Below are positions 1 through 64,000 of a DNA stretch of 64,000 bases, piece by piece. This DNA is from Aeromicrobium sp. Root472D3 (lineage in GTDB: Bacteria > Actinomycetota > Actinomycetes > Propionibacteriales > Nocardioidaceae). Where the stretch lies: positions 544,844 to 608,843 of the forward strand of contig NZ_LMET01000001.1 of assembly GCF_001426485.1 (NCBI RefSeq), written 5' to 3'. Positions within the stretch are counted from its first letter, which is position 1; the number at the start of each line of letters is the position of its first letter. The position numbers and the translations under genes are program-made. Under the pieces are notes generated by a model, which searched no databases, was not told where the DNA came from, and worked only from the letters and a program-made list of their open reading frames with translations.

Positions 1-1128
1 CGTCGGCGGCGGCGGCTCGTCGGAGTCGAACGCCCCGGTGAACCACAGCACGCCGGCGATCGCCGCGATCAGCACGACCGCGAGGGCGCCGATCGCCCAC
101 CACTTGCCCGACTTGTCGTCCTCGTCCTCCGGATCGGGGGTGGCGCGGCGCGAGCCGGCGGCGGCGCCGGCAGCCGCGGCCGCGACGACCGGGGCGACCT
201 GCGTCGCACCCGGCACGACCGAGGTCGCCGACGTCGGGGCGTCGACCGAGTGACCCGCCAGGACGCGCTCGAGGTCCTTGCGCATCGCGGCGGCGCTCTC
301 GTAGCGGTCGTCGACGCGCTTGGCGAGGGACTTGGCCACGATGTTGTCGATCGCCTGGCTGACGTCGGGGTTGAGCTGCGACGGGGGCTTGGCCTCCTCG
401 CGCACGTGCTGGTAGGCGACCGACACGGGGCTGTCGCCGATGAACGGCGGACGTCCCGTGAGCAGCTCGTACAGCAGGCAGCCGGTGGAGTAGATGTCGC
501 TGCGGGCGTCGACGGTCTCGCCGCGCGCCTGCTCGGGCGACAGGTACTGCGCCGTGCCGATGACGGCGGCGGTCTGCGTCATGGCCGACGACGTGTCGGC
601 GATGGCGCGCGCGATGCCGAAGTCCATGACCTTGACCTGGCCGGACGGCGTCAGCATGACGTTGGCGGGCTTGATGTCGCGGTGGATGATGCCGGAGCGG
701 TGGCTGTAGTCGAGCGCGCTGAGGATGTCGGCGGTGATCGACAGGGCCCGCTCGGGCAGGATCTTGCGACCGTTCTCGGCGCCGCGCATGATGTCGCGCA
801 GCGTCTGGCCCTCGACGTACTCCATGACGATGTAGGGCACGTGGCTGCCGTGCTTGTCGATCGACTCGCCGGTGTCGTAGACCGCCACGATCGACGGGTG
901 GTTGAGCGCCGCGGACGACTGCGCCTCGCGGCGGAACCGGGCCTGGAACGTGTCGTCGGCCGAGAGGTCGCCGCGCAGCTGCTTGACCGCCACGGTGCGA
1001 CCCAGACGCAGGTCGCGACCGACGCGCACGTCGGCCATGCCGCCACGACCCAGCAGCCCGCCGAGCTCGTAGCGGTCGCCCAGGCGGACCACGCCGTCGG
1101 TGGCCTCGGTGTCGCCGGAATCGGTCAT
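1..1128 (-). CDS. pknB: Ser/Thr protein kinase PknB, C-terminus outside window
   Basis: Membrane Ser/Thr kinase that couples peptidoglycan state to cell-wall growth and division. 376 codons are visible and the gene runs off the left edge. The N-terminal kinase domain (about residues 18-275) has the glycine loop LLGRGGMADV, the lysine in VAVKQL, the catalytic loop HRDIKPANV, DFG, and SPEQ in place of APE. A Pro/Ala-rich linker follows, then one membrane segment (around WWAIGALAVVLIAAIAGVLW). The extracellular PASTA repeats expected of the family lie beyond the window. The start is the ATG at 1128, preceded by AGGAA. It is the last visible gene of the fhaA-to-pknB operon, 43 bp after pbpA. Confidence 0.95.
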   Translation of the reverse strand, partial: MTDSGDTEATDGVVRLGDRYELGGLLGRGGMADVRVGRDLRLGRTVAVKQLRGDLSADDTFQARFRREAQSSAALNHPSIVAVYDTGESIDKHGSHVPYIVMEYVEGQTLRDIMRGAENGRKILPERALSITADILSALDYSHRSGIIHRDIKPANVMLTPSGQVKVMDFGIARAIADTSSAMTQTAAVIGTAQYLSPEQARGETVDARSDIYSTGCLLYELLTGRPPFIGDSPVSVAYQHVREEAKPPSQLNPDVSQAIDNIVAKSLAKRVDDRYESAAAMRKDLERVLAGHSVDAPTSATSVVPGATQVAPVVAAAAAGAAAGSRRATPDPEDEDDKSGKWWAIGALAVVLIAAIAGVLWFTGAFDSDEPPPPT

Positions 1129-1171
1129 CGTGTCATTCCTTCAATCGCTGCGTTCAGGGGGAGTACGTCGG

Positions 1172-2644
1172 TCACTTGCCCAGCACCGCTTCCATGACGG
1201 ACTTGGCGATCGGACCGGCGAGGCGTCCGCCGGCGATCTCGTCGCGGGCGGTGTCGCTGGACTCGACCAGGACCGCGACGGCGACCTCGTTGTCGCCGTC
1301 CTTGGCGTACGACACGAACCAGGCGTAGGGCGGACGGTCGGGCGTCGACTGGGCGGTGCCGGTCTTGGCACCCACCTCGACGTTGGGGATCTGCGCCGAG
1401 GTCGCGGTGCCCTGCTGGACCGTGCTGACCATCATCTCGCGCAGCTTGCGCGCCGTGGTCTCGCTGACGGCCTCGCTGAGCCGCTCGGGCTGCGTCTTGT
1501 CGAGCACGCGCAGGTTGGGCGCGCGCACGGTGTCGATGACGTAGGGCTTCATGACGTCGCCGTCGTTGGCGATGCCCGCCGCGACCATGGCCATCTGCAG
1601 CGGCGTCGCCGCCACGTCGAACTGGCCGATGCCGGTCTGGCCGAGCTGCGGCGGCTCGAGCGTCGTGTCGGGGTTCGTGAAGCGGCTGGGGCTGGCGGCC
1701 AGACCGTCGATCGGGTCGGTGCCGAAGCCGAACTTGGCGGCCTGCTCGCCGAGCTTCTCCTGGCCGATCTCGAGGGCGAGGCCACCGAAGGCGACGTTGC
1801 ACGAGACGTTGAGCGCCCGCTCGAACGTGATGGTGCTGCCGCCGCAGTTGCCGCCGTTCTCGTTGGGCAGGGTGTAGCCGTAGCCGGGGAACTTCAGCGT
1901 CGTGCCGGCCTTGACCTTGTCGTCGATGTCGGTCACGACACCGTTCTCGAGGGCGGCCGCCGCCGTGATGAGCTTGAACGTCGAGCCCGGGGGCAGCGTC
2001 TGCTCGGTCGAGCGGTTGGTCATGGGCTGGTCGTCGTCGGTCGTGAGGTCCTGCCAGGCCTTCTGCACCTCGGTGAAGTCGTGGCTCGCGAGGCGGTTCG
2101 GGTCGTACGACGGCTGCGACACCATCGCGAGGACGGCGCCCGTGCGGGGGTCGATCGCCGCGACGGCGCCCTTGGTGTCGTCGCCGAGGCGCTCGAGGCC
2201 CTCGGCGGCGGCCTTCTGGGCCAGGGGGTCGATCGTGAGCTCGACGCTGCCGCCCTTGGGCTGCTTGTTCGACACCAGGTCGACGACCCGGTTGACGAAC
2301 AGGCGGTCGTCGCTGCCCGACAGGACGTCGTTCTGCGTGCTCTCGACGGCGCTGCGACCGTAGATGTAGGAGAAGTAGCCGGTCAGGGGCGCGTACAGGT
2401 CGTCGTCGGGGTAGCGGCGCTGGAACTTGTACTCGTCCTTGCTCTTGACGCTCTCGGCGACGGGCTTGCCGTCGACCAGGATCGCGCCGCGGTCGCGGGA
2501 GTACTCCTCGTTGATGACGCGGCGGTTGCCGTTCTTGCTGTTGAGCTCGTCGGCCTGCACGAACTGCACGAAGTTGGCGTTGAGGATCAGCGCCAGGAAC
2601 AGCACGAGGCACGCGACGGCGATGTTGCGGATGGGACGGTTCAC
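1172..2644 (-). CDS. pbpA: Penicillin-binding protein PbpA (class B transpeptidase)
   Basis: Class B PBP that cross-links peptidoglycan with its SEDS partner encoded just upstream. 490 aa, the normal length. One N-terminal membrane anchor (about 8-27), then the PBP dimer region, then the transpeptidase. The three active-site motifs are STFK (221-224, nucleophile Ser), SCN (281-283) and KTG (427-429). The gene starts with GTG and overlaps the rodA stop codon by 4 bp (GTGA), so translation is probably coupled to rodA. Confidence 0.95.
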   Translation of the reverse strand: MNRPIRNIAVACLVLFLALILNANFVQFVQADELNSKNGNRRVINEEYSRDRGAILVDGKPVAESVKSKDEYKFQRRYPDDDLYAPLTGYFSYIYGRSAVESTQNDVLSGSDDRLFVNRVVDLVSNKQPKGGSVELTIDPLAQKAAAEGLERLGDDTKGAVAAIDPRTGAVLAMVSQPSYDPNRLASHDFTEVQKAWQDLTTDDDQPMTNRSTEQTLPPGSTFKLITAAAALENGVVTDIDDKVKAGTTLKFPGYGYTLPNENGGNCGGSTITFERALNVSCNVAFGGLALEIGQEKLGEQAAKFGFGTDPIDGLAASPSRFTNPDTTLEPPQLGQTGIGQFDVAATPLQMAMVAAGIANDGDVMKPYVIDTVRAPNLRVLDKTQPERLSEAVSETTARKLREMMVSTVQQGTATSAQIPNVEVGAKTGTAQSTPDRPPYAWFVSYAKDGDNEVAVAVLVESSDTARDEIAGGRLAGPIAKSVMEAVLGK

Positions 2645-4014
2645 GAGATCTTCACCACCTGGGTCTCGTCGTTGCTGTCGAAGGTCGAGATCTCGGGGGC
2701 GGGGCGACGCGTCTGGTCGCTGATGCGCAGGAGCAGGCCGATGATGGCCCAGTTCATGACGACCGACGAGCCGCCCTGCGCCATGAACGGCGTCGTCAGA
2801 CCCGTCAGCGGGATCAGGCGGGTGACGCCGCCGACCACGACGAAGACCTGCAGCGCGAACGAGAACGCGAGGCCCGCGGCCAGCAGCTTGCCGAACGCGT
2901 CACGGCACGTCAGCGCGATGCGCAGACCGCGCTCGACGATGAGCCCGTAGATCAGCAGGATCGCCATGAGGCCCGTGAGCCCGAGCTCCTCGCCCATCGA
3001 GGCGGCGATGAAGTCCGAGAACGAGTACGGCGTCAGCTGCGGGCTGCCCTGGCCGAGGCCCTGGCCGAGGATGCCGCCGTGCGCCAGCCCGAACAGTCCG
3101 TTGATGACCTGGCCGTTGCGGTCGGGGTCGCCGAACGGGTCGAGCCAGGCGTCGAAGCGCACGCGCACGTGGCCGAAGGCGGCGTAGCCGAAGTAGGCGC
3201 CGGCGCCGAACAGCAGCCCGCCGACGACGATCCAGCCCGGACGCTCGGTCGACACGTAGAGCATCACGACGAACAGGCCGAAGAACAGCAGCGACGATCC
3301 GAGGTCGCGCTGGAAGACCAGGATGCCGACACTGATGAGCCAGCACGCGAGGATCGGGCCGAGGTCGCGCCCGCGCGGCAGGTCGATGCCCATGATGCGC
3401 CGGCCGGCCAGCGCGAGGGCGTCGCGCTTGACGACGAGGTAGCCGGCGAAGAAGATCGCGAGGCACACCTTGGCGGCCTCGCCGGGCTGGAAGCTGAAGC
3501 CGAACAGGACGACCCAGATGCGGGCACCGTTGATCGTCTGGCCCACGCCGGGGATCAGCGGCAGGATCAGCAGGCCGATCGCCGCGGCGCCGAACGTGTA
3601 CGTCAGCGTCTGCAGGCGGCGGTGGTCGCGCACCGCGATCAGGATGCCGGCGAAGGCCGCGATGCCGACGGCCGTCCACACCAGCTGGGAGTTGGCGAAG
3701 GCGGCCCGGGCGGGATCGATCTGCTGGCGTCCGATGTCGAGCCGGTAGATCATCGCCAGGCCGAGGCCGTTGAGCGAGATGACCAGCGGCAGCAGCACGG
3801 GATCGGCGTACGGGGCGACCCGGCGCACGATCAGGTGCGTCGCGATGGCCACGACGATCAGGGCGCCGCCGAGCTTGTAGGTGTCGGCCGGGATCGTGCC
3901 CTCGGCGCCCAGGCCCACCGAGGCGTAGGCGGCGATGCCGATGAAGACGGCGAGGAAGGTCAGGAACAGCTCGGCCCCGCGCCGCTTGCGGGGGACCCAG
4001 ACCGGGGTCGTCAT
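2641..4014 (-). CDS. rodA: SEDS peptidoglycan glycosyltransferase RodA/FtsW
   Basis: Polytopic SEDS glycosyltransferase that polymerises lipid II and works with the class B PBP downstream. 457 aa with about ten or more hydrophobic helices. The conserved FQRDLGSSL segment holds the family's catalytic Asp, and GQGLGQG and SFSDFIAA are typical loops. The open frame extends upstream, but the ATG at 4014 is chosen because it overlaps the pstP stop (ATGA) and begins a normal SEDS N-terminus. In this operon position the gene is usually called rodA; ftsW is the close alternative. Confidence 0.93.
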   Translation of the reverse strand: MTTPVWVPRKRRGAELFLTFLAVFIGIAAYASVGLGAEGTIPADTYKLGGALIVVAIATHLIVRRVAPYADPVLLPLVISLNGLGLAMIYRLDIGRQQIDPARAAFANSQLVWTAVGIAAFAGILIAVRDHRRLQTLTYTFGAAAIGLLILPLIPGVGQTINGARIWVVLFGFSFQPGEAAKVCLAIFFAGYLVVKRDALALAGRRIMGIDLPRGRDLGPILACWLISVGILVFQRDLGSSLLFFGLFVVMLYVSTERPGWIVVGGLLFGAGAYFGYAAFGHVRVRFDAWLDPFGDPDRNGQVINGLFGLAHGGILGQGLGQGSPQLTPYSFSDFIAASMGEELGLTGLMAILLIYGLIVERGLRIALTCRDAFGKLLAAGLAFSFALQVFVVVGGVTRLIPLTGLTTPFMAQGGSSVVMNWAIIGLLLRISDQTRRPAPEISTFDSNDETQVVKIS

Positions 4015-5312
4015 GGGGTCCAGACCGCGGGGGTCGCGGCGGTCGGGGTCGTGGTCGCCGGGGCGGGCGCGGTGGGCGTGGTGCTGGGGCTGGGTGCCGG
4101 GGTGGGCGGGGTGATGACGTCGAGCTCCTTGATGGTCTGCAGGGCGTCGGCCTTGCTCGAGGCCTCGATGCCGTCCTCGATCTCGCGACGCTGGAACTCG
4201 CTGAGCGACGTCAGCTCGATCTCGGTCGTCTCGTCGACGTGGCTCAGGGTGATGCCGGGGATGTCGGCCTGGACGCCGCGGTAGACCGCGACCTTCCCGT
4301 CGACGTCCGAGACGTAGTACTGGGTCTGCGACCACTGGTACGCGAAGTAGCCGGCGGCGGCGAGGATCGCCGCGAGCACGACGAGCCCGGCCGTCCACCG
4401 CACCCAGCGCCGCCGGCTAGGCGGTCGGGGGGCGTAGCGCAGCTCCTCGGGGTCGAAGGTCTGCTCACCGTCGGTGCGGGTCGTGTCGGTGCCCGCAGCG
4501 GCGTTGCCGGTGCGGGGACGCTGCTGGCTCGCGGCCGCGCCGACGAGCTGCGGCTGGCCGTCGGAGCACGACAGGTGCTCGTCGGGCTCGGTGTTCTTCT
4601 CGACGAACTCGGCGATCACGACGGTGACGTTGTCGACGCCGCCGCCCTCGAGGGCCAGGCGGATGAGCTCGGTCGCGGCCATGTCGATCGTCTCGGCGCC
4701 GAGGGCACGGGCGATCGCGGGGTCCTCGACCATGTCGGAGAGGCCGTCGCTGCACAGCAGGTAGCGATCGCCCAGCACGGGCTGCACCCAGCTGAGGTCG
4801 GCGCCGTTGTCGTCGCGGCCCAGCATCGCGCGCAGGATCAGCGAGCGGTGCGGGTGCGTGCGCGCCTCGGCCTTGGAGATGCGGCCCTCGTCGATCAGGC
4901 TCTGGACGAAGGTGTGGTCGGTGCTGATCTGCTGCAGGTCGTTGCCCCGCAGGCGGTAGACCCGCGAGTCGCCGATGTGCGCGAAGGCGAACTTCTCGCC
5001 GTCCCACAGCAGGGCGTCGAGCGTCGTGCCCATGCCCTCGACGGCGGGGTCGCGGGCGATGATGTCGGCCAGGCGCTGGTTGGCGTCGATGACGGCCCGG
5101 TCGAGGGCGTCGATCGCATCGATGTCGAGGTCGCGGTCGAGCTGGCGGATGACGTGGAGCGTCTCGGACGAGGCGATCTCGCCGGCGGCGGCACCGCCCA
5201 TGCCGTCGGCGATGACGAGCAGGTGGTCGCTCGCGTAGCCGGAGTCCTCGTTGTCGGCGCGGCGCAGACCCGTGTCGGTCAGGGCGACGTAGCGGTAGCT
5301 GAGGGCGGTCAT
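4011..5312 (-). CDS. pstP: PP2C-family Ser/Thr phosphatase PstP
   Basis: Metal-dependent phosphatase that reverses PknA/PknB phosphorylation of cell-wall proteins. 433 aa. The catalytic domain (1-236) carries the PP2C metal-site motifs RRADNEDSG, ADGMGG (35-40), HIGDSRVY, CSDGLSD and GGVDNVT. A disordered linker leads to a single membrane segment near 305-326, then a short extracellular part ending in a Pro/Thr/Ala-rich tail. It lies 3 bp after fhaB and overlaps rodA by 4 bp. Confidence 0.95.
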   Translation of the reverse strand: MTALSYRYVALTDTGLRRADNEDSGYASDHLLVIADGMGGAAAGEIASSETLHVIRQLDRDLDIDAIDALDRAVIDANQRLADIIARDPAVEGMGTTLDALLWDGEKFAFAHIGDSRVYRLRGNDLQQISTDHTFVQSLIDEGRISKAEARTHPHRSLILRAMLGRDDNGADLSWVQPVLGDRYLLCSDGLSDMVEDPAIARALGAETIDMAATELIRLALEGGGVDNVTVVIAEFVEKNTEPDEHLSCSDGQPQLVGAAASQQRPRTGNAAAGTDTTRTDGEQTFDPEELRYAPRPPSRRRWVRWTAGLVVLAAILAAAGYFAYQWSQTQYYVSDVDGKVAVYRGVQADIPGITLSHVDETTEIELTSLSEFQRREIEDGIEASSKADALQTIKELDVITPPTPAPSPSTTPTAPAPATTTPTAATPAVWTP

Positions 5313-5315
5313 GGA

Positions 5316-5798
5316 CTACTTCTGCAGCTCGACGATGGTCTTGCCGAGGCGCACCTGGATGCCCAGGCCGATCGGGATCGGGGTCGTGATGCGCTGGCTG
5401 CCGAGGTACGTGCCGTTGGTCGAGCCGAGGTCCTCGACGAACCACTGCTCGCCGTTGGTCGCGAAGCGGGCGTGACGCGTCGAGACGTAGTCGTCGTCGA
5501 GGCGGATCGCCGCGTCGGTGCCGCGTCCCAGCAGGATCGGCCCGTCGCCGAGGGGCACGCTCTGGCCGGCGTTGGGCCCGTCGACGATCTTGAGCGTCGT
5601 GGGGTTGCCGCGCGGGGGCTTGCGCGCCTTGGTGCGGCCGACCTTGGCCGGGGCCTTCTGCTTGGCCGGGCGGGGTGTCGACGGGGCCTTGGTGCCGAAG
5701 ATGTCGGAGCGGATGACCGACACGGCCGACAGCACGAACAGCCACAGGACGGCCAGGAAGCCGAGCTTGATGAGGGTCAGGGTGAGCTCGGACATCAC
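5316..5798 (-). CDS. fhaB: FHA-domain protein FhaB (FipA)
   Basis: Phosphothreonine-binding adaptor of the kinase/phosphatase operon, thought to link PknB signalling to FtsZ and division proteins. 160 aa. An N-terminal membrane helix (about 8-30) is followed by a basic linker with KARKPPRG, then an FHA domain (about 70-155). FHA landmarks are LLGRG, STRHA and STNGTYLG, including the Arg, Ser/His and Asn that contact pThr. It overlaps the fhaA stop by 4 bp (ATGA). Confidence 0.94.
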   Translation of the reverse strand: MMSELTLTLIKLGFLAVLWLFVLSAVSVIRSDIFGTKAPSTPRPAKQKAPAKVGRTKARKPPRGNPTTLKIVDGPNAGQSVPLGDGPILLGRGTDAAIRLDDDYVSTRHARFATNGEQWFVEDLGSTNGTYLGSQRITTPIPIGLGIQVRLGKTIVELQK

Positions 5799-6514
5799 GT
5801 CACTTCCGTCATGCGGATGATGATCACGGTGTTGCCCAGCCGGATCTCCGAGCCGTCGGCGACGACCGCGGTGGCGACGCGGTGCCCGTTGAGCACGACG
5901 CCGTTGGTCGAGTCGAGGTCGACGATCGTGACGGTGGTCTCGGCGCCGCTCTGGTGGGTCTTGATCTGTGCGTGGCGCCGCGAGATGCCCGGGTCGTCGA
6001 TCTTGAGGTCGGCCTCGTTGCCGCGGCCGATCACGACACCGGGAGGGCTCAGGGGGTGGCGCATGCCGTTGACCTCGAGGATGACGTCGGCCGACCGCAC
6101 CGCCGTGTCGGTCATGCGCTGGCCCGCGACGGGCGTGACGGCGGCCGTGGTCTTGCTGCGCACCCGGAAGCGTCCGGTGCTGAGGTCGTTGACCATCGTG
6201 AACGTCAGCTCGAACGCGCCGGGCATCGTGTAGCGCTGCTCGACGACGTGCTCCTTGACGAGCGTCTCGAGCTCCTCGGCCAGCGTCGTGCTGAAGGGGT
6301 TGAGGCGTTCGAAGTCGGAGGGCGCGAGCTCGACGGTGAAGTCGTTCGGCACCAGCATCCGGTCGCGCGACAGGATGTGCGCGGAGTTGTCGACCTCGCG
6401 CTGCAGGGCAGCGGCGATCTCGACCGGCTGCACCGCGCTGCGGAAGGCCCGGGCGAACGCTCCCGTCACGGCACCCTCCAGGCGTTGCTCGAAGCGCTGC
6501 AGCACCCCCGCCAT
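5795..6514 (-). CDS. fhaA: FHA-domain protein FhaA
   Basis: First gene of the pknB operon. 239 aa: an N-terminal DUF3662 domain (about 1-120, with FEQRLEGAV and FARAF) and a C-terminal FHA domain (about 150-235) with VIGRG, SRRHAQI and STNGVVLNG. The family binds phosphorylated MviN (MurJ) and kinases, restraining peptidoglycan synthesis. The N-terminal domain is joined almost directly to FHA here, without the long Gly/Pro/Tyr-rich linker of mycobacterial FhaA. The 147 bp between this start and the tRNA presumably hold the operon promoter. Confidence 0.94.
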   Translation of the reverse strand: MAGVLQRFEQRLEGAVTGAFARAFRSAVQPVEIAAALQREVDNSAHILSRDRMLVPNDFTVELAPSDFERLNPFSTTLAEELETLVKEHVVEQRYTMPGAFELTFTMVNDLSTGRFRVRSKTTAAVTPVAGQRMTDTAVRSADVILEVNGMRHPLSPPGVVIGRGNEADLKIDDPGISRRHAQIKTHQSGAETTVTIVDLDSTNGVVLNGHRVATAVVADGSEIRLGNTVIIIRMTEVT

Positions 6515-6631
6515 CTACGGCCGCCTTCCGATCGGATCAATGATGTTCCCTGCGATGGTATCGGGACTCCCCGAAGTGGCGCCTCATCCGTCGTGACCGG
6601 GCGCGGGGGAAACCTATCGGAGATGGCCTGT

Positions 6632-6637
6632 TAGACT
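6632..6637 (+). promoter_or_regulatory. Probable -10 element of tRNA-Leu
   Basis: TAGACT lies 24 bp before the tRNA 5' end. The same hexamer occurs before the HU gene and the DUF5926 gene in this window. No convincing -35 hexamer is seen. Confidence 0.5.
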
Positions 6638-6661
6638 GTGTGACCGGTCCTCAGGGACCAT

Positions 6662-6744
6662 GCGCGGGTGGCGGAATGGTAGACGCGCTGGCTTCAGGTG
6701 CCAGTGTCCGCAAGGGCGTGGGGGTTCAAATCCCCCCTCGCGCA
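6662..6744 (+). tRNA. tRNA-Leu, anticodon CAG
   Basis: An 83-nt type II tRNA. The acceptor stem GCGCGGG pairs with CTCGCGC (one G-U), the anticodon stem CTGGC/GCCAG frames the loop TTCAGGT with CAG at 6695-6697, a variable arm follows, and the T arm is GGGGG-TTCAAAT-CCCCC. CCA is not encoded. Its 3' end is part of a direct repeat found again at 18040, making it the apparent integration site of the neighbouring island. Confidence 0.95.
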
Positions 6745-6785
6745 CAGCACGACGAAGGGCCGGAACCTCAGGGTTCCGGCCCTTT
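6729..6785 (+). repeat. Direct repeat, tRNA end of the island (attL-like)
   Basis: Covers the last 16 nt of tRNA-Leu and its terminator. Bases 6729-6747 match 18040-18058 exactly (19 bp). Bases 6749-6785 match 18061-18097 exactly (37 bp). Between the two blocks this copy has one base and the distal copy has two. The arrangement is that of attachment sites left by integration into a tRNA 3' end. Confidence 0.8.
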
Positions 6786-6787
6786 TT
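6755..6787 (+). terminator. Intrinsic terminator of tRNA-Leu
   Basis: Perfect 13-bp stem (6755-6767 with 6772-6784), a 4-nt loop TCAG and a run of five T at 6783-6787. An almost identical copy lies at 18067-18097. Confidence 0.9.
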
Positions 6788-7037
6788 CAGTTCTGCAGCA
6801 ACTGTTCTGTCACACATGGTGCGGGTAGGAGTCGGCGACGCACTGGTTTGCGCGGACTTTCTCAGCCGGGCCCTGACCGGCACGTCGGTCGCGCGCATGG
6901 CTGCCGACGCGACGACTGGAATGTGTTCCGTTCCCGGAGGTTGTCGACGGGTCTGATGGTTGTCGCCGTGTCGTCATCGCGTGACCGGCTCTTCGCCGGG
7001 GTCGAGCCACCGCGTTGTGTGAACCGGCCCGTAGCCG

Positions 7038-7940
7038 TCACAGTGCCGAAACGACTGTCTGGACCGCTTCGATGATCGCTGTCACACCGCGGCGTTCTTG
7101 ATGGGAACTGGCGGAGTAGATGACGAGGTCGCGGCGGATGTCGTCCTCGAGTCGGACGACGCCGACGCCACGCTCAGGCGATAGTGCAAGCATCAGGTCG
7201 GTCAGCGGAGCAACTCCCAGGCCGGTCGACGCCAACGTCAGGGTGGCGGCCGTGTCGGTCAGCTCATGAGCCTCGATGGGCTCGAATCCGCGTTTGCGAC
7301 AGGCAGCCCTGATGGCCTGGCCCCACACGGTGTGCGGAGGTGGCAGGACCCACGGACTGTCGGCGAAGTCCAGGAGCCGCATCCTGCGTCCGGCGCGCTC
7401 ATCGTCGTGCCGGACGGCGATGCGGAGCTGCTCGGACCGCAGGCTGGTGGGCACCACGTCTGCGGGTTGCTCCACGGGTGCGTCGCCATATGTCAGGCCG
7501 AAGGACACGTCGACCCGACGCCGGGCCACGGCGTCTCCGACCTCGTCAAGGTCCACCTCACGACACCTGATCGTCAACCCGGGATGTGTTGCGCGCACGA
7601 GGTCGATGACCGGCGCCAGGAGCCCGGCAGCAGTGCTCCCCCAGGTCCCGAGGACGATCTCGTCGCGGATGTCGTCACCGACATCGGTCGCGGCGTCCAT
7701 CAAGCGTCGTTCCGCGGCCAGCATCGATCTTCCCTCGGACAGCACGATCCGGCCGACGTCTGTGAGCTCGACGAACCGCCCCGCCTTGGCCAGCACCGGA
7801 CGGCCGACCGTCCGACCGAGAGCGTCCATGTGCTGCGACAGCGCACCGGGGGTGTAGCCCAGCTCGTCCGCCGCAGCCGAGACGGTTCCAAGTCGTGCGA
7901 TCGCCTCGAGGGAGGAGAGATGGACCATGTTCACCCGCAT
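7038..7940 (-). CDS. LysR-family transcriptional regulator
   Basis: About 300 aa from the ATG at 7940; an in-frame ATG at 7928 is also possible, and the frame is open upstream to 8015. The winged-helix DNA-binding domain is at the N-terminus (GTVSAAADELGYTPGALSQH), followed by a periplasmic-binding-like effector domain. It lies 19 bp after the permease gene on the same strand, so it is probably co-transcribed with the hydrolase-permease pair. It may regulate them and the divergent flavoenzyme gene. The effector is unknown; an amino acid such as pipecolate or lysine would fit. Confidence 0.85.
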   Translation of the reverse strand: MRVNMVHLSSLEAIARLGTVSAAADELGYTPGALSQHMDALGRTVGRPVLAKAGRFVELTDVGRIVLSEGRSMLAAERRLMDAATDVGDDIRDEIVLGTWGSTAAGLLAPVIDLVRATHPGLTIRCREVDLDEVGDAVARRRVDVSFGLTYGDAPVEQPADVVPTSLRSEQLRIAVRHDDERAGRRMRLLDFADSPWVLPPPHTVWGQAIRAACRKRGFEPIEAHELTDTAATLTLASTGLGVAPLTDLMLALSPERGVGVVRLEDDIRRDLVIYSASSHQERRGVTAIIEAVQTVVSAL

Positions 7941-7959
7941 GGTCAAGGACGGTAGTCGC

Positions 7960-9354
7960 TCAGAACCCGTCGGCGGTGTCAAGCGACGTTCCGCGGCGAC
8001 CGAGGACGAAGGCAACCAGCAGCCCTGCGGCGAGCCAGCTCAGTCCCAGCACCTTGGCGTCGGTCGTCGTCTCCCAGAGGGCGTAGCCGAGCAGGCCGCC
8101 GCCGATGACCGGCGAGATGCAGTGGGCGAAGATCTTGCGGTCGCTCCCGCCAAGGACTCCGAAGCGGTACAGGACGCTGATGTGCAGCAGGATGTAGGCG
8201 GTCAGAGCTCCGAAGGTCACCAGCGTCGTCATCTCGGCGATGTGTCCGACGGCCGTCAGGCCGATGATGATCGAAAGCACCGTCACCACCGTCAGGGCGA
8301 CGATCGGTACGCCCCTGGTGGACAGCCGAGCGAAGGCGACGGGGAGCTGGCGGTCGCGAGCCATGCTGAAGATGAGCTTGGACGTGGTGGCCTGGGAGAC
8401 GAGCGTGTTGGCGAAGATGGCCACGAGGGCGGAGATGAGCGTGAAGACCGTCTGGAACCACGGGGACACGGCGACGCCCGCGATGTCGTAGAAGGCTGTG
8501 GCGGCCAGGTCCGAGTCGACGTAGGCGTCCGGGGTGGGCACGAAGATGGCCGCGAAGTAGACCTGGGCGATGAACAGCGCGGCGACGAGTCCGAGCACGA
8601 TCATGGTGGCCCGGGCGACCGTCTCGCCACCTCCCTTGGCTTCCTCGTTGAGGGTGGAGATCGCGTCGAACCCGACGTACGACAGGGCGGCGATGGGGAT
8701 GGCGCTGAAGACCAGCGACCAGGAGAAGTAGGTCGAGTCGAAGAAGGGCGTGAAGCTCAGCTGCGCGCGACCGGCTGCGACTGCGACGAGCGCGCCGCCG
8801 ACGAAGACGGAGATCGCGACGAGCTGGATGGCAAGGAAGACGAGGTTCATTCGCGCGGTGATGGAGATGCCGCGCACGTTGATGGCCGCTGCGACGCCGA
8901 CGAAGGGAACGATCCAGACCCAGGATGGGATCGAGGGGATCTCGCTGTTGATGGCTGCGGCGCCGAAGATGCCCAGCAGCGCCGGCAGCAACAGGTAGTC
9001 CAGCAGGATGGCCCACCCGGCGATGAAGCCGATGAGCCGGCCGGTGCCGAACCGTACATAGGAGTACACCGATCCCGCGACCGGGTAACGGGCTGCCATC
9101 TCCCGGTAGCTGACAGCGCTGAAGAACATGGCGATCGCCGCCACGAGGTAGACCAGTGCCACCTGGCCCTTGGAGAACTCGAACACCGCGCCGAACACGG
9201 CTGCCGGTGCGAGCGGGACCATGTAGATCAGGCCGTAAACGACGACATCGCGCAGGCTCATGGTGCGTTGCAGCGTCTGCTCGTACCCGAGGTCCTGGAG
9301 GCGGGTCTCTGCATCTGTGACGGGCGTGCGGGGTGCGTGATCGTGCGTGTCCAT
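7960..9354 (-). CDS. APC-superfamily amino acid permease
   Basis: 464 aa with about 12-13 hydrophobic helices in the APC order and no signal peptide. The first helix carries the family's unwound substrate motif region (GLIYMVPLAPAAVFG), and REMAARYPVAGSVYSY is the conserved cytoplasmic loop after helix 2. It should import an amino acid or amine by secondary transport. It overlaps the upstream hydrolase gene by one base (TGATG), so the two are made together. Given the adjacent catabolic genes, pipecolate, lysine or a peptide or amide-released amino acid is the likely substrate (inference). Confidence 0.88.
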   Translation of the reverse strand: MDTHDHAPRTPVTDAETRLQDLGYEQTLQRTMSLRDVVVYGLIYMVPLAPAAVFGAVFEFSKGQVALVYLVAAIAMFFSAVSYREMAARYPVAGSVYSYVRFGTGRLIGFIAGWAILLDYLLLPALLGIFGAAAINSEIPSIPSWVWIVPFVGVAAAINVRGISITARMNLVFLAIQLVAISVFVGGALVAVAAGRAQLSFTPFFDSTYFSWSLVFSAIPIAALSYVGFDAISTLNEEAKGGGETVARATMIVLGLVAALFIAQVYFAAIFVPTPDAYVDSDLAATAFYDIAGVAVSPWFQTVFTLISALVAIFANTLVSQATTSKLIFSMARDRQLPVAFARLSTRGVPIVALTVVTVLSIIIGLTAVGHIAEMTTLVTFGALTAYILLHISVLYRFGVLGGSDRKIFAHCISPVIGGGLLGYALWETTTDAKVLGLSWLAAGLLVAFVLGRRGTSLDTADGF

Positions 9355-10283
9355 CAGATGCTCCTGGAGGTGAGGTTCGAGTCGTGCTGGGCGAGGAAGT
9401 CTGAGAAGGCAGTCAGCGTGAGTTCCGGCTGCTCCAGGTGTGGGCAGTGGCTGGCGTTCGGGATGCGGAGGTACGCGGCTCCCGGGATCAGTCGGCGACT
9501 CGCGTCGACCACCAGATCAGTGGCTTCGTCGAACTCGCCGTGCAGGACGAGCGCCGGGACGGTGACTCGGTGGAGGTCGGCGTCACGGTCCCACGTCGCG
9601 AATGCGCCCACGACGTGGAACTCGGTGGGCCCGATGAGGGAGTAGTAGACGGTGGGGTCGTCGTCGCACGCCGCCAAGGTCGCCTGGAGATCGTCCGGCC
9701 AGGGGTCGAGACGACACAGGTGTCGGCGGTAGAACTCCGTGGTCGCCTCCGCGTACTCAGGCGAGTCCGTGGTGCCGGCCTCCTCGTGCGCCGCAAGCGT
9801 CTCTCGGACTGGCGCAGGCAGGAGTGATCGCAGTCGCGTCGCCTCGGCGGCCCAGGTGATCATGGACGACGGCGAGTCGGCCAAGATGACGGACCGCAGC
9901 CCTGCGCGGGTCTCGATGGCCCACTCGATGGCCAGCATGCCGCCCCAGGACTGGCCCAGGAAGTGGTAGCCGTCGTGGAGGCTGAAGTGGTCGACGAGAG
10001 CCTGAACCTCTTGGACGAACAGCGAGACCGTCCAGAAGTCTGCGTCGTGGAGGCGGTCGCGATAGTGGCTCGACCGCCCGTTGCCCACCTGGTCGTACAG
10101 GATGACGTCGCGCCCTGTCTTAGCCAGCGCCCTGAGGGGGCGCAGGTAGTCGTGAGTCATCCCGGGGCCCCCGTGGGAAACGATGACCGGGTCTCCTCGA
10201 CGTTCACCGACAGCGGGCCACAGTTGCGCCCACGTGGAGTGGCCGTCACCCCAGGTGACGACGTGCTCTTGCGGGTCTGACAT
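9354..10283 (-). CDS. Proline iminopeptidase-like S33 hydrolase or amino acid amidase
   Basis: Alpha/beta hydrolase of the prolyl aminopeptidase group, 309 aa. It shows the oxyanion motif HGGPG, the nucleophile elbow GQSWGG, the acid in GEFDE and the His in NASHCPH. No signal peptide, so cytoplasmic. The ATG at 10283 is chosen because GGAGG precedes it. S33 enzymes release N-terminal proline or hydrolyse cyclic amino acid amides such as prolinamide and piperidine-2-carboxamide. Next to a putative pipecolate pathway, an activity that frees pipecolate from an amide or peptide is attractive but unproven. Confidence 0.82.
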   Translation of the reverse strand: MSDPQEHVVTWGDGHSTWAQLWPAVGERRGDPVIVSHGGPGMTHDYLRPLRALAKTGRDVILYDQVGNGRSSHYRDRLHDADFWTVSLFVQEVQALVDHFSLHDGYHFLGQSWGGMLAIEWAIETRAGLRSVILADSPSSMITWAAEATRLRSLLPAPVRETLAAHEEAGTTDSPEYAEATTEFYRRHLCRLDPWPDDLQATLAACDDDPTVYYSLIGPTEFHVVGAFATWDRDADLHRVTVPALVLHGEFDEATDLVVDASRRLIPGAAYLRIPNASHCPHLEQPELTLTAFSDFLAQHDSNLTSRSI

Positions 10284-10387
10284 GGAGCCTCCAGCTCTTC
10301 GTGAATGAGGATGTGCGACGTGGGTCACGGTGCGATGAGTATCCCTAGGAGGTCGGACGGGGACCAGCGAGAGATCCTCGCAAGAGT

Positions 10388-10407
10388 CCTTTAGAGATGC
10401 TCAAAGG
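10388..10407. promoter_or_regulatory. Imperfect inverted repeat, candidate LysR operator
   Basis: CCTTTAGAG and CTCAAAGG flank a 3-bp centre within the 225-bp gap between the divergent hydrolase and flavoenzyme genes. Its position suits a regulator acting on both, but the symmetry is short. Confidence 0.35.
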
Positions 10408-10508
10408 TGACGTTTCAGCAGGCCTGAGGTGCGTGGTTCACGAACTGTCGCTTGTGCGACGGCGCCTCGGCGGGCGAGGGTCGAACCCCCGACCCAAGGA
10501 GAGCTCCA

Positions 10509-11669
10509 GTGCCACCCGCCGCCTTCCCCGCCCGCGCGTCCGTTGTCATCGTCGGCGGCGGGGTCATGGGTCTGAGCTCTGCTTTCCACCTCGCGCTGGC
10601 CGGCGTCGAGGACGTCGTCTTGGTCGAGAAGGGCGCGCTCGGTGAGGGTTCGACATGCAAGGCCGCCGGCGGGGTGCGAGCGCTGTTCTCCGACGAGATC
10701 AACATCCGGCTCGGTGAGCGCAGTCTGCGGACGTTCGAGGAGTTCGGCACGCAGTTCGACCAGGAGATCGATCTTCACCAGGTCGGCTACCTCCTGCTGG
10801 CCGACAACGACGAGACGATGTCAGCGTTCGAGGAGAACGTGGAGCTCATGACGAGCCTCGGGCTCGCCGCCCGTACGGTGAGTGTCGCCGACGCCAAGAG
10901 GCTGTCGCCGCTCATCGCGACCGAGGATCTTGTCGGAGGTCTGTGGTCGCCACGCGACGGGCACTGCACCCCCGAGTCCGTCGTGGCCGGCTACGCGAAG
11001 GCCGCGCGGAGAGCCGGGGTGCGCATCCTGACCGGCACGGAGGTGACCGACATCGAGGTCGCTGACGGCAGGGTCGCCGCTGTCCGGACCAGCGCCGGCA
11101 TGATCGCGACCGACGCGGTCGTGTGTGCTGCAGGCGCGTGGTCGGCCGACATTGCCAGCTGGGCAGGGGAGGACCTTCCCATCGTCCCGCTTCGTCGACA
11201 GATCGCAGTGACCGAACCACTCGGGGTCGACCTGACCGGTACGCCCTTCACCATCGACTTCTCGACGATGTTCTACTTCCACGGGGAGGGTCGAGGTCTG
11301 CTCATGGGCGCGCCCGAGGCCACGGACTCGGAAGGCTTCGACATCTCGCGTGATCCCGACTGGCTCGAGACCCTCGCAGAATGCATGGATCGCCGTGTCC
11401 CGGCGCTCGGCGACGTCGGGCTGCAGAGCGGATGGGCCGGCCTGTACGAGATGACGCCGGACCACAACGCCGTGATCGGATCCTCCGATGTCGTGGAGGG
11501 GTTCATCTACGCTGCGGGGTTCTCCGGCCATGGTTTCCTGATGGGCCCGGCCGTCGGTGAGGTCGTGCGTGACCTCTATCTGGGCAAGGAACCGTTCGTC
11601 GATGTGTCTCCCATGCACGCGCGCCGCTTTCACAACGCTGGCGAGCGTCCGGAACGCAACATCATCTGA
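10509..11669 (+). CDS. FAD-dependent amino acid oxidoreductase, pipecolate/sarcosine oxidase-like (DAO family)
   Basis: 386 aa from a GTG with AAGGAG 6 bp upstream. The N-terminal Rossmann motif VIVGGGVMG binds FAD. EKGALGEGSTCKAAGGVR and the C-terminal GFSGHGFLMGPAVGE are typical of the DAO/sarcosine oxidase family, which oxidises secondary amines (sarcosine, proline, pipecolate). Divergent from the hydrolase-permease genes; its stop overlaps the convergent LysR gene by 8 bp. With an ALDH7 enzyme downstream, oxidation of L-pipecolate to piperideine-6-carboxylate is the best prediction. A D-amino acid or sarcosine substrate cannot be excluded. Confidence 0.85.
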   Translation: MPPAAFPARASVVIVGGGVMGLSSAFHLALAGVEDVVLVEKGALGEGSTCKAAGGVRALFSDEINIRLGERSLRTFEEFGTQFDQEIDLHQVGYLLLADNDETMSAFEENVELMTSLGLAARTVSVADAKRLSPLIATEDLVGGLWSPRDGHCTPESVVAGYAKAARRAGVRILTGTEVTDIEVADGRVAAVRTSAGMIATDAVVCAAGAWSADIASWAGEDLPIVPLRRQIAVTEPLGVDLTGTPFTIDFSTMFYFHGEGRGLLMGAPEATDSEGFDISRDPDWLETLAECMDRRVPALGDVGLQSGWAGLYEMTPDHNAVIGSSDVVEGFIYAAGFSGHGFLMGPAVGEVVRDLYLGKEPFVDVSPMHARRFHNAGERPERNII

Positions 11670-12585
11670 CCGTCGACGGTGCTGGAGAGAGGCGCCCGAC
11701 GTGATGGATCGCGTCCAGCACGGCACGCACGGTCGGGCGCTGTGAAGTCGTCCTTCGCGCGACGAGGAGCAGCCGCCGGCTCAGGACAGGATCGACCAGT
11801 CGTCGCATCTCGACAGGGGCGACCGTGTCCGCGACGGCCCGTCGCGGCAGCAGGGTGATCCCGGCGCCGCGTGACACGGTCGCGACGAGTAGAAGCAGGT
11901 CATCGGTCTCCCAAGCGACGTCGGGCTCGAACCCCGCAGCGCGACAGGCGTGTCGCGTGGCGGCTCCGCATGCGGTGGTGGACGGCGGCATCACCCACGG
12001 CTGGTCCTTCAGGCTGGCCAGCGCGACCCGTCGAGGCAGGTCGGCGTCACAGGCCGAAACCAGGACGAGCGGCTCGGTCAGGACCTCCTCGACGAGGAGG
12101 TGCGAGGGCATGGCGACGGGCACATGGTCGTACACGTCGATGAGCGCCAGGTCGACACTGCCGCCGTCGACCTCGTCCAAGCTCTCACCAGGTTCTCGTT
12201 CGACGACCGACAGAGCGACCCCAGGAGCAGTCTGTTCGAGGACCTTCTCGGCAGGCAGCAGCAGGGCTGCAGCGCCCGAGGCGATCGTCGCGACGCGGAC
12301 TCGTCCGGCTAGCTCGCCGCTGAGCTGTGCGATCGTCGACCGGGCGTCGTCGAGCTGACGGGCGAGCTTCTCGGCGTGCTCCAGCAACGAGAGACCTGCG
12401 CCGGTCAGGACAGTACCGGTCGCCGTCCGCTCGACGATGGGGGTAGCGCAGTCCGCCTCTAGGGCTGAGATCTGCTGTGACACCGCCGAGGTGGTGATGC
12501 CAAGGGACGCGGCAGCCCCCGTAAGACTTCCGTGACGGGCGACGTAGATCAGGGTGATGAGTCGTTGGACCTCGGCACGCGACAT
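11662..12585 (-). CDS. LysR-family transcriptional regulator
   Basis: 307 aa from the ATG at 12585, preceded by AAAGGAG; the open frame runs on to 12612. The N-terminal helix-turn-helix is in GSLTGAAASLGITTSAVSQQ, followed by the usual substrate-binding domain. Divergent from the aldehyde dehydrogenase operon, with a 9-bp inverted repeat between them. It therefore most likely controls the ALDH-dehydrogenase-DUF1338 genes, possibly with a pathway intermediate such as 2-aminoadipate as co-inducer (inference). It resembles the other island LysR in length and organisation. Confidence 0.88.
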   Translation of the reverse strand: MSRAEVQRLITLIYVARHGSLTGAAASLGITTSAVSQQISALEADCATPIVERTATGTVLTGAGLSLLEHAEKLARQLDDARSTIAQLSGELAGRVRVATIASGAAALLLPAEKVLEQTAPGVALSVVEREPGESLDEVDGGSVDLALIDVYDHVPVAMPSHLLVEEVLTEPLVLVSACDADLPRRVALASLKDQPWVMPPSTTACGAATRHACRAAGFEPDVAWETDDLLLLVATVSRGAGITLLPRRAVADTVAPVEMRRLVDPVLSRRLLLVARRTTSQRPTVRAVLDAIHHVGRLSPAPSTVR

Positions 12586-12602
12586 GACTGCTCCTTTAAT
12601 TC

Positions 12603-12634
12603 TGCTAAACACTCTAGGCCAACACTGTTTAGCA
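12603..12634. promoter_or_regulatory. Inverted repeat between LysR and ALDH genes, probable operator
   Basis: TGCTAAACA (12603-12611) and TGTTTAGCA (12626-12634) are perfect 9-bp arms around a 14-bp centre. Symmetric, AT-rich repeats in the divergent gap next to a LysR gene are the usual binding sites of such regulators. Confidence 0.65.
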
Positions 12635-12649
12635 CGTCACGGTGAAGGT

Positions 12650-14164
12650 ATGAGACTTTCGCGTGACGTTCTGGACATCCTCGGCCGGCTCGGCGCCGGC
12701 GACCCCTTCGACGACGCTGGAGAGCTGCCAGCGGTGTCGCCGGTCGACGCGCAGGAGATGGGCCGACTGTCCGCCCACTCGGCGGACGACGTCACGGAGA
12801 CTGTCGGCCGGGCACACGAGGCGTACCTGGAGTGGAGGTCGGTCCCAGCGCCTGTTCGCGGCGCACTGGTCCGCGAGCTGGGTGAGCTGCTGCGCGAGCA
12901 CAAGGACGACCTCGGCGCCCTCGTGTCCATCGAGGCCGGCAAGATCCTCAGTGAGGGCCTCGGCGAGGTGCAGGAGATGATCGACATCTGCGACCTCGCT
13001 GTCGGCCTGTCGCGCCAGCTGCACGGCCTCACCATCGCCACGGAGCGGCCCGGCCACCGGATGATGGAGCAGTGGCACCCGCTCGGGGTCATCGGCGTCA
13101 TCAGTGCCTTCAACTTCCCGGTCGCCGTGTGGTCCTGGAACGCGGCGCTCGCGTTCGTCGCCGGAGACGCCGTTGTGTGGAAGCCGTCCGAGAAGACCTT
13201 GCTCACCGCGCTGGCCTGCCAGGCGCTCGCCGAAGAGGCGTGCCGGCGCGTCGGAGCTCCGAACCACCTGTCGCAGGTGGTGCTCGGAACTCGAGAGGTG
13301 GGTCAGGCGCTCGTCGACGACCTCCGGGTGCCGCTGATCTCAGCCACCGGATCGACCCGCATGGGCAAGGAGGTCGCTCCGCGTGTCGCGGAACGCCTCG
13401 GTCGCTCCCTGCTCGAGCTCGGCGGCAACAACGCCGCGATCGTCGCCCCGTCGGCCGATGTCGACCTGGCCGTGCGCGGCATCGTGTTCTCGGCCGTCGG
13501 CACGGCCGGCCAGCGGTGCACGTCTCTACGCCGCCTCATCGTCCACGAGTCGATCAAGGACGATGTCGTCGCGCGCCTGAAGGCCGCGTACGAGACGCTG
13601 CCGATCGGCTCGCCGCTGGAGCCGTCGACCTTGGTCGGCCCGCTGGTCGACGAAGCGGCTTTCGAGGGCTTCACCGCTGCCGTCGCTCGCGCCCAGGACG
13701 ACGGCGGCGTCCTCGTCACCGGTGGTGTCCAGGACCACGACGCCGGCAAGGCAGCAGGAGGCGGCTACTACGTGCAGCCCGCAATCATCGACATGCCGAG
13801 CCAGACGGGCGTCGTCAAGGAGGAGACGTTCGCGCCCATCCTCTACGTCCTGACCTACGACACGTTCGACGAGGCGCTGAGCCTCCACAACGAGGTGACG
13901 CAGGGTCTGTCGTCGTCGATCTTCACCCTCGACGTCCGCGAGGCCGAGACGTTCGTGTCCGTCGTCGGCTCCGACTGCGGCATCGCCAACGTCAACATCG
14001 GCCCCTCAGGCGCCGAGATCGGTGGCGCGTTCGGTGGCGAGAAGGAGACCGGCGGCGGACGCGAGTCGGGCTCCGACGCGTGGCGGAACTACATGCGCCG
14101 CACGACCAACACGGTCAACTACTCGACCGAGCTGCCGTTGGCGCAGGGCGTGGAGTTCGTCTGA
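12650..14164 (+). CDS. Antiquitin-type aldehyde dehydrogenase (alpha-aminoadipic semialdehyde/P6C dehydrogenase)
   Basis: NAD(P)-dependent oxidation of 2-aminoadipate 6-semialdehyde, the open form of piperideine-6-carboxylate, to 2-aminoadipate. 504 aa from the ATG at 12650. ALDH7 (antiquitin) hallmarks are clear: Asn155 in SAFNFPV, Lys178 in WKPSEK, Glu256 in LELGGNNA, nucleophile Cys290 in GQRCTSLRR, and the C-terminal GAEIGGAFGGEK, GGGRESGSDAW and LPLAQG. This subfamily is quite specific to lysine degradation. The next gene overlaps its stop by one base, so the two are coupled. Confidence 0.92.
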   Translation: MRLSRDVLDILGRLGAGDPFDDAGELPAVSPVDAQEMGRLSAHSADDVTETVGRAHEAYLEWRSVPAPVRGALVRELGELLREHKDDLGALVSIEAGKILSEGLGEVQEMIDICDLAVGLSRQLHGLTIATERPGHRMMEQWHPLGVIGVISAFNFPVAVWSWNAALAFVAGDAVVWKPSEKTLLTALACQALAEEACRRVGAPNHLSQVVLGTREVGQALVDDLRVPLISATGSTRMGKEVAPRVAERLGRSLLELGGNNAAIVAPSADVDLAVRGIVFSAVGTAGQRCTSLRRLIVHESIKDDVVARLKAAYETLPIGSPLEPSTLVGPLVDEAAFEGFTAAVARAQDDGGVLVTGGVQDHDAGKAAGGGYYVQPAIIDMPSQTGVVKEETFAPILYVLTYDTFDEALSLHNEVTQGLSSSIFTLDVREAETFVSVVGSDCGIANVNIGPSGAEIGGAFGGEKETGGGRESGSDAWRNYMRRTTNTVNYSTELPLAQGVEFV

Positions 14165-15321
14165 TGCTTGAGCTCATCGACGAATGGGGTCCCGAAAAGG
14201 TCGTCATGGTCTCCGACCGGCGCACCGGCATGAAGGGCGTGCTCGTCATCGACAACACTGCCCTCGGCATGGGCAAGGGTGGCACTCGGATGAGTCCCAC
14301 CCTGACGGTCGACGAAGTGGCGCGGCTCGCGCGCACGATGACCTGGAAGTGGGCCGTCAGCGGTCTGTTCCACGGCGGCGCCAAGGCGGGCATTCGTAGC
14401 GACCCTTCCGCGCCGGACAAGGAGGCCGTGCTGCGGGCCTTCGCCCGCAGGCTTGCCAATGAAGTGCCGTCCGAGTACGTCTTCGGGCTGGACATGGGAC
14501 TGACGGAGAACGACGCCGCGATCATCTCCGACGAGCTGGGACGAGGATCTGCCGTGGGCCTTCCCGCCGAACTGGGAGGTCTCCCCTACGACCAGCTTGG
14601 CATCACCGGCTTCGGGGTCGCAGAGGCGACTGATGCCGCTGCTCAGTCCTCCGGACTGACGATGCAAGGCGCGCGCGTCGCCATTCAAGGCTTCGGTGCC
14701 GTCGGCGTCGCGGCGGGGCTTCGCCTGGTTGCGCTCGGCGCAACCGTCACAGCCATCGCGACCAGCAAGGGGACCCTCGTGGCACCCGACGGACTCGACG
14801 TGGAACGTCTGGTGTCGTTGCGAAACGACGAGGGTCACGGGGACGAGGTGGTCGCGGTCTACGACGACCCGAGTGCTCATCATGTCCCGGATGCGTCGGC
14901 AGTTCTCGACGTTCCCGTCGACATCCTGGTGCCGGCCGCCCGCGAGGACGTGATCCATCACGACGTGGCTCGGCGCACGACCGCCCAGCTGGTCGTCGAA
15001 GGAGCGAACATGCCAACGACCCCCGAGGCGCGTGCCATCCTGCACGAGCGGGGCGTGATCCTCGTCCCCGACTTCATCGCCAACGCGGGCGGCATCGTGG
15101 CCGCCGCCTTCTCGATGGACGCCCGCCACTCGGCGTTCGCAACCGACCCCGACCGTGTCTTCGCCTCGGTGTCAGCAACGATGCGCAGCAACACGCGCAC
15201 TGTTCTCGACGAGAGCGCACGAACCGGCTCTGCCCCGCACGAAGCCGCCTGGGGCCTGGCCCAGGACCGGGTCCGGACCGCAATGACCTTGCGCGGACAG
15301 GTGACGGGGGAAGCGCGATGA
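14164..15321 (+). CDS. Glu/Leu/Phe/Val-type dehydrogenase, proposed 2-aminoadipate dehydrogenase
   Basis: 385 aa. The N-terminal substrate domain contains the catalytic lysine motif FHGGAKAGIR (Lys74) and GLDMGLTENDAA. The C-terminal Rossmann domain has GFGAVG and, near the end, PDFIANAGGIV. Family members oxidatively deaminate an amino acid with NAD(P). Placed between the P6C dehydrogenase and the 2-oxoadipate enzyme, and coupled to both (TGATG upstream, ATGA downstream), it should deaminate 2-aminoadipate to 2-oxoadipate. Described HglS pathways use an aminotransferase for this step. Substrate is inferred from context only. Confidence 0.85.
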   Translation: MLELIDEWGPEKVVMVSDRRTGMKGVLVIDNTALGMGKGGTRMSPTLTVDEVARLARTMTWKWAVSGLFHGGAKAGIRSDPSAPDKEAVLRAFARRLANEVPSEYVFGLDMGLTENDAAIISDELGRGSAVGLPAELGGLPYDQLGITGFGVAEATDAAAQSSGLTMQGARVAIQGFGAVGVAAGLRLVALGATVTAIATSKGTLVAPDGLDVERLVSLRNDEGHGDEVVAVYDDPSAHHVPDASAVLDVPVDILVPAAREDVIHHDVARRTTAQLVVEGANMPTTPEARAILHERGVILVPDFIANAGGIVAAAFSMDARHSAFATDPDRVFASVSATMRSNTRTVLDESARTGSAPHEAAWGLAQDRVRTAMTLRGQVTGEAR

Positions 15322-16532
15322 GCGTGACGCAGACTGAGCTCCGAACTCGCTTTGCCGCGAGCCTCTCGGAGTTGTACGGCAGCGAGGTACCCGCCTACAA
15401 CACGCTCGTCGAGGTCTCCCAGGAGGTCAACGCCGAGGTCCTGGCGAAGCGCCCTGATGCCGAACGACTCGGCACGATCGAGCGGGTCACCGCGGAGCGG
15501 CACGGTGCCATCCGTGTCGGCACACCTCAGGAGCTCGCCGAGGTGGGCAGGGTGTTCGGTGCGTGCGGCATGTACCCGGTCGGCTTCTACGACCTGCGGG
15601 AGGCCGCGCCACCCATCCCCGTCGTGTCGACCGCGTTCCGGCCCGTCGACAGGGCTGAGCTGGCGGTGAACCCGTTCCGGGTGTTCACGTCGATGCTCGT
15701 GGTCGACGACCGGCGGTTCTTCGACGAGAGCACGGAGAACGATCTGCGCGAGTTCCTCGAGGCTCGACGGATCTTTCCCGACGAGCTCCTGGGGCTGGCC
15801 GATCGGATGGAGCGTGACGGGTCGCTCGAGGAGGCACACGCGGACAGGTTCATCGAGCTGGCGACTGCGGCTTTCGCCCTGTCTCCCGAACCCGTGGACC
15901 GGGCTTGGTACGAGCGGCTGGAGGCCATCTCGAGCGTCGCGGCGGACATCGGCGGGGTGTCGTCGACCCACATCAACCACCTCACGCCACGCGTTCTCGA
16001 CATCGACGCGCTCTACGAACGGATGACGGCTCGAGGTGTCGAGATGATCGATCGCATCCAAGGGCCGCCGCGCACTTCCGACGACGAGCCGGACGTCCTG
16101 CTACGGCAGACCTCGTTCCGTGCGCTCGCTGAACCGCGCGCGTTCCGCGAGTCCGATGGATCGGTCGTCAGAGACTCCTTGAGTGTCCGGTTCGGCGAGG
16201 TCGAGCAGCGGGGCGTTGCGTTGACGCCGGCGGGACGAGAGCTGTACGACCTACGTGGGCTGGACGCCTTGCCGCGCACCGACGAGGCCCTGCACGCCGC
16301 AGACCTCGCCTACTACGCGCGGTCGGCGGCCGGAGAGCTGCAGCCGATCGTGTATGAGGACTTCCTGCCGAAGTCGGCTGCCGGGATCTTCGCGTCCAAC
16401 CTCACCGGGGATGGCCGGTCGGACGCCTCGCAACGCGCCTCGCGGCGCGACGCGTCATGGCTGCGTGACGTGCTGGGTCGCGAGCTGTACGACCCGTACG
16501 CGCTGTACGAGGCAGAACGCGCTGGTGACTGA
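15318..16532 (+). CDS. hglS: 2-oxoadipate dioxygenase/decarboxylase (DUF1338, HglS/YdcJ family)
   Basis: 404 aa. Non-haem Fe(II) enzyme that converts 2-oxoadipate and O2 to D-2-hydroxyglutarate and CO2 in lysine catabolism. Family active-site positions are present: His62 and Arg66 in ERHGAIRVG, His218 in THINHLTPR and Glu294 in RFGEVEQRG. These match in order and spacing the iron ligands and substrate Arg known from Pseudomonas putida HglS. Starts at an ATGA overlap with the dehydrogenase gene. No D-2-hydroxyglutarate dehydrogenase is in the window, so the last step must be encoded elsewhere. Confidence 0.9.
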   Translation: MSVTQTELRTRFAASLSELYGSEVPAYNTLVEVSQEVNAEVLAKRPDAERLGTIERVTAERHGAIRVGTPQELAEVGRVFGACGMYPVGFYDLREAAPPIPVVSTAFRPVDRAELAVNPFRVFTSMLVVDDRRFFDESTENDLREFLEARRIFPDELLGLADRMERDGSLEEAHADRFIELATAAFALSPEPVDRAWYERLEAISSVAADIGGVSSTHINHLTPRVLDIDALYERMTARGVEMIDRIQGPPRTSDDEPDVLLRQTSFRALAEPRAFRESDGSVVRDSLSVRFGEVEQRGVALTPAGRELYDLRGLDALPRTDEALHAADLAYYARSAAGELQPIVYEDFLPKSAAGIFASNLTGDGRSDASQRASRRDASWLRDVLGRELYDPYALYEAERAGD

Positions 16533-16539
16533 GGAAGGC

Positions 16540-17910
16540 GTGAACTCCGGCGGCGAACGGATGGTGGTCGTCGTCGGAGACACCCTGCTGGCGTCGCGGC
16601 TGTGTGCGTCGGTGCAGGCCGAGCCTGGGTTCAGCACCACCCACCTCGTTGCTCCGTGCGACTCGACGCTCCTGGTGGCACTGGCGCAAGAAGGAGTGGA
16701 GGCGGTCGTCATCGCAGTCCACGAGGACGTTGCCGCGCTCCGCCACGCCTTGGTCGTAGCCGACGCTGATCCACATCTTCAGACGATCGTCACGGTCTTC
16801 GACCAGACCATGAAGGAGCGCCTTGGACAGCTCTGGCCGCACCTCGAGATCGTGTCGCCGGCGGAGATCGTGGCCCCCAGCCTCGCTGGTCCATGCGTGC
16901 TGCCGGGAGCACTGGCGGCGTGGACGGACGGCGATCGTCCCTACGTCCTCTCCGACCCGGTCGATGGACCCAGAGAGCTGGTTCGTCCACCGTCAGTCTG
17001 GCCGAAGGGGGTTGCCGGTCTGCGGGATCGTCTCCGACAAGTCGTCCTCGGGGCACACTTGGGACAGACCACCAGCACGCGGATGCTGGTGGTGGGAACG
17101 GGTGGGGTGGGTGTTGTTCTTTTCGCGGACTTTGTGTGGCTCATCAGCATGGGTGTGCCGCCGGCAGAGGCGTTCTTCGATGCAGCCCGCGTCGTCTCTA
17201 CGGTGGGGCCGGCGGTGGCGCATGGTGGCGATGCCTACATGGTGTTTGCGGGACTGGCGATGCTGGCGACGATCGCATTCAGCGCCGTGCTGACGGCGGG
17301 TTTCATCGAGAGGTTCCTCGAGCCGCGAGTCCTCAGTTTGTTCGGGTCACGACGCCCCCCACGATCGGGTCACGTCGTCGTGATCGGGATGGGTCAGGTC
17401 GGCTTGCGGCTGTGTGTCGAGCTCAGGCGCCTCGGTATCCGGGTCATAGGCCTCGAACGCGACTCGCGCGCTCCTGCCCTGCGGGTCGCGCAAGCCCTCA
17501 AAGTCCCAGTTGTTCACGGGCACGGGACCGACAGGCAGACGCTTGAACGGCTCAGTTGTAAGGGCGCGAGGGCCATTGCGACGGTCGGCTCGGACGATCT
17601 GGACAACATCGCAGTTGCCGTCAGCGTCAGCGCACTCGTTCCTCACGTACCTGTCGTGATCCGCGCCGGCGAGCATGAGGTCATCGCGCGCCCACGATCC
17701 TTCGAGGGGCTTGGGCACCTCCGTGATGTGGCAGACCTAGCTACTGTTTACGTGCGGGCTCGCTTGATGGGGCGCGACGTCGACCTTGTGGCAACGGACG
17801 GTGAGACCACCTACCTGATCGTCGGTACGCGGTGTGTCGAGACGGTGCGCCGCGACCCCAAGCTCGGTTGCAGGCACGAGATGCCGCAGGTGGCCACGGC
17901 GCGACAGTAG
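16540..17910 (+). CDS. Two-TM membrane protein with N-terminal Rossmann-like domain and C-terminal RCK (TrkA-N) domain
   Basis: About 456 aa from the GTG at 16540; a GTG at 16525 and an ATG at 16561 are alternatives. Residues 8-120 look like a degenerate nucleotide-binding domain (VVVVGD). Two membrane helices (about 182-204 and 232-256) flank a pore-like loop STVGPAVA. A complete TrkA-N/RCK Rossmann domain follows from 277, with GMGQVG and LERD. The overall order resembles RCK-gated K+ channels, but the canonical filter TVGYGD is not conserved. It starts 8 bp after hglS, so it is expressed with the catabolic genes; its role there is unknown. Confidence 0.75.
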   Translation: MNSGGERMVVVVGDTLLASRLCASVQAEPGFSTTHLVAPCDSTLLVALAQEGVEAVVIAVHEDVAALRHALVVADADPHLQTIVTVFDQTMKERLGQLWPHLEIVSPAEIVAPSLAGPCVLPGALAAWTDGDRPYVLSDPVDGPRELVRPPSVWPKGVAGLRDRLRQVVLGAHLGQTTSTRMLVVGTGGVGVVLFADFVWLISMGVPPAEAFFDAARVVSTVGPAVAHGGDAYMVFAGLAMLATIAFSAVLTAGFIERFLEPRVLSLFGSRRPPRSGHVVVIGMGQVGLRLCVELRRLGIRVIGLERDSRAPALRVAQALKVPVVHGHGTDRQTLERLSCKGARAIATVGSDDLDNIAVAVSVSALVPHVPVVIRAGEHEVIARPRSFEGLGHLRDVADLATVYVRARLMGRDVDLVATDGETTYLIVGTRCVETVRRDPKLGCRHEMPQVATARQ

Positions 17911-18039
17911 GAGTGGTTCTCGCGAAATGGAGACCGCCTACCGCAGTCACCAGGCGCTCAGGCGTTCCGACGCTGACGAGGCAACATTCGCTGGTGTTTG
18001 AGCACCTGACTTGGAAGTTCTCCCACGTTTACGCGCACG

Positions 18040-18097
18040 AATCCCCCCTCGCGCACAGGAACGACGAAGGGCCGGAACCTCAGGGTTCCGGCCCTTT
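18040..18097 (+). repeat. Direct repeat, distal end of the island (attR-like)
   Basis: Carries the final tRNA-Leu bases and the terminator without the rest of the tRNA. Exact matches to the proximal copy are 18040-18058 and 18061-18097. The sequence just to its left (about 17990-18039) shows no further homology to the tRNA. Confidence 0.8.
18067..18097 (+). terminator. Duplicated tRNA-Leu terminator
   Basis: Same 13-bp stem and TCAG loop as at 6755, followed by three T then CTCG, so the T tract is shorter than in the original. No tRNA body precedes it. Confidence 0.7.
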
Positions 18098-18173
18098 CTC
18101 GTCGCGGTGCAGCGACCGGAACGTGTTCCACGAACCCGCGATGGACGATGGCGGCGCGCCCCGACGACCGACA

Positions 18174-18203
18174 CCCCGATCGGACGGAGACGTCCGAACG
18201 GGG
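18174..18203 (-). terminator. Hairpin after the quinone oxidoreductase gene
   Basis: 13-bp arms (18174-18186 with 18191-18203, one mismatch) close a GAGA loop, 23 bp past the stop codon of the minus-strand gene. There is no T tract, so termination is likely but not certain. Confidence 0.5.
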
Positions 18204-18226
18204 TGACGGTCGAGTGGGGGCGGTTG

Positions 18227-19168
18227 TCAGCTGAAGTCGAGCACGATGCGTCCACGCACCCCGCCGCCGGCCAGCAGCTTGTGGGCCTCCGCCGCCTGCT
18301 CGGCCGGGAAGGTCGTGGCCACCCGCAACGTCAGCGTGCCGTCCTCGGCCTGCTGACGGAGGCGGTCGAGCTTGTCGGTGTGGCCGACGGCGGACGAGAC
18401 GAAGATCGGGTGCACCGAGATGTCGCGGTCGGTCGGACCGTCCCACCCGCGGATGGTCACCAGCGCCCCGCCGTCCTTGATGGCCGCGAGCGTCTGGTCG
18501 ATCTGCACGGAACCGTCGGCCAGGCCGTCGACGCCCTCGGGCACGGCGGCGCGGATGGCGGCGGCCACGTCGTCGCCGCGGGGGACGACGATGTCGGCGC
18601 CCAGGTCGCGGACGAGGTCCTCCTCGCCCTCCTTCGCGTCGGCGACGACGCGCAGGCCGTCGGCCTTGGCCAGCTGCACGACGAATCCGCCGAATGCGCC
18701 GACCGCGCCGGTGACGGCGACGGTCCCGCCGGCCGGGACGGCCATCTCGTCGAGGGCCAGGCGCGCGGTGAGCGCGTTCATGAGCAGGGTCGCCGCGGCT
18801 GCGTCGTCGGCACCGGCGGGTGCGGGGACGACCTGCTCGGCAGGCAGCACGATCTGGTCCTGGTAGGCGCCACGCGTCTCGCTGAGGGGAGCGACGACGG
18901 CGATCACGCGGTCGCCGACCGCGAACCGGTCGACACCCGGCCCGATCGCGTCGACGACGCCGGACAGGTCCATGCCAGGGACGTGCGGCCCGGGCGGCAC
19001 CTCGCCGTCGCGGTAATAGGCACCGCGGATCATCGCGGTGTCGGTGGGGTTGACGGTCGCGGCGTGGACGCGGATGCGGATCTGGCCGTCCTGCGGATCC
19101 TGCACAGGAAGGTCGAGCACCTCCAGGTCGTCCTCGTCGCCGGGCATGGGCACTCCGATGGCTCGCAT
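18227..19168 (-). CDS. Zinc-independent MDR-family NADPH:quinone oxidoreductase
   Basis: 313 aa. Medium-chain reductase fold: N-terminal GroES-like part with HAATVNPTD and GMDLSGVV, then a Rossmann domain with VTGAVGAFGG for NADPH. The structural and catalytic zinc Cys residues of alcohol dehydrogenases are absent, which places it with quinone or enone reductases. It is the first gene past the island's distal repeat and is followed by a hairpin. Physiological substrate unknown. Confidence 0.85.
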   Translation of the reverse strand: MRAIGVPMPGDEDDLEVLDLPVQDPQDGQIRIRVHAATVNPTDTAMIRGAYYRDGEVPPGPHVPGMDLSGVVDAIGPGVDRFAVGDRVIAVVAPLSETRGAYQDQIVLPAEQVVPAPAGADDAAAATLLMNALTARLALDEMAVPAGGTVAVTGAVGAFGGFVVQLAKADGLRVVADAKEGEEDLVRDLGADIVVPRGDDVAAAIRAAVPEGVDGLADGSVQIDQTLAAIKDGGALVTIRGWDGPTDRDISVHPIFVSSAVGHTDKLDRLRQQAEDGTLTLRVATTFPAEQAAEAHKLLAGGGVRGRIVLDFS

Positions 19169-19326
19169 GTCCGGTGCAACTCGGCCTGCACGATGCCTAT
19201 TCCGGACAAGTGGTCGGCTCGGTGCGCGAGGACCGGCTCACACGGCGAGGTGAAGGCCTCGACCGCCACACCCAGGTCGACGGGGTGTGCCGTGACCGGC
19301 GACGTCGACGCGTACCGACTGGCGTC

Positions 19327-20028
19327 TCAGCTGGTCGCCTCGAAGGCGCGAACCATCTGCGCACACGCGCGGTCGAGGTAGGCACGGAGGTGTCGTGCAG
19401 CCTCTTCGACGTCGCCGCTCTCGATGAGCTCGCAGATCGTCACGTTGTCGGTCAGGTAGGGGTCGTGGAAGTCCTTCAGAGGAGTCATGACATGGAACGC
19501 GAGACGCTGCTCGGCGAGCAGCTGACTCATCGTCGCGTCGAGGCGACGGTTGCCGGCCAGACCCGCTATCGCGAGGTGGAAGTGCATGTTCGCGGTGCCG
19601 AGCCCCCGCCAGTCCTCTGCCTCCGCGGCTGAGAGCCCCTCGGTCACGGCCAGTCGGATCTTGCTCTTCTGAGCCTGGGTGTGCCGTTCGGTCTGGGCGA
19701 GCGCCGACGTCTCCAGCATCGTGCGGAACTGGTAGATCGACGTGACGTCGTCCGCGGTGAGCTCGCGGACGAAGACCCCCCGGTTCATCTCGTGGACGAG
19801 CAGCTTCTCGTGCGCCAGGATGCGGAACGCCTCGCGCAGCGTGTTGCGTGACACCGACATGGCGGCGGCGAAGGCTTCTTCCGACAGGCGCGTGCCGGGG
19901 ACGATGCGTCCCTCGATCAGATAGCCCCGGAGCACGTCGACGACGCGCTCAGCGGTGCTCGCCGCGACGGGCGCAGGCCTGCCCGCGAACAGGTCCGCCA
20001 CGACGTCGAGGCCGTGGGTCTGAGTCAT
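19327..20028 (-). CDS. GntR/FadR-family transcriptional regulator (FCD domain)
   Basis: 233 aa. Winged helix at about 25-90 (LSEEAFAAAMSVSRNTLREAFRIL), followed by an all-helical FCD ligand domain with metal-site His residues (MHFHLAIAGL). Divergent from the ABC transporter/5-oxoprolinase operon across a 222-bp gap, so it is the obvious candidate local regulator, probably a repressor released by a small organic acid or a pathway intermediate. 158 bp separate its stop from the reductase start; nothing else is seen there. Confidence 0.9.
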   Translation of the reverse strand: MTQTHGLDVVADLFAGRPAPVAASTAERVVDVLRGYLIEGRIVPGTRLSEEAFAAAMSVSRNTLREAFRILAHEKLLVHEMNRGVFVRELTADDVTSIYQFRTMLETSALAQTERHTQAQKSKIRLAVTEGLSAAEAEDWRGLGTANMHFHLAIAGLAGNRRLDATMSQLLAEQRLAFHVMTPLKDFHDPYLTDNVTICELIESGDVEEAARHLRAYLDRACAQMVRAFEATS

Positions 20029-20154
20029 GTGAGGTCCTGTCCTGAGAAGATTCCCGCAGCGTAGCGCGGATCGCTCAACAAATCACCCGTTTTCAGCCGC
20101 CGCTTTATTGCCGTGATGTTAAGGAGTTTCAGGGGCGTTAAAGGTCAAGTAAAA

Positions 20155-20179
20155 GGATTGCAGAATGTGTGAACAATCC
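20155..20179. promoter_or_regulatory. Inverted repeat in the GntR/ABC intergenic region
   Basis: GGATTG (20155-20160) and CAATCC (20174-20179) are 6-bp arms around a 13-bp AT-rich centre, 72 bp before the substrate-binding protein start. The whole 20029-20250 gap is AT-rich for this genome and should hold both promoters. Assignment as the GntR operator is inference. Confidence 0.4.
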
Positions 20180-20250
20180 GTATCGTCCTTCGTACTGTGG
20201 TCGAGGCCACACCCACCCAGCCTCCTTGGCTCGACATCGAAGGACTGAAC

Positions 20251-21420
20251 ATGAACGTTTTCGCTACGACTGACGGGGGTCGGGGACGGGCAGCGCTGCG
20301 TCGAAGGACCAGCAGGACCTCCCTCGCGCTGGTCGCTGTCGGCGGGATCCTCACGCTCGCCGCCTGTGGTGGGGGCTCTGACTCTGCGAGCTCCGGCTCC
20401 GGATCCGGAGGCAGCGTCGATGTCGCCGAGTACAAGGCCGGTGCCGAGGAGGCCATGAAGCCCGTCGAGACGTTCGACGGCCCGACGGAGGGCCCGGCGG
20501 CTGCCGCCGGCAAGAAGGTCGTCTTCATCACCTGCGGCTTCGAGGCCGAGGGGTGCAACCTCCCGGGCAAGGCCGCCAAGGAGGCCGGAGACGCACTCGG
20601 CTGGGACGTCACGGTCGTCGACGGCAAGTTCGATCCTCGCATCTACTCGCGGGCCATCCAGAACGCCATCGACTCGAACGCCGACGGCATCATCATCGAC
20701 GCCATCGACGCCGACGCCATCTCCGGGCCGCTCAAGGCCGCTCGCGCCAAGGGCATCGTGGTGGGCAGCTACGACTCCCTGAACGAGGTCAGCGACACCA
20801 GCGTGTCGTACGACGTGCAGGCCAGCACCGAGAAGCAGGGCAAGGCCATGGCCGACTACATGATCTGGAAGACCGATGGGAAGGCCAAGGCCTTCATCCT
20901 GAACGCGCCGGAGTTCAAGGCCCCCTTCGCCTGGACCGAGACCGCTGAGAAGGCGATCAAGGACTGCTCGTCGTGCGAGATCACGGGCTCGCAGAAGTTC
21001 ACCGCCGGTGACGCGGCGACCCGTCTCCCGCAGCTCACGGTGTCGTCCGTCCGCCAGAACCCCGACACGAACGTCATGATCGCCTCGTACGACGCCGCGA
21101 TGCTGGCCAGCATCCCCTCGATGCAGAGCGCCGGCATCCTCAAGGACGTGAAGGTCGGGACGTTCAACGGCATCAGCGCCGCGATGGACCTGATCCGCAA
21201 GGGTCAGCTCACGGCGTCGGTGGGAGGCGCGATGGAGTGGGGCGCCTGGGCGTCGATGGACAACATGAACCGCATGCTCGCCGGCGAGGAAGCCGTCGAG
21301 CAGAACGTCCCGGTGCGGCTCATCACCGCCGAGAACGTCGACACCATCGACCCGAGCGGTCCGTGGACCGGTGACATCGACTTCCGGGCCGAGTACAAGA
21401 AGATCTGGGACGGGGAGTAG
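20251..21420 (+). CDS. Ribose-type ABC transporter substrate-binding lipoprotein
   Basis: 389 aa. The open frame begins earlier, but the ATG at 20251 has GAAGGA upstream and starts a proper signal: a basic region with several Arg, a hydrophobic core and the lipobox LTLAAC with the lipid-modified Cys. After a Gly/Ser-rich tether comes a periplasmic-binding-protein type 1 domain (KKVVFITCGF, GIIIDAIDADA). This is the class used with CUT2-type importers of pentoses, polyols and related molecules. The ligand is unknown. First gene of the large operon ending with glutamate dehydrogenase. Confidence 0.9.
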   Translation: MNVFATTDGGRGRAALRRRTSRTSLALVAVGGILTLAACGGGSDSASSGSGSGGSVDVAEYKAGAEEAMKPVETFDGPTEGPAAAAGKKVVFITCGFEAEGCNLPGKAAKEAGDALGWDVTVVDGKFDPRIYSRAIQNAIDSNADGIIIDAIDADAISGPLKAARAKGIVVGSYDSLNEVSDTSVSYDVQASTEKQGKAMADYMIWKTDGKAKAFILNAPEFKAPFAWTETAEKAIKDCSSCEITGSQKFTAGDAATRLPQLTVSSVRQNPDTNVMIASYDAAMLASIPSMQSAGILKDVKVGTFNGISAAMDLIRKGQLTASVGGAMEWGAWASMDNMNRMLAGEEAVEQNVPVRLITAENVDTIDPSGPWTGDIDFRAEYKKIWDGE

Positions 21421-21426
21421 CACCAG

Positions 21427-22878
21427 ATGCCCTCGACGCGCACGGCAGCCATCCAGATCCGTGGTCTCAGCAAGACGTTCGGCGCCACTCGCGCCCTCAG
21501 CAACGTCTCGATGGAGGTCGCACCGGGCAGCATCCACGCACTGATCGGGCTCAACGGGTCCGGCAAGTCGACGCTGGTCAAGGTTCTGTCCGGCTTCTAC
21601 GCGGCGGACGAGGGCGACGTCTCGATGGGGGAGGTGGTCTTCGTCCACCAGGACCTGGGCCTCCTCCCCTCGTTGACCGTGCTGGAGAACTTCAGCATCG
21701 GCCGACCCATGGCCATGAGACGTGGACAGATCGACCGCAGAGCCGAGGAGGAGCGGGCCCGTGCGGCCCTGGCCGAGTTCGGGCTCGAGCACACCGTCCG
21801 CCAGCAGATCTCGTCGCTCACCCAGGCTCAGTGCGCCATCATCGCGATCGCGCGGGCCCTCGACCGGTCCGCGTCGGGCGACGTCGCCGCCCTCGTGCTC
21901 GACGAGCCCACCTCGGCCCTGCCGAGCCACGAGATCGAGATGCTCGCCGCGGCCATGAGGACGTACGCGGACCGTGGGATCGGCATCGTGTTCATCACGC
22001 ATCGGCTGCAGGAGGTCGTGGACCTCGCGGACACCCTCACCGTGCTGCGCAACGGGCAGCTCGTCTACTCCGGACCGACCGAGGGGACATCGATCCCCGG
22101 CATGGTCGAGATGATGGTCGGCGACGCACCCACCCGCGTCGAGGCCGAGTGGACGCCCCCGGTCAGGACGGGTGAACCGGTCCTGGAGGCTCGCGCGATC
22201 GTCTCCGACACGCTCGACCGGCTCGACCTGTCGGTCTACTCCGGTGAGATCCTCGGCGTCTTCGGCATGACCGGCAGCGGGCTGGAAACCCTCGGGTCGG
22301 TCCTGTCCGGACGCGAAGCGGCAGCAGGCGGCACGGTCCAGCTCGACGGCTCCCCCCTCGTGGCCAACAGCCCGCGCGTGCAGACGATCGGTTACGTCCC
22401 GAGCGACCGACCGCGGCGGGGCGTCCTCCCCGGCCTGAGTGTCAGGGAGAACATCTCCATCCGCTCCCTCAAGGGCACGCTGTCTCGCGGGCAGATCTCA
22501 CGCCGGAAGGAGGTTGCCCTCGCCCAGCGGTGGGCCGAGGACCTGCGCATCAAGCCCAGCGACGCGAGCGTCCCGATCCTGACGCTCAGCGGCGGCAACC
22601 AGCAGAAGGCCATCCTGGCGCGTTGGCTCGCCGTGGACCCCCGGGCGATCGTCGCCGAGGAGCCGACGCAGGGCATCGACGTCTGGGCCAAGACCGAGAT
22701 CCTGCACCGCCTGCGCGGCGCCGCCGAGAACGGGGCAGCCGTGCTCCTGACCGCGGTCGAGCCCGAGGAGATCCTCGACTTCTGCGACCGCGTCGTCGTC
22801 CTGCGCAAGGGCCGTGTCGTCCTCGACGAGCAGCGGTCCGACCTCACCATCACTGACATCCTCAGTGCGATGCACTGA
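21427..22878 (+). CDS. Sugar-type ABC importer ATPase with two ABC domains (RbsA/MglA-like)
   Basis: 483 aa. First ABC domain: Walker A GLNGSGKST, Walker B LVLDEPTS, switch His in FITHRL; the signature region is the weakened SLTQAQC typical of RbsA first domains. Second domain: the Walker A position reads GMTGSGLET without the Lys, but the signature LSGGNQQK is intact with VAEEPTQGID. Such asymmetry is normal for CUT2 ATPases. Begins 6 bp after the binding-protein stop. Confidence 0.93.
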   Translation: MPSTRTAAIQIRGLSKTFGATRALSNVSMEVAPGSIHALIGLNGSGKSTLVKVLSGFYAADEGDVSMGEVVFVHQDLGLLPSLTVLENFSIGRPMAMRRGQIDRRAEEERARAALAEFGLEHTVRQQISSLTQAQCAIIAIARALDRSASGDVAALVLDEPTSALPSHEIEMLAAAMRTYADRGIGIVFITHRLQEVVDLADTLTVLRNGQLVYSGPTEGTSIPGMVEMMVGDAPTRVEAEWTPPVRTGEPVLEARAIVSDTLDRLDLSVYSGEILGVFGMTGSGLETLGSVLSGREAAAGGTVQLDGSPLVANSPRVQTIGYVPSDRPRRGVLPGLSVRENISIRSLKGTLSRGQISRRKEVALAQRWAEDLRIKPSDASVPILTLSGGNQQKAILARWLAVDPRAIVAEEPTQGIDVWAKTEILHRLRGAAENGAAVLLTAVEPEEILDFCDRVVVLRKGRVVLDEQRSDLTITDILSAMH

Positions 22879-22903
22879 CCCTGAACCCTCCGGAGACGAG
22901 AAC

Positions 22904-23920
22904 ATGGCACGCACAGATGCAGCCGCGCAGACGGCCGGCACCAGCACGAGCGGCAGGGCCGCGTTCCTGACCGAGCTACCCCGCTTCGGGATGGTGGGGC
23001 TGCTCGTGATCATCGTCGTGGTCTTCAGCGTGCTGAGGCCCGACTCGTTCGCGACCACCGACAACATCCGGACGGTCCTCGTCGAGAGCGCGGTCCTGAC
23101 GATCCTCGCGCTGGCCGTCATGATCCCCTTGATCGCCAACGACTTCGACCTGTCGGTAGCCGCGCAGCTGGGGTTCGCGTCGATCCTCGCGGCCGGCCTG
23201 CCGGGCAAGCAGGGCCTCTCGGTCCCGCTCGTCATCCTGGTCGTCCTGGCAGTCGGTGCCGTCATCGGCATCATCCACAGCGTCCTGATCGTCATGTTCG
23301 AGCTCCCGTCGGTCGTCGTCACCCTGGCCACCAGCACGGTCCTCGGCGGAATCGTCCTCTGGTACACCGACGGAGCCGTCCTGTACGAGGGAGTGCCCGC
23401 CTCGCTCACCGACCTGGGTCAGAAGGACGTCGTGGGCGTGCCGCTCCCGATCATCTACATGGTCGTGGTCGCCGCCGTCCTGTGGTTCATCCTGGAGCGC
23501 CGACCGTGGGGTCGTTACCTGTACGCCGTCGGCAGCTCACCGGTCTCGGCGCGTCTGGCCGGCGTCAACGCCCCGCGGGTGCGTGCCACCGCGCTCATCG
23601 CCTGCTCGGTGCTGGCAGCACTGGCCGGCCTGATCCTCACGGCCCGGATCGGATCGGGCAACCCCTCGATCTCGAATGCGTACTTCCTGCCGGCGTTCGC
23701 CGCCGCCTTCCTGAGCCTGGCCGCGTTCAAGCTCGGCTTCTTCAACCCGCTCGGAGTCGTGCTGTCGGTCTACCTGCTCGCCATCGGCGTCAACGGTCTG
23801 ACCCTCCTGGGAGCCCCGTCCTGGGTCGAGCCGGTGTTCAACGGTCTCGCCCTCATCATCGCGATCGGTCTCGCCCGACTCTCCGTCGGCAAGTCCCGCA
23901 AGCTGTTCAGCGGCGTCTGA
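22904..23920 (+). CDS. Ribose-type ABC transporter permease (RbsC-like)
   Basis: 338 aa with about ten membrane helices and the BPD_transp_2 pattern (NIRTVLVESAVLTILALAVM, NDFDLSV, the Rossmann-like loop ARLAGVNAPRVR). The frame is open from 22814, but the ATG at 22904 is preceded by GGAGACGAGAAC and lies 25 bp after the ATPase stop. A single permease gene implies a homodimer, as in ribose importers. Confidence 0.92.
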   Translation: MARTDAAAQTAGTSTSGRAAFLTELPRFGMVGLLVIIVVVFSVLRPDSFATTDNIRTVLVESAVLTILALAVMIPLIANDFDLSVAAQLGFASILAAGLPGKQGLSVPLVILVVLAVGAVIGIIHSVLIVMFELPSVVVTLATSTVLGGIVLWYTDGAVLYEGVPASLTDLGQKDVVGVPLPIIYMVVVAAVLWFILERRPWGRYLYAVGSSPVSARLAGVNAPRVRATALIACSVLAALAGLILTARIGSGNPSISNAYFLPAFAAAFLSLAAFKLGFFNPLGVVLSVYLLAIGVNGLTLLGAPSWVEPVFNGLALIIAIGLARLSVGKSRKLFSGV

Positions 23921-23947
23921 CACACCACGAGCCAAGGAGCACGACAC

Positions 23948-25600
23948 ATGTCCAACACGACACCACGTCCGGACCGCACCGACGTCCTGGTCATCGGCGC
24001 AGGACCCTCGGGCGCCATCGCGACGAGCCGCTTGGTCGCGGCGGGGTTCGGGGTCGTCTGCCTGGAGCAAGGCGACTGGACGAGGCGCTCCGAGTTCACC
24101 GGCGCCACGAAGGACTGGGAGCTGTCCGCCCAGCGGGACTGGCACCCGAACCCCAACGTCCGCAACCGCCCTGCCGACTACCCCATCGACGTCACGGAGT
24201 CGGACGTCAACCCGCTGATGTACTCCGGTGTGGGCGGAAGCACCATCCTGTACGGCGCCCACTGGGTGCGCTCGCTTCCGTCCGACTTCCGTGTCAGGAC
24301 CCTCGACGGTGTCGCCGACGACTGGCCGATCTCCTACGAGGACCTGCAGCCGTACTACGAGCAGATGGACCAGGAATTCGGCATCTCCGGACTGGGCGAC
24401 GACCCGACGTACCCGGACACCGCGGCACCTCCGCTGCCCCCGTTGCCGATCGGCCGCATCGGCCTGCGTGCCGCACAGGGCATGGACGCGCTCGGCTGGC
24501 ACTGGTGGCCCGCACCCAACGCGATCGCCTCCCGCGGGTACCGCGGGCGGGACGCGTGCATCCGTCGCGGCACCTGCCAGACCGGATGCCCCGAGGGTGC
24601 CAAGGCGTCAGCCGACATCACGCACTGGCCGTCCAACATCGAGAAGGGCGCTCGTCTCGTCACCGGCGCCCGGGTCAGCGAGATCACCGTCGACGAGAAC
24701 GGGCTCGCCAATGGCGCGGTCTACATCGACCGCGACGGCGTCACCCATCACCAGAGGGCTGACGTCGTGATCGTGGCGGCCAACGGCGTCGGGACGCCGC
24801 GTCTGCTGCAGATGTCGACCTCGGCGCGCTTCCAGGACGGCCTCGCGAACTCGTCCGGCATGGTCGGTCGCCGGCTCATGATGCACCCGTACGCGGCCGT
24901 CAACGGGCTGTACGACGAGGATCTCGAGAGCTGGCTGGGGCCCGCGGGCCAGTCGATCGTCTCGACCCAGTTCTACGAGACGGACCACAGCCGGGGGTTC
25001 GTGCGGGGAGCCAAGTGGCAGGTCATGCCCGCCGGCGGTCCGCTCGGCAACAGGTCCGGGTACGCCGGCCTCCCGGGATCGGACGAGAGCGGCGACCCGC
25101 TCGCCGGCTGGGGTGAGGACTTCCACCACCAGGCCCGCAAGAGCTTCGGACGCTCGTTCGAGTGGGGCATCATCGCCGAGGACCTGCCTGACGCGGAGAA
25201 CCGCGTCGTGCTGTCGGACTCGCTGGTCGACTCCGACGGCCTCCCGGCACCCAAGATCCAGTACCGGTCCAGCGAGAACACCCGCAAGCTGCTGGAGTTC
25301 CACGTCGCCCGCGCCCGCGAGGCGCACGTCGCTGCCGGCGCCGTCGAGACGCACGCGACGCCGCTCATGCGTGACTGCGGCTGGCACCTCCTCGGGACGG
25401 CGCGCATGGGCGACGACCCGTCCGACAGCGTCGTGGACACCTACGGACGCACCCATGACGTCCCCAACCTGTTCGTGATGGACGGCAGCACGTTCGTGAC
25501 GTCGTCGGGCATGAACCCGACCGCGACGATCGCCGCCCTGGCGCTGCGCTCGGTCGAGCACCTCATCCAGAACCGACGCGAGCAGAAGGTCTCCGCATGA
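23948..25600 (+). CDS. GMC-family FAD dehydrogenase with Fe-S cysteine motif
   Basis: 550 aa. FAD-binding Rossmann motif VIGAGPSGA, the GMC segment YSGVGGSTILYGAHW, and the active-site His in WHLLGTARMG with SSGMNPTATI at the C-terminus. Cys204, Cys210 and Cys214 (spacing C-x5-C-x3-C, then PEGAK) match the 3Fe-4S ligands of bacterial FAD-glucose dehydrogenase and gluconate 2-dehydrogenase large subunits. It should oxidise a hydroxyl group and pass electrons to an acceptor rather than to O2. No Tat or Sec signal is seen. Its stop overlaps the next gene by 4 bp, which encodes the likely small subunit. Confidence 0.88.
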   Translation: MSNTTPRPDRTDVLVIGAGPSGAIATSRLVAAGFGVVCLEQGDWTRRSEFTGATKDWELSAQRDWHPNPNVRNRPADYPIDVTESDVNPLMYSGVGGSTILYGAHWVRSLPSDFRVRTLDGVADDWPISYEDLQPYYEQMDQEFGISGLGDDPTYPDTAAPPLPPLPIGRIGLRAAQGMDALGWHWWPAPNAIASRGYRGRDACIRRGTCQTGCPEGAKASADITHWPSNIEKGARLVTGARVSEITVDENGLANGAVYIDRDGVTHHQRADVVIVAANGVGTPRLLQMSTSARFQDGLANSSGMVGRRLMMHPYAAVNGLYDEDLESWLGPAGQSIVSTQFYETDHSRGFVRGAKWQVMPAGGPLGNRSGYAGLPGSDESGDPLAGWGEDFHHQARKSFGRSFEWGIIAEDLPDAENRVVLSDSLVDSDGLPAPKIQYRSSENTRKLLEFHVARAREAHVAAGAVETHATPLMRDCGWHLLGTARMGDDPSDSVVDTYGRTHDVPNLFVMDGSTFVTSSGMNPTATIAALALRSVEHLIQNRREQKVSA

Positions 25601-26031
25601 CACGACTCGACCTCACCCTCGGCCTCTCGGGAAACCAGCGCGAGACCTACGGCCAGATCGCGGACGTCCTCATCTGCGAGGCCGACGGGATGCCCTCGGC
25701 CACCCAGGTCGAGGTGCACACCCGGTGGATCGACGAGGCGCTCCGCCTTCGTCCGGACCTGCGCGAGGGACTCGACGCCGCCCTCGAGCTCGTGCGCACG
25801 GCGCCGGACGTGCGTCAGGTGCTGGGAAGACTCGCCGTCGATCACCCCGACGTGTTCACGGCTCTGGGCACCCTCACGGCCGGCGCGTACTACATGGACG
25901 ACCGGGTGCGCGAGCTGATGGGCTACCCGGGCCAGGAGGAACGGCGGCTCGTCGACGACACCTCCGAGTACCTCGACATGCTCGAGCGGGTCGTCGAGCG
26001 AGGCCCCGTCTACCGACCTACGCCGTCCTGA
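25597..26031 (+). CDS. Small subunit-like protein of the GMC dehydrogenase (gluconate dehydrogenase subunit 3-like)
   Basis: 144 aa, ATGA overlap with the GMC gene. Helical, acidic, with a pattern (GQIADVLICEADGMPSA ... GYPGQEERRL) similar to subunit 3 proteins that accompany Fe-S GMC dehydrogenases. Those usually carry a Tat signal that exports the complex; this one has none, so the pair probably works in the cytoplasm after import by the ABC system. The family assignment is from size, context and weak pattern similarity. Confidence 0.65.
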   Translation: MTRLDLTLGLSGNQRETYGQIADVLICEADGMPSATQVEVHTRWIDEALRLRPDLREGLDAALELVRTAPDVRQVLGRLAVDHPDVFTALGTLTAGAYYMDDRVRELMGYPGQEERRLVDDTSEYLDMLERVVERGPVYRPTPS

Positions 26032-26080
26032 TCCCCTCATCGCACCCCACCCCACCTCACCGCAACGAAAGGGCACCTCT

Positions 26081-26836
26081 GTGTCGACCAGCAAGCGCGT
26101 AGCCATCGTGACCGGAGCCGCGTCGGGCATCGGCAGGGCCGCAGCCGTCGAGCTCGTTGCTCGAGGGCTGGACGTGGTCGTGGCCGACCTCGACGGCGAC
26201 GGGGCGGCCCGGGTTTCCGGCGAGCTGTCCGAATCCGGTGTCGCCCACGCCGTTCAGGTCGACATGTCCGACGCATCCCAGGTCGAGCGACTCGTCGACG
26301 AGACGGCAGCCACGTTCGGTCGTCTCGACGTGGTGGTCAACAACGCCGGCGTCCAGCGGTCCGGAGCGGTCACCGAGTTCGCCGAGAGCGACTGGGACCT
26401 CCTGCTCGGGATCAACCCCAAGTCCTGCTTCCTGTCCGCCAAGTACGCCGTTCCCCTGTTGAGGCAGAACGAGACCGGCGGGTCCATCGTCAACGTCTCG
26501 TCCATCGCCGGGCTCAAGGGAGGCCCGGGGCAGACCGCTTACTCGGCCTCCAAGGGCGCGATCGTGGCGTTCTCACGCGCACTCGCCGTCGAGCTCGCCA
26601 GCGACTCCATCCGCGTCAACTGCCTGTGCCCAGGGTGGGTCGACACCCCGTTCAACGAGCCGGCCATCGAGTTCATGGGAGGACGGAGGAAGCAGGACGA
26701 GATGATCGCCGCGACCGTCCCTCTCGGACGGCAGGGGCGTCCCGAGGAGATCGCCCGCACGATCGCGTTCCTGGCTCTGGACGACTCGGCATACATGACG
26801 GGTCAGGCGCTGGTCGTCGACGGAGGTCAGATCTGA
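26081..26836 (+). CDS. Short-chain dehydrogenase/reductase (SDR)
   Basis: 251 aa, GTG start. Classical SDR: TGAASGIGRAA for the dinucleotide, Asp in VADLDGD suggesting NAD preference, NNAG, and the catalytic Ser-Tyr-Lys set in NVSSIAG and YSASKGA. It would oxidise or reduce a hydroxyl/keto group, probably acting next to the GMC enzyme on the imported compound. A 49-bp gap separates it from the small subunit. The following gene overlaps its stop by one base (TGATG). Confidence 0.92.
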   Translation: MSTSKRVAIVTGAASGIGRAAAVELVARGLDVVVADLDGDGAARVSGELSESGVAHAVQVDMSDASQVERLVDETAATFGRLDVVVNNAGVQRSGAVTEFAESDWDLLLGINPKSCFLSAKYAVPLLRQNETGGSIVNVSSIAGLKGGPGQTAYSASKGAIVAFSRALAVELASDSIRVNCLCPGWVDTPFNEPAIEFMGGRRKQDEMIAATVPLGRQGRPEEIARTIAFLALDDSAYMTGQALVVDGGQI

Positions 26837-27258
26837 TGGGCATCACGCTGCCTCAGGCCATGGCCGTCATCCAGGCGGGTCTGCACCGGGCTGCCGAGCG
26901 CGACGTGCCGTCGTGCTTCGCGATCGTCGACGCCGGAGGCAATCTCCTGGCGTTCGCGGCCCACGAGGACGCCATGCTGGCGTGCCGCGAGCTGGCGATC
27001 AACAAGGCCTACACGTCCCTGTCGCTGCGGTGTCCGTCCGGCGCCCTCGATGGAGCCGTGCAGCCCGGTGGCCCGTTCTTCGGGCTCAACACCGCCCTCG
27101 GCGCGCGTCCGCTGGTCACGTTCGCCGGTGGTCGTCCGCTCGGCACGCCCGTCGTCGCGGCGATCGGTGTCTCCGGAGGAACGCTCGAGGACGACGACGA
27201 CATCAGTGCAGCCGTCGTGGACGCGTACGACGCGCTGCAGGCGGACGACGGCGCATGA
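26836..27258 (+). CDS. GlcG/HbpS-family protein (DUF336)
   Basis: 140 aa from the ATG that overlaps the SDR stop. The pattern (IVDAGGNLLAF near the start, then KAYTSLSL and GVSGG near the end) is the GlcG/HbpS/PduO-C fold. Relatives bind haem or cobalamin or are accessory proteins of catabolic operons; biochemical roles are poorly settled. Overlapped on both sides (SDR and pxpA), so clearly an operon member. Confidence 0.85.
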   Translation: MGITLPQAMAVIQAGLHRAAERDVPSCFAIVDAGGNLLAFAAHEDAMLACRELAINKAYTSLSLRCPSGALDGAVQPGGPFFGLNTALGARPLVTFAGGRPLGTPVVAAIGVSGGTLEDDDDISAAVVDAYDALQADDGA

Positions 27259-28028
27259 CCCCCCGCATCGACGTCAACAGCGATCTCGCCGAGGGGTTCG
27301 GTCGATGGTCCTTCGACACCGATGACGACCTGTTGACCATCGTGTCGAGCGCGAACGTCGCGTGCGGCTTCCATGCCGGCGACCCCTCCACGATCCGTCA
27401 CGCCCTCGAGCTCGCGGCGTCGAACGACGTGGCCGTCGGCGCCCACGTCGGCTACCCCGACCTGCAGGGGTTCGGACGACGTCGCATGGACATGGATCCT
27501 CGCGAGCTGACCGACGCCGTGATGTACCAGGTCAGTGCGTTGTCGGGCTTGGCGCGCGTGGCCGGGACGCGTGTCCGATACGTCAAGCCGCACGGCGCCC
27601 TCTACAACACCGTCGTGGACTCGTCGACCCAGGCGCGTGCCGTGGTGGAGGCGATCGTCGAGCTGGACCCCGGCCTGGCGGTCATGGGTCTGCCGGGCTC
27701 GGAGCTGTTGCGCTTCGCCGGGGACGCAGGCCTGGCCACGATCTCCGAGGCGTTCGCCGACCGGGCCTACCTGTCGGACGGGTCGTTGGTCCCGCGATCG
27801 GTGAAGGGTGCGGTGTTGCACGACGTGGACGCCGTCGTGGAACGTGTCGTGCGCATGGTGACCGACGGCGTGGTCGAGACCCTCGACGGCTCGGTCCTCG
27901 AGCTGAGCCCGGACTCCTACTGCATCCACGGCGACTCGCCCGGCGCGGTGACGATGGGTCGCAGGATGACCGCCGCCCTGCGCGACCGCGGATACGAGAT
28001 CTCCCATCTCTTTGCGGCGACGCCGTGA
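27255..28028 (+). CDS. pxpA: 5-oxoprolinase subunit A (LamB/YcsF)
   Basis: 257 aa. With PxpB and PxpC it hydrolyses 5-oxo-L-proline to L-glutamate using ATP. LamB/YcsF signatures: DVNSDLAEGFG at the N-terminus, ANVACGFHAGDP, GAHVGYPDL and YVKPHGALYN. ATGA overlap with the preceding gene and GTGA overlap with pxpB. PxpA is taken to act on the activated lactam formed by PxpBC. Confidence 0.93.
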   Translation: MTPRIDVNSDLAEGFGRWSFDTDDDLLTIVSSANVACGFHAGDPSTIRHALELAASNDVAVGAHVGYPDLQGFGRRRMDMDPRELTDAVMYQVSALSGLARVAGTRVRYVKPHGALYNTVVDSSTQARAVVEAIVELDPGLAVMGLPGSELLRFAGDAGLATISEAFADRAYLSDGSLVPRSVKGAVLHDVDAVVERVVRMVTDGVVETLDGSVLELSPDSYCIHGDSPGAVTMGRRMTAALRDRGYEISHLFAATP

Positions 28029-28636
28029 AGTTCTCGCCCTGCGGCACGCACCACCTCCTCGTCGAGAGCGACTCGCTCGACGAGGTGCTGAACTGCTTCG
28101 CGACGCTCGAGTCCGATCCGCCCGAGGGTGTCCTCGACCTCCTCCCGGCGGCTCGGACGGTGCTCGTCGAGTACGACCGTGACCGGACCACCTACGACGC
28201 CCTGAGCTCCGCCATCGCCGGCACACAGATCCGCCGACGGACCGACCGGGGCGCCCCGGCGACCGAGATCCCGGTCCGCTACGACGGCGAGGACGTCGCC
28301 TTCGTGCAGGACTTCTTGGGGTTCACCCGCGACCAGCTCGTGGAGTGGCACACGGGACAGACGTGGAGAGTCGCGTTCACCGGCTTCGCCCCAGGATTCG
28401 GGTACATGGTGGGCGATCTGGAGGACCGCCCCGTCCCACGTCTCGAGGAGCCGCGCGTGGACGTGCCGGCGGGCGCCGTGGCACTGGCCGGGGAGTTCAC
28501 CGGCATCTACCCGCGCAGCTCCCCGGGCGGGTGGCGCATCGTCGGTCACACCGACGCCGTTCTGTGGGACTTGCGCACGGAACCTCCAGCCCTCTTGGTG
28601 CCGGGCGGCCTGGTGCAGTTCGTCGAGGTGCCATGA
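28025..28636 (+). CDS. pxpB: 5-oxoprolinase subunit B (KipI family)
   Basis: 203 aa, GTG start within the pxpA stop. Allophanate hydrolase subunit 1/KipI fold with FTGFAPGFGYM, PAGAVALAG and SSPGGW. It forms the ATP-dependent 5-oxoproline-phosphorylating unit with PxpC. Overlaps pxpC by 4 bp. Confidence 0.93.
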   Translation: MKFSPCGTHHLLVESDSLDEVLNCFATLESDPPEGVLDLLPAARTVLVEYDRDRTTYDALSSAIAGTQIRRRTDRGAPATEIPVRYDGEDVAFVQDFLGFTRDQLVEWHTGQTWRVAFTGFAPGFGYMVGDLEDRPVPRLEEPRVDVPAGAVALAGEFTGIYPRSSPGGWRIVGHTDAVLWDLRTEPPALLVPGGLVQFVEVP

Positions 28637-29532
28637 CGAGCATGACCGTCGTGACCCCGGGCCCCTTTGCCACCGTCCAGGACCTGGGTCGCCGTGGGTA
28701 CTCGCGCTACGGGGTCGGCCGCTCCGGCGCCGTCGACCGCACGAGCTTCGCCCTCGCGAACCGATTGGTCGGCAACGCCCCGGAGGCGGCTGCGCTCGAG
28801 GTCACGATGGGCGGACTGTCCGTCCTCGCGCACCACCACCTGTACGTCGCGGTGACGGGAGCCGACGCCTGTGCCCGGGTCGACGGCGTCCTCGTGGGTC
28901 ACCACACCGCCTTCGTCGTCGAGGCCGGTCAGATCCTGACCTTGGACACGCCGACGGTCGGGGTCAGGACCTACGTCGCGGTCCGGGGCGGGATCGGCGT
29001 GGACGCCGTCCTCGGCTCGCGCTCCACCGACACCCTCGCCGGGCTCGGGCCCGAGGTGCTGCGGCCCGGCGCCGTGCTGCCCGCCGGCAACCTGAGCGGG
29101 CGGTTCCCGTCGACCGACTTCGCGCCGGTCGCGACCCCGACCGCCGGGCACCTGACGGTCGACTTCAGGTGGGGCCCGAGGGACTCGTGGTTCACGGCCG
29201 ACGCCCTAAGCACCCTGTGCGCGGGCGACTGGCGGGTCGACGCCGCGAGCAATCGCGTCGGCGTGAGGTTGCAGGGCCCACGCATGGCCCGTGCCCGCCA
29301 CGAGGAGCTGCCCAGCGAAGGCGTCGCGACCGGCTCCATCCAGGTGCCGCCAAGCGGTCCCATCGTCTTCCTGGACGACCACCCCGTCACGGGCGGCTAC
29401 CCGGTCGTCGGTGTCGTGGACAGGGCGTCCCTCGACCGCGTGGCCCAGGTGCGCCCCGGACAGGTCATCCGCTTCCGACCCGTCGACCGGACGTCACGTC
29501 GCCGGCAACACCCCGAAAGGACCCGCCCATGA
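28633..29532 (+). CDS. pxpC: 5-oxoprolinase subunit C (KipA/biotin-dependent carboxylase-like)
   Basis: 299 aa. Allophanate hydrolase subunit 2 fold: GPFATVQDLGRRGYSRYGVGRSGAVD at the start is split here as GPFATVQDLGRRG and YGVGRSGAVD; AVRGGI and PSGPIVFLDD follow. Completes the PxpABC set in canonical order. ATGA overlap with pxpB upstream and with glutamate dehydrogenase downstream. Confidence 0.93.
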   Translation: MTSMTVVTPGPFATVQDLGRRGYSRYGVGRSGAVDRTSFALANRLVGNAPEAAALEVTMGGLSVLAHHHLYVAVTGADACARVDGVLVGHHTAFVVEAGQILTLDTPTVGVRTYVAVRGGIGVDAVLGSRSTDTLAGLGPEVLRPGAVLPAGNLSGRFPSTDFAPVATPTAGHLTVDFRWGPRDSWFTADALSTLCAGDWRVDAASNRVGVRLQGPRMARARHEELPSEGVATGSIQVPPSGPIVFLDDHPVTGGYPVVGVVDRASLDRVAQVRPGQVIRFRPVDRTSRRRQHPERTRP

Positions 29533-30791
29533 CCGTCCTCGGCGCCACGAAGGATCCCTTGGCCGACGCACGGACGCAGCTGTCCCGTGCGGTCGACGTA
29601 CTCGGATACTCACCGGGCATGTTCGACATGCTCGCGACCCCGCGCCGCGAGCTGACGGTCAGCGTGCCGCTGCGGCGGGACGACGGCTCGGTCGAGCTGC
29701 TCGTGGGCCACCGGGTGCAGCACAACTTGTCGAGGGGCCCGTCGAAGGGCGGCCTGCGGTACAGCCCCGACGTCACGCTCGACGAGGTCCGGGCGCTCGC
29801 GATGTGGATGACGTGGAAGTGCGCGCTCGTGGACGTGCCGTACGGAGGGGCCAAGGGGGGCGTGCGCTTCGATCCGCGCCTGTACTCGCGCGGGGAGCTC
29901 CAGCGCATCACCCGGCGCTACACCTCCGAGATCATGCCGATCATCGGTCCGTCCCAGGACATCCCCGCGCCCGACATCGGGACCGACGAGCAGACGATGG
30001 CGTGGATGATGGACACCTATTCCGTCAACAGCGGACACACCGTCCTGGGAGTCGTCACCGGCAAGCCCGTCGCTCTGGGGGGTTCCCTCGGTCGGGCCAG
30101 CGCGACCTCTCGCGGCGTGGTCCACGTCGCCCTGGCGGCGATGCGCCACCGAGGCCTGCAACCGGTCGGCGCGACGGCCGCGGTCCAGGGGTTCGGCAAG
30201 GTCGGTCGCGGAGCGGCACGCTTCCTCGCCGAGGCCGGCGTCCGGGTGGTCGGGGTCAGTGACCAGTACGGCGCGGTGCACGCGCCGGAGGGTCTCGACG
30301 TCCCCGCCCTCGAGGCCCACGTCGACGCGACCGGCAGCGTCGTCGACTTCGGTGCCTCCGAGGCCCTTCCAGAGGGTGGCGACCTGCTGTTCCTCGACGT
30401 GGACCTCCTGGTCCCCGCGGCGGTCGAAGGCGTGATCGACGAGACCAACGCGCACCGCGTCGGGGCTCGCGTCATCGTCGAGGGCGCCAACGGTCCCACG
30501 TCGCCGGCGGCCGACGACATCCTCGGGGCCAACGGGCAGCTGGTCGTCCCCGACATCCTGGCCAACGCGGGCGGTGTCATCGTGTCGTACTTCGAGTGGG
30601 TGCAGGCCAACCAGGCGTACTGGTGGTCCGAGAAGGAGGTCGAGCAGCGCCTCGAGGAGCGCATGGTGCGGGCGTGGGAACGAGTCCGAGACCACGCCGC
30701 GAGGCACGACATCCCTCTGCGTCTGGCCGCCACGTCGATGGCCGTCGAGACCGTGACCACGGCCCACCTGGCCCGCGGCCTCTACCCGTGA
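29529..30791 (+). CDS. gdh: Glutamate dehydrogenase (Glu/Leu/Phe/Val family)
   Basis: 420 aa, typical of hexameric NAD-type catabolic GDH. Substrate-domain motifs are GPSKGGLRY, WMTWKCALVDVPYGGAKGG (active-site Lys) and PAPDIGT; the Rossmann domain has GFGKVG; the C-terminal part has PDILANAGGVIVSY. Directly coupled to pxpC by a 4-bp overlap, so it most likely turns the glutamate released by 5-oxoprolinase into 2-oxoglutarate and ammonia. It is longer than, and distinct from, the dehydrogenase in the island. Confidence 0.92.
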   Translation: MTVLGATKDPLADARTQLSRAVDVLGYSPGMFDMLATPRRELTVSVPLRRDDGSVELLVGHRVQHNLSRGPSKGGLRYSPDVTLDEVRALAMWMTWKCALVDVPYGGAKGGVRFDPRLYSRGELQRITRRYTSEIMPIIGPSQDIPAPDIGTDEQTMAWMMDTYSVNSGHTVLGVVTGKPVALGGSLGRASATSRGVVHVALAAMRHRGLQPVGATAAVQGFGKVGRGAARFLAEAGVRVVGVSDQYGAVHAPEGLDVPALEAHVDATGSVVDFGASEALPEGGDLLFLDVDLLVPAAVEGVIDETNAHRVGARVIVEGANGPTSPAADDILGANGQLVVPDILANAGGVIVSYFEWVQANQAYWWSEKEVEQRLEERMVRAWERVRDHAARHDIPLRLAATSMAVETVTTAHLARGLYP

Positions 30792-30798
30792 GACCGCG

Positions 30799-31608
30799 TC
30801 AGCGGACGGCCGAGACCTCGCTCTGCGGGCGACCCTGCAGCAGGGCCCAGTCGGCCGAGACCTCGGCGGCCGTGCGGACGAGCGCGGGCAGGTAGACCTG
30901 CGTCAGGGTCTCGACGCTGGTCTCGGCCGCGTTGACCGTCACGTTCATGGCCGAGACGGTGCGACCGGACGCGTCGCGCACTGGCACCGCCACGGACCTC
31001 ACGCCCGGGGCCAGCTCCTCGTCGGCGAGGGCCCACCCCTGCTCGCGGATCGTCGCGAGCTGCCCGCGCACGCGGTCGACGTCGACGGACGGCACGGCCA
31101 CGCCGGGGGCGCGGCTGGGGATGCGCAGGGTCGTGTCGAGCGCGTCGGCGTCGAGGGCCGCCAGCAGCACCTTGCCCTGCGACGTCACGACGGCCGGAAA
31201 GCGCGTGCCGATCTCGACCCGGATCGCGATGATCTTCGGCACGGCGACCCGCGCGACGTAGACGATGTCGGACCCGTCGAGCTGCGTCATCGAGGTCGAC
31301 TCGCCGGTCGTGCGGACGAGGTCCTCCATGTGGGGGCGCGCGACGTCCCACAGCCCGGTCGAGCCGACGTACGCCATGCCGAGGCGCAGCACCTTCGGCG
31401 TCAGGTCGTACGAGCCACCGGTCACGCGGACGAACCCGAGCTCGGCCAGCGTCAGGAGCAGGCGACGGGCGGTGGGGCGGGCCAGGTCGCTCGCGGTCGC
31501 GATCTCGCTGAGGCTCATGGCCCGTGCGGCCGATCCGAGGCACTCGATGACGTCGAGCCCTCGAGCGAGTGCCTCGACGAAGTCAGCGCCCTCGCCCCGC
31601 TTGGCCAC
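30799..31608 (-). CDS. IclR-family transcriptional regulator
   Basis: 269 aa. Winged helix at about 12-70 (MSLSEIATASDLARPTARRLLLTL), then the IclR effector domain with a run to GVRSVAVPVRD and SAMNVTV. The pattern is close to PcaR/PobR-type regulators of catabolic genes. It faces the operon tail to tail, with 7 bp between stops, and may be a second regulator of it. Confidence 0.9.
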   Translation of the reverse strand: MAKRGEGADFVEALARGLDVIECLGSAARAMSLSEIATASDLARPTARRLLLTLAELGFVRVTGGSYDLTPKVLRLGMAYVGSTGLWDVARPHMEDLVRTTGESTSMTQLDGSDIVYVARVAVPKIIAIRVEIGTRFPAVVTSQGKVLLAALDADALDTTLRIPSRAPGVAVPSVDVDRVRGQLATIREQGWALADEELAPGVRSVAVPVRDASGRTVSAMNVTVNAAETSVETLTQVYLPALVRTAAEVSADWALLQGRPQSEVSAVR

Positions 31609-31690
31609 AGGTCATGCCTTCCGTCCCGGATGTGAGCGTCATTCTCGCACGGCACCGCGCCCTCGACGCCCCCGTGCGATGATCCCGGGC

Positions 31691-32311
31691 ATGACGAGCC
31701 AGCCGGGGTACGACGCGCTCGCAGGCGCCTACGACGACGCCTTCCCGCAGGGGTACGCATCGGTCCTCGAGCGCCACGCCGTCGCGGCCTTCGTCGCGGA
31801 GGCCGCGGCGGGCCCGGACGGCACGATCGTCGACGTCGGGTGCGGCACGGGCCACGTCACGAGCGACCTCGTCGCCGCCGGGCTCGACGTCGTGGGTGTC
31901 GACCCGTCGGCCGGCATGCTCGCGATCGCCCGGCACAGCCACCCGCACGTGCGGTTCGTCGAGGGCGACGCGACCCTCGCCACGCTGGCCGACGACGGCC
32001 CGCTCGCCGGGGTGCTGGCGCGGTTCAGCCTGATCCACGTGCACCCCGACGACGTCCGGGCGGTCGTCGACGCGTGGGTGCGGCGGTTGCGGCCCGGCTC
32101 GCGGGTCGTGGTCGCCTTCCAGTGCGCCGACGACGCATCAGGACCGGTCGCCGAGTTCGACCACCGCGTCGCGCGGGCGTGGCGCTGGCACCCGGACGCG
32201 ATGGTCGACCTGCTCACGGCGGCGGGCCTGACCGAGCGGTGGCGCCTCGTGGCGCAGCCCGACGGAGAGCGCCGGTTCGCCGAGTGCCACGTGTCGCTCG
32301 AGCTGGCGTGA
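31691..32311 (+). CDS. Class I SAM-dependent methyltransferase
   Basis: 206 aa from the ATG at 31691 (an ATG four codons upstream is equally possible). SAM-binding motif DVGCGTGH, then VGVDPSAGML and the motif near HVHPDDVRAVV. Methyltransf_25/11 type; substrate unknown. Convergent with the lipase gene 3 bp downstream. Confidence 0.85.
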   Translation: MTSQPGYDALAGAYDDAFPQGYASVLERHAVAAFVAEAAAGPDGTIVDVGCGTGHVTSDLVAAGLDVVGVDPSAGMLAIARHSHPHVRFVEGDATLATLADDGPLAGVLARFSLIHVHPDDVRAVVDAWVRRLRPGSRVVVAFQCADDASGPVAEFDHRVARAWRWHPDAMVDLLTAAGLTERWRLVAQPDGERRFAECHVSLELA

Positions 32312-32314
32312 CCC

Positions 32315-33187
32315 CTACTGCCCGAGGTGGCGGTCGATCCACCCGATGACGTCGGCGGTGACCTCGTCGCGGTTGGTCTCGTTGAGGATCTCGTGGCGCC
32401 CCTGCGGGTAGAGGACGACCTCGACGTCGCTGACGCCGGCGTCGCGGTAGCGGGTCGCGAGCAGCTCGATCAGCTCGCCACCGCCGGCCAACGGGTCGTC
32501 GGTGCCGGACGCCAGCAGGATCGGCAGGTCATGCCGGATGCCCGCGAGCGCCGCCGGATCGGCGAGCCGCTCGGTGCCGCCGAACAGCGACGGGAGCGTC
32601 TCGGCCGGCAGGTCGAACCCGCACAGCGGATCAGCGACGTACGCGTCGACCTCGGCCTCGTCGCGCGACAGCCACTCGTAGCCCGTGCGGTCGTCGAACG
32701 GCGCGTTGAACGCGCTGAGGTCGCCGACGGGTCCGTCACCCATGCCCGCGGCGAGGACGTCGAGCGCCGTCGAGCCCGACAGGACGACCGCGTCGTACAA
32801 ATCGGAGCGCTCGAGCAGCACGTGCTGCGTCGCGAACGACCCCATCGAGTGGCCGAACAGGACGAGCGGCAGGTCGGGGTGCTGATCGCGCAGCTGCTCG
32901 CCGAGCTGGACGACGTCGGCCTGCAGGCCCGCGAAGCCCGGCGTGCCGAAGTCGCCCGGTGCGGCGTGGATCGAGCGGCCGTGCCCGCGGTGGTCGGCCG
33001 CGTGCACGTGGTAGCCAGCTGCGTTGAGCGCGACGGCGAACCGGTCGTACCGGGCGGAGTGCTCGGCCAGGCCGTGGGCGACCTGCACGACACCACGGGC
33101 GTCCGTGCCCTCGGGCAGCGGCCACGCGTACGTCGCGATGTCGATGCCGTCCTGGCGTGAGCTGAAGGATCCGTCGAGGTGCGTCAT
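32315..33187 (-). CDS. Alpha/beta hydrolase, monoacylglycerol lipase-like
   Basis: 290 aa from the ATG at 33187. Hydrolase_4 (MGLL) family: HGLAEHSARYD, HRGHGRS, nucleophile elbow GHSMGS, catalytic Asp in SGTDDPLAGG and His in GRHEIL. Cytoplasmic. Expected to cleave monoacylglycerols or related esters. Confidence 0.88.
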   Translation of the reverse strand: MTHLDGSFSSRQDGIDIATYAWPLPEGTDARGVVQVAHGLAEHSARYDRFAVALNAAGYHVHAADHRGHGRSIHAAPGDFGTPGFAGLQADVVQLGEQLRDQHPDLPLVLFGHSMGSFATQHVLLERSDLYDAVVLSGSTALDVLAAGMGDGPVGDLSAFNAPFDDRTGYEWLSRDEAEVDAYVADPLCGFDLPAETLPSLFGGTERLADPAALAGIRHDLPILLASGTDDPLAGGGELIELLATRYRDAGVSDVEVVLYPQGRHEILNETNRDEVTADVIGWIDRHLGQ

Positions 33188-33227
33188 GCGTCCAGCGTGC
33201 CAGACCCGACGGACCACCCGTCGTCCG

Positions 33228-33659
33228 TCAGAGGCGGTTCAGCACCGTGACCATGTCGTCCTCGGTGTCGCTGCCGATCTTCTCGAAGACCAGCTTGACG
33301 ATGGGGGTCGCGAGCTTGGCGGCGCCGCTCATCTCGATGACGGCCTCGTACGTGATCTCGCTGCCCGAGCCCGACGGCACGACGGTGATCGTGTCGGTCG
33401 TGGTGGCGCTGTCGTTCTTGCCGGCGAAGACGACCTTGGAGTCGGTGAGCTCCTCGAGGGTGTACTCCAGCTCGGTCGAGACGCCCGCGATCTTGGACGT
33501 GTTGTGCCAGCGGCTGCCGACGGCGACCGGTCCGGCGTCGATGCGGTCGCACTTCTCGGTGCCCGGGTCCCACTCCTCGGCGTGCGAGAAGTCCTTGAGG
33601 TAGTCCAGGACGGTGGCGGGGGAGGGCTCGACGGTGAAGGTGCGGCTGATGGTTGTCAT
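33228..33659 (-). CDS. SRPBCC-family lipid/polyketide-binding-like protein
   Basis: 143 aa. START/Bet v1-like fold: N-terminal beta strand (TISRTFTVEPSPATV), central WDPGTEK and a C-terminal helix (LVFEKIGSDTEDDM). Such proteins bind hydrophobic ligands or act as cyclases/dehydratases. No catalytic residue can be assigned. Confidence 0.8.
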   Translation of the reverse strand: MTTISRTFTVEPSPATVLDYLKDFSHAEEWDPGTEKCDRIDAGPVAVGSRWHNTSKIAGVSTELEYTLEELTDSKVVFAGKNDSATTTDTITVVPSGSGSEITYEAVIEMSGAAKLATPIVKLVFEKIGSDTEDDMVTVLNRL

Positions 33660-33717
33660 GACGATGGCGTACCCGAGGACGATCGGATCAATCCGCCGCA
33701 GCCGCTATCGTCGGCGC

Positions 33718-34467
33718 ATGTCACTCGTGCTCCTCGAAACCGACGGTCCCGTCCGCCTGCTGACGCTGAACGCCCCGGAGCGTCGCAACGCCCTCGACTG
33801 GCCGCTGCTCGACGAGCTGGCCGAGGCCGTCCGCGCCGTCGCGGCGGATCGCGACGCCCGCGCTCTCGTCGTCACGGGAGCCGGCAAGGGCTTCTGCGCC
33901 GGGGCGAACCTGGCCAACCTGTTCGGCGACCTCGACCGTCCGACCGACCAGATGCGCGACCACCTCATGAAGGTCTACGCCTCGTTCCTCGGGCTGCGCG
34001 ACCTGACGATCCCGACCGTCGCCGCGGTCAACGGCGCGGCGATCGGCGCCGGCCTGAACGTCGCGCTCGCGTGCGACGTCGTGGTCGCCGGCCCCCACGC
34101 GGGCTTCGGCCCGACGTTCGCCGAGATCGGCCTGCACCCCGGCGGCGGGTGCAGCTGGATGCTGACCGAACGCATCGGCCGCGGGCGGGCGACCGCCGCC
34201 CTGCTCGAGGGGGCGGTCATCGGCCCCGACGAGGCGCTGCGCATCGGCCTGGCCGACCGGTCGACCGACGACGCCCTGGCGTACGCCCTCGGGCTCGCCC
34301 ACCTCTACGCGGAGCGCGAGCCCGTGCTCATGGCGGACATCAAGCAGTCGGTGCGGATCGCGTCGACGTCCGACCTGCCCACCTCGCTCGACTACGAGTC
34401 GCGGCGGCAGGCCGAGTCGATGCAGAACGAGCGCTTCCGCACGTTCATGCGGCGATTCGCCGACTAG
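33718..34467 (+). CDS. Enoyl-CoA hydratase/isomerase (crotonase family)
   Basis: 249 aa from the ATG at 33718; a hexamer TATCGT ends 6 nt before it, suggesting a leaderless message. Oxyanion-hole loops are GKGFCAGANL and NGAAIGAGLNVA. The position of the first catalytic Glu of true hydratases is occupied by the GFGPTFAEIGLHPGG segment, which keeps the second acid. Fatty acid or branched-chain catabolism is likely. Convergent with the DinB-like gene, overlapping by 4 bp. Confidence 0.85.
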   Translation: MSLVLLETDGPVRLLTLNAPERRNALDWPLLDELAEAVRAVAADRDARALVVTGAGKGFCAGANLANLFGDLDRPTDQMRDHLMKVYASFLGLRDLTIPTVAAVNGAAIGAGLNVALACDVVVAGPHAGFGPTFAEIGLHPGGGCSWMLTERIGRGRATAALLEGAVIGPDEALRIGLADRSTDDALAYALGLAHLYAEREPVLMADIKQSVRIASTSDLPTSLDYESRRQAESMQNERFRTFMRRFAD

Positions 34468-34976
34468 GACAGGCCTGCGGCGTACTCGGCCTGGCCGAGG
34501 TGCTTCAGGTCGTCGCCGATCACGCTCACGAGTCGCGCGGCCAACGTCACCGGCGGGTCCCATCCCTCGTCGACGACGCGGTCGAGGTCGCCCTCGTCCA
34601 GTCCGGAGACGTAGCGCTGCGTGGCAGCCGTGACCTCGCGGGCGTAGCCCGTCAGCAGCTCTGCGGTGGGCCGGACCGCGTCGACCTCGTCGGGCGTCTG
34701 GCCGTAGCCCGTCGCACCGGCCTCGAACGGCAGGCCGAACCGGTCGACCCAACCACTCGCGAACCACACCTGCTCGGTGCCTGCGGCGTCGGCGACGTGG
34801 TCGTCCTGCACGCGCAGCAGGTGCCACACGAGCCACCCGACGGTGTTGGCGCCGGGCGCGACCCGGCGCACGAGATCGGCGTCGGACATCGGCTCGACCA
34901 GCGCGACGACGTCGTCGCCGATGCGGCCGAAGGTGTCGCCCAGGACGTCGGCGACCGAGCTCACGACCCGGGCCAC
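34464..34976 (-). CDS. DinB/DUF664-family protein
   Basis: 170 aa four-helix-bundle protein. The putative metal-binding His residues appear in VWHLLRVQDDH and DLKHLGQ, as in DinB_2/DUF664 proteins, some of which are mycothiol- or bacillithiol-dependent S-transferases. Overlaps the start region of DUF4235 by 16 bp on the same strand. Exact reaction unknown. Confidence 0.78.
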   Translation of the reverse strand: MARVVSSVADVLGDTFGRIGDDVVALVEPMSDADLVRRVAPGANTVGWLVWHLLRVQDDHVADAAGTEQVWFASGWVDRFGLPFEAGATGYGQTPDEVDAVRPTAELLTGYAREVTAATQRYVSGLDEGDLDRVVDEGWDPPVTLAARLVSVIGDDLKHLGQAEYAAGLS

Positions 34977-35278
34977 TCGCCGGTGGCGCGCTCGAACGTG
35001 CGCGCTCCCTGGCGCTGGATGACGGTCTTGACCGCCGAGTAGATGGCTCCCTGGATCACCGCGGCGAGCAGGATCTCCTTGAAGTCGTACTCGGACTCCA
35101 GCGGGCCGGGCGGGTCGACGCCGTCGCCGGCGCTGACCTGCTTCCAGACCTGCTTGAAGATCGCGCTCGCGATCAGGCCGCCCGCAATCGAGCTGACGAT
35201 GCCGACCGGGCGGTAGAGGATCTTGGCCGACGTGCTGGGGGCTGCGCCGGGTGCTGTCTTGGCGTTCTTGGCTGCCAT
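34961..35278 (-). CDS. DUF4235 small membrane protein
   Basis: 105 aa. Ala/Lys/Thr-rich N-terminus, then two hydrophobic segments (about 20-45 and 68-85), with the motif ILYRPVGIVSSIAGG typical of this actinobacterial family. The ATG at 35278 is chosen; the frame is open further upstream inside the PfpI gene. Function unknown. Lies 5 bp after PfpI and overlaps the DinB-like gene, so the three probably form an operon. Confidence 0.83.
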   Translation of the reverse strand: MAAKNAKTAPGAAPSTSAKILYRPVGIVSSIAGGLIASAIFKQVWKQVSAGDGVDPPGPLESEYDFKEILLAAVIQGAIYSAVKTVIQRQGARTFERATGEWPGS

Positions 35279-35283
35279 GCGGA

Positions 35284-35856
35284 TCAGGCCTTCGCGAAGA
35301 CGTCGGTGAGGGTGGCGTTGAACGCGTCGAGGTCGTCGGGGTTGCGCGACGTCACGAGGTCCCACCCGTTGGCGGGGCAGTGGAACACCGTCTCGTCGAC
35401 CCACGAGCCACCGGCGTTGGTGATGTCGGTCGACAGGGACGGGAACGACGTGAGCGTCTTGCCCGGCAGCACGCCGGCCTCGACGAGGGCCCACGGGCCG
35501 TGACAGATCGCCGCGACGGGCTTGCCGGCGTCGATGAACGCCTTGACCATCGCGACCGAGGCCTCGTCGCCGCGGACGTTGTCAGCGTTGACCGTGCCGC
35601 CCGGGATGACGAGAGCGTCGAAGTCGGCGACCGAGGCCGCGTCGACCGTCAGGTCGGGGTCGAAGGTGTCGTCCTTGTCGACGTCGCCGACCATCGACTG
35701 CACCGGCGACTTCTCGGGCGCGATGAGCGTGGGCGTGCCACCCGCGTCGATCACGGCCTGCCACGGTGACGTCAGCTCGGCCTTCTCGACGCCGACCTGC
35801 GACGTGAGGAAGGCGATCGTGCGGCCGGACAGCTTCTGGTTCGAATCGGTGCTCAT
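35284..35856 (-). CDS. DJ-1/PfpI-family protein
   Basis: 190 aa with an AGGAGG ribosome-binding site. Type 1 glutamine amidotransferase-like fold with the nucleophilic Cys in AICHGPWALVEA and the conserved Glu region near GVEKAELTSP. Related to stress-response proteases/deglycases such as YhbO. No signal peptide. Confidence 0.9.
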   Translation of the reverse strand: MSTDSNQKLSGRTIAFLTSQVGVEKAELTSPWQAVIDAGGTPTLIAPEKSPVQSMVGDVDKDDTFDPDLTVDAASVADFDALVIPGGTVNADNVRGDEASVAMVKAFIDAGKPVAAICHGPWALVEAGVLPGKTLTSFPSLSTDITNAGGSWVDETVFHCPANGWDLVTSRNPDDLDAFNATLTDVFAKA

Positions 35857-35927
35857 GGTGCCTCCTGATGACATGGGGACGTCGCGCACGCGACGCTCCC
35901 CGAGCGTCGCGGTCGCGACGGGGACGT

Positions 35928-36215
35928 TCAGCTGGCGATCTTCTCCTGGCGGGCCATCGCGGCCCGCTCGCCCTCGGTCAACCCGCCCCAGACGCCGTAC
36001 GGCTCGCGGACCGCGAGAGCGTGCTGGCGGCAGCGCTCGATGACGGGGCAGCGCAGGCACAGCTGCTTGGCAGCCTGCTCGCGTCGCTCGCGCTTGGCGC
36101 CTCGCTCGGCTTCGGGGGAGAAGAAGACAGAGCTGTCGACGCCCATGCAGGCGCCCTCGTACTGCCATTCGTACGCGTCCATCATGGGACCGGGGAGGCG
36201 GTTGACGTTGACCAT
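35928..36215 (-). CDS. WhiB-family Fe-S transcription factor, WhiB3/WhiD-like
   Basis: 95 aa from the ATG at 36215, with AAGGA upstream. Four Cys for a [4Fe-4S] cluster: one in YEGACMG and three in [10 protein letters not shown] (CxxC and CxxxxxC). The GVWGGL turn and a basic C-terminus follow. The text around the cysteines ([27 protein letters not shown]) is closest to WhiB3/WhiD, a redox-responsive regulator that works with the primary sigma factor. Divergent from a LitR-like gene with a shared repeat between them. Confidence 0.92.
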
Positions 36216-36281
36216 GGTTCCTTCTTTCCCCGAATTGAACGGGATCAAACCTCGAATTCAGAATGTGTTCGAAACTTACTC

Positions 36282-36318
36282 AGAACTTGTTCAGAGCGCA
36301 AGGCCCTGAACAAGTTCT
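36282..36318. promoter_or_regulatory. 13-bp inverted repeat between whiB and the MerR/B12 gene
   Basis: AGAACTTGTTCAG (36282-36294) and CTGAACAAGTTCT (36306-36318) are perfect complements around an 11-bp centre. The right arm runs into TATGCT, a possible -10 element ending 6 nt before the downstream ATG. The position suits autoregulation by the MerR-type protein and control of whiB. Confidence 0.7.
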
Positions 36319-36329
36319 ATGCTGAGCAC

Positions 36330-37289
36330 ATGTCGAACCCCGAGAGCGTCGAGGCCTCCGAGGCCGACGAGACGGGGCGTCCCGTCGGCGCGATCGTCTG
36401 GAACGTCGGCTCCGTGGCCGAACGTCTCGGCATCTCCCCGTCGACCCTGCGCACGTGGGAGCGCCGGTACGGCGTCGGCCCGACGCACCGCACCACCGGT
36501 GGCCACCGCCGGTACACCGAGACCGACATCCAGCGCGTCACGCTCGTGCAGGCGCTGATCAGTCGCGGCGCGCCGCCGATGGAGGCTGCCCGCGTCGCGC
36601 AGGCCGTCGCCGCCGACGGGCTGGAGGCCGCGCTGCTCGAGGCCTCGATCGACGACCACGGTGCCGACCTCGACCACGGGCAGATCATCGACGGCATCAT
36701 CCGCGCGGCGCGCGACTACGAGCCCGATCGCGTCGGCGCCCTCGTGGGCGGAGCGCTGCGCCGCGACGGAGTCAACGGCGCGTGGTCGGGCGTGATCGCG
36801 CCGGCGCTCATCCGCATCGGCGAGGAGTGGTCGAACGGGCGGCTCGGCATCGAGGTCGAGCACATCGCGAGCGAGGTCATCGTCGGCGAGCTGCGCGCCT
36901 ACACGCGGGCCGCGGGACGCCTCGACTCCAGCGGCCCGACGATCGTCCTGGCCAGCGCCGAGAGCGACCTGCACTCGATGCCGCTCATCGCGCTCGAGGC
37001 CGGGCTGGCCGAGGCCGGGCTCGCGTGCCACGTGCTGGGGGCCCAGTTCCCCGCCAAGGCCCTGGCGAGCATGACCGCCAACCTGCGCCCGACCATCGTG
37101 TTCGTCTGGGCGTCGCTGCCGCGCGAGGAGGACGACGACATGTGGAAGGTCGTGACCGCGATGGTCCCGCCCACCACCGCGATCCTCGGCGGCCCGGGAT
37201 GGCCCCAGCGGCCGGACGCGCGAGGGCACGCGACGATCAGCGTCAGCCTCGAGTCGACGGTCGCGCGCATCACCTCGCTCGTCGGCTGA
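36330..37289 (+). CDS. MerR-family regulator with cobalamin-binding domain (LitR/CarH-like)
   Basis: 319 aa. MerR winged helix at 24-85 (VGSVAERLGISPSTLRTWERRYG), helical bundle at about 110-190, and a B12-binding Rossmann domain from about 203. It keeps the CarH-type sensing features: W167-x9-E177-H178 and D213-x-H215 (lower axial ligand), though the Gly after HxxG is Pro. Such proteins bind adenosylcobalamin and use light or B12 state to release DNA. The hexamer TATGCT just upstream and the absence of a ribosome-binding site suggest a leaderless message. Confidence 0.85.
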   Translation: MSNPESVEASEADETGRPVGAIVWNVGSVAERLGISPSTLRTWERRYGVGPTHRTTGGHRRYTETDIQRVTLVQALISRGAPPMEAARVAQAVAADGLEAALLEASIDDHGADLDHGQIIDGIIRAARDYEPDRVGALVGGALRRDGVNGAWSGVIAPALIRIGEEWSNGRLGIEVEHIASEVIVGELRAYTRAAGRLDSSGPTIVLASAESDLHSMPLIALEAGLAEAGLACHVLGAQFPAKALASMTANLRPTIVFVWASLPREEDDDMWKVVTAMVPPTTAILGGPGWPQRPDARGHATISVSLESTVARITSLVG

Positions 37290-37330
37290 GCGCACCTACC
37301 GGCCGGTAGCCGGACGGCTAGATTGGGGCC

Positions 37331-38131
37331 ATGACCGAACCCCGCGTGCTCGTCGAGGTCGACGGACCGATCGCCCACGTCACGCTCAACCGTCCCGACA
37401 AGCTCAACGGCATCGACCTCGACACGATCGACGAGCTGATCGCCGCCGCCGACCGGCTGCGCTCCGACCGCGCCGTCCGCGCGGTCGTCCTGCGCGGGGC
37501 GGGACGCTCCTTCAGCGCCGGCCTCGACTTCGGGGCCGCGTTCGCCGACCGGAACCGGGTCAAGAAGTTCTTCATCGCGGGCCCGCGCGCCCTCAACCGC
37601 TTCCAGCGCGTCAACCAGGTCTGGCGCGAGCTGCCCGTCCCGGTCGTCGCGGTGCTGCAGGGTCACGTCTACGGCGCGGGTCTCCAGCTGGCCTCGTGCG
37701 CCGACTTCCGGTTCACGACGCCCGACGCGACCTGGGCGATCCTCGAGGCCAAGTGGGGCCTCGTGCCCGACATGGGCGGCACCGTCCCCTTCAGCGAGCT
37801 GCTGCCGGCCGACGTCCTGATGCGCCTGGCCATGACCGGCGAGACCTTCTCGGGCACCCGCGCCGCCGAGCTGGGGCTCGCCACCGAGGCGACCGACGAC
37901 CCCCTGGCGTCCGCCCTGGCGCTGGTCGAGCAGGTCCTCGAGCGCTCGCCCGACTCGGTCGCCGCCACCAAGCAGCTCGTCTACGGCACGCGCCGGGGCA
38001 GCCTGCGCTCGGCGTGGCGCCTCGAGCGCAAGCTGCAGGCCGCGATGTTCAAGGCCCGCAACACCGCGATCGCCCGCAAGGCCGGTGCCGCGAAGCAGAA
38101 GCCGGAGTTCGGCCCGCGGACGTTCGGCTGA
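37331..38131 (+). CDS. Enoyl-CoA hydratase/isomerase (crotonase family)
   Basis: 266 aa. Crotonase loops GRSFSAGLDF and GHVYGAGLQLAS form the oxyanion hole; EAKWGLVPDMGGT matches the catalytic loop of the isomerase-like members, with Asp in the second position. TAGATT ends 6 nt before the ATG, so a leaderless transcript is likely. The Lys-rich C-terminus is unremarkable. Probably fatty-acid related; substrate not predictable. Confidence 0.87.
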   Translation: MTEPRVLVEVDGPIAHVTLNRPDKLNGIDLDTIDELIAAADRLRSDRAVRAVVLRGAGRSFSAGLDFGAAFADRNRVKKFFIAGPRALNRFQRVNQVWRELPVPVVAVLQGHVYGAGLQLASCADFRFTTPDATWAILEAKWGLVPDMGGTVPFSELLPADVLMRLAMTGETFSGTRAAELGLATEATDDPLASALALVEQVLERSPDSVAATKQLVYGTRRGSLRSAWRLERKLQAAMFKARNTAIARKAGAAKQKPEFGPRTFG

Positions 38132-38168
38132 TTCCTCGTCCACGTCTCCGGTTGCTAGGGTTCCGGAC

Positions 38169-38936
38169 GTGACTGATCACAACGAGCCGTCCAAGAAGGT
38201 CGCCAACCAGTACGAGCGCGACTACGACTACACCGCGTACTGGGACAACCGCGACTACGAGAACGGTGCCGAGCACATCGCCATCCGGCGCCTGCTCAAG
38301 GGCAACCACTACCGCAAGGCCGCCGACATCGGTGGCGGCTTCGGTCGTCTGTGCCTGCTGCTGCGCACGTTCTCCGACGAGGTGACGCTGGCCGAGCCGG
38401 CCGCGACGCAGCTCGAGGCCGCCAAGAAGGTGCTCGCGGGCACCGACGTCAGGCAGGTCCAGATGCAGGCCGACGACCTGAAGTTCGCCGACGGCGAGCT
38501 CGACCTGGTCACGATGGTGCGCGTCATGCACCACATCCCCGAGCCGTCCGCCGAGTTCGCCGAGATCTCGCGCGTCCTCGCGCCGGGTGGCACCGCGATC
38601 ATCGAGGTCGCCAACTACGGGCACTTCATGAACCGCCGCCGGCACAAGAAGCAGGGCACGCCGCTGCCCGTCGAGCCGGTCGACATCCGTCAGACCAGGG
38701 CCGACGAGCCCGATGCGATCGCGTTCGTCAACCACAACATCGACACCGTCGTGGGCCAGCTCGCCGCCGCGGGTCTCGTGCTCGACAGCAAGCTGTCGGT
38801 CTCGAACCTGCGCAGCCAGCGGGTCAAGAAGGTCCTGCCCAAGAGCGTCATGCTCGCCGCCGAGCGCATCAGCCAGAAGCGCCTGGCCAAGAGCGACTTC
38901 GGCCCCAGCATCTTCCTCAAGCTCCGCAAGAGCTGA
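38169..38936 (+). CDS. SAM-dependent methyltransferase
   Basis: 255 aa from a GTG; TAGGGT ends 7 nt upstream. Motif I is AADIGGGFGRL, the acidic post-I strand is in VTLAEPA, motif with VMHHIPEPS, and GGTAIIEVAN is motif III. Class I small-molecule type (Methyltransf_11). Its stop lies within a CTGA that also appears to start the next gene. Confidence 0.85.
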   Translation: MTDHNEPSKKVANQYERDYDYTAYWDNRDYENGAEHIAIRRLLKGNHYRKAADIGGGFGRLCLLLRTFSDEVTLAEPAATQLEAAKKVLAGTDVRQVQMQADDLKFADGELDLVTMVRVMHHIPEPSAEFAEISRVLAPGGTAIIEVANYGHFMNRRRHKKQGTPLPVEPVDIRQTRADEPDAIAFVNHNIDTVVGQLAAAGLVLDSKLSVSNLRSQRVKKVLPKSVMLAAERISQKRLAKSDFGPSIFLKLRKS

Positions 38937-39547
38937 ACGCCTACCGCACGGTCGCCCGGACGGGCACGGCCGAGGTCGAGGTCCGGCGCTCCCGGTTCCT
39001 CGCCGTCGTCACCCGTGTCGACGACGAGGCGCAGGCTCGCGACGTCATCGCGTCCGTCCGGCGCGAGCACCACGACGCACGGCACCACTGCAGTGCGTTC
39101 GTGATCGGCGCCGACGCGTCGCTGCGTCGCTCGAACGACGACGGGGAGCCGGCGGGGACGGCCGGCGCCCCGATGCTCGAGGTGCTGACCCGGCGTGACG
39201 TCAGCGACGTCGTCGCCGTCGTGACCCGGTGGTTCGGCGGCACGCTGCTGGGTGCCGGCGGACTGGTCCGCGCCTACGGCGACGCGGTCGGCCTGGCGCT
39301 CGACGCGGCCGGGACGCGTCAGCGTCGCCTGCTGCACACGATGCGCGTCACGGCCCCGGCGGCGGAGGCCGGCGCCCTCGACCACCGCCTGCGGGCCATG
39401 GGCGAGGTGTCGGACGTCGAGTACGGCACCGAGGTGGTCTTCACGGTCGGCGTCCGTGACGCCGCGCGGTTCGCCGAGGACGTCGCCGGTGCGAGCGCGG
39501 GACGCGCGACGGTCGAGCCGTCCGGCACCTCGTGGGTCGACGTCTAG
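38933..39547 (+). CDS. YigZ/IMPACT (UPF0029) family protein, apparent CTG start
   Basis: 204 aa. N-terminal UPF0029 domain with HHCSAFVIG, NDDGEPAGTAGAPML and VTRWFGGTLLGAGGLVRAY, all family hallmarks, then a small C-terminal ferredoxin-like domain. Homologues begin a few residues before YRTVA. In this frame there is no ATG, GTG or TTG anywhere near; the only candidate is CTG at 38933-38935, forming a CTGA overlap with the methyltransferase stop. A non-standard start with translational coupling is therefore proposed. Function in the family is unresolved (ribosome or translation related). Confidence 0.85.
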   Translation: MNAYRTVARTGTAEVEVRRSRFLAVVTRVDDEAQARDVIASVRREHHDARHHCSAFVIGADASLRRSNDDGEPAGTAGAPMLEVLTRRDVSDVVAVVTRWFGGTLLGAGGLVRAYGDAVGLALDAAGTRQRRLLHTMRVTAPAAEAGALDHRLRAMGEVSDVEYGTEVVFTVGVRDAARFAEDVAGASAGRATVEPSGTSWVDV

Positions 39548-39562
39548 CGTCCTCCTCCTCCG

Positions 39563-40729
39563 TCAGTCCCTGTCCTCCCACCAGTCGCGCGCGGCGACGG
39601 CGGTGTCGGGGTAGTCGCTGAACACCGCGTCGATGCCGGTGTCGAAGAAGGCCTGCAGCTCGCCGAAGATGTCGCCCTTGGCGTTGGGGTCGACGCCGTT
39701 GCGGAAGTCGGCCGGCAGGAACTGGTTCTCGTCGCGGAACGTGTAGACGACGACCTTCAGGCCCGCACGGTGCGCGTCGTCGACGACCGACGTGGGCTGG
39801 GCGAGGAAGCCCGCGGCGTCGCGGGGGATCACGCTGTTCTTCTCCGGCCCGAGCCAGTCGGCGTAGGTCGCGACCCGGCGGAGCCCGGCGGGCGACATCA
39901 GGTCGGCGTACGTCCGCGGATCGCCCTGGGCGACCAGGTCGTACGGCGCGCCCGTCGCGGACGTCAGCTGCACGAGCTTGACCTTGGTCTCGCGCGACAG
40001 CTGCCGCAGGTTGCTCGTCTCGAACGACTGGATGACGACCTTCGAGCGCTTCGAGTCCAGGCCGGCCAGGCGCAGCGACCTCAGCAGCGGGCGCTCGAGC
40101 GGCAGGCCGATCGACCGGAAGTACGTGGGGTGCTTGGTCTCGGGTGCGACGCCGATCGTGCGGCCCCGGGCCCTGCCCTCGCGCCGGACGAGGTCGAGGA
40201 TCTCGTCGAACGTCGGCACCTGGAAGCGTCCGTCGTAGCGGGTGTTGCCGGCGCGGACGCCGGGGAGCCGCTCCTTGGCGCGCAGCGTCCGCAGCTCGCG
40301 CAGCGTGAAGTCCTCGGTGAACCAGCCCGACACGGCGACGCCGTCGATCGTCTTGGTCGTCTTGCGCTGGGCGAACTCGGGGTGGTCGGCGACGTCGGTC
40401 GTGCCGCTGATCTCGTTCTCGTGGCGCGCCACCAGCACGCCGTCCTTGGTGCTGACCAGATCGGGCTCGATGTAGTCGGCGCCCATGCGGATCGCCAGCT
40501 CGTACGCGGCCAGCGTGTGCTCGGGTCGGTAGCCCGACGCGCCGCGGTGCGCGAACACCGTGACGGGCTGGGCGTGCTGCGGCGGCTCGGCGTGACGGCG
40601 GTCGATCGCCGGTGCGGTCTGGGCGCCGGCGGGCACCGTGGTCAGGCCCGTGGCGAGTGCTGCGGCCCCGATGACGTGGGCGGCGCGGCGGACGTGCGGC
40701 GTGATCGTTCCCGTGGAGAGGAGTGTCAT
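39563..40729 (-). CDS. glpQ: Secreted glycerophosphodiester phosphodiesterase
   Basis: 388 aa. Signal peptide at about 1-36 ending GAQTAPA. GDPD fold with FAHRGASGYRPEHT (catalytic His) and EPDLVSTKDGVLVARHE (metal acids and second His). Hydrolyses glycerophosphodiesters to glycerol 3-phosphate and an alcohol outside the membrane, so it may supply phosphate or carbon from lipid head groups. Length and motif order fit the periplasmic GlpQ type. Confidence 0.93.
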   Translation of the reverse strand: MTLLSTGTITPHVRRAAHVIGAAALATGLTTVPAGAQTAPAIDRRHAEPPQHAQPVTVFAHRGASGYRPEHTLAAYELAIRMGADYIEPDLVSTKDGVLVARHENEISGTTDVADHPEFAQRKTTKTIDGVAVSGWFTEDFTLRELRTLRAKERLPGVRAGNTRYDGRFQVPTFDEILDLVRREGRARGRTIGVAPETKHPTYFRSIGLPLERPLLRSLRLAGLDSKRSKVVIQSFETSNLRQLSRETKVKLVQLTSATGAPYDLVAQGDPRTYADLMSPAGLRRVATYADWLGPEKNSVIPRDAAGFLAQPTSVVDDAHRAGLKVVVYTFRDENQFLPADFRNGVDPNAKGDIFGELQAFFDTGIDAVFSDYPDTAVAARDWWEDRD

Positions 40730-40824
40730 GTCTCCAGAGCACGCGTGGCGGGTGACGACCGCGTGGCCGTGACCCCGCCATCAGGTGAACAGTCCGCCAC
40801 CCCGCGGGGGCGGTGGGGGAGGGG

Positions 40825-41622
40825 TCAGCGTGCCACGCGGGTCGCGACCAGGGTCGTCGCGCGCGTGGTGCCGTTCTCGTCGGGGTCTGCCGTCATCGCC
40901 GAGGCGATGGAGGCCTGGCCGACGGTGCACCGGGTGGCCACGGTCTGGCCGTCGATCAGGCGCGTGGTCGCCGTGAGGGGAATCGTCGCGAAGGCGTACT
41001 GCAGGTCGTCGGTCTTGATGATCGACTGCTTGACGCGGGTCAGCACGGCGCCGTCGACCGCGATGTCGCACGTGATCGTCGTGGACTTGATCGACCGCAC
41101 CGTGACCTGGCTCTGCAGCAGGTTCAGCCCCGCCTGCGCCGGAGTCACGACGTACTTCACGAGAGACCCCGGGTTGAGGTTCAGCGACACGTTCCGCGCC
41201 GGGTCGGGCACGACCTGCGTCATGGGGACGTTCGTCAGGTGGTCCTGCGTGCTCTGCTCGACGGCCTGCAGTCCGATGCTGTTGGCCGCGATCTTCCGAC
41301 CGCCGACGCTCGCGTCGGCGAGATCGGCTCCGGTCACGCTCCCGTCGGCCAGGTCGGCCCCGCCGAGGCTGTTGTCGGCGACCTCGGTGCCGTTGACCGA
41401 GCCGTCCTGGATCTCGGAGGACCCCACGGAGCCGGCCCGCAGCTTGGAGGCGACGACGGCGTTCTTCTTGATCTGCGCCGTGCCGACGCTGTTGCGGGCC
41501 AGCGAGCCGGCCGCGAACGCCGTGCTGCCCAGGGCCGTGAACAGCAGCACGCAGGTCAGCACGAACGACACTCCTCGGCGACGACGGTTCGAGGAGCAGG
41601 AGCAGCGGCAGTCAGGGGTCAC
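40825..41622 (-). CDS. Exported protein with short tandem repeats of GS-x-G/A-x2-I/L type
   Basis: 265 aa. Cys- and Arg-rich start, then a hydrophobic signal or anchor (about 17-38). Residues 40-115 are a run of about 11-residue repeats (NSVGTAQI, AGSVGSSEI, DGSVNGTEV, DNSLGGADL, DGSVTGADL, DASVGGRKI, ANSI). This resembles the beta-helical pentapeptide-like repeats common in exported actinobacterial proteins. The rest is a beta-rich domain with two Cys that could form a disulphide. Function unknown. Confidence 0.75.
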   Translation of the reverse strand: MTPDCRCSCSSNRRRRGVSFVLTCVLLFTALGSTAFAAGSLARNSVGTAQIKKNAVVASKLRAGSVGSSEIQDGSVNGTEVADNSLGGADLADGSVTGADLADASVGGRKIAANSIGLQAVEQSTQDHLTNVPMTQVVPDPARNVSLNLNPGSLVKYVVTPAQAGLNLLQSQVTVRSIKSTTITCDIAVDGAVLTRVKQSIIKTDDLQYAFATIPLTATTRLIDGQTVATRCTVGQASIASAMTADPDENGTTRATTLVATRVAR

Positions 41623-41672
41623 GCGGAGATGCTAGACGGCCTGTCACGGTGGCCGTCGACCGCCTGTGCCCG

Positions 41673-42200
41673 CTACAGCGCGCCGAGGCGCGTCAGCACG
41701 TCGCGGACGTGCTTGAGCGCGTTCTTCTCGTTGAGCCCCGTCGTGTCGTCGAAGTAGAGCCCGTCGCCGATCAGCTGGATCGTGCGGGCCAGCGACTCGT
41801 CCTCGAGGTGCTCGAGCAGCACCGCGAACCACCACTCGCGCAGGTCGCCCAGGGCGTCCGACGCCCGCGAGTCGTTGTCCTGCGCGATGCGGCTGGCGGC
41901 GATCAGGGCGCGGTCGAAGTCGCTGCCGGTGTTGATCGACGTCGTGAGGTAGAAGTCGACGGGGCCCTTCGTGGCCGTGCGCATCTTCTCGACGTCGGCC
42001 CGTCCCTGCTCGCGCAGGCGGGCCAGCATGCCGTCGACGAGCTCGTCCTTGCTGTGGAAGTGGTAGAGCAGCCCGCCCTTGGACACCTGGGCGGCCGACG
42101 CGACGGCGTCGAGCGTGGCCGAGCGGCTGCCGGCCGAGACGAGCAGCGTCTCGAAGGCGTCGAGCAGGCGATCCCTCGTCGAACGCTCGGTGGCCGCCAT
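41673..42200 (-). CDS. TetR-family repressor, divergent from an MFS efflux pump
   Basis: 175 aa. Helix-turn-helix at about 25-50 (ATLDAVASAAQVSKGGLLYHF), then a helical ligand domain. The 102-bp gap to the MFS gene contains a perfect 9-bp inverted repeat, so it is the probable repressor of the pump, induced by a pump substrate. Confidence 0.9.
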   Translation of the reverse strand: MAATERSTRDRLLDAFETLLVSAGSRSATLDAVASAAQVSKGGLLYHFHSKDELVDGMLARLREQGRADVEKMRTATKGPVDFYLTTSINTGSDFDRALIAASRIAQDNDSRASDALGDLREWWFAVLLEHLEDESLARTIQLIGDGLYFDDTTGLNEKNALKHVRDVLTRLGAL

Positions 42201-42244
42201 GCGCTCACCCTACAGAGAGCGACGTCACGCCACGGATGGTCCGT

Positions 42245-42268
42245 ACTATACCGGCTGGACGGTATAGT
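42245..42268. promoter_or_regulatory. Probable TetR operator before the MFS gene
   Basis: ACTATACCG (42245-42253) and CGGTATAGT (42260-42268), perfect 9-bp arms with a 6-bp centre, 34 bp before the MFS start codon and 44 bp before the regulator start. Confidence 0.8.
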
Positions 42269-42302
42269 GGACCGGACGACAACTCACCGTGAGGAGGACG
42301 AC

Positions 42303-43823
42303 ATGACAACGATCGACAGCACCACCGGAACCATGCACGCGCACAGGGCCGGACCCCGCGAATGGGCGGCGCTGGCCGTGCTGATGCTGCCGGTCCTCAT
42401 GGTGTCGGTCGACAACACCGTGCTGAGCTTCGCGCTGCCGGCCATCAGCGTCGACCTCACGCCCACCGGCACGCAGCTGCTGTGGATCGTCGACCTGTAC
42501 GCGATCATGCTCGCGGGGCTGCTGATCGCCATGGGCTCGATCGGCGACCGGTTCGGACGTCGTCGCCTGCTGCTGATCGGCACGGTCGGCTTCGGTGCCG
42601 CCTCGCTCGTCGCGGCCTACAGCCAGAGCGCCGAGATGCTGCTCCTCGCACGGGCCCTGCAGGGCGTCTTCGGCGCGACGCTGATGCCGTCGACGCTGTC
42701 GCTGATCCGCAACGTCTTCCACGACCCGCGCGACCGCCGGCTCGCGATCGCGTCGTGGGCCGCGATGTTCTCGGGCGGCGCGGCCCTGGGCCCCGTGCTC
42801 GGCGGATGGCTGCTCGGCCACGCGTCGTGGGGCTCGGTGTTCCTGATCAACGTCCCGATCGTGATCGTCCTGGTGCCCCTGGCGCTGGCGCTCCTGCCCG
42901 AGTCGCGCGACCCCGCGCCGGGCCCGCTCGACCCGTTCGCGATCGTCCTGTCGCTGCTCGCGATGCTGCCGCTGGTCTTCGGCATCAAGAACCTCGCCGA
43001 GCACGGCCTGACCGACCTGACGATGACGGCGTTCGCGGTCGGCATCATCGCCGCCTGGGCGCTGGTGCACCGGCTGCGCACCAGCGCGTCGCCGATGATC
43101 GACCTGACGCTGTTCGGCAACCGGGTCTTCAGCGGCGCGATCGTCGCGAACCTGCTGAGCCTCATGGGCCTGACGGGCTTCCTGTTCCTCGGCGCCCAGC
43201 TGCTGCAGCTCGTGCTCGGGCTGTCGGCGATGGACGCCGCGCTCGTCCTGCTGCCGGGCCTCGTCGCGACCGTCGTCGCGGGATTCGTGGCGGTGCGACT
43301 CGCCAACGTCGTCAGCATCCGCTCGCTGGTGACCGCGAGCTTCGTCGCCTCGGCGACCGGCTACGCCATCACGGCGCTGACGGAGGTGCCGAGCGTCGTG
43401 TCGGTCGCGGTCGCGTTCACCGTGATGGGGGTCGGCATCGGCATGGCCGAGACGCTGACGAACGACGTCATGCTGTCGAGCGTCCCGTCGTCCAAGGCAG
43501 GGGCGGCGTCGGCGATCTCCGAGACCGCCTACGAGATCGGCGCGGTGCTCGGCACGGCGGTGCTCGGCACGGTGCTGACGTCGACGTACCGCTCGCACCT
43601 GACCTACCCCGCGATGCTGCAGTGGGGTGAGCGCGAGGGCGCCTTCGAGACGCTCGGCGGCACCGTCGAGGTCGCCAAGTTCTACCCCAACGAGGTCGGC
43701 ACGGGCCTGCTCGACTCGGCGCGCGAGGCCTTCGACCTCGGCGTCCAGTACACGTCGGCCGCCGCGATCGTCATCGCCCTGCTGGCCGCGCTCGTCAGCT
43801 GGCGCACCCTCAAGCACGCCTGA
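42303..43823 (+). CDS. MFS drug efflux transporter, DHA2 (14-TM) family
   Basis: 506 aa from the ATG at 42303 with GAGGAGG upstream. About 14 membrane helices. The loop GDRFGRRRLLL is MFS motif A, and GAALGPVLGGWL is motif C of the drug:proton antiporters. Close to QacA/SmvA-like pumps for cationic compounds. Controlled by the adjacent TetR. Confidence 0.92.
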   Translation: MTTIDSTTGTMHAHRAGPREWAALAVLMLPVLMVSVDNTVLSFALPAISVDLTPTGTQLLWIVDLYAIMLAGLLIAMGSIGDRFGRRRLLLIGTVGFGAASLVAAYSQSAEMLLLARALQGVFGATLMPSTLSLIRNVFHDPRDRRLAIASWAAMFSGGAALGPVLGGWLLGHASWGSVFLINVPIVIVLVPLALALLPESRDPAPGPLDPFAIVLSLLAMLPLVFGIKNLAEHGLTDLTMTAFAVGIIAAWALVHRLRTSASPMIDLTLFGNRVFSGAIVANLLSLMGLTGFLFLGAQLLQLVLGLSAMDAALVLLPGLVATVVAGFVAVRLANVVSIRSLVTASFVASATGYAITALTEVPSVVSVAVAFTVMGVGIGMAETLTNDVMLSSVPSSKAGAASAISETAYEIGAVLGTAVLGTVLTSTYRSHLTYPAMLQWGEREGAFETLGGTVEVAKFYPNEVGTGLLDSAREAFDLGVQYTSAAAIVIALLAALVSWRTLKHA

Positions 43824-43835
43824 GGATCCGGGCGC

Positions 43836-44738
43836 TCAGGAGGGGTGGAGCGACTCGAGCTCGCGCTGGACGTGCTGGCGGGCCGGGTTGTCGCGGCTCG
43901 CGGTGCGCCACAGCGAGCTGACGCGGCGCTGCGGCGTGGGGTCGACGACCTCGACGACCCGCACCCGGGAGGGCAGCGGCTCGCGCCCGAGCCGTGGCAC
44001 CAGGGCGACCGCGACACCGTGCTCGACCATCGAGATGTGCGTCGCGTACGAGCCGTCGAAGAAGCGGATGTCGGGGCGCTCGCCGTGCATCGCGAACATC
44101 TGCACCAGCCACTCGTGGCAGATCGTGCCGGCCGGCGTCGTGATCCACCGGTCCGCCAGCAGGTCGAGCGGCGTCACGGACTCCTCGAGGGCGAGGCGGT
44201 GGTCCCACGGCACGAGCACGTCGGCGACGTCGACCAGCAGCTGGTGCCGGTCGAGCGTCGGCGGGACGTCGAGCGGCAGGGTGTTCCAGTCGTGGACGAT
44301 CGCGAGATCGGCCCCGCCCCGCTCGACCAGCGTGACGGTCTCGCGCGGATCGGACTCGACGACCGTGACGTCCAGCTCGGGCGCGGTCGACCTCAGCCGG
44401 GCCAGCAGGGGTGCCACGACCCCGCGGGACGCCGTCGAGAACGCCGCGATGCGGAACGTCCCGCGCGGCGACGTCGCGGCCCCGCCGACCGCGATGTGCT
44501 CGACCTGCTCGAGATCGGCGAGCAGCGTCGTGCCGCGCTCGGCCAGCAGACGCCCCCGCTCCGTGAGCACGACGCTGCGGCCGACCCGCTCCAGCATCGG
44601 CGTCCGGCTCTGCCGCTCGAGCTTCTTGACCTGCTGCGAGACCGCGGACGGCGTGAGGTCGAGCGCCGTGGCCGCCGCGACGATGCTGCCGTGGTCGCGG
44701 ACGGCGACGAGCGCCCGCAGGGCGACGATGTCGATCAT
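43836..44738 (-). CDS. LysR-family transcriptional regulator
   Basis: 300 aa from the ATG at 44738; an upstream ATG at 44786 would add 16 residues. N-terminal helix-turn-helix (GSIVAAATALDLTPSAVSQQ), then the effector domain. Divergent from the EamA transporter gene 86 bp away, so probably its regulator. Convergent with the MFS gene. Confidence 0.88.
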   Translation of the reverse strand: MIDIVALRALVAVRDHGSIVAAATALDLTPSAVSQQVKKLERQSRTPMLERVGRSVVLTERGRLLAERGTTLLADLEQVEHIAVGGAATSPRGTFRIAAFSTASRGVVAPLLARLRSTAPELDVTVVESDPRETVTLVERGGADLAIVHDWNTLPLDVPPTLDRHQLLVDVADVLVPWDHRLALEESVTPLDLLADRWITTPAGTICHEWLVQMFAMHGERPDIRFFDGSYATHISMVEHGVAVALVPRLGREPLPSRVRVVEVVDPTPQRRVSSLWRTASRDNPARQHVQRELESLHPS

Positions 44739-44824
44739 CGGTGAGTCACCATGAAGGAACCGTACCGGGTTGTCGGTAGAAGACATCGCTGGTGCTTCAT
44801 GGTTGCAGCGACGACACTGGTGTC

Positions 44825-45748
44825 ATGTCGCTCAAGCACAGTCTCCTGGCCGTCGGCGTGATGCTGCTGTGGGGCGCCAACTTCGTCGTGATCGACGAGG
44901 GCCTCGACGGGGTCCCGCCGCTGCTGTTCCTCGCGATGCGGTTCGTGCTCGTCGCGATCCCCCTGGTGTTCTTCGTGCCGCGCCCCGCCGCGTCGTGGCA
45001 GGCCGTCGTGGCGGTCGGGACGTTCATGAGCCTCGGGCAGTTCAGCCTGCTCTACGTCTCGCTCGACCTCGGCATGCCGGCGGGCCTGGCCTCGCTGGTG
45101 CTGCAGGCGCAGGTCATCTTCACGATCGTGATCGCCGCCGCGGTCATCAAGGAGGTGCCGACGAGGCGCCAGGTGGTCGGGGCCGCGATCGGCACGGCCG
45201 GACTCGTGCTGGTCGTCGTGGCGCACGGGGCGTCGGCGCCCGTCCTGCCGGTGCTGGTGATCCTCGGCGCGGCGCTGTCGTGGGCCACGGGCAACGTCAT
45301 CGCTCGGGCCGCGGGCGTCCAGTCGGGGTTCTCGATGGTCGTCTGGTCGGCACTCGTGGTCCCGGTGCCGGCCTTCGCCCTGTCGCTCGTGGTCGACGGC
45401 GGCGACGAGGTCGTGCGTGCCCTGGGCGACCTGTCGGGCGTCGCGGTCGCCAGCACGGTCTACACCGCGGTCGGCGCGTCGCTGATCGGCTACGGCATCT
45501 GGAACTCGCTGCTGGCCCGCTACCCGGCCAGTGCCGTCGTGCCGTTCGTCCTGCTGGTGCCGGTCGTCGGCATCGCGACGGCGTGGGTCGTGCAGGACGA
45601 GGTGCCGTCGGGGCTCGAGGTCGTGGGGGGTGTCGTGATGCTGGTGGGCGTCGCGGCCGCGACGATCAGCCGTCGGGCCCGCACCGTCACGCCAGCAGCG
45701 CCGCTCGCGCCATCCGGGCCAGTCGGGACGCCATCGACGACTCGCTGA
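44825..45748 (+). CDS. EamA/DMT-family transporter (YdcZ/RhaT-type exporter)
   Basis: 307 aa, ten membrane helices in two EamA repeats (LLWGANFVVIDEGL at the start of the first, ALSWATGNVIARAAG at the second). Members export amino acids or metabolites. Its 3' end overlaps the convergent TetR gene by 62 bp. Confidence 0.88.
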   Translation: MSLKHSLLAVGVMLLWGANFVVIDEGLDGVPPLLFLAMRFVLVAIPLVFFVPRPAASWQAVVAVGTFMSLGQFSLLYVSLDLGMPAGLASLVLQAQVIFTIVIAAAVIKEVPTRRQVVGAAIGTAGLVLVVVAHGASAPVLPVLVILGAALSWATGNVIARAAGVQSGFSMVVWSALVVPVPAFALSLVVDGGDEVVRALGDLSGVAVASTVYTAVGASLIGYGIWNSLLARYPASAVVPFVLLVPVVGIATAWVVQDEVPSGLEVVGGVVMLVGVAAATISRRARTVTPAAPLAPSGPVGTPSTTR

Positions 45749-46238
45749 TGCGCGCGCTGTGCGGCGTCGAGTTGATCAGCCCGAACGTCGCCTGGACGGC
45801 GGCCCGCGCCTCGGCGGCGTCGAGGTCGTCGCGCAGGTGCTGCACCGTGTCGACCCAGATGTCGATGTAGGCCAGCTGCAGCGCACGGACGTCGCGGCGT
45901 CCGTCGGCACCGAGGTTGGCCCACTCGCGCTCCTGGATCACGATGAGGGCGCGGTGCCCGAGGGCGAACTCGATGTGCCAGTCGATCAGCGCGGTGAGGG
46001 CGTCGTCGGCGTTCCTGGCGTTCTCCGAGCGCGACCGTCCCTGCTCGAGCAGGCGCTCGCTGATCGCGATGAGCGACTGCGTGAGGACGTCGTTCTTGCC
46101 GGCGAAGTGCTTGTAGAGGGCGGGGCCCGAGATGCCGCAGGCGCTGCCGATGTCGTGCACCGACACGCCGTGGAAGCCGCGCTCGGCGAAGAGGGTCGCG
46201 GCGGTGTCGAGGATCTGCTCGCGCCGGGTGGTCGTCAC
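45687..46238 (-). CDS. TetR-family regulator of the methylcrotonyl-CoA carboxylase cluster
   Basis: 183 aa. Helix-turn-helix at about 25-50 (VSVHDIGSACGISGPALYKHF). It is 46 bp from the divergent carboxylase operon, with a 28-bp palindrome in between, so it most likely represses leucine/isovalerate catabolism and responds to an acyl-CoA. The C-terminus overlaps the EamA gene on the other strand. Confidence 0.9.
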   Translation of the reverse strand: MTTTRREQILDTAATLFAERGFHGVSVHDIGSACGISGPALYKHFAGKNDVLTQSLIAISERLLEQGRSRSENARNADDALTALIDWHIEFALGHRALIVIQEREWANLGADGRRDVRALQLAYIDIWVDTVQHLRDDLDAAEARAAVQATFGLINSTPHSARISESSMASRLARMARAALLA

Positions 46239-46254
46239 GGCACCAGTCTAGCGG

Positions 46255-46282
46255 CCTGAGGTTAACAACTGTTAACCTCAGG
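46255..46282. promoter_or_regulatory. 28-bp palindrome, operator of the mcc cluster
   Basis: CCTGAGGTTAACA (46255-46267) and TGTTAACCTCAGG (46270-46282) are perfect 13-bp arms around AC. It ends 2 bp before the carboxylase start codon and lies 16 bp before the TetR start. Binding there would block transcription or translation start of both genes. Confidence 0.85.
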
Positions 46283-46284
46283 TC

Positions 46285-47838
46285 ATGCGTGAACTCGTCG
46301 ACCAGCTGCGCGAGCGGCTCGCCATCGTCCGGCAGGGCGGCAGCGAGGCCGCCCGCACCCGGCACCTCGCCCGCGGCAAGCTGCTGCCCCGCGACCGTGT
46401 CGACCGACTGCTCGACCCCGGATCGCCGTTCCTCGAGATCGGCGCCCTCGCCGCGTACGGGATGTACGGGGGAGACGACGACTACGCCGTGCCGAGCGCC
46501 GGCGTCATCGCCGGCATCGGCCGGGTCAGCGGACGCGAGTGCGTCGTCGTCGCCAACGACGCGACCGTCAAGGGCGGCACGTACTTCCCGATGACGGTCA
46601 AGAAGCACCTGCGGGCCCAGACGATCGCGCGCGAGAACCACCTGCCGTGCCTCTACCTCGTCGAGTCCGGCGGCGCGTTCCTGCCGATGCAGGACGAGGT
46701 CTTCCCCGACCGCGAGCACTTCGGCCGCATCTTCTTCAACCAGGCGCAGATGTCCGCGATGCGCATCCCGCAGGTCGCCGCGGTGATGGGCTCCAGCACG
46801 GCCGGCGGCGCCTACGTCCCGGCGATGAGCGACGAGACCGTCATCGTCAAGGAGCAGGGCACGATCTTCCTGGCCGGGCCGCCCCTCGTGAAGGCCGCGA
46901 CGGGCGAGGTCGTGACGGCCGAGGCCCTCGGCGGCGGCGACGTCCACGCGCGGACGTCCGGCGTCGTCGACCACCTGGCCGACGACGACGAGCACGCGCT
47001 GCAGATCGTCCGCTCGATCGTCGGGACGTTCGAGCGTCCGACGTCCGAGCCCCCGCCGCACGAGCCCGTCCCGCCGCGCGAGGACCCCGAGACCCTCTAC
47101 GACGTCGTGCCGGTCGACGGCCGCAGGCCGTACGACGTCCGCGAGGTGATCCGCCGCGTCGTCGACGACTCGCGGCTGCACGAGTTCAAGCCGCTCTACG
47201 GCGAGACGCTGGTGTGCGGCTTCGCGCGCATCGAGGGCTACCCCGTCGCGATCGTGGCCAACAACGGCATCCTGTTCAGCGAGTCGGCGCTCAAGGGCGC
47301 GCACTTCGTCGAGCTCGCCAACCAGCGCGGCGTCCCGCTGGTGTTCCTGCAGAACATCACGGGCTTCATGGTCGGCCAGGAGTACGAGAACCGCGGCATC
47401 GCCAAGGACGGCGCGAAGCTCGTCACGGCGGTCGCGTCCTCGGTCGTCCCGAAGTTCACGGTCGTGATCGGCGGCTCGTACGGCGCCGGCAACTACGGCA
47501 TGTGCGGACGCTCGTACGACCCGCGGTTCCTGTGGATGTGGCCCAACGCCAAGATCTCGGTGATGGGCGGCGAGCAGGCCGCGGCCGTGCTGGCGACCGT
47601 CCGGCGCGACGGCATGGACCAGCGCGGCGAGGAGTGGTCGGCCGAGGACGAGGCCGCGTTCCGCGCCCCGATCCGCGAGCAGTTCGACGACCAGGGATCG
47701 GCGTACTACTCCAGCGCCCGGCTCTGGGACGACGGCATCATCGACCCCGCCGACACCCGTCGCGTCCTGGCCATGGGCCTGCAGCTCGCGACGGCCGTTC
47801 CGACGCCGGAGCCCCGCTTCGGCCTGTTCAGGATGTGA
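46285..47838 (+). CDS. Acyl-CoA carboxylase beta subunit, methylcrotonyl-CoA carboxylase type
   Basis: 517 aa carboxyltransferase. Two crotonase-like halves; [18 protein letters not shown] and [16 protein letters not shown] in the first, [16 protein letters not shown] and [13 protein letters not shown] in the second, the usual pattern of MCC/geranyl-CoA carboxylase beta chains. Transfers CO2 from carboxybiotin to 3-methylcrotonyl-CoA. Start codon abuts the operator palindrome, so the leader is very short or absent. Confidence 0.92.
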
Positions 47839-47843
47839 GCCGC

Positions 47844-49715
47844 ATGCCCTCTCCGTTCTCCTCCGTCCTGGTCGCCAACCGCGGCGAGATCGCCCGCCGG
47901 GTGATCCTCGCGTGCCGCGAGGCGGGGCTGCGCAGCATCGCGGTCTACTCCGACGCGGACGCCGACGCGCCCTACGTCCGGCTCGCCGACGACGCCGTCC
48001 ACCTGGGCCCCACGCCGGCGTCCGAGTCGTACCTGTCGATCGAGCGGCTGCTCGCCGCCGCGGCCGAGTCGGGGGCCGAGGCGGTGCACCCCGGCTACGG
48101 CTTCCTGTCGGAGCGTTCGGCCTTCGCCCGCGCGGTCGTCGACGCGGGCCTGGTCTTCATCGGCCCGACCGCCGACGTCATGGACGCGATGGGCCGCAAG
48201 GACCGTGCGCGTGCGATCGCCGAGCGCGCGGGCGTGCCCGTGACCCCCCAGTTCGAGATCGGCTCGGTGCCCGACGACGCCTACCCGGTGCTGGTCAAGG
48301 CGGCCGCGGGCGGCGGTGGCAAGGGCATGCGCATCGTCCGCGAGGCGTCCGGCCTGGCCGACGCGATCGAGGCGGCCGGCCGCGAGGCGGCGTCGGCGTT
48401 CGGCGACGACACGCTGCTGGTCGAGACGTACGTCGAGGCCGGTCGCCACGTCGAGGTGCAGGTCTTCGGCGACACCGCGGGCACCGTGGTCCACCTCTTC
48501 GAGCGCGACTGCTCGGTGCAGCGACGGCACCAGAAGGTCGTCGAGGAGGCGCCCGCGGTCGGGCTGACCGACGAGCTGCGGCGCACGCTGCACGAGTCGT
48601 CGGTCGCCCTGTGCCGCGAGGTCGGCTACACCGGCGCCGGGACGGTCGAGTTCCTCGTCGCCGACACGCCGGACGGCCAGCGCGCGTACTTCCTCGAGAT
48701 GAACACGCGCCTGCAGGTCGAGCACCCCGTCACCGAGGAGATCACGGGTCTCGACCTCGTGCAGTGGCAGCTGCGCGTCGCGGCGGGCGAGCCCCTGCCG
48801 CTGACGCAGGACCAGATCGTCGCGACGGGCCACGCGATGGAGGTGAGGGTCTACGCCGAGGACCCGTACGCGGGCTTCCTGCCCCAGGCCGGCCACGTCG
48901 ACGCCGTCGCCTGGCCCGAGGGGGTGCGCGTCGAGACCGACCTGACGGCCGACGCCGTAGTCTCGACGGCGTACGACCCCATGCTCGGCAAGATCGTGGT
49001 GCGGGGCGACGACCGCGAGTCCGCGCGCCTGGCGATGGTGTCGGCGCTCGACGACACGGGCGTCTTCGGCATCACCACGAACGTCGGCTTCGTGCGGCGA
49101 CTCGTCGCGAGTGCCGAGTTCGCCGAGGGGCGGATCCACACGGCGTGGCTCGACGGCGACGCGTCCGCCGACCTGCTCGCGGCGCCGTCGGTGCCCGAGG
49201 CCGCCGTGCGGGCGGCCGCCCGCCTGTGGTCGACGTACGACCTCGACGAGCGCGACCACGTCTTCGGCAGCGTCGACGGCTGGCGCTCGGGTGGCGAGCC
49301 CGCGCCGCTCTCGATCGTCCTGACCGACGAGTCGGGGCACCGCTGGACGTCCCGCCTGCGGCCCGACGAGCTCGCCGACGGGGGAGAGCTCGCGGTCGTC
49401 GACCGTGACGCCGTCACGATCGCGTGGGAGGGGCAGGTCTGGGCGCTCGAGCTGCCCGATCCGATGCGCGGCGGGCACCGGCGGGGCGCCGCGACCGACG
49501 CCGACGTCGTCTCGCCGATGCCCGGCACGGTGCTGCGCGTCGACGTCGCCGAGGGGGAGTCGGTCGAGCTGGGCCAGCACCTCGGCGTCGTCGAGGCGAT
49601 GAAGATGGAGCTGCCGCTGACGGCCCCCTACGACGGCACGGTCTCGTTCGTCGGCGCCGCCGTCGGCGACCAGGTGCCGATCAAGCACGTCCTCTTCACC
49701 GTGGACCCGCTGTGA
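47844..49715 (+). CDS. Acyl-CoA carboxylase alpha subunit (biotin carboxylase + BCCP)
   Basis: 623 aa, ATG 5 bp after the beta-subunit stop. Biotin carboxylase N-domain VLVANRGEIARR, ATP-grasp domain with KAAAGGGGKGMR and FLEMNTRLQVEHPVTE, then a linker and a C-terminal biotinyl domain with the modified Lys in EAMKMELP. Completes the MCC holoenzyme with the preceding gene. Confidence 0.94.
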   Translation: MPSPFSSVLVANRGEIARRVILACREAGLRSIAVYSDADADAPYVRLADDAVHLGPTPASESYLSIERLLAAAAESGAEAVHPGYGFLSERSAFARAVVDAGLVFIGPTADVMDAMGRKDRARAIAERAGVPVTPQFEIGSVPDDAYPVLVKAAAGGGGKGMRIVREASGLADAIEAAGREAASAFGDDTLLVETYVEAGRHVEVQVFGDTAGTVVHLFERDCSVQRRHQKVVEEAPAVGLTDELRRTLHESSVALCREVGYTGAGTVEFLVADTPDGQRAYFLEMNTRLQVEHPVTEEITGLDLVQWQLRVAAGEPLPLTQDQIVATGHAMEVRVYAEDPYAGFLPQAGHVDAVAWPEGVRVETDLTADAVVSTAYDPMLGKIVVRGDDRESARLAMVSALDDTGVFGITTNVGFVRRLVASAEFAEGRIHTAWLDGDASADLLAAPSVPEAAVRAAARLWSTYDLDERDHVFGSVDGWRSGGEPAPLSIVLTDESGHRWTSRLRPDELADGGELAVVDRDAVTIAWEGQVWALELPDPMRGGHRRGAATDADVVSPMPGTVLRVDVAEGESVELGQHLGVVEAMKMELPLTAPYDGTVSFVGAAVGDQVPIKHVLFTVDPL

Positions 49716-49742
49716 CCGCCCCCCACCCCCGCGACCAGGACC

Positions 49743-49801
49743 GCGAGTGGTGCGGTGTGGACATTCTGGGACGGCGTGTCGGACCAGTCCGCACCACTCG
49801 A
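49743..49801. repeat. 59-nt palindromic repeat, copy A
   Basis: Outer arms CGAGTGGTGCGG (49744-49755) and CCGCACCACTCG (49789-49800) between mccA and mvaB. An extra half-arm CGCACCACTCG lies at 49811-49821. Same length and arm pattern as copies B and C, with T/C and G/A changes that are matched on both sides of the stem. Confidence 0.75.
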
Positions 49802-49833
49802 AGCCGGGTTCGCACCACTCGAGGAGGAGCCGC

Positions 49834-50757
49834 ATGATCAGGCCCACGACCGTCCGCGACGAGTCGCTGCCCGGGGCGGTGACGATCTACGAGGTCGGCC
49901 CGCGCGACGGGCTGCAGAACGAGAAGGCGGTCGTGCCCGTCGAGGTCAAGGCCGAGTTCATCGGTCGCCTCGTCGCGGCGGGCCTGCCGGTCGTCGAGGC
50001 GACGAGCTTCGTCCACCCGCGGTGGGTGCCGCAGCTCGCGGACGCCGCCGAGCTCGTGGCGCGCCTGCCCCTCGACGGCCCGACCCCGTTGCCCGTCCTG
50101 GTGCCGAACGAGCGCGGTCTCGACCGGGCGCTCGCGGCGGGCGTCCGTCACGTCGCGATCTTCGCCAGCGCCACCGAGACGTTCGCGCGCAAGAACCTCA
50201 ACTCGACGCTCGACGACCAGCTCGCGATGTTCGAGCCCGTCGTGGCGCGCGCCCGCGCCGCGGGTCTCGACGTCCGCGCGTACGTCTCGATGTGCTTCGG
50301 CGACCCGTGGGAGGGTGCGGTCGCGACCGAGCAGGTCGTCTCGGTGGGGCGACGGCTGCTCGACCTCGGCGCGTCGCAGCTGTCGCTGGGCGACACGATC
50401 GGCGTCGGCACGGCAGAGCACGTCCAGGCGCTGGTGCGGGCGTTCGGCGAGGCGGGGACGGACGTGGGATCGCTCGCGATGCACTTCCACGACACCTACG
50501 GCCAGGCGCTCGCGAACGCGTACGCCGCCCTGCAGGTCGGCGTCACGACGTTCGACGCGTCCGCGGGCGGCCTCGGCGGGTGTCCGTACGCCGAGAGCGC
50601 GACCGGCAACCTCGCGACCGAGGACCTCGTCTGGATGCTCGACGGCCTCGGCATCGAGCACGGCGTCGACCTGCCGTCGCTGGTGGCGACGAGCGTCTGG
50701 ATGGCCGAGATCCTGGCCAAGGAACCGGCGAGCGCCGTCGTCCGTGCCCTCCGCTGA
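49834..50757 (+). CDS. mvaB: Hydroxymethylglutaryl-CoA lyase
   Basis: 307 aa from the ATG at 49834 with GAGGAGGAG upstream. Cleaves HMG-CoA to acetoacetate and acetyl-CoA, the last step of leucine degradation. HMGL-like TIM barrel with YEVGPRDGLQNE, AMHFHDTYGQAL (metal His pair) and the active-site Cys in GGLGGCPYAESATGN. Follows the carboxylase genes across 118 bp that contain repeat A. Confidence 0.93.
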   Translation: MIRPTTVRDESLPGAVTIYEVGPRDGLQNEKAVVPVEVKAEFIGRLVAAGLPVVEATSFVHPRWVPQLADAAELVARLPLDGPTPLPVLVPNERGLDRALAAGVRHVAIFASATETFARKNLNSTLDDQLAMFEPVVARARAAGLDVRAYVSMCFGDPWEGAVATEQVVSVGRRLLDLGASQLSLGDTIGVGTAEHVQALVRAFGEAGTDVGSLAMHFHDTYGQALANAYAALQVGVTTFDASAGGLGGCPYAESATGNLATEDLVWMLDGLGIEHGVDLPSLVATSVWMAEILAKEPASAVVRALR

Positions 50758-50793
50758 CCATGCGCTGACCCTGCGCTGACCCTCCGCTGACCC
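50752..50793 (+). repeat. 11-bp tandem repeat at the mvaB stop
   Basis: Almost four copies of CGCTGACC-N3 (50752, 50763, 50774, 50785). Because 11 is not a multiple of three, successive TGA triplets fall in different reading frames, so all three plus-strand frames are closed here. It ends exactly where repeat B begins. Confidence 0.75.
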
Positions 50794-50852
50794 GCGAGTG
50801 GCGCAGAACTGTTGATTCTCGCGACTGGAGCCAACCATCGTGCGCCACTCGC
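50794..50852. repeat. 59-nt palindromic repeat, copy B
   Basis: Outer stem GCGAGTGGCGCA (50794-50805) with TGCGCCACTCGC (50841-50852), 5-nt internal loops on each side, inner stem GTTG/CAAC and a 17-nt loop. Ends 63 bp before the start codon of the PD-(D/E)XK gene. Could also terminate mvaB transcription. Confidence 0.85.
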
Positions 50853-50915
50853 GCTCCGTCCACAGGCTCGCGCCAGGGGCGGGCCACGGGCTCATGAGCA
50901 TGGTGGGGTGGAGGG

Positions 50916-51908
50916 ATGAGCCAGGACGCCGCCGGTGCCCCCTCCCGGCAGAATCTTCGGACGGGCGGCTACCACACGCCGACCCACACGGTCTTCATGG
51001 ACGTGGACGACGCCGGAGACCTGGCGAAGACCTGCCGCGCGGTCCAGCAGGCCCTCCCCGCCGACGCGATCTTCACGCACCTCACGAGCGCCAGCCTGCG
51101 CGGATGGCGGCTCCCGCGCACCCGCTCGGTGCCGATCGTCGCCGTCAGCGACGCCGACTTCGCCCACCTGGACCGGCGGGGCGTGTACGTCAGGCGGTGC
51201 GACGTGCCCCGCCGGCACCGGTCGTCCCTGCGCGGTGTGCGGATCGCGTCGGCGGAGTGGACGATCGTCGAGCTCGCGGAGGACCTCGGGCTCATCGACC
51301 TGGTCGCGGTGATCGACGGCGCGCTGCAGGCGGGCGAGACGTCGGTCGAGCGCCTGCGAGACGCCATCGTCCCGGGCCGCCGTGGTGCCCGGACGTTGCG
51401 CGATGCCCTGCCGCTGGCCGATCGCCTCAGCGAGTCGTGGTGGGAGTCGGTGCTGCGCCTGGCGCACCAGCTGTCGGGTGTCCCGGTCCGATCACAGGTC
51501 GAGGTGCGCGACGGGGAGGGACGTCTCGTGGCCCGTACCGATCTGCAGATCGTCGGCACGGCGAGGCACCCCGAGTACGACGGCGCGGGGCACCGGTCGC
51601 AAGAGACCCATCGCCACGACCTCAGGCGCGACAAGGCGCTCGCCCGCCTGGGTCAGGAGAGGTACGGCTACACGTCGGTCGAGCTCGTCGAGTCGCCACT
51701 GCTGGTCGTCCGCGACGCCGAGGACGCGCTGGGGTGGCCGTACGACGCGGGGCGAGCCAAGCGGTGGCTGGCCGAGCTCGACCGCTCGTCGGTCTCCGCG
51801 CCCGGGTGGTCTCGCCTCGACCGGCGACTCCGGCGCTTCGTCCGCGACACCCCGCCCCGTCGCAAGCGCCCCGCGAGTGGCGCAGAATTGTTGCCTCGGC
51901 AGTCCTGA
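50916..51908 (+). CDS. AbiEi/VSR-like protein with PD-(D/E)XK (DUF559-type) C-terminal domain
   Basis: 330 aa. N-terminal part (about 20-190) has the helix-rich AbiEi-antitoxin-like text (AIFTHLTSASLRGWRLP, SAEWTIVELAEDLG). Residues 195-265 resemble DUF559/VSR endonucleases: RTDLQI (Asp209), HPEYDG (Glu220, Asp222), GH (226), then LRRDKALARLGQ. These fit a PD-(D/E)XK core, but catalysis is unproven. The gene is bracketed by repeats B and C, and C supplies the last 12 codons and the stop. The ribosome-binding site GGAGGG directly abuts the ATG, so another start is possible. Confidence 0.75.
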   Translation: MSQDAAGAPSRQNLRTGGYHTPTHTVFMDVDDAGDLAKTCRAVQQALPADAIFTHLTSASLRGWRLPRTRSVPIVAVSDADFAHLDRRGVYVRRCDVPRRHRSSLRGVRIASAEWTIVELAEDLGLIDLVAVIDGALQAGETSVERLRDAIVPGRRGARTLRDALPLADRLSESWWESVLRLAHQLSGVPVRSQVEVRDGEGRLVARTDLQIVGTARHPEYDGAGHRSQETHRHDLRRDKALARLGQERYGYTSVELVESPLLVVRDAEDALGWPYDAGRAKRWLAELDRSSVSAPGWSRLDRRLRRFVRDTPPRRKRPASGAELLPRQS

Positions 51909-51931
51909 ACCAACAGTCCTGCGCCACTCGC
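51873..51931. repeat. 59-nt palindromic repeat, copy C
   Basis: Same 12-bp outer arms as copy B; with flanking bases the stem extends to 14 bp (51871-51884 with 51920-51933). The 5-nt internal loops, GTTG/CAAC inner stem and 17-nt loop have exactly the spacing of copy B although loop sequences differ. Overlaps the 3' end of the PD-(D/E)XK gene and lies between it and the convergent ecsC-like gene. Confidence 0.85.
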
Positions 51932-51946
51932 GGTCAGGAGCGGCGG

Positions 51947-52618
51947 TCAGGAGCGGCGGCGGTCCTTGAGCTCGTCGGACGCGAACGAGCCGATCTGCCA
52001 CGTGGCCCAGGCGTCGCTCGACCCGCCGACCGCACCGCCGAGGAACGGCACGCGACGGCCGATCATGGTGACGGCTCGACGTCCGGCGGTGCGTCCGACC
52101 AGCTCGGCCGTGACCTCCCTCGACAGCCGCTCGTCCAGCACCGGGTCGTGCACCGGTGAGGTCGCGAGCGCCATCGGCGACGACGGCAGGCGGTGCTTCT
52201 TGACCAGGGTCTTGACCGCGTCCTCGCCGAGCATGCACGCCAGGATCGCGTTGCGGACGCGCGGGTCGTGCAGGTCGTAGCCGCGCAGGTGGGCGATCCC
52301 CGCGACCAGGTGGCACTGGACGATCGTGACGCCCGCGACGTTGGCGGGCACCGCCAGCGCAGCGGTGGCGAGGCCGCCGAGGTTCGTGACGAATCCCTGC
52401 GCCGCCGCGAGGCTCGTGTGCGTCTTCATGAGGCTCGAGATGGCCTTCTCGACGTCACCGTCGGCGTCGACGAGACGGCTGTCGGCGGCCGCGGCCGCCG
52501 AGCGCAGCGGCCCGATGCCGTCGATGGCCCGGTCGAGCACGGTGCGGACGTACCCGGACGCGACCTTGGGCGCCAGCTTCGAGCCGGCGGAGGTGGCAAC
52601 ACTGCGTCTGAGTCCCAT
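51947..52618 (-). CDS. EcsC-family protein
   Basis: 223 aa from the ATG at 52618. Helical protein with the EcsC-like run: GFVTNLGGLATAALAVPANVAG is broken into two hydrophobic patches, followed by YDLHDPRVRNAILACMLGED. No signal peptide. EcsC proteins are of unknown biochemical role, linked in Bacillus to the Ecs ABC transporter, but no such transporter is nearby. Confidence 0.82.
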   Translation of the reverse strand: MGLRRSVATSAGSKLAPKVASGYVRTVLDRAIDGIGPLRSAAAAADSRLVDADGDVEKAISSLMKTHTSLAAAQGFVTNLGGLATAALAVPANVAGVTIVQCHLVAGIAHLRGYDLHDPRVRNAILACMLGEDAVKTLVKKHRLPSSPMALATSPVHDPVLDERLSREVTAELVGRTAGRRAVTMIGRRVPFLGGAVGGSSDAWATWQIGSFASDELKDRRRS

Positions 52619-52703
52619 GCGTCCAGCATAGGAGCGATGCCCCGCCCCGGCCCCTCGAGCGCAGAACCCCACGGACCGCGGGCCGGACGCCTACGCTGAC
52701 CCC

Positions 52704-53663
52704 ATGGGCCGACCGTTCTCCGAGCGCGTCGCGCACGACGACTGGCGGCACGCGGCGCGGCGGTGGACGCACGACACCCTCGCGGCCCGCGGCATCGAGG
52801 TCACCGGACCCGTCGAGCAGCCCCGCATCCGCCCCTGGTCGACGCAGCTCACGGTGCCGACCGACGCGGGACGCATCTGGTTCAAGGCCAACTGCGCCTC
52901 GATGGCGTTCGAGCCGGCGCTGCAGGTCGAGCTGGCCCGCCTCGCGCCCGACGCGGTCGACGCTCCCGTCGCCGTCGACGTCGATCGTGGCTGGATGCTG
53001 ACGCTCGACCGCGGCGCGACCCTCGGCGACACGAGCGACCCGACCGCGGACGACTGGCGGCGGGTCCTCGGGCACGCCGCCCACCTGCAGCGGACCGCGG
53101 CCGGTCACGGCGAGGCGCTGATCGCCACGGGCCTGCCCGACTGCCGTCCGTCGACCGTCGTGGGCCGGTTCGACCGCTTCGTCGAGGTGCTCGCCTCGCT
53201 GCCGGACCAGCACCCCGCCACCATCCCGGACGATCTGCGCACGCAGCTCGAGGGCGCCCGACCGCGCGTCGTCGACGCCGTCGCCGAGCTGCAGGAGTCG
53301 TCGCTGCCGACGACGTGGCAGCACGGCGACCTGCACCCGTGGAACGTCTTCGCGGCCAACGGCCACTTCTTCGACTTCGGCGACGGTCAGTGGGCGCACG
53401 CCGCCGAGCTGCTGTGCGTGCCCGAGGCATGGATCGCCCAGTCCGACGGGACGCTGTCGTGGTCCGACGTGCTCGCGGCGTACGGCGACGTGTGGGGCGT
53501 CGAGCCCGACGACCTCGCGGCGCAGCTGCGGGCCGCGTCGTGCACGCAGGCGGTCAACCGGACGCTCGTGTGGTGGGGCTGCCTGCAGGAGGCGACCGCC
53601 GCCGAGTGGACGCAGTGGGGCGACAGCGTCCTGCACCACCTGACGCGGGTGCTCGAGCCGTGA
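52704..53663 (+). CDS. Aminoglycoside phosphotransferase-like kinase (APH family)
   Basis: 319 aa. APH fold with the catalytic loop WQHGDLHPWN and the metal-binding DFGDG. TACGCT ends 6 nt before the ATG, so probably leaderless. Coupled to aat by a GTGA overlap. Small-molecule kinase of unknown substrate; antibiotic resistance is not implied. Confidence 0.85.
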   Translation: MGRPFSERVAHDDWRHAARRWTHDTLAARGIEVTGPVEQPRIRPWSTQLTVPTDAGRIWFKANCASMAFEPALQVELARLAPDAVDAPVAVDVDRGWMLTLDRGATLGDTSDPTADDWRRVLGHAAHLQRTAAGHGEALIATGLPDCRPSTVVGRFDRFVEVLASLPDQHPATIPDDLRTQLEGARPRVVDAVAELQESSLPTTWQHGDLHPWNVFAANGHFFDFGDGQWAHAAELLCVPEAWIAQSDGTLSWSDVLAAYGDVWGVEPDDLAAQLRAASCTQAVNRTLVWWGCLQEATAAEWTQWGDSVLHHLTRVLEP

Positions 53664-54313
53664 CCCGCACCCCGCTGCCGCCGACGCCCTGGGTGTTCGA
53701 CCCCGACCAGTGGCCCGACGACGACTGCGTCGCCTCGGGCGCCGACCTCGCCCCCAGCACCCTGGTCGAGGCCTACCGACGGGGTGCGTTCCCGATGCCG
53801 CACGACCGCGAGCTGCTGTGGTGGTCGCCGATGGAGCGGGGCGTGCTCGTGCCGTCCGACCTGCGGGTCAGCCGGTCGTTGTCGCGCTCGGTGCGCCGTT
53901 TCACCGTGACGGTCGACGAGTCCTTCGAGGAGGTCATCGACGCGTGCGCCGACCCGTCGCGACCCGGGTCGTGGATCGACGGGCCGATCCGCGAGGCGTA
54001 CGTCGAGATGCACCGTCTGGGGTGGGCGCACTCGGTCGAGACCCGCAGCGCCGACGGGACGCTCGTGGGGGGCCTCTACGGCCTGAGCATCGGGGCCCTG
54101 TTCGCGGGCGAGTCGATGTTCCACCGCGCGACGGACGCCTCGAAGGTCGCCCTCGTCGAGCTGGCCCGGCGGGTCGGTGACGGCGGACTGATCGACACGC
54201 AGTGGAGCACGACCCACCTGGAGTCGCTGGGCGTGACGCAGTGGCCGCGCGACGTGTACCTCGCACGCATCGAGGAGCTCGTCGACGCCGCCCCGCCTCC
54301 CGGATGGGCCTGA
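53660..54313 (+). CDS. aat: Leucyl/phenylalanyl-tRNA-protein transferase
   Basis: 217 aa. Adds Leu or Phe to proteins with N-terminal Lys/Arg for ClpS/ClpAP-dependent turnover (N-end rule). Family text is well kept: AYRRGAFPM, WWSPMERGVL, WIDGPIREAY, GLYGLSIGALFAGESMF and IDTQWSTTHLESLG. GTG start inside the kinase stop. Confidence 0.93.
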   Translation: MTRTPLPPTPWVFDPDQWPDDDCVASGADLAPSTLVEAYRRGAFPMPHDRELLWWSPMERGVLVPSDLRVSRSLSRSVRRFTVTVDESFEEVIDACADPSRPGSWIDGPIREAYVEMHRLGWAHSVETRSADGTLVGGLYGLSIGALFAGESMFHRATDASKVALVELARRVGDGGLIDTQWSTTHLESLGVTQWPRDVYLARIEELVDAAPPPGWA

Positions 54314-54375
54314 TATCACGGCGGAATCGGCCCGGCGCACGGCGGGGTGGGCGCCCGGGGCGGGGATCGCGTTCC

Positions 54376-54381
54376 TAGACT
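54376..54381 (+). promoter_or_regulatory. -10 element of the HU gene
   Basis: TAGACT 36 bp before the start codon, leaving a short leader that includes AAGGAG. Confidence 0.5.
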
Positions 54382-54417
54382 GAATGACGAAAACACCCCC
54401 ACTCACAAGGAGCTTTT

Positions 54418-54696
54418 GTGGCTATCTCTCGCAACGACCTCGTCGCTGCCCTCGCTTCGAAGGCCGGCACCAGCAAGGCCGACGCCGACGCGGTTCTCTC
54501 GTCCTTCAGCGAGATCCTCCTCGACTCGGTCGCCAAGGGCGAGAAGGTCTCGATCCCCGGCATCCTCTCGGTCGAGCGCGTGGCACGCGCGGCCCGCACC
54601 GGTCGCAACCCCTCCACGGGCGAGACGATCGACATCCCCGCCGGCTTCGGCGTCAAGGTCAGCGTCGGCTCGCGCCTCAAGGCCGCCGCCAAGTAG
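54418..54696 (+). CDS. hup: HU-family nucleoid DNA-binding protein
   Basis: 92 aa from a GTG with AAGGAGC upstream. HU fold: N-terminal helices (SRNDLVAALA), then the DNA-clasping arm GRNPSTGETIDIPA. It lacks the long Lys/Ala-rich tail of mycobacterial HupB. Binds and bends DNA without sequence specificity. Confidence 0.94.
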   Translation: MAISRNDLVAALASKAGTSKADADAVLSSFSEILLDSVAKGEKVSIPGILSVERVARAARTGRNPSTGETIDIPAGFGVKVSVGSRLKAAAK

Positions 54697-54711
54697 ACCT
54701 GCACGACCCTG

Positions 54712-54742
54712 CAGCGCCATCGGACCCGATCCGGTGGCGCTG
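54712..54742 (+). terminator. Terminator hairpin after the HU gene
   Basis: 13-bp arms (54712-54724 with 54730-54742, one mismatch) around a 5-nt loop, followed by only TTG, 15 bp after the stop codon. Confidence 0.65.
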
Positions 54743-54766
54743 TTGCCGTCTGTGTGAGGATCAGCC

Positions 54767-55813
54767 ATGGCCACGCCGTACCACCGTCTCGCCCGCGAGA
54801 CCCCGGCGTACGCCTGGTGGAAGCTGCCCGTGGCGGCGCCGGTCATCGTCGTCTTCTACTTCGGGCTGACGATCCTGCTGGTCGTCGCGGCGGCCGTCTG
54901 GTTCGCGGCGTCGAGCTCGTCGGGATCGCTCGACGGCTGGTTCGACGCGGTCGGCGACCTCGACACCGCGCACCTCGACTACTTCGTGCTCGACCTGCTG
55001 AGCATCGCGCTGCTGATCCCCGCGGTGCTGCTGGGCGTGCTGGCCACGGGCCCGCGTCCGGTCGGCTACCTGTCGTCGGTCGCAGGACGTCTGCGCTGGC
55101 GCTGGCTGGGGCTCACGGCCGTCGTCGCGACGGTCGTCACGGTCGTCACGATCGGAGGCTCGCTCGTCGTGGGCGAGGTGACCGACCCGTCCGAGGTGTC
55201 GACCCCGGCCGCGATCGACCCGAGCACGGCGTGGGCGCTGCTGGCGATCCTGCTCGTCGTCCCGCTGCAGTCCGCCGCCGAGGAGTACCTCTTCAGGGGC
55301 TACCTGATGCAGCTGGTGGGGTCGTGGACGAGGTTCGCGATCGTGCCGGTCGTCGTCACGACGCCGCTGTTCGTCGCGGGGCACGGGTACGGCCTGTGGG
55401 GGCTGCTGGACGTCGGGCTGTTCGGTCTGACCGCGGCGGTCCTGACGATCCGCACGGGCGGTCTCGAGGCCGCGATCGCGGCGCACGCCGCCAACAACGT
55501 CGTGCTGTTCGCGCTCGACGCGGTCGGCGTGATCTCGGCGACCGACGACACCGGCGCCGGGCCCCTCGACCTCGTGCCGACGATCGTCTCGAGCGTCCTG
55601 CTCGTCGTGACGATCGAGTGGCTGGCACGCCGGCGGGGCGTCCAGCGCACGCGCGACCCCATCCCCGACCCACCGCCGCCCCTCGCGCCGATGTGGCCGC
55701 CACCGCCGTACGCGATGGTCTGGCACCAGCCCGTGCAGCCGGTCGCCCCGGGCCCCGCGCTGCACCCCGACACCCCGGACTACCCGGGGGAGCTACCCCC
55801 GGGGTGGCGCTGA
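54767..55813 (+). CDS. CPBP (CAAX-type) intramembrane metalloprotease
   Basis: 348 aa with about eight membrane helices and a Pro-rich cytoplasmic tail (PPPPLAPMWPPPP). Abi motifs: EEYLFRG (motif 1), FVAGHGYG (motif 2) and AAIAAHAANN (motif 3), giving the Glu/His metal site. Function in this host unknown; relatives process prenylated proteins or act in bacteriocin immunity. Confidence 0.87.
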   Translation: MATPYHRLARETPAYAWWKLPVAAPVIVVFYFGLTILLVVAAAVWFAASSSSGSLDGWFDAVGDLDTAHLDYFVLDLLSIALLIPAVLLGVLATGPRPVGYLSSVAGRLRWRWLGLTAVVATVVTVVTIGGSLVVGEVTDPSEVSTPAAIDPSTAWALLAILLVVPLQSAAEEYLFRGYLMQLVGSWTRFAIVPVVVTTPLFVAGHGYGLWGLLDVGLFGLTAAVLTIRTGGLEAAIAAHAANNVVLFALDAVGVISATDDTGAGPLDLVPTIVSSVLLVVTIEWLARRRGVQRTRDPIPDPPPPLAPMWPPPPYAMVWHQPVQPVAPGPALHPDTPDYPGELPPGWR

Positions 55814-55828
55814 GGCGCTTCGGTCGGG

Positions 55829-56146
55829 CTAGGAGACGGTCGGGCGTCCGGCGGCCTCCCACGCCTCCATGCCACCCGCGACGTTCGTGACGTCGTGGCC
55901 CTGCGCGTGCAGCCACTGGGTCGCGCGGGCCGACCGGCCTCCCAGGTGGCACACCACGAGGGTGCGCACCGAGGGGTCGAGCTCGCCGACGCGGGCCGGG
56001 ATCTCGCCCAGCGGGATGTGGACGGCGCCGTCGATGTGCCCGGCCGCCCACTCGTGCGGCTCGCGGACGTCGAGGACGACGAGGTCGTCGGGGATCGTCG
56101 CCGGGATCGCGTCGATCTCGGTGGTCGGGACGGTCGAGTCAGTCAT
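55829..56146 (-). CDS. Single-domain rhodanese
   Basis: 105 aa. Rhodanese fold with VVLDVREPHEWAAGHI, GAVHIPLGE and the active-site Cys in VVCHLGGRSARA. Sulphur carrier/transferase; acceptor unknown. Confidence 0.92.
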   Translation of the reverse strand: MTDSTVPTTEIDAIPATIPDDLVVLDVREPHEWAAGHIDGAVHIPLGEIPARVGELDPSVRTLVVCHLGGRSARATQWLHAQGHDVTNVAGGMEAWEAAGRPTVS

Positions 56147-56323
56147 GGGACCATCGTCCTCCTCTGGCCGAAATGGGCCTCGGGGAGGGTCTAATCCGTC
56201 ACAGGAGTAGCAATGACCCCCCTGGAGTAGTTACTTTGGACCAGAAGCGTTTCAGGATCCGTGGTGAGATGGAGCCTGAAGAACTCGACGGGACGAACCG
56301 GAGACGGAAGGACGGTGGCGCAG

Positions 56324-56719
56324 ATGATGTCGCACGACACCGTCCGCCTACCGTTCGAGCCCTCCACGCCGGGCATCGCCCGCACCCGTCTGGCTGCCTT
56401 CCTGACGCGGCAGCACGCGTCCAACGAGGTCATCGACGACGCGCTCATCGTGATCAGCGAGATGATCGCCAACGCCGTCAGCCACGGCGTCCCCGCCGAG
56501 GACGGCGCGATCGAGATCTCGTGGTCGATCAACGGCGACCTGCTCGAGCTCAGCGTGCTCGACGGTGGCGTCGGAGGCCACCTCAAGCCGATCGACTTCG
56601 ACGAGGACTCGCTGAGCGGTCGCGGTCTCGCGATCATCAACCGTGTCGCCGACCGCTGGTGGGTCGACATGTCGAAGGGCACTCGCGTCAACGCCGAGCT
56701 CGCCCTCACGACGCACTGA
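56324..56719 (+). CDS. Anti-sigma factor-like ATP-binding protein (RsbW/HATPase_c_2)
   Basis: 131 aa from the ATG at 56324, with GGAAGGA upstream; the frame is open from 56261. GHKL ATPase motifs: N box EMIANAVSHG, G1 VLDGGVGG, G2 SGRGLAIINRV. Such kinases phosphorylate an anti-anti-sigma partner or bind a sigma factor directly. No partner gene is adjacent. Confidence 0.88.
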   Translation: MMSHDTVRLPFEPSTPGIARTRLAAFLTRQHASNEVIDDALIVISEMIANAVSHGVPAEDGAIEISWSINGDLLELSVLDGGVGGHLKPIDFDEDSLSGRGLAIINRVADRWWVDMSKGTRVNAELALTTH

Positions 56720-56764
56720 CGACCGGCCGAGCGGCTCAGCCGTCGCCCGTTAGACTCGCCCGTC

Positions 56765-57616
56765 ATGGGCAAGAAGTCGCGAATCAAGACTCGTACCGAC
56801 GGCACGAAGGCTGCCAAGAAGGAGCGCATGCCGTTCGTGGCGCGCACCTTCGAGGGCTTGCCGTCCGAGGAGGACTGGGTCGCGCTGCGCGAGTTCGTCC
56901 CGGCCGGTTCGGCCACGATCACGCTGAAGGACGGCGAGACCGTCCGCGTGTGCTCGATGCTGCCGGGCAACGGCGCCGGCATCCGCCGACAGGACGGCGA
57001 GACGTGGATCGGCCTGCAGGTCGCCCACAACTTCGGTGACATCAGCCGCGACCTCGCGCACGTCATCGAGCTCGCCCGCAGCACCGAGCCCGGCAGCCCC
57101 GTCCGCATGACCGATCCCGGCGTCGGTCCGCGTCTGCAGGACATCATCGCGCCCGACTCGACGTTCGACGTCGTCGTGCACGACGGCTTCGACTACTGGG
57201 TCGAGGGCGTCGAGGACAACGACGGCGTCGCCGAGGCGCTCGCCGAGGCCAACGACACGATTGCCCCGACGGTCCACCTCGACTCGGTCGACGGCGCGTA
57301 CTGGACCGAGATGGGACCGCAGCGGTTCCTGCGCTGGGTCATGACGCACGACGAGACCGCGCTGCTCAACGCGCTGGCCCGGCTGCACGCCGCCGACGAC
57401 GACACGCTCGGCGAGGGCACCAAGCTGATCGGTCACTTCCGCGCGCACGGTCTGCTCGTCCCGGTGTGGGAGTTCGAGCACGACGCCGACGCGCTCGAGC
57501 AGCCGGCGACCGCGTTCGCCGAGCGTCTGGCAGCCGCGCTGGCCGACGACAGCCCGCTGACGTCCGCCGAGCGGGCCGCGAAGGGCTCGCTGATCAGCCG
57601 CCAGGTGCAGGTCTGA
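56765..57616 (+). CDS. DUF5926 family protein
   Basis: 283 aa, basic N-terminus (MGKKSRIKTR) then an acidic alpha/beta body; typical of a conserved actinobacterial family of unknown function, sometimes misnamed topoisomerase. TAGACT ends 8 nt before the ATG and there is no ribosome-binding site, consistent with a leaderless message. Confidence 0.85.
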   Translation: MGKKSRIKTRTDGTKAAKKERMPFVARTFEGLPSEEDWVALREFVPAGSATITLKDGETVRVCSMLPGNGAGIRRQDGETWIGLQVAHNFGDISRDLAHVIELARSTEPGSPVRMTDPGVGPRLQDIIAPDSTFDVVVHDGFDYWVEGVEDNDGVAEALAEANDTIAPTVHLDSVDGAYWTEMGPQRFLRWVMTHDETALLNALARLHAADDDTLGEGTKLIGHFRAHGLLVPVWEFEHDADALEQPATAFAERLAAALADDSPLTSAERAAKGSLISRQVQV

Positions 57617-57634
57617 CGTTCGGCGGTCCTCGCG

Positions 57635-58576
57635 TCAGTGGCGGGATTCGATCCGCCCACCCGGCTCGACGGCGGCGTCGAACTCGTCTCGTGCTGCCGT
57701 CCAGCTCGGATCGGACGGGTCGAGCGCGCTGCGCAGGTAGGCGGTCGTGAGGCGCTGCACGACGGCGACCCGTTCGGGGTCCTCGTCGGTCGTCTCGGCG
57801 ACCTCGTGACCCGGGATGCCGCCCAGCGAGTGCTCGCCGCCGAACAGTGTCAGCAGGTCCGTCGCGCCGGGGCTCAGCTCGTAGGCGTCCGTCATCCACT
57901 CGGGTCCGCGGGCGGTCAGGGGTGAGTCGTCCCGGTCGCCTGCCACGACGAGCGTGGGTGTGGTCAGCGACGCGAACGACGGACGCATGAACGGTAGGTG
58001 CGTGCTCGCCCAGGGCGACAGGTCGTCGCCGGTGCCGGCCGTCGCCAGCAGGACGCCGGCCGTGACGCGTGCGTCGGAGAGGTCGTCGCCGGGTGTCCCG
58101 TCGGCGTCGAGCACCCGGGCGCCGAGCAGCTCGCCGACGCTCTGGGCGCCCCAGGAGTGCCCGGCCGCAGCGATGCGCGAACGGTCGACCCGCCGCGCCA
58201 GGCCCGGCACGGCCGACTCGACGGTGTCGAGCTGGTCGAGCACCCGGCGGAGGTCGTCGACCCGGGTGCGCCAGATGTCGGCGAACCCCGGGTCGTCCAT
58301 GCGGGTGCCGAGCCGGCGAGAGTCGAGGTGCGTGGGCTGGACCACCACGAATCCGCGCGACGCCCAGAATGCCGTGAGGGGTGCGTAGCCGTCGTGCGAC
58401 CAGCCGTTCCCGTGCGAGAACAGCACGATCGGAAGGTCGGTGCCGGTGACGGGGGCGGACACCCGGACGTGCAGGTCGCGTGAGCGGCCGGGCGCCTCGA
58501 GGACGACGGGGGCGACCGAGACGACGGGGATCGGCGGTCCGGTGAGGGCGTCGAGGCGGTGGACGATGCTGGACAT
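57635..58576 (-). CDS. Alpha/beta hydrolase (chlorophyllase/dienelactone hydrolase-like)
   Basis: 313 aa from the ATG at 58576 with GAAGGG upstream. Nucleophile elbow AGHSWGAQ, oxyanion region FSHGNGWSHDGY, acid in AGDRDDSPLT and His in GGEHSLGG. Cytoplasmic. Divergent from a TetR gene across a region with twin operator palindromes, so inducible by its substrate or a related compound. Confidence 0.85.
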   Translation of the reverse strand: MSSIVHRLDALTGPPIPVVSVAPVVLEAPGRSRDLHVRVSAPVTGTDLPIVLFSHGNGWSHDGYAPLTAFWASRGFVVVQPTHLDSRRLGTRMDDPGFADIWRTRVDDLRRVLDQLDTVESAVPGLARRVDRSRIAAAGHSWGAQSVGELLGARVLDADGTPGDDLSDARVTAGVLLATAGTGDDLSPWASTHLPFMRPSFASLTTPTLVVAGDRDDSPLTARGPEWMTDAYELSPGATDLLTLFGGEHSLGGIPGHEVAETTDEDPERVAVVQRLTTAYLRSALDPSDPSWTAARDEFDAAVEPGGRIESRH

Positions 58577-58615
58577 GGTGGGCCCTTCGAGTGGTCCGCT
58601 GTGGCAGGATATAAG

Positions 58616-58653
58616 TGGAACGTTGTTCCACAACTATACGGAACAGTGTTCCG
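58616..58653. promoter_or_regulatory. Twin 15-bp palindromes, TetR operators
   Basis: TGGAAC-GTT-GTTCCA (58616-58630) and CGGAAC-AGT-GTTCCG (58639-58653) have centres 23 bp apart in the divergent hydrolase/TetR gap. The shared core GGAAC-N3-GTTCC marks the likely recognition half-sites. Confidence 0.88.
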
Positions 58654-58681
58654 GATATCAAGACGACCTGGAGGATCGACG

Positions 58682-59278
58682 ATGACGAGTGCGTCCGAGG
58701 CATCCATGTCGTCTCCGCGGGCCAAGCGCGTCGACGCGTTCCGCAACGAGCAGAAGCTGCTCGAAGCCGCTGCCTCGGTGTTCGTGGCCTCCGGGGTCGA
58801 CGCCCCCGTCCGGGCGGTGGCGGCCGCCGCCGGCGTCGGCGTCGGCACCATCTACCGTCACTTCCCGACCAGGGCCGAGCTGGTCGTCGCCGTCTACCGC
58901 CACCAGGTCGACGCGTGCGCCGAGGCCGGGCCGAGGCTGATGACATCATCCGCGTCGCCGGAAGCCGCGCTGCGTGCGTGGCTCGACCTGTTCGTCGACT
59001 TCCTGGTCACCAAGCACGGCCTGGCGGCGGCCCTGCAGGACGAGAAGGTCGGCGCCGCCCTCCACCGGCACTTCGTCGACCATCTCGTCCCGGTGTGTGC
59101 TGACCTGCTCGCAGCCGCCGCCGACCATCCTCCGGGTGGCGCCGGTCCGACCGCGTACGAGGTGCTGCGCGGCATCGGCAATCTGTGCATCGGTGCTGGC
59201 AGCGACCCGCAGTTCGACGCGCGCCGAGTCGTCCGGGCCTACGTCTCAGGGGTCCTGGCGGAGGCCCGCCGGGAATGA
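58682..59278 (+). CDS. TetR-family regulator, divergent from the hydrolase
   Basis: 198 aa from the ATG at 58682 with GGAGG upstream. Helix-turn-helix at about 45-65 (VRAVAAAAGVGVGTIYRHF), followed by a helical C-terminal domain of the SBT-type. Likely autorepressor acting on the twin palindromes. Confidence 0.9.
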   Translation: MTSASEASMSSPRAKRVDAFRNEQKLLEAAASVFVASGVDAPVRAVAAAAGVGVGTIYRHFPTRAELVVAVYRHQVDACAEAGPRLMTSSASPEAALRAWLDLFVDFLVTKHGLAAALQDEKVGAALHRHFVDHLVPVCADLLAAAADHPPGGAGPTAYEVLRGIGNLCIGAGSDPQFDARRVVRAYVSGVLAEARRE

Positions 59279-59305
59279 CCGGGGCCGCACGTCGTTGACG
59301 CCTGT

Positions 59306-60211
59306 ATGACTTCTCTCGACTTCGGACCACTCGTCCTCGGCGGCAACACGTTCGGCTGGACGTCCTCGCCGTCCGAGAGCCACGCCGTGCTCGACGCCTT
59401 CGTCGACGCGGGCGGACGCTCGATCGACACCGCGGACGTCTACTCGGTCTGGGTGCCGGGCAACACCGGCGGCGACTCCGAGCGGATCATCGGCGACTGG
59501 TTGGCGTCCCGCGGACGTCGCGACGACGTGTCGATCGCGACGAAGGTGTTCTCGCTGCCCGACCGTCCGGGCCTGTCGCCCGACAACGTCCGGGCCGCCG
59601 TCGACGAGTCGCTGACGCGTCTGCGCACCGACCGGATCGACCTCTACTACGCGCATCGCGACGACCAGGACGTCCCGCAGGAGGAGTACGTCGGCGTGTT
59701 CGACGAGCTCGTGACGGCGGGCAAGGTCGTCGAGGTCGGCGCGTCGAACTTCGACGCCGGGCGCCTGCGCAGCGCCGTCGAGGTCGCCGACGGTGCCGGT
59801 CAGGTGCGCTTCACCGTCGCGCAGGACCACTTCAACCTCGTCGAGCGCGACTACGCCGAGACGCTGGCCCCGACGGTCGCCGAGCTGGGGATCGTCGAGC
59901 TGCCCTACTACGCGCTCGCCTCGGGCTTCCTGACCGGCAAGTACCGACCGGGCACGTCGGTCGACTCGACCCGCGCCGAGGGCGCCGCCGCCTACCTCGA
60001 GGACGACCGCAACGTCGCGCTGCTCGAGACCCTCGACGCGATCGCCGCCGACCACTCGGTCGGCGTCACGGCGGTGGCCCTGGCCTGGTTGCGCCAGCAG
60101 CCGACCGTCGCGGCGCCCGTCGCGAGCGCCCGCACGGTCGAGCAGCTCGCCGCGCTGGTGGCGTCGTTCGACCTGACCCTCACCGACGAGGAGCTCGCCC
60201 GCCTGGCCTGA
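59306..60211 (+). CDS. Aldo/keto reductase
   Basis: 301 aa TIM barrel with GGNTFGW, DTADVYSVW (catalytic Asp and Tyr), ATKV (Lys) and YYAHRDDQ (His). NADPH-dependent carbonyl reductase of the AKR family; substrate unknown. Convergent with arginine deiminase, 1 bp apart. Confidence 0.9.
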   Translation: MTSLDFGPLVLGGNTFGWTSSPSESHAVLDAFVDAGGRSIDTADVYSVWVPGNTGGDSERIIGDWLASRGRRDDVSIATKVFSLPDRPGLSPDNVRAAVDESLTRLRTDRIDLYYAHRDDQDVPQEEYVGVFDELVTAGKVVEVGASNFDAGRLRSAVEVADGAGQVRFTVAQDHFNLVERDYAETLAPTVAELGIVELPYYALASGFLTGKYRPGTSVDSTRAEGAAAYLEDDRNVALLETLDAIAADHSVGVTAVALAWLRQQPTVAAPVASARTVEQLAALVASFDLTLTDEELARLA

Positions 60212-60212
60212 G

Positions 60213-61394
60213 TCAGTCGCGGTCGATGGGGCACGACATGCAGCGGGGCCCGCCACGCCCCGAGCCCAGCTGGTCGCCACTGATCGTGATGACCTCGATG
60301 CCGTGCTCCTCGAGCCGCGCGTTGGTCTGCTCGTTGCGCTCGTAGGCGACCGCGAGCCGGGCGTTGATCGCGAGGGTGTTGTTGCCGTCGTCCCACTGCT
60401 CGCGCTCGGCGGTGACGGGGTCGAGACCGGTGTCGATCTGGTGGAGCGTCTCGATGCCCATCGCGGCGGCGGCCCCCGCGAAGAACGAGGTCTCGGCGCC
60501 GATGACGAAGCCGTCGTCACCCCACGTCAGGGGGACGGAGCGCAGGGTGTCGGACATGGTCGGGTAGATCACGACGGTGTCGACGTCGACCATCGTCACG
60601 ATCGTGTCGAGGTGCATCGTGGCGCGCTCCTGCGCGATCGGCACCGCCAGCACGGTGTGCGCGAGGCCCTCGGACAGCACCTGCTGCGCGAACCGCTCGA
60701 GACCGGCGGGGGTCGTCCGCTCGCCGATGCCGACCGCGATGACGCCGGGTGAGAGCTCGAGGACGTCGCCGCCCTCGAGGTGCTCCAGGTGGGGACCATG
60801 GACGATCGGGGTGCCGGCGAACCGCTCGTGGTGGCGGTAGATCAGCCCGGTCAGCTGCGTCTCGCGCACCCGCGCGGGCATCGCGAGGCTCGTGACGGCG
60901 ACGCGGTCGCGCAGCCACACCGACGAGTCGCGGGTGAACAGCAGGTTGGGCAGCGGGTTGATGAGGAAGTCCTCGGGCTGCATCAGCTGGTGCGCGGCGC
61001 TGCCGTCGAGGTGCACCTCGTCGTTGCGCAGGCCGGCCATCAGCGTCTCGGCCAGCTGCGCCGGATCGGCGTCGGCGAGCTTCGCGCCGATCAGTGCCTG
61101 CAGGCTCGGGCCGACGAACAGGCCCTTGAGCGTGCTGTCGATGATCTCGTCGCGGGCGGCGTCGATCGCGAGGGTCTGCGTCAGCAGCTCCGTCAGGTAC
61201 AGCACCTCGACGTCGTGGTCGCGCAGGGCCTGCGCGAACGCGTCGTGCTCCTCCTGCGCGCGGCCGAGCCACGGGATGCCGTCGAACAGCAGCTGGTCGT
61301 TGTTGCGCGGCGTCAGCCGTCCGAGCTCGGGCCCGGGACGGTGCAGCATGACCGTGCGCAGGCGTCCGACTTCACTGTCCGCTCCGAGAGGCAT
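60213..61394 (-). CDS. arcA: Arginine deiminase
   Basis: 393 aa. Hydrolyses L-arginine to citrulline and ammonia. Family landmarks: RTVMLHRPGPEL, NLLFTRDSSVW, EHLEGGDVLEL, MHLDTIVTMVD (catalytic His) and the nucleophilic Cys in GGPRCMSCP at the C-terminus. No arcB or arcC beside it, so use of citrulline must rely on distant genes. Confidence 0.94.
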   Translation of the reverse strand: MPLGADSEVGRLRTVMLHRPGPELGRLTPRNNDQLLFDGIPWLGRAQEEHDAFAQALRDHDVEVLYLTELLTQTLAIDAARDEIIDSTLKGLFVGPSLQALIGAKLADADPAQLAETLMAGLRNDEVHLDGSAAHQLMQPEDFLINPLPNLLFTRDSSVWLRDRVAVTSLAMPARVRETQLTGLIYRHHERFAGTPIVHGPHLEHLEGGDVLELSPGVIAVGIGERTTPAGLERFAQQVLSEGLAHTVLAVPIAQERATMHLDTIVTMVDVDTVVIYPTMSDTLRSVPLTWGDDGFVIGAETSFFAGAAAAMGIETLHQIDTGLDPVTAEREQWDDGNNTLAINARLAVAYERNEQTNARLEEHGIEVITISGDQLGSGRGGPRCMSCPIDRD

Positions 61395-61422
61395 GACGAC
61401 AGCCTAGTGAGGGGTGGGGTCG

Positions 61423-62280
61423 TCAGTAGATCTCCTCGTAGTTGGACGCCTTCACGGTGAACGCCTCCGACTCGACGTCCGTGTGTCCGGTCCGTTTGAT
61501 CACGAAGGTGCGGGTCGCCCTCAGATAGACCTTCTCGGCACGAGCTCGGCTCGCCCGGTAGCGCTTGAGTGCCCCGGCCTTCTTGGCCTTGCTCCCGTGG
61601 GCCGCCTTGACGGCCTTCTTGTAGGTCCGCTTCGCTGAGGCGTTGGACTTCACCAGTGTGGCCCGTGCGGTCTTGAGCTGCTTCTTCGTCTTCGGGGTCT
61701 CCACCCGTGACTCGACGGTCGTGTGGACGGTTCGCTGCGACGAGCCGGCCGCGGTCAGGTACGCGGCGCTGACGTAGCGGTCGCGCGGGACGCTGAGCAC
61801 CGTGGTCAGCTGGACGGATCCGGACATCAGTCCCTTGAGCTCGCGCGTCTCCGTGTAGCCCATCTCGACGCCGAAGGTGTAGGACCCGGACAGTCGGTGC
61901 TCGCTGCTGGTCGAGGGTGTGATCGCAGCGAACGCGCAGATGCGCGACGTGGTCGAGCCGGAGCCGTCCGGCTCGACGATCGCCGCTCGCACGACGAGCC
62001 CGGTCACGCCTGGTCCGTCCACGGAGCTGGCACGCCACTGGTAGAGCTGGGCCGCGCCGTCGAGGTCGGCGGCGCAGGCCCGTCCGACGATCTGACGCAC
62101 CGCTGCGTCAGTGGCCGGGCCGGTGGCGATGTCGGGCTCGCGGATGCCCGCGGCGGCCGTCAGGATCGAGTCGCGGGTGACGCCGGTGCTGCCGTTCGCC
62201 GCCGCCGGACCGGAGACTGCTGCGGTCGCGACCAGCAGACTGGTCGTCAGGAGGGCGATCGACGACATGGTTCGGTGCAC
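61423..62280 (-). CDS. Exported protein with Lys/Ala-rich C-terminal helix, paralogue 1
   Basis: 285 aa from a GTG at 62280, with AAGGAG upstream. Signal peptide at about 1-29 ending GPAAANG. A conserved N-terminal stretch VTRDSILTAAAG, a beta-rich middle, then about 75 residues rich in Lys, Arg, Ala and Tyr (YKKAVKAAHGSKAKKAG) likely to form a long basic helix. The end reads FTVKASNYEE. No known family recognised. First of three tandem paralogues on this strand. Confidence 0.78.
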   Translation of the reverse strand: MHRTMSSIALLTTSLLVATAAVSGPAAANGSTGVTRDSILTAAAGIREPDIATGPATDAAVRQIVGRACAADLDGAAQLYQWRASSVDGPGVTGLVVRAAIVEPDGSGSTTSRICAFAAITPSTSSEHRLSGSYTFGVEMGYTETRELKGLMSGSVQLTTVLSVPRDRYVSAAYLTAAGSSQRTVHTTVESRVETPKTKKQLKTARATLVKSNASAKRTYKKAVKAAHGSKAKKAGALKRYRASRARAEKVYLRATRTFVIKRTGHTDVESEAFTVKASNYEEIY

Positions 62281-62390
62281 GGGTGCTCCTTCGTTGTCGG
62301 GCCGCGCGGCCCACCACAGTGTGACGGTCGACCCGGTCATCGTCGGTCGACGGGGTGACACGTGCGACTGCGTGGGACGTGGTGGCCAGG

Positions 62391-63361
62391 TCACCCGACG
62401 GGGGCCCAGCCGACGTCGGTCGAGATGACGGTGGTGGGCGCGCTGGCGCTGACCGCGGCTGCGCTCCTCGTGGCGCCCGCGGGTGCGGCGCCTGCGGGCA
62501 CGTCGGCGATCGCCGCCCGGTAGGCGGCCTTCGCCCGCGCACGCCGCACGTCGTAGGACTTCTTGGCAGCGACCCTCTTCCGCTTGCTCCTGCCGGCCTT
62601 CTTGCGGGCCTTGGCGTACTTGGTCCGCGCGTTCTTGAGCGCGGCGTCGTACGTCCTCCTCGCGGCGGCCAGCTCGGCGGCCGTGCGGGGCGTCGACGTC
62701 GGGGCGGGCGTGGACGGCGACGGCGTCGGCGTGGACGGGGTCGGCGTCGGCGTCGGCGTCGGCTCGACGCTGACCGACGTCAGCGACACCTCCAGCACCC
62801 CCGAGTCCGAGACGTCGACGGGCGTCGACACGTGCACGTCGCCCGACAGCGTCGAGGTGTGCAGCGTCCGCGCCCCGTCGGCGGCGTCGACCGGCAGGCC
62901 GCTGACGACGACCGACCCGTCGAGCTGGTCGCCGTCGGAGGTGGGGGCCAGTGCGACGGTCGCCAGCGACCGGGTCTGCACGCTGTCGGTGCGCGTCAAC
63001 GAGACGTCGATCAGCACGCCCGTCACGGACGCGTCGGCGGGCGTCGGGTAGGCGGTGTAGTCGACGAGATCGCCGCCGACCGACACGGCGCTCGCGACGA
63101 TGTCCCGCACCAGGCGGTCCAGCTTCGCCTCGGCCGTGGCGTCGGGTTCGGTCGCGCGGAGCCCGGACGCGGCCTCGAGCACCATCGCGCGGGTCACGGA
63201 CGTCATGGCAGGGGGTCCACCGGCGGCGCCGTCTGCGACGCCACCTCGACGGCTCCCTGGTCGACCTCGGCGGCGGACACCTTGACGGGTGCGACGGCGA
63301 CGGCTAGTGCGAGCCCGCTCGCCGACAGCATGAGCAGGGGACGCGTGATGAGACGGTTCAT
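62391..63361 (-). pseudogene. Exported Lys/Ala-rich protein, paralogue 2, frameshifted after the signal peptide
   Basis: Read from ATG 63361 (GGGAG upstream), the gene begins with a signal peptide (MNRLITRPLLMLSASG, then AVAPVKVSA) but stops at 63203. The matching mature part (VTRAMVLEAASG, aligned with VTRDSILTAAAG of paralogue 1) continues in another frame to 62391. The switch falls at a run of five G on the plus strand (63211-63215). The downstream part has a Pro/Thr repeat linker (PTPTPTPTPS) and a basic Lys/Arg/Ala helix. An ATG overlaps the stop (ATGA), so two coupled ORFs is the alternative; a sequencing error is another. Confidence 0.65.
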
Positions 63362-63535
63362 TCTTCTCCCAAGGAATGAGGCCGCGAACGGCAGACGAGC
63401 CACGACTCCCGGGGTGGCCCACGACCATGATCCACCAGATCGCGCGCTCGGGGGCACATCCGCCCAAAGTCGCACCCCTGCGGACGGTCGCGCCTCGAGC
63501 ACGCGCTCGAGGCGGGACCGTCCGCAGGTGACAGG

Positions 63536-64000
63536 TCAGAACAGCAGGTTGCTCTGCTCGGCCTTCGCCGTGAAGGGTCGGGTCTCCGTGACCGTCTTGG
63601 TCTTCCTGACGATCTTGTAGCCGGCGATGGCGTACCGATAGGTCGCCTTGGCGGCCTTCTTCTTGGCCGAGAAGCTCTTCTGCGCGGCCTTCTTCTTGGC
63701 CTTGCTGCTGCCGGCCTTGGCCAGGGCCTTCTTGTACGACGTCTTGAGTGCCTTCAGCTTCTTGTCGTACTTCTTCTTGGCGGCCTTCTTCTGCGTGGAC
63801 GTCTTCTTGTCCTTGACCTTCGTCGACGTGCGCACGGTGCTCGTCTTGCTCGCGGCCCCGCTGGCGGAGTACGTGCTGCCGGTGACAGCCGTGAAGTTGG
63901 GGATGGTGTTGATCGCAGAGACCGACACGTCCCCCGACAGTGTCGTCTGGGCCTGTGCCGGCGACGAGCTCGTCGTGATCGACAAGGTGGCCTGGCCGCT
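63536..64000 (-). CDS. Exported Lys/Ala-rich protein, paralogue 3, N-terminus outside window
   Basis: 155 codons are visible and the frame is open to the right edge, so the start and signal peptide are missing. The visible part has a Thr/Ser-rich beta segment (LSGDVSVSA), then a strongly basic stretch (KKAAKKKYDKKLKALK, YKKALAKAGSSKAKKK) and the same ending as paralogue 1 (FTAKAEQSNLLF). Very Lys-rich for such a high-GC genome. Confidence 0.75.
   Translation of the reverse strand, partial: SGQATLSITTSSSPAQAQTTLSGDVSVSAINTIPNFTAVTGSTYSASGAASKTSTVRTSTKVKDKKTSTQKKAAKKKYDKKLKALKTSYKKALAKAGSSKAKKKAAQKSFSAKKKAAKATYRYAIAGYKIVRKTKTVTETRPFTAKAEQSNLLF

Follow-up and report, generated by a model that had tools for sequence, protein, structure and literature searches.

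The window is a stretch of 64,000 nt from Aeromicrobium sp. Root472D3 (Nocardioidaceae; GCF_001426485.1, NZ_LMET01000001.1, 544,844-608,843, forward strand). The gene cluster described here is an island of about 6.73-18.10 kb, lying between copies of a tRNA-Leu end. Its left end is a tRNA-Leu (CAG) gene (6662-6745, + strand; ARAGORN), the 3' end of which forms, with a terminator hairpin, the left repeat copy (6729-6788, + strand). The right copy, likewise tRNA-Leu 3' end and terminator (18040-18100, + strand), was located through comparison with a congener. The tRNA 3' end AATCCCCCCTCGCGCACAG recurs at 18040, and the left 40-nt repeat is 98% identical to 18061-18100. Since only the terminal part of the tRNA is present in the right copy, a search for the attachment repeat with a long tRNA pattern gave a single match. 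No integrase was detected among the proteins predicted from the interval that the repeats flank. The tRNA-Leu adjoins fhaA in 8/8 fetched congener regions, and in all eight the island is absent (empty site). The repeats and the empty sites bear out the preliminary description, made from the sequence, in which the cluster was called island-borne.

Gene order is as follows. A LysR-family regulator (7038-8015, - strand; PF00126, PF03466) is followed by an APC-family amino-acid permease (7960-9354, - strand; PF13520, PF00324), a predicted importer of the substrate, and by an S33 hydrolase of the proline-iminopeptidase family (9354-10328, - strand; TIGR01250, 220 bits, cut-off 167.65), homologues of which are also present at two other loci, L012 and L031. 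A DAO-family flavoenzyme, predicted L-pipecolate oxidase or dehydrogenase, occupies 10509-11669 (+ strand; PF01266, 255 bits); GTG at 10509, behind AAGGAG, is preferred as its start over 10452. A second LysR-family regulator (11662-12612, coding-score start 12585, - strand; PF00126, PF03466) is divergent from P6CDH, a predicted L-piperideine-6-carboxylate (2-aminoadipate semialdehyde) dehydrogenase of the ALDH7 type (12650-14164, + strand; NF050084; start ATG 12650 preferred over 12554). Between these two lies an operator-like perfect inverted repeat, TGCTAAACA-N14-TGTTTAGCA (12603-12634), with 1 match in the window vs 0 in 100 shuffles; its arms agree at 81% over 16 nt. GDHx, an ELFV-family dehydrogenase predicted to be a deaminating L-2-aminoadipate dehydrogenase (14164-15321, + strand; PF00208 and PF02812), overlaps the stop of P6CDH in TGATG at 14162-14166. 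HglS, assigned as 2-oxoadipate dioxygenase/decarboxylase (15318-16532, + strand; NF050083), starts inside the 3' end of GDHx. Because the second LysR gene stands between flavoenzyme and P6CDH, the core operon is P6CDH-GDHx-HglS, joined by stop-to-start overlaps and followed by a gene for a TrkA-N domain protein that overlaps the hglS stop (16525-17910, + strand; PF02254). This last protein had no match in the NCBIfam profile scan at 1e-10; a 43% homologue lies within the fetched stretch of locus L005. ORF positions and profile scores agree with the coordinates and families that the preliminary description gave for 9354-16532. Its six genes all exist; the permease lies outside the start given there, as does the first LysR gene, and the second LysR gene had been left out of the order.

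Identity of the flanking enzymes of the operon is strongly supported at the level of family. The ALDH7 protein scores above the curated NCBIfam cut-off (NF050084, 813 bits vs 730) and is assigned as P6CDH. HglS also scores above its cut-off (NF050083, 614 bits vs 600; Pfam PF07063, 403 bits). In the alignment to P. putida HglS (6w1g) H70, R74, H226 and E294 are all identical, Lys stands at the Val402 position and Ser403 is retained. The P. putida enzyme has the metal triad H70-H226-E294 and substrate Arg74 (PMC7286885). Family assignment of the window protein, which would convert 2-oxoadipate to 2-hydroxyglutarate, is strong. The scores confirm the earlier naming of both proteins, and in HglS the triad and Arg74 do so too. 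The genome has a second hglS at C1:1808329, within a LysDH-P6CDH-HglS locus; such loci occur in 7 congeners. In quick trees (HglS, 63 rows; P6CDH, 65 rows; rows over bit and length thresholds), the island P6CDH and HglS are placed in the genus' own, LysDH-type clades, with GDHx sitting between them in the operon.

GDHx carries both ELFV domains over the gathering score. Catalytic residues K62, K74 and D110 are present. It reaches no curated equivalog cut-off among the NCBIfam profiles. Its best solved-protein matches are glutamate dehydrogenases (e.g. 2tmg, 1b26), with which it shares the domain family, the catalytic lysines and aspartate and the side-chain-carboxylate lysine, and from which it differs by Gly for Ala, Ala for Ser and a shorter N-terminus. 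The pocket signature is K-K-K-G-D-N-A in 80/81 GDHx and K-K-Q-G-D-N-A in 1/81, vs K-K-K-A-D-N-S in 31/31 glutamate dehydrogenase rows, which represent 30 genes because L166 and L002 are one gene; the ELFV loci fetched were the best-scoring ones, not chosen at random. The acid-binding Lys is retained in 81/81 GDHx, Gly replaces Ala and Ala replaces Ser; the same columns pair when GDHx is aligned to the T. maritima enzyme. These positions are taken to be K89/A163/S380 in C. symbiosum numbering. In E. coli glutamate dehydrogenase K92 and S380 touch the gamma-carboxylate, according to docking (PMC8784811). The substitutions support a predicted pocket that is enlarged and keeps the acid-binding lysine. 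At locus L065 a Gln replaces the catalytic lysine of GDHx and a class I/II aminotransferase frame lies 1.3 kb downstream; this exception fits the reading as a 2-aminoadipate dehydrogenase.

Two other enzymes of the family have to be considered. A leucine-, valine- or phenylalanine-type dehydrogenase present by chance would share with GDHx the short N-terminus and the GGTR motif, both of which resemble a LeuDH-like paralogue. This is very improbable, as the acid-binding site is not of leucine or valine dehydrogenase type: it has Lys, not a hydrophobic residue, in 81/81 GDHx, where the paralogue has Leu and three proteobacterial relatives have Ile or Val, and the linkage of GDHx with P6CDH, HglS and E1, described below, also speaks against chance. 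Proteobacterial plasmid relatives (42-45% identity; three examined among 541 records) were tried as members of GDHx and excluded because of the Ile or Val at that lysine. In the annotated record of one, L084, other genes adjoin. An ordinary NAD-dependent glutamate dehydrogenase, the role of which would be to resupply 2-oxoglutarate to a 2-aminoadipate aminotransferase whose gene lies elsewhere, would agree with the best solved matches and with the kept lysine. It is considered unlikely. Scores are far under the glutamate dehydrogenase equivalogs (NF040817, 182.6 bits vs 750; NF041398, 174.7 vs 620), A163G together with S380A is found in 81/81 GDHx vs 0/31 of the glutamate dehydrogenase rows, and a canonical glutamate dehydrogenase with the K/A/S pocket is already encoded in the window (29529-30788).

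The GDHx arrangement is spread thinly over Actinomycetota and is not confined to this island. Loci were gathered by the GDHx sequence alone, the search giving the best 80 of 113 relatives, and their genes were predicted by a codon-usage gene caller. A survey of this kind, for a glutamate dehydrogenase-like gene beside hglS, had been suggested earlier; it gives HglS at 44/80 loci (best 80 of 113 relatives; at least 35% identity, within the fetched stretch, partial matches at locus ends counted) vs 13/397 other sampled genomes of the phylum (E 1e-40 or better), so that the linkage is more than chance. Within the same best 80 of 113 relatives, P6CDH at at least 55% identity is found in 50 loci, a DAO relative at at least 40% identity in 55, an OCD/mu-crystallin-family protein in 30, a YdiJ-like dehydrogenase in 23, and one or more of HglS, P6CDH and the E1 of a 2-oxoacid dehydrogenase in 70. 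Gene order around GDHx is widely variable; linkage with P6CDH and HglS is conserved. Sorted by the last enzyme, the 80 loci (best 80 of 113) have HglS only (43), E1 only (21), both (1) or neither (15). E1 is therefore present in 21/36 of those without HglS; a second search found E1 at L057 too, leaving 14 with neither. HglS, P6CDH and E1 are all lacking at 10/80 loci, or at 9 once the E1 of L057 is counted. Among loci without HglS or E1, L014, L047 and L069 are short contigs; others adjoin MmgE/PrpD, TPP-enzyme or uncharacterised genes.

The glutaryl-CoA route consists of 2-oxoadipate dehydrogenase and glutaryl-CoA dehydrogenase. It would use the same 2-oxoadipate as HglS, and its first enzyme could be the E1 beside GDHx; its genes are absent from the window cluster. 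A glutaryl-CoA dehydrogenase relative occurs at L004, L005, L017 and L057, and genome G100, from a phylum sample drawn by GDHx alone, has on a single strand, one after the other, glutaryl-CoA dehydrogenase, E1, P6CDH, GDHx and DAO. Single representatives were scanned for E1, glutaryl-CoA dehydrogenase, YdiJ, LAT and LysDH, and two for OCD in NCBIfam, with other loci assigned by similarity. For the E1 representative (L035) the matches are confined to PDH-type models and stay under their cut-offs; the glutaryl-CoA dehydrogenase relative of L017 scores 200.9 vs the NCBIfam cut-off of 470, and its best solved match is glutaryl-CoA dehydrogenase. The exchange of HglS for E1 is phylogenetically clumped (14/22 E1 loci are Saccharopolyspora), and an independent-pairs test of it is underpowered (0 pairs the same way, 2.3 opposite, 5.7 without difference, median p 0.5). 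Both ends can consume 2-oxoadipate, so that GDHx is best read as a putative L-2-aminoadipate dehydrogenase.

No aminotransferase was detected in the window cluster by Pfam profile scan, which also argues against the ordinary glutamate dehydrogenase; in favour of the latter, other PF00155 proteins are encoded elsewhere in the genome. GDHx is absent from 25/27 sampled HglS genomes, and the HglS route therefore does not need it. HglS loci of this kind must use another amino-removing enzyme, again a point for the ordinary glutamate dehydrogenase. Besides the window's own site, 20/27 HglS sites were fetched, and three of the fetched loci (L097, L104, L106) have DAO, HglS and P6CDH without GDHx. The LysDH-P6CDH-HglS loci of the genus likewise gave no class I/II aminotransferase match in a search with nine query proteins from the window's genome and one LAT, which distant ones could escape. 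For this reason the aminotransferase slot, which the preliminary description filled with the dehydrogenase, is metabolic and not a gene position. In the metabolic sense the proposal is supported by linkage, by the exchange of E1 and HglS, by the pocket and by the cluster without aminotransferase.

Entry into the route is assigned at family level. The flavoenzyme had been described as pipecolate-oxidase-like; the DAO family stands, and its closest solved chain is 1y56_B (E 3.3e-60), but the score to the AmaA (L-pipecolate oxidase) model is 78 bits vs a cut-off of 600 (NF050086). Though outside the AmaA type, it might function like a pipecolate oxidase, and pipecolate is the candidate entry substrate on the same family-level grounds. 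Degradation of another cyclic imino acid or amine, in which GDHx would take a related dicarboxylic amino acid (a substituted 2-aminoadipate, for example) as its substrate, would suit this broad assignment and the proline-iminopeptidase family of the S33 hydrolase. It is improbable, given that P6CDH and HglS score above curated cut-offs and that R74 is kept in HglS. OCD-family genes in 30/80 loci point the same way: in two representatives, L081 and L065, a piperideine-2-carboxylate reductase model is among the best two, below cut-off. Among the 2-oxoacids tested, 2-oxoadipate was the sole one accepted by P. putida HglS (PMC7286885).

Pipecolate degradation through the island is proposed as follows. 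The permease may take up the substrate, and the S33 hydrolase may free pipecolate from pipecolyl amides or peptides. The flavoenzyme, judged by family and context, would oxidize L-pipecolate to piperideine-6-carboxylate, opening to 2-aminoadipate semialdehyde, which P6CDH would convert to L-2-aminoadipate. That GDHx, with NAD(P)+, would yield 2-oxoadipate and free ammonia from L-2-aminoadipate is suggested by its linkage, by its pocket and by the exchange of the enzyme that acts next. Such oxidative deamination would need neither an aminotransferase nor 2-oxoglutarate. HglS, Fe(II)-dependent, would form 2-hydroxyglutarate and CO2 from 2-oxoadipate and O2, and 2-hydroxyglutarate would presumably be turned into 2-oxoglutarate by a YdiJ-like D-2-hydroxyglutarate dehydrogenase, whose gene lies elsewhere in the genome. 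The second LysR regulator and the inverted repeat probably control P6CDH-GDHx-HglS.

The D-lysine/pipecolate route of P. putida consists of AmaA, AmaB, a 2-aminoadipate aminotransferase, HglS and YdiJ. The island route would have the same intermediates from pipecolate to 2-hydroxyglutarate, and P6CDH and HglS are of the same families; it differs in that a dehydrogenase of the GDH family would stand in for the aminotransferase, that the DAO enzyme is not of AmaA type, and that the genes form a cluster which includes LysR regulators. Actinobacterial LysDH-P6CDH-HglS loci share P6CDH and HglS, the window copies lying within the LysDH-type clades of the genus, but entry is by a saccharopine-dehydrogenase-family enzyme, not DAO, and GDHx is lacking. 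In LAT-HglS-P6CDH loci entry is by lysine 6-aminotransferase, not DAO, again without GDHx. Among the literature matches listed, covering few subscription journals, no published 2-aminoadipate dehydrogenase or glutamate dehydrogenase gene beside hglS was recognised.

Deamination of 2-aminoadipate by a GDH-family enzyme, within an island-borne HglS pipecolate route, is held with good confidence as a prediction from sequence. It is fairly likely, too, that this ELFV subfamily of L-2-aminoadipate dehydrogenases is a portable actinobacterial module with two interchangeable 2-oxoadipate sinks (HglS, or 2-oxoacid dehydrogenase with glutaryl-CoA dehydrogenase), here placed, between P6CDH and HglS of the genus' type, on a small tRNA-Leu island and releasing ammonia without transamination. 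This would give a candidate substrate to a coherent enzyme group left unassigned by curated models. The reading predicts pocket positions that switch specificity from glutamate to 2-aminoadipate, and what becomes of 2-oxoadipate would be told by the neighbour gene: HglS, or else E1, whether or not glutaryl-CoA dehydrogenase accompanies it. An enzyme of this specificity may find use in the production or sensing of 2-aminoadipate and 2-oxoadipate. If the reading is true, pipecolate would be usable as a bacterial nitrogen source without transamination.

The cluster genes named in the preliminary description are present in the window sequence as open reading frames with family assignments. Minus strand: LysR1 (7038-8015), APC permease (7960-9354), S33 proline-iminopeptidase-family hydrolase (9354-10328) and LysR2 (11662-12612). 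Plus strand: flavoenzyme DAO (10509-11669); ALDH7-type piperideine-6-carboxylate dehydrogenase, P6CDH (12650-14164); dehydrogenase GDHx (14164-15321), with both ELFV domains; 2-oxoadipate dioxygenase/decarboxylase, HglS (15318-16532); TrkA-N protein (16525-17910), overlapping the stop of hglS and apparently co-transcribed with it. In Nocardioides immobilis (stretch L005), a 43% TrkA-N homologue is encoded about 7 kb away from GDHx. The earlier calls of P6CDH and HglS hold, both being above curated cut-offs (NF050084, 813 vs 730; NF050083, 614 vs 600). At the aligned positions HglS has the same residues as its P. putida counterpart (His70, Arg74, His226 and Glu294), the roles of which are described in PMC7286885. 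Between LysR2 and P6CDH there is a perfect inverted repeat of 9 bp (12603-12634); 100 shuffles yielded no such match. The glutamate dehydrogenase (GDH) equivalog models are not reached by GDHx (best 182.6 vs 750). A canonical GDH with normal pocket is encoded at 29529-30788, in the window, outside the island.

To compare the substrate pocket, 81 GDHx were aligned with 30 fetched ELFV proteins plus five collected previously; the positions are those which we take to match C. symbiosum GDH residues K89, K113, K125, A163, D165, N373 and S380. Pocket K-K-K-G-D-N-A in 80 of 81 GDHx, K-K-Q-G-D-N-A in one; K-K-K-A-D-N-S in all 31 GDH rows (30 genes). The first position is Leu in the LeuDH-like paralogue, Ile or Val in three proteobacterial relatives. 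The T. maritima GDH alignment pairs identical pocket residues with GDHx. The catalytic lysine of E. coli GDH is presumably residue 128. K38 and K62 of GDHx are separated by 24 residues, equal to K92 and K116 of E. coli GDH; according to PMC8784811, K92 and S380 bind the gamma-carboxylate (docking), K116 binds the main-chain carboxylate (structures), and the catalytic lysine is K126, 10 past K116. In GDHx it is 12 past K62, against 10 by that published number. With the lysine retained, Ala replaced by Gly and Ser by Ala, the GDHx pocket appears suited to an acid that has one more carbon than glutamate.

A genome-contig scan with GDHx as sole query gave 113 confirmed relatives; the best 80 of 113 (57-69% identity; named organisms presumably all Actinomycetota) were used as loci. 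GDHx is rare: a sample of 398 genomes from the phylum has it in 2, the window's own included, and HglS in 14. The survey for GDH next to hglS proposed in the preliminary description gave HglS at 44 of the best 80 of 113 loci, together with P6CDH (55% or more) at 50, DAO relatives (40% or more) at 55, OCD/mu-crystallin-family proteins at 30 and YdiJ-like D-2-hydroxyglutarate dehydrogenase at 23. A representative YdiJ-like protein scores 491 bits on NF049975, below the cut-off of 1350. The piperideine-2-carboxylate reductase model is in the top two for each of two OCD proteins scanned (NCBIfam), below cut-off. Gene orders at 82 loci: DAO-GDHx-E1 (n=15; E1, 2-oxoacid dehydrogenase E1), DAO-HglS-P6CDH-GDHx-YdiJ (n=14) and, in small numbers, GDHx-HglS-DAO-P6CDH, HglS-P6CDH-GDHx-DAO, GDHx-HglS-P6CDH and many others. 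The same gene set is reassembled repeatedly, which is stronger evidence than one inherited order. At L049, L078, L016 and L022, GDHx adjoins MmgE/PrpD genes (Phytohabitans) or a 445-aa protein without Pfam match at 1e-5 (Allokutzneria); other fates or substrates are possible there.

Downstream of GDHx, E1 without HglS is found at 21 loci, HglS without E1 at 43, both at one and neither at 15 (best 80 of 113); a tblastn recount adds L057 to the E1 set. E1 of the representative L035 is fused (E1_dh and transketolase domains); the E1 models matched are of the PDH type, below cut-off. A glutaryl-CoA dehydrogenase (GCDH) relative is also present at L004, L005, L017 and L057, that of L017 matching glutaryl-CoA dehydrogenase 3sf6 at 2e-181 and not reaching the NCBIfam cut-off (200.9 vs 470). 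Genome G100, picked solely for carrying GDHx, has relatives of GCDH, E1, P6CDH, GDHx and DAO, arranged in this sequence over some 7 kb of a single strand. 2-Oxoadipate is the intermediate common to both downstream ends, 2-aminoadipate that of the upstream set, and GDHx is constant between them. Saccharopolyspora accounts for 14 of 22 E1 loci (best 80 of 113); the aldehyde dehydrogenase there is only 36-41% like P6CDH. Parsimony on the GDHx tree requires 14 changes for HglS and 10 for E1; an underpowered independent-pairs test gave averages of 0 concordant pairs, 2.3 opposed and 5.7 without difference. L004 (Amycolatopsis sp. GM8) also holds a lysine-dehydrogenase-like gene (LysDH), GDHx, E1, GCDH and lysine 6-aminotransferase; its P6CDH shares 89% identity with the second P6CDH copy in the window's genome, probably through transfer between families.

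HglS occurs in 27 of 295 sampled genomes of the class, only two of these with GDHx (window's genome and G286). The second HglS of the window's genome (C1:1808329, 76% identical) lies in a LysDH-P6CDH-HglS locus (L089, G000:C1:1800000-1818000) common to seven congeners (with them, L089-L096). Its first gene, of the saccharopine-dehydrogenase family, resembles 3abi (PH1688), which we take to be L-lysine dehydrogenase, as judged from the L004 homologue. Lysine 6-aminotransferase is encoded at four fetched loci (L107, 743 bits on TIGR03251). GDHx is absent from three DAO, HglS and P6CDH loci (L097, L104, L106). Since HglS loci without GDHx exist, GDHx is an optional variant; the GDHx-less loci presumably transaminate. 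In only one of 81 GDHx, that of L065 (Georgenia ruanii), does Gln take the place of the catalytic lysine. This protein departs from 7 of the 122 near-invariant columns, and no other GDHx from more than 3; the columns were set on the other 80 rows, a choice favouring this outlier result. Behind an OCD gene in the same gene run, 1.3 kb downstream, is a reading frame for a class I/II aminotransferase (190 bits on PF00155; short of the profile end). Nine aminotransferase queries from the window's genome matched above 55 bits at six of 103 loci, the matches at the other five being 4 kb or more from GDHx. In this single case (L065 8001-11381), an exception in keeping with the proposed role of GDHx, an aminotransferase has perhaps naturally replaced it.

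The cluster is island-borne, as previously proposed: repeats of the tRNA-Leu 3' end and terminator (6729-6788 and 18040-18100, by comparison with a congener) flank it, and island genes are absent from all 8 fetched congener regions (35% identity over half the length). All 11 genus genomes carry the PP2C gene (4011-5312), and its neighbours, the FHA genes and tRNA-Leu(CAG), recur in each of the 8 fetched congener regions. No more than about 220 bases past this tRNA, G211 has a gene sharing 92% identity with that at window 18230-19168; this short site carries a second piece of tRNA end, so it may have been used before. No integrase is among the predicted products between the repeats. Beyond the conserved gene, 19330-34464 is a second accessory block, absent from the G211 region, with a sugar-type ABC transporter (ATPase without match above 41% in 10 congeners) and a GMC oxidoreductase. 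Among 11 genus genomes, GDHx is confined to the window's. Window HglS and P6CDH group inside the LysDH-type groups of the genus (SH-aLRT 100, quick trees), apart from those accompanying GDHx elsewhere, except the L004 P6CDH, also in the genus' group. Insertion of GDHx between a P6CDH and an HglS of the genus' own type is the reading suggested by these trees.

The known HglS route uses an aminotransferase; the cluster is read as a variant of it with GDHx, likely an L-2-aminoadipate dehydrogenase. The DAO substrate is probably L-pipecolate. DAO fails the AmaA model, and its nearest solved chain is 1y56_B, which carries the label sarcosine oxidase and is taken here to be a proline dehydrogenase subunit. 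The S33 hydrolase and permease could conceivably feed substrate into the route, and a YdiJ-like enzyme (C1:912982-915828; 976-aa open frame, 47% identity, no internal stop) would take the final step. Its gene adjoins weak matches to aldehyde dehydrogenase and class III aminotransferase; a second YdiJ-like gene of this genome (C1:1253479-1256328) has one TGA counted inside. Among the open-access papers listed, none was recognised as describing a 2-aminoadipate dehydrogenase or such a gene pairing. If true, novelty would lie in the substrate of GDHx and in the modular exchange of the enzymes that follow it.
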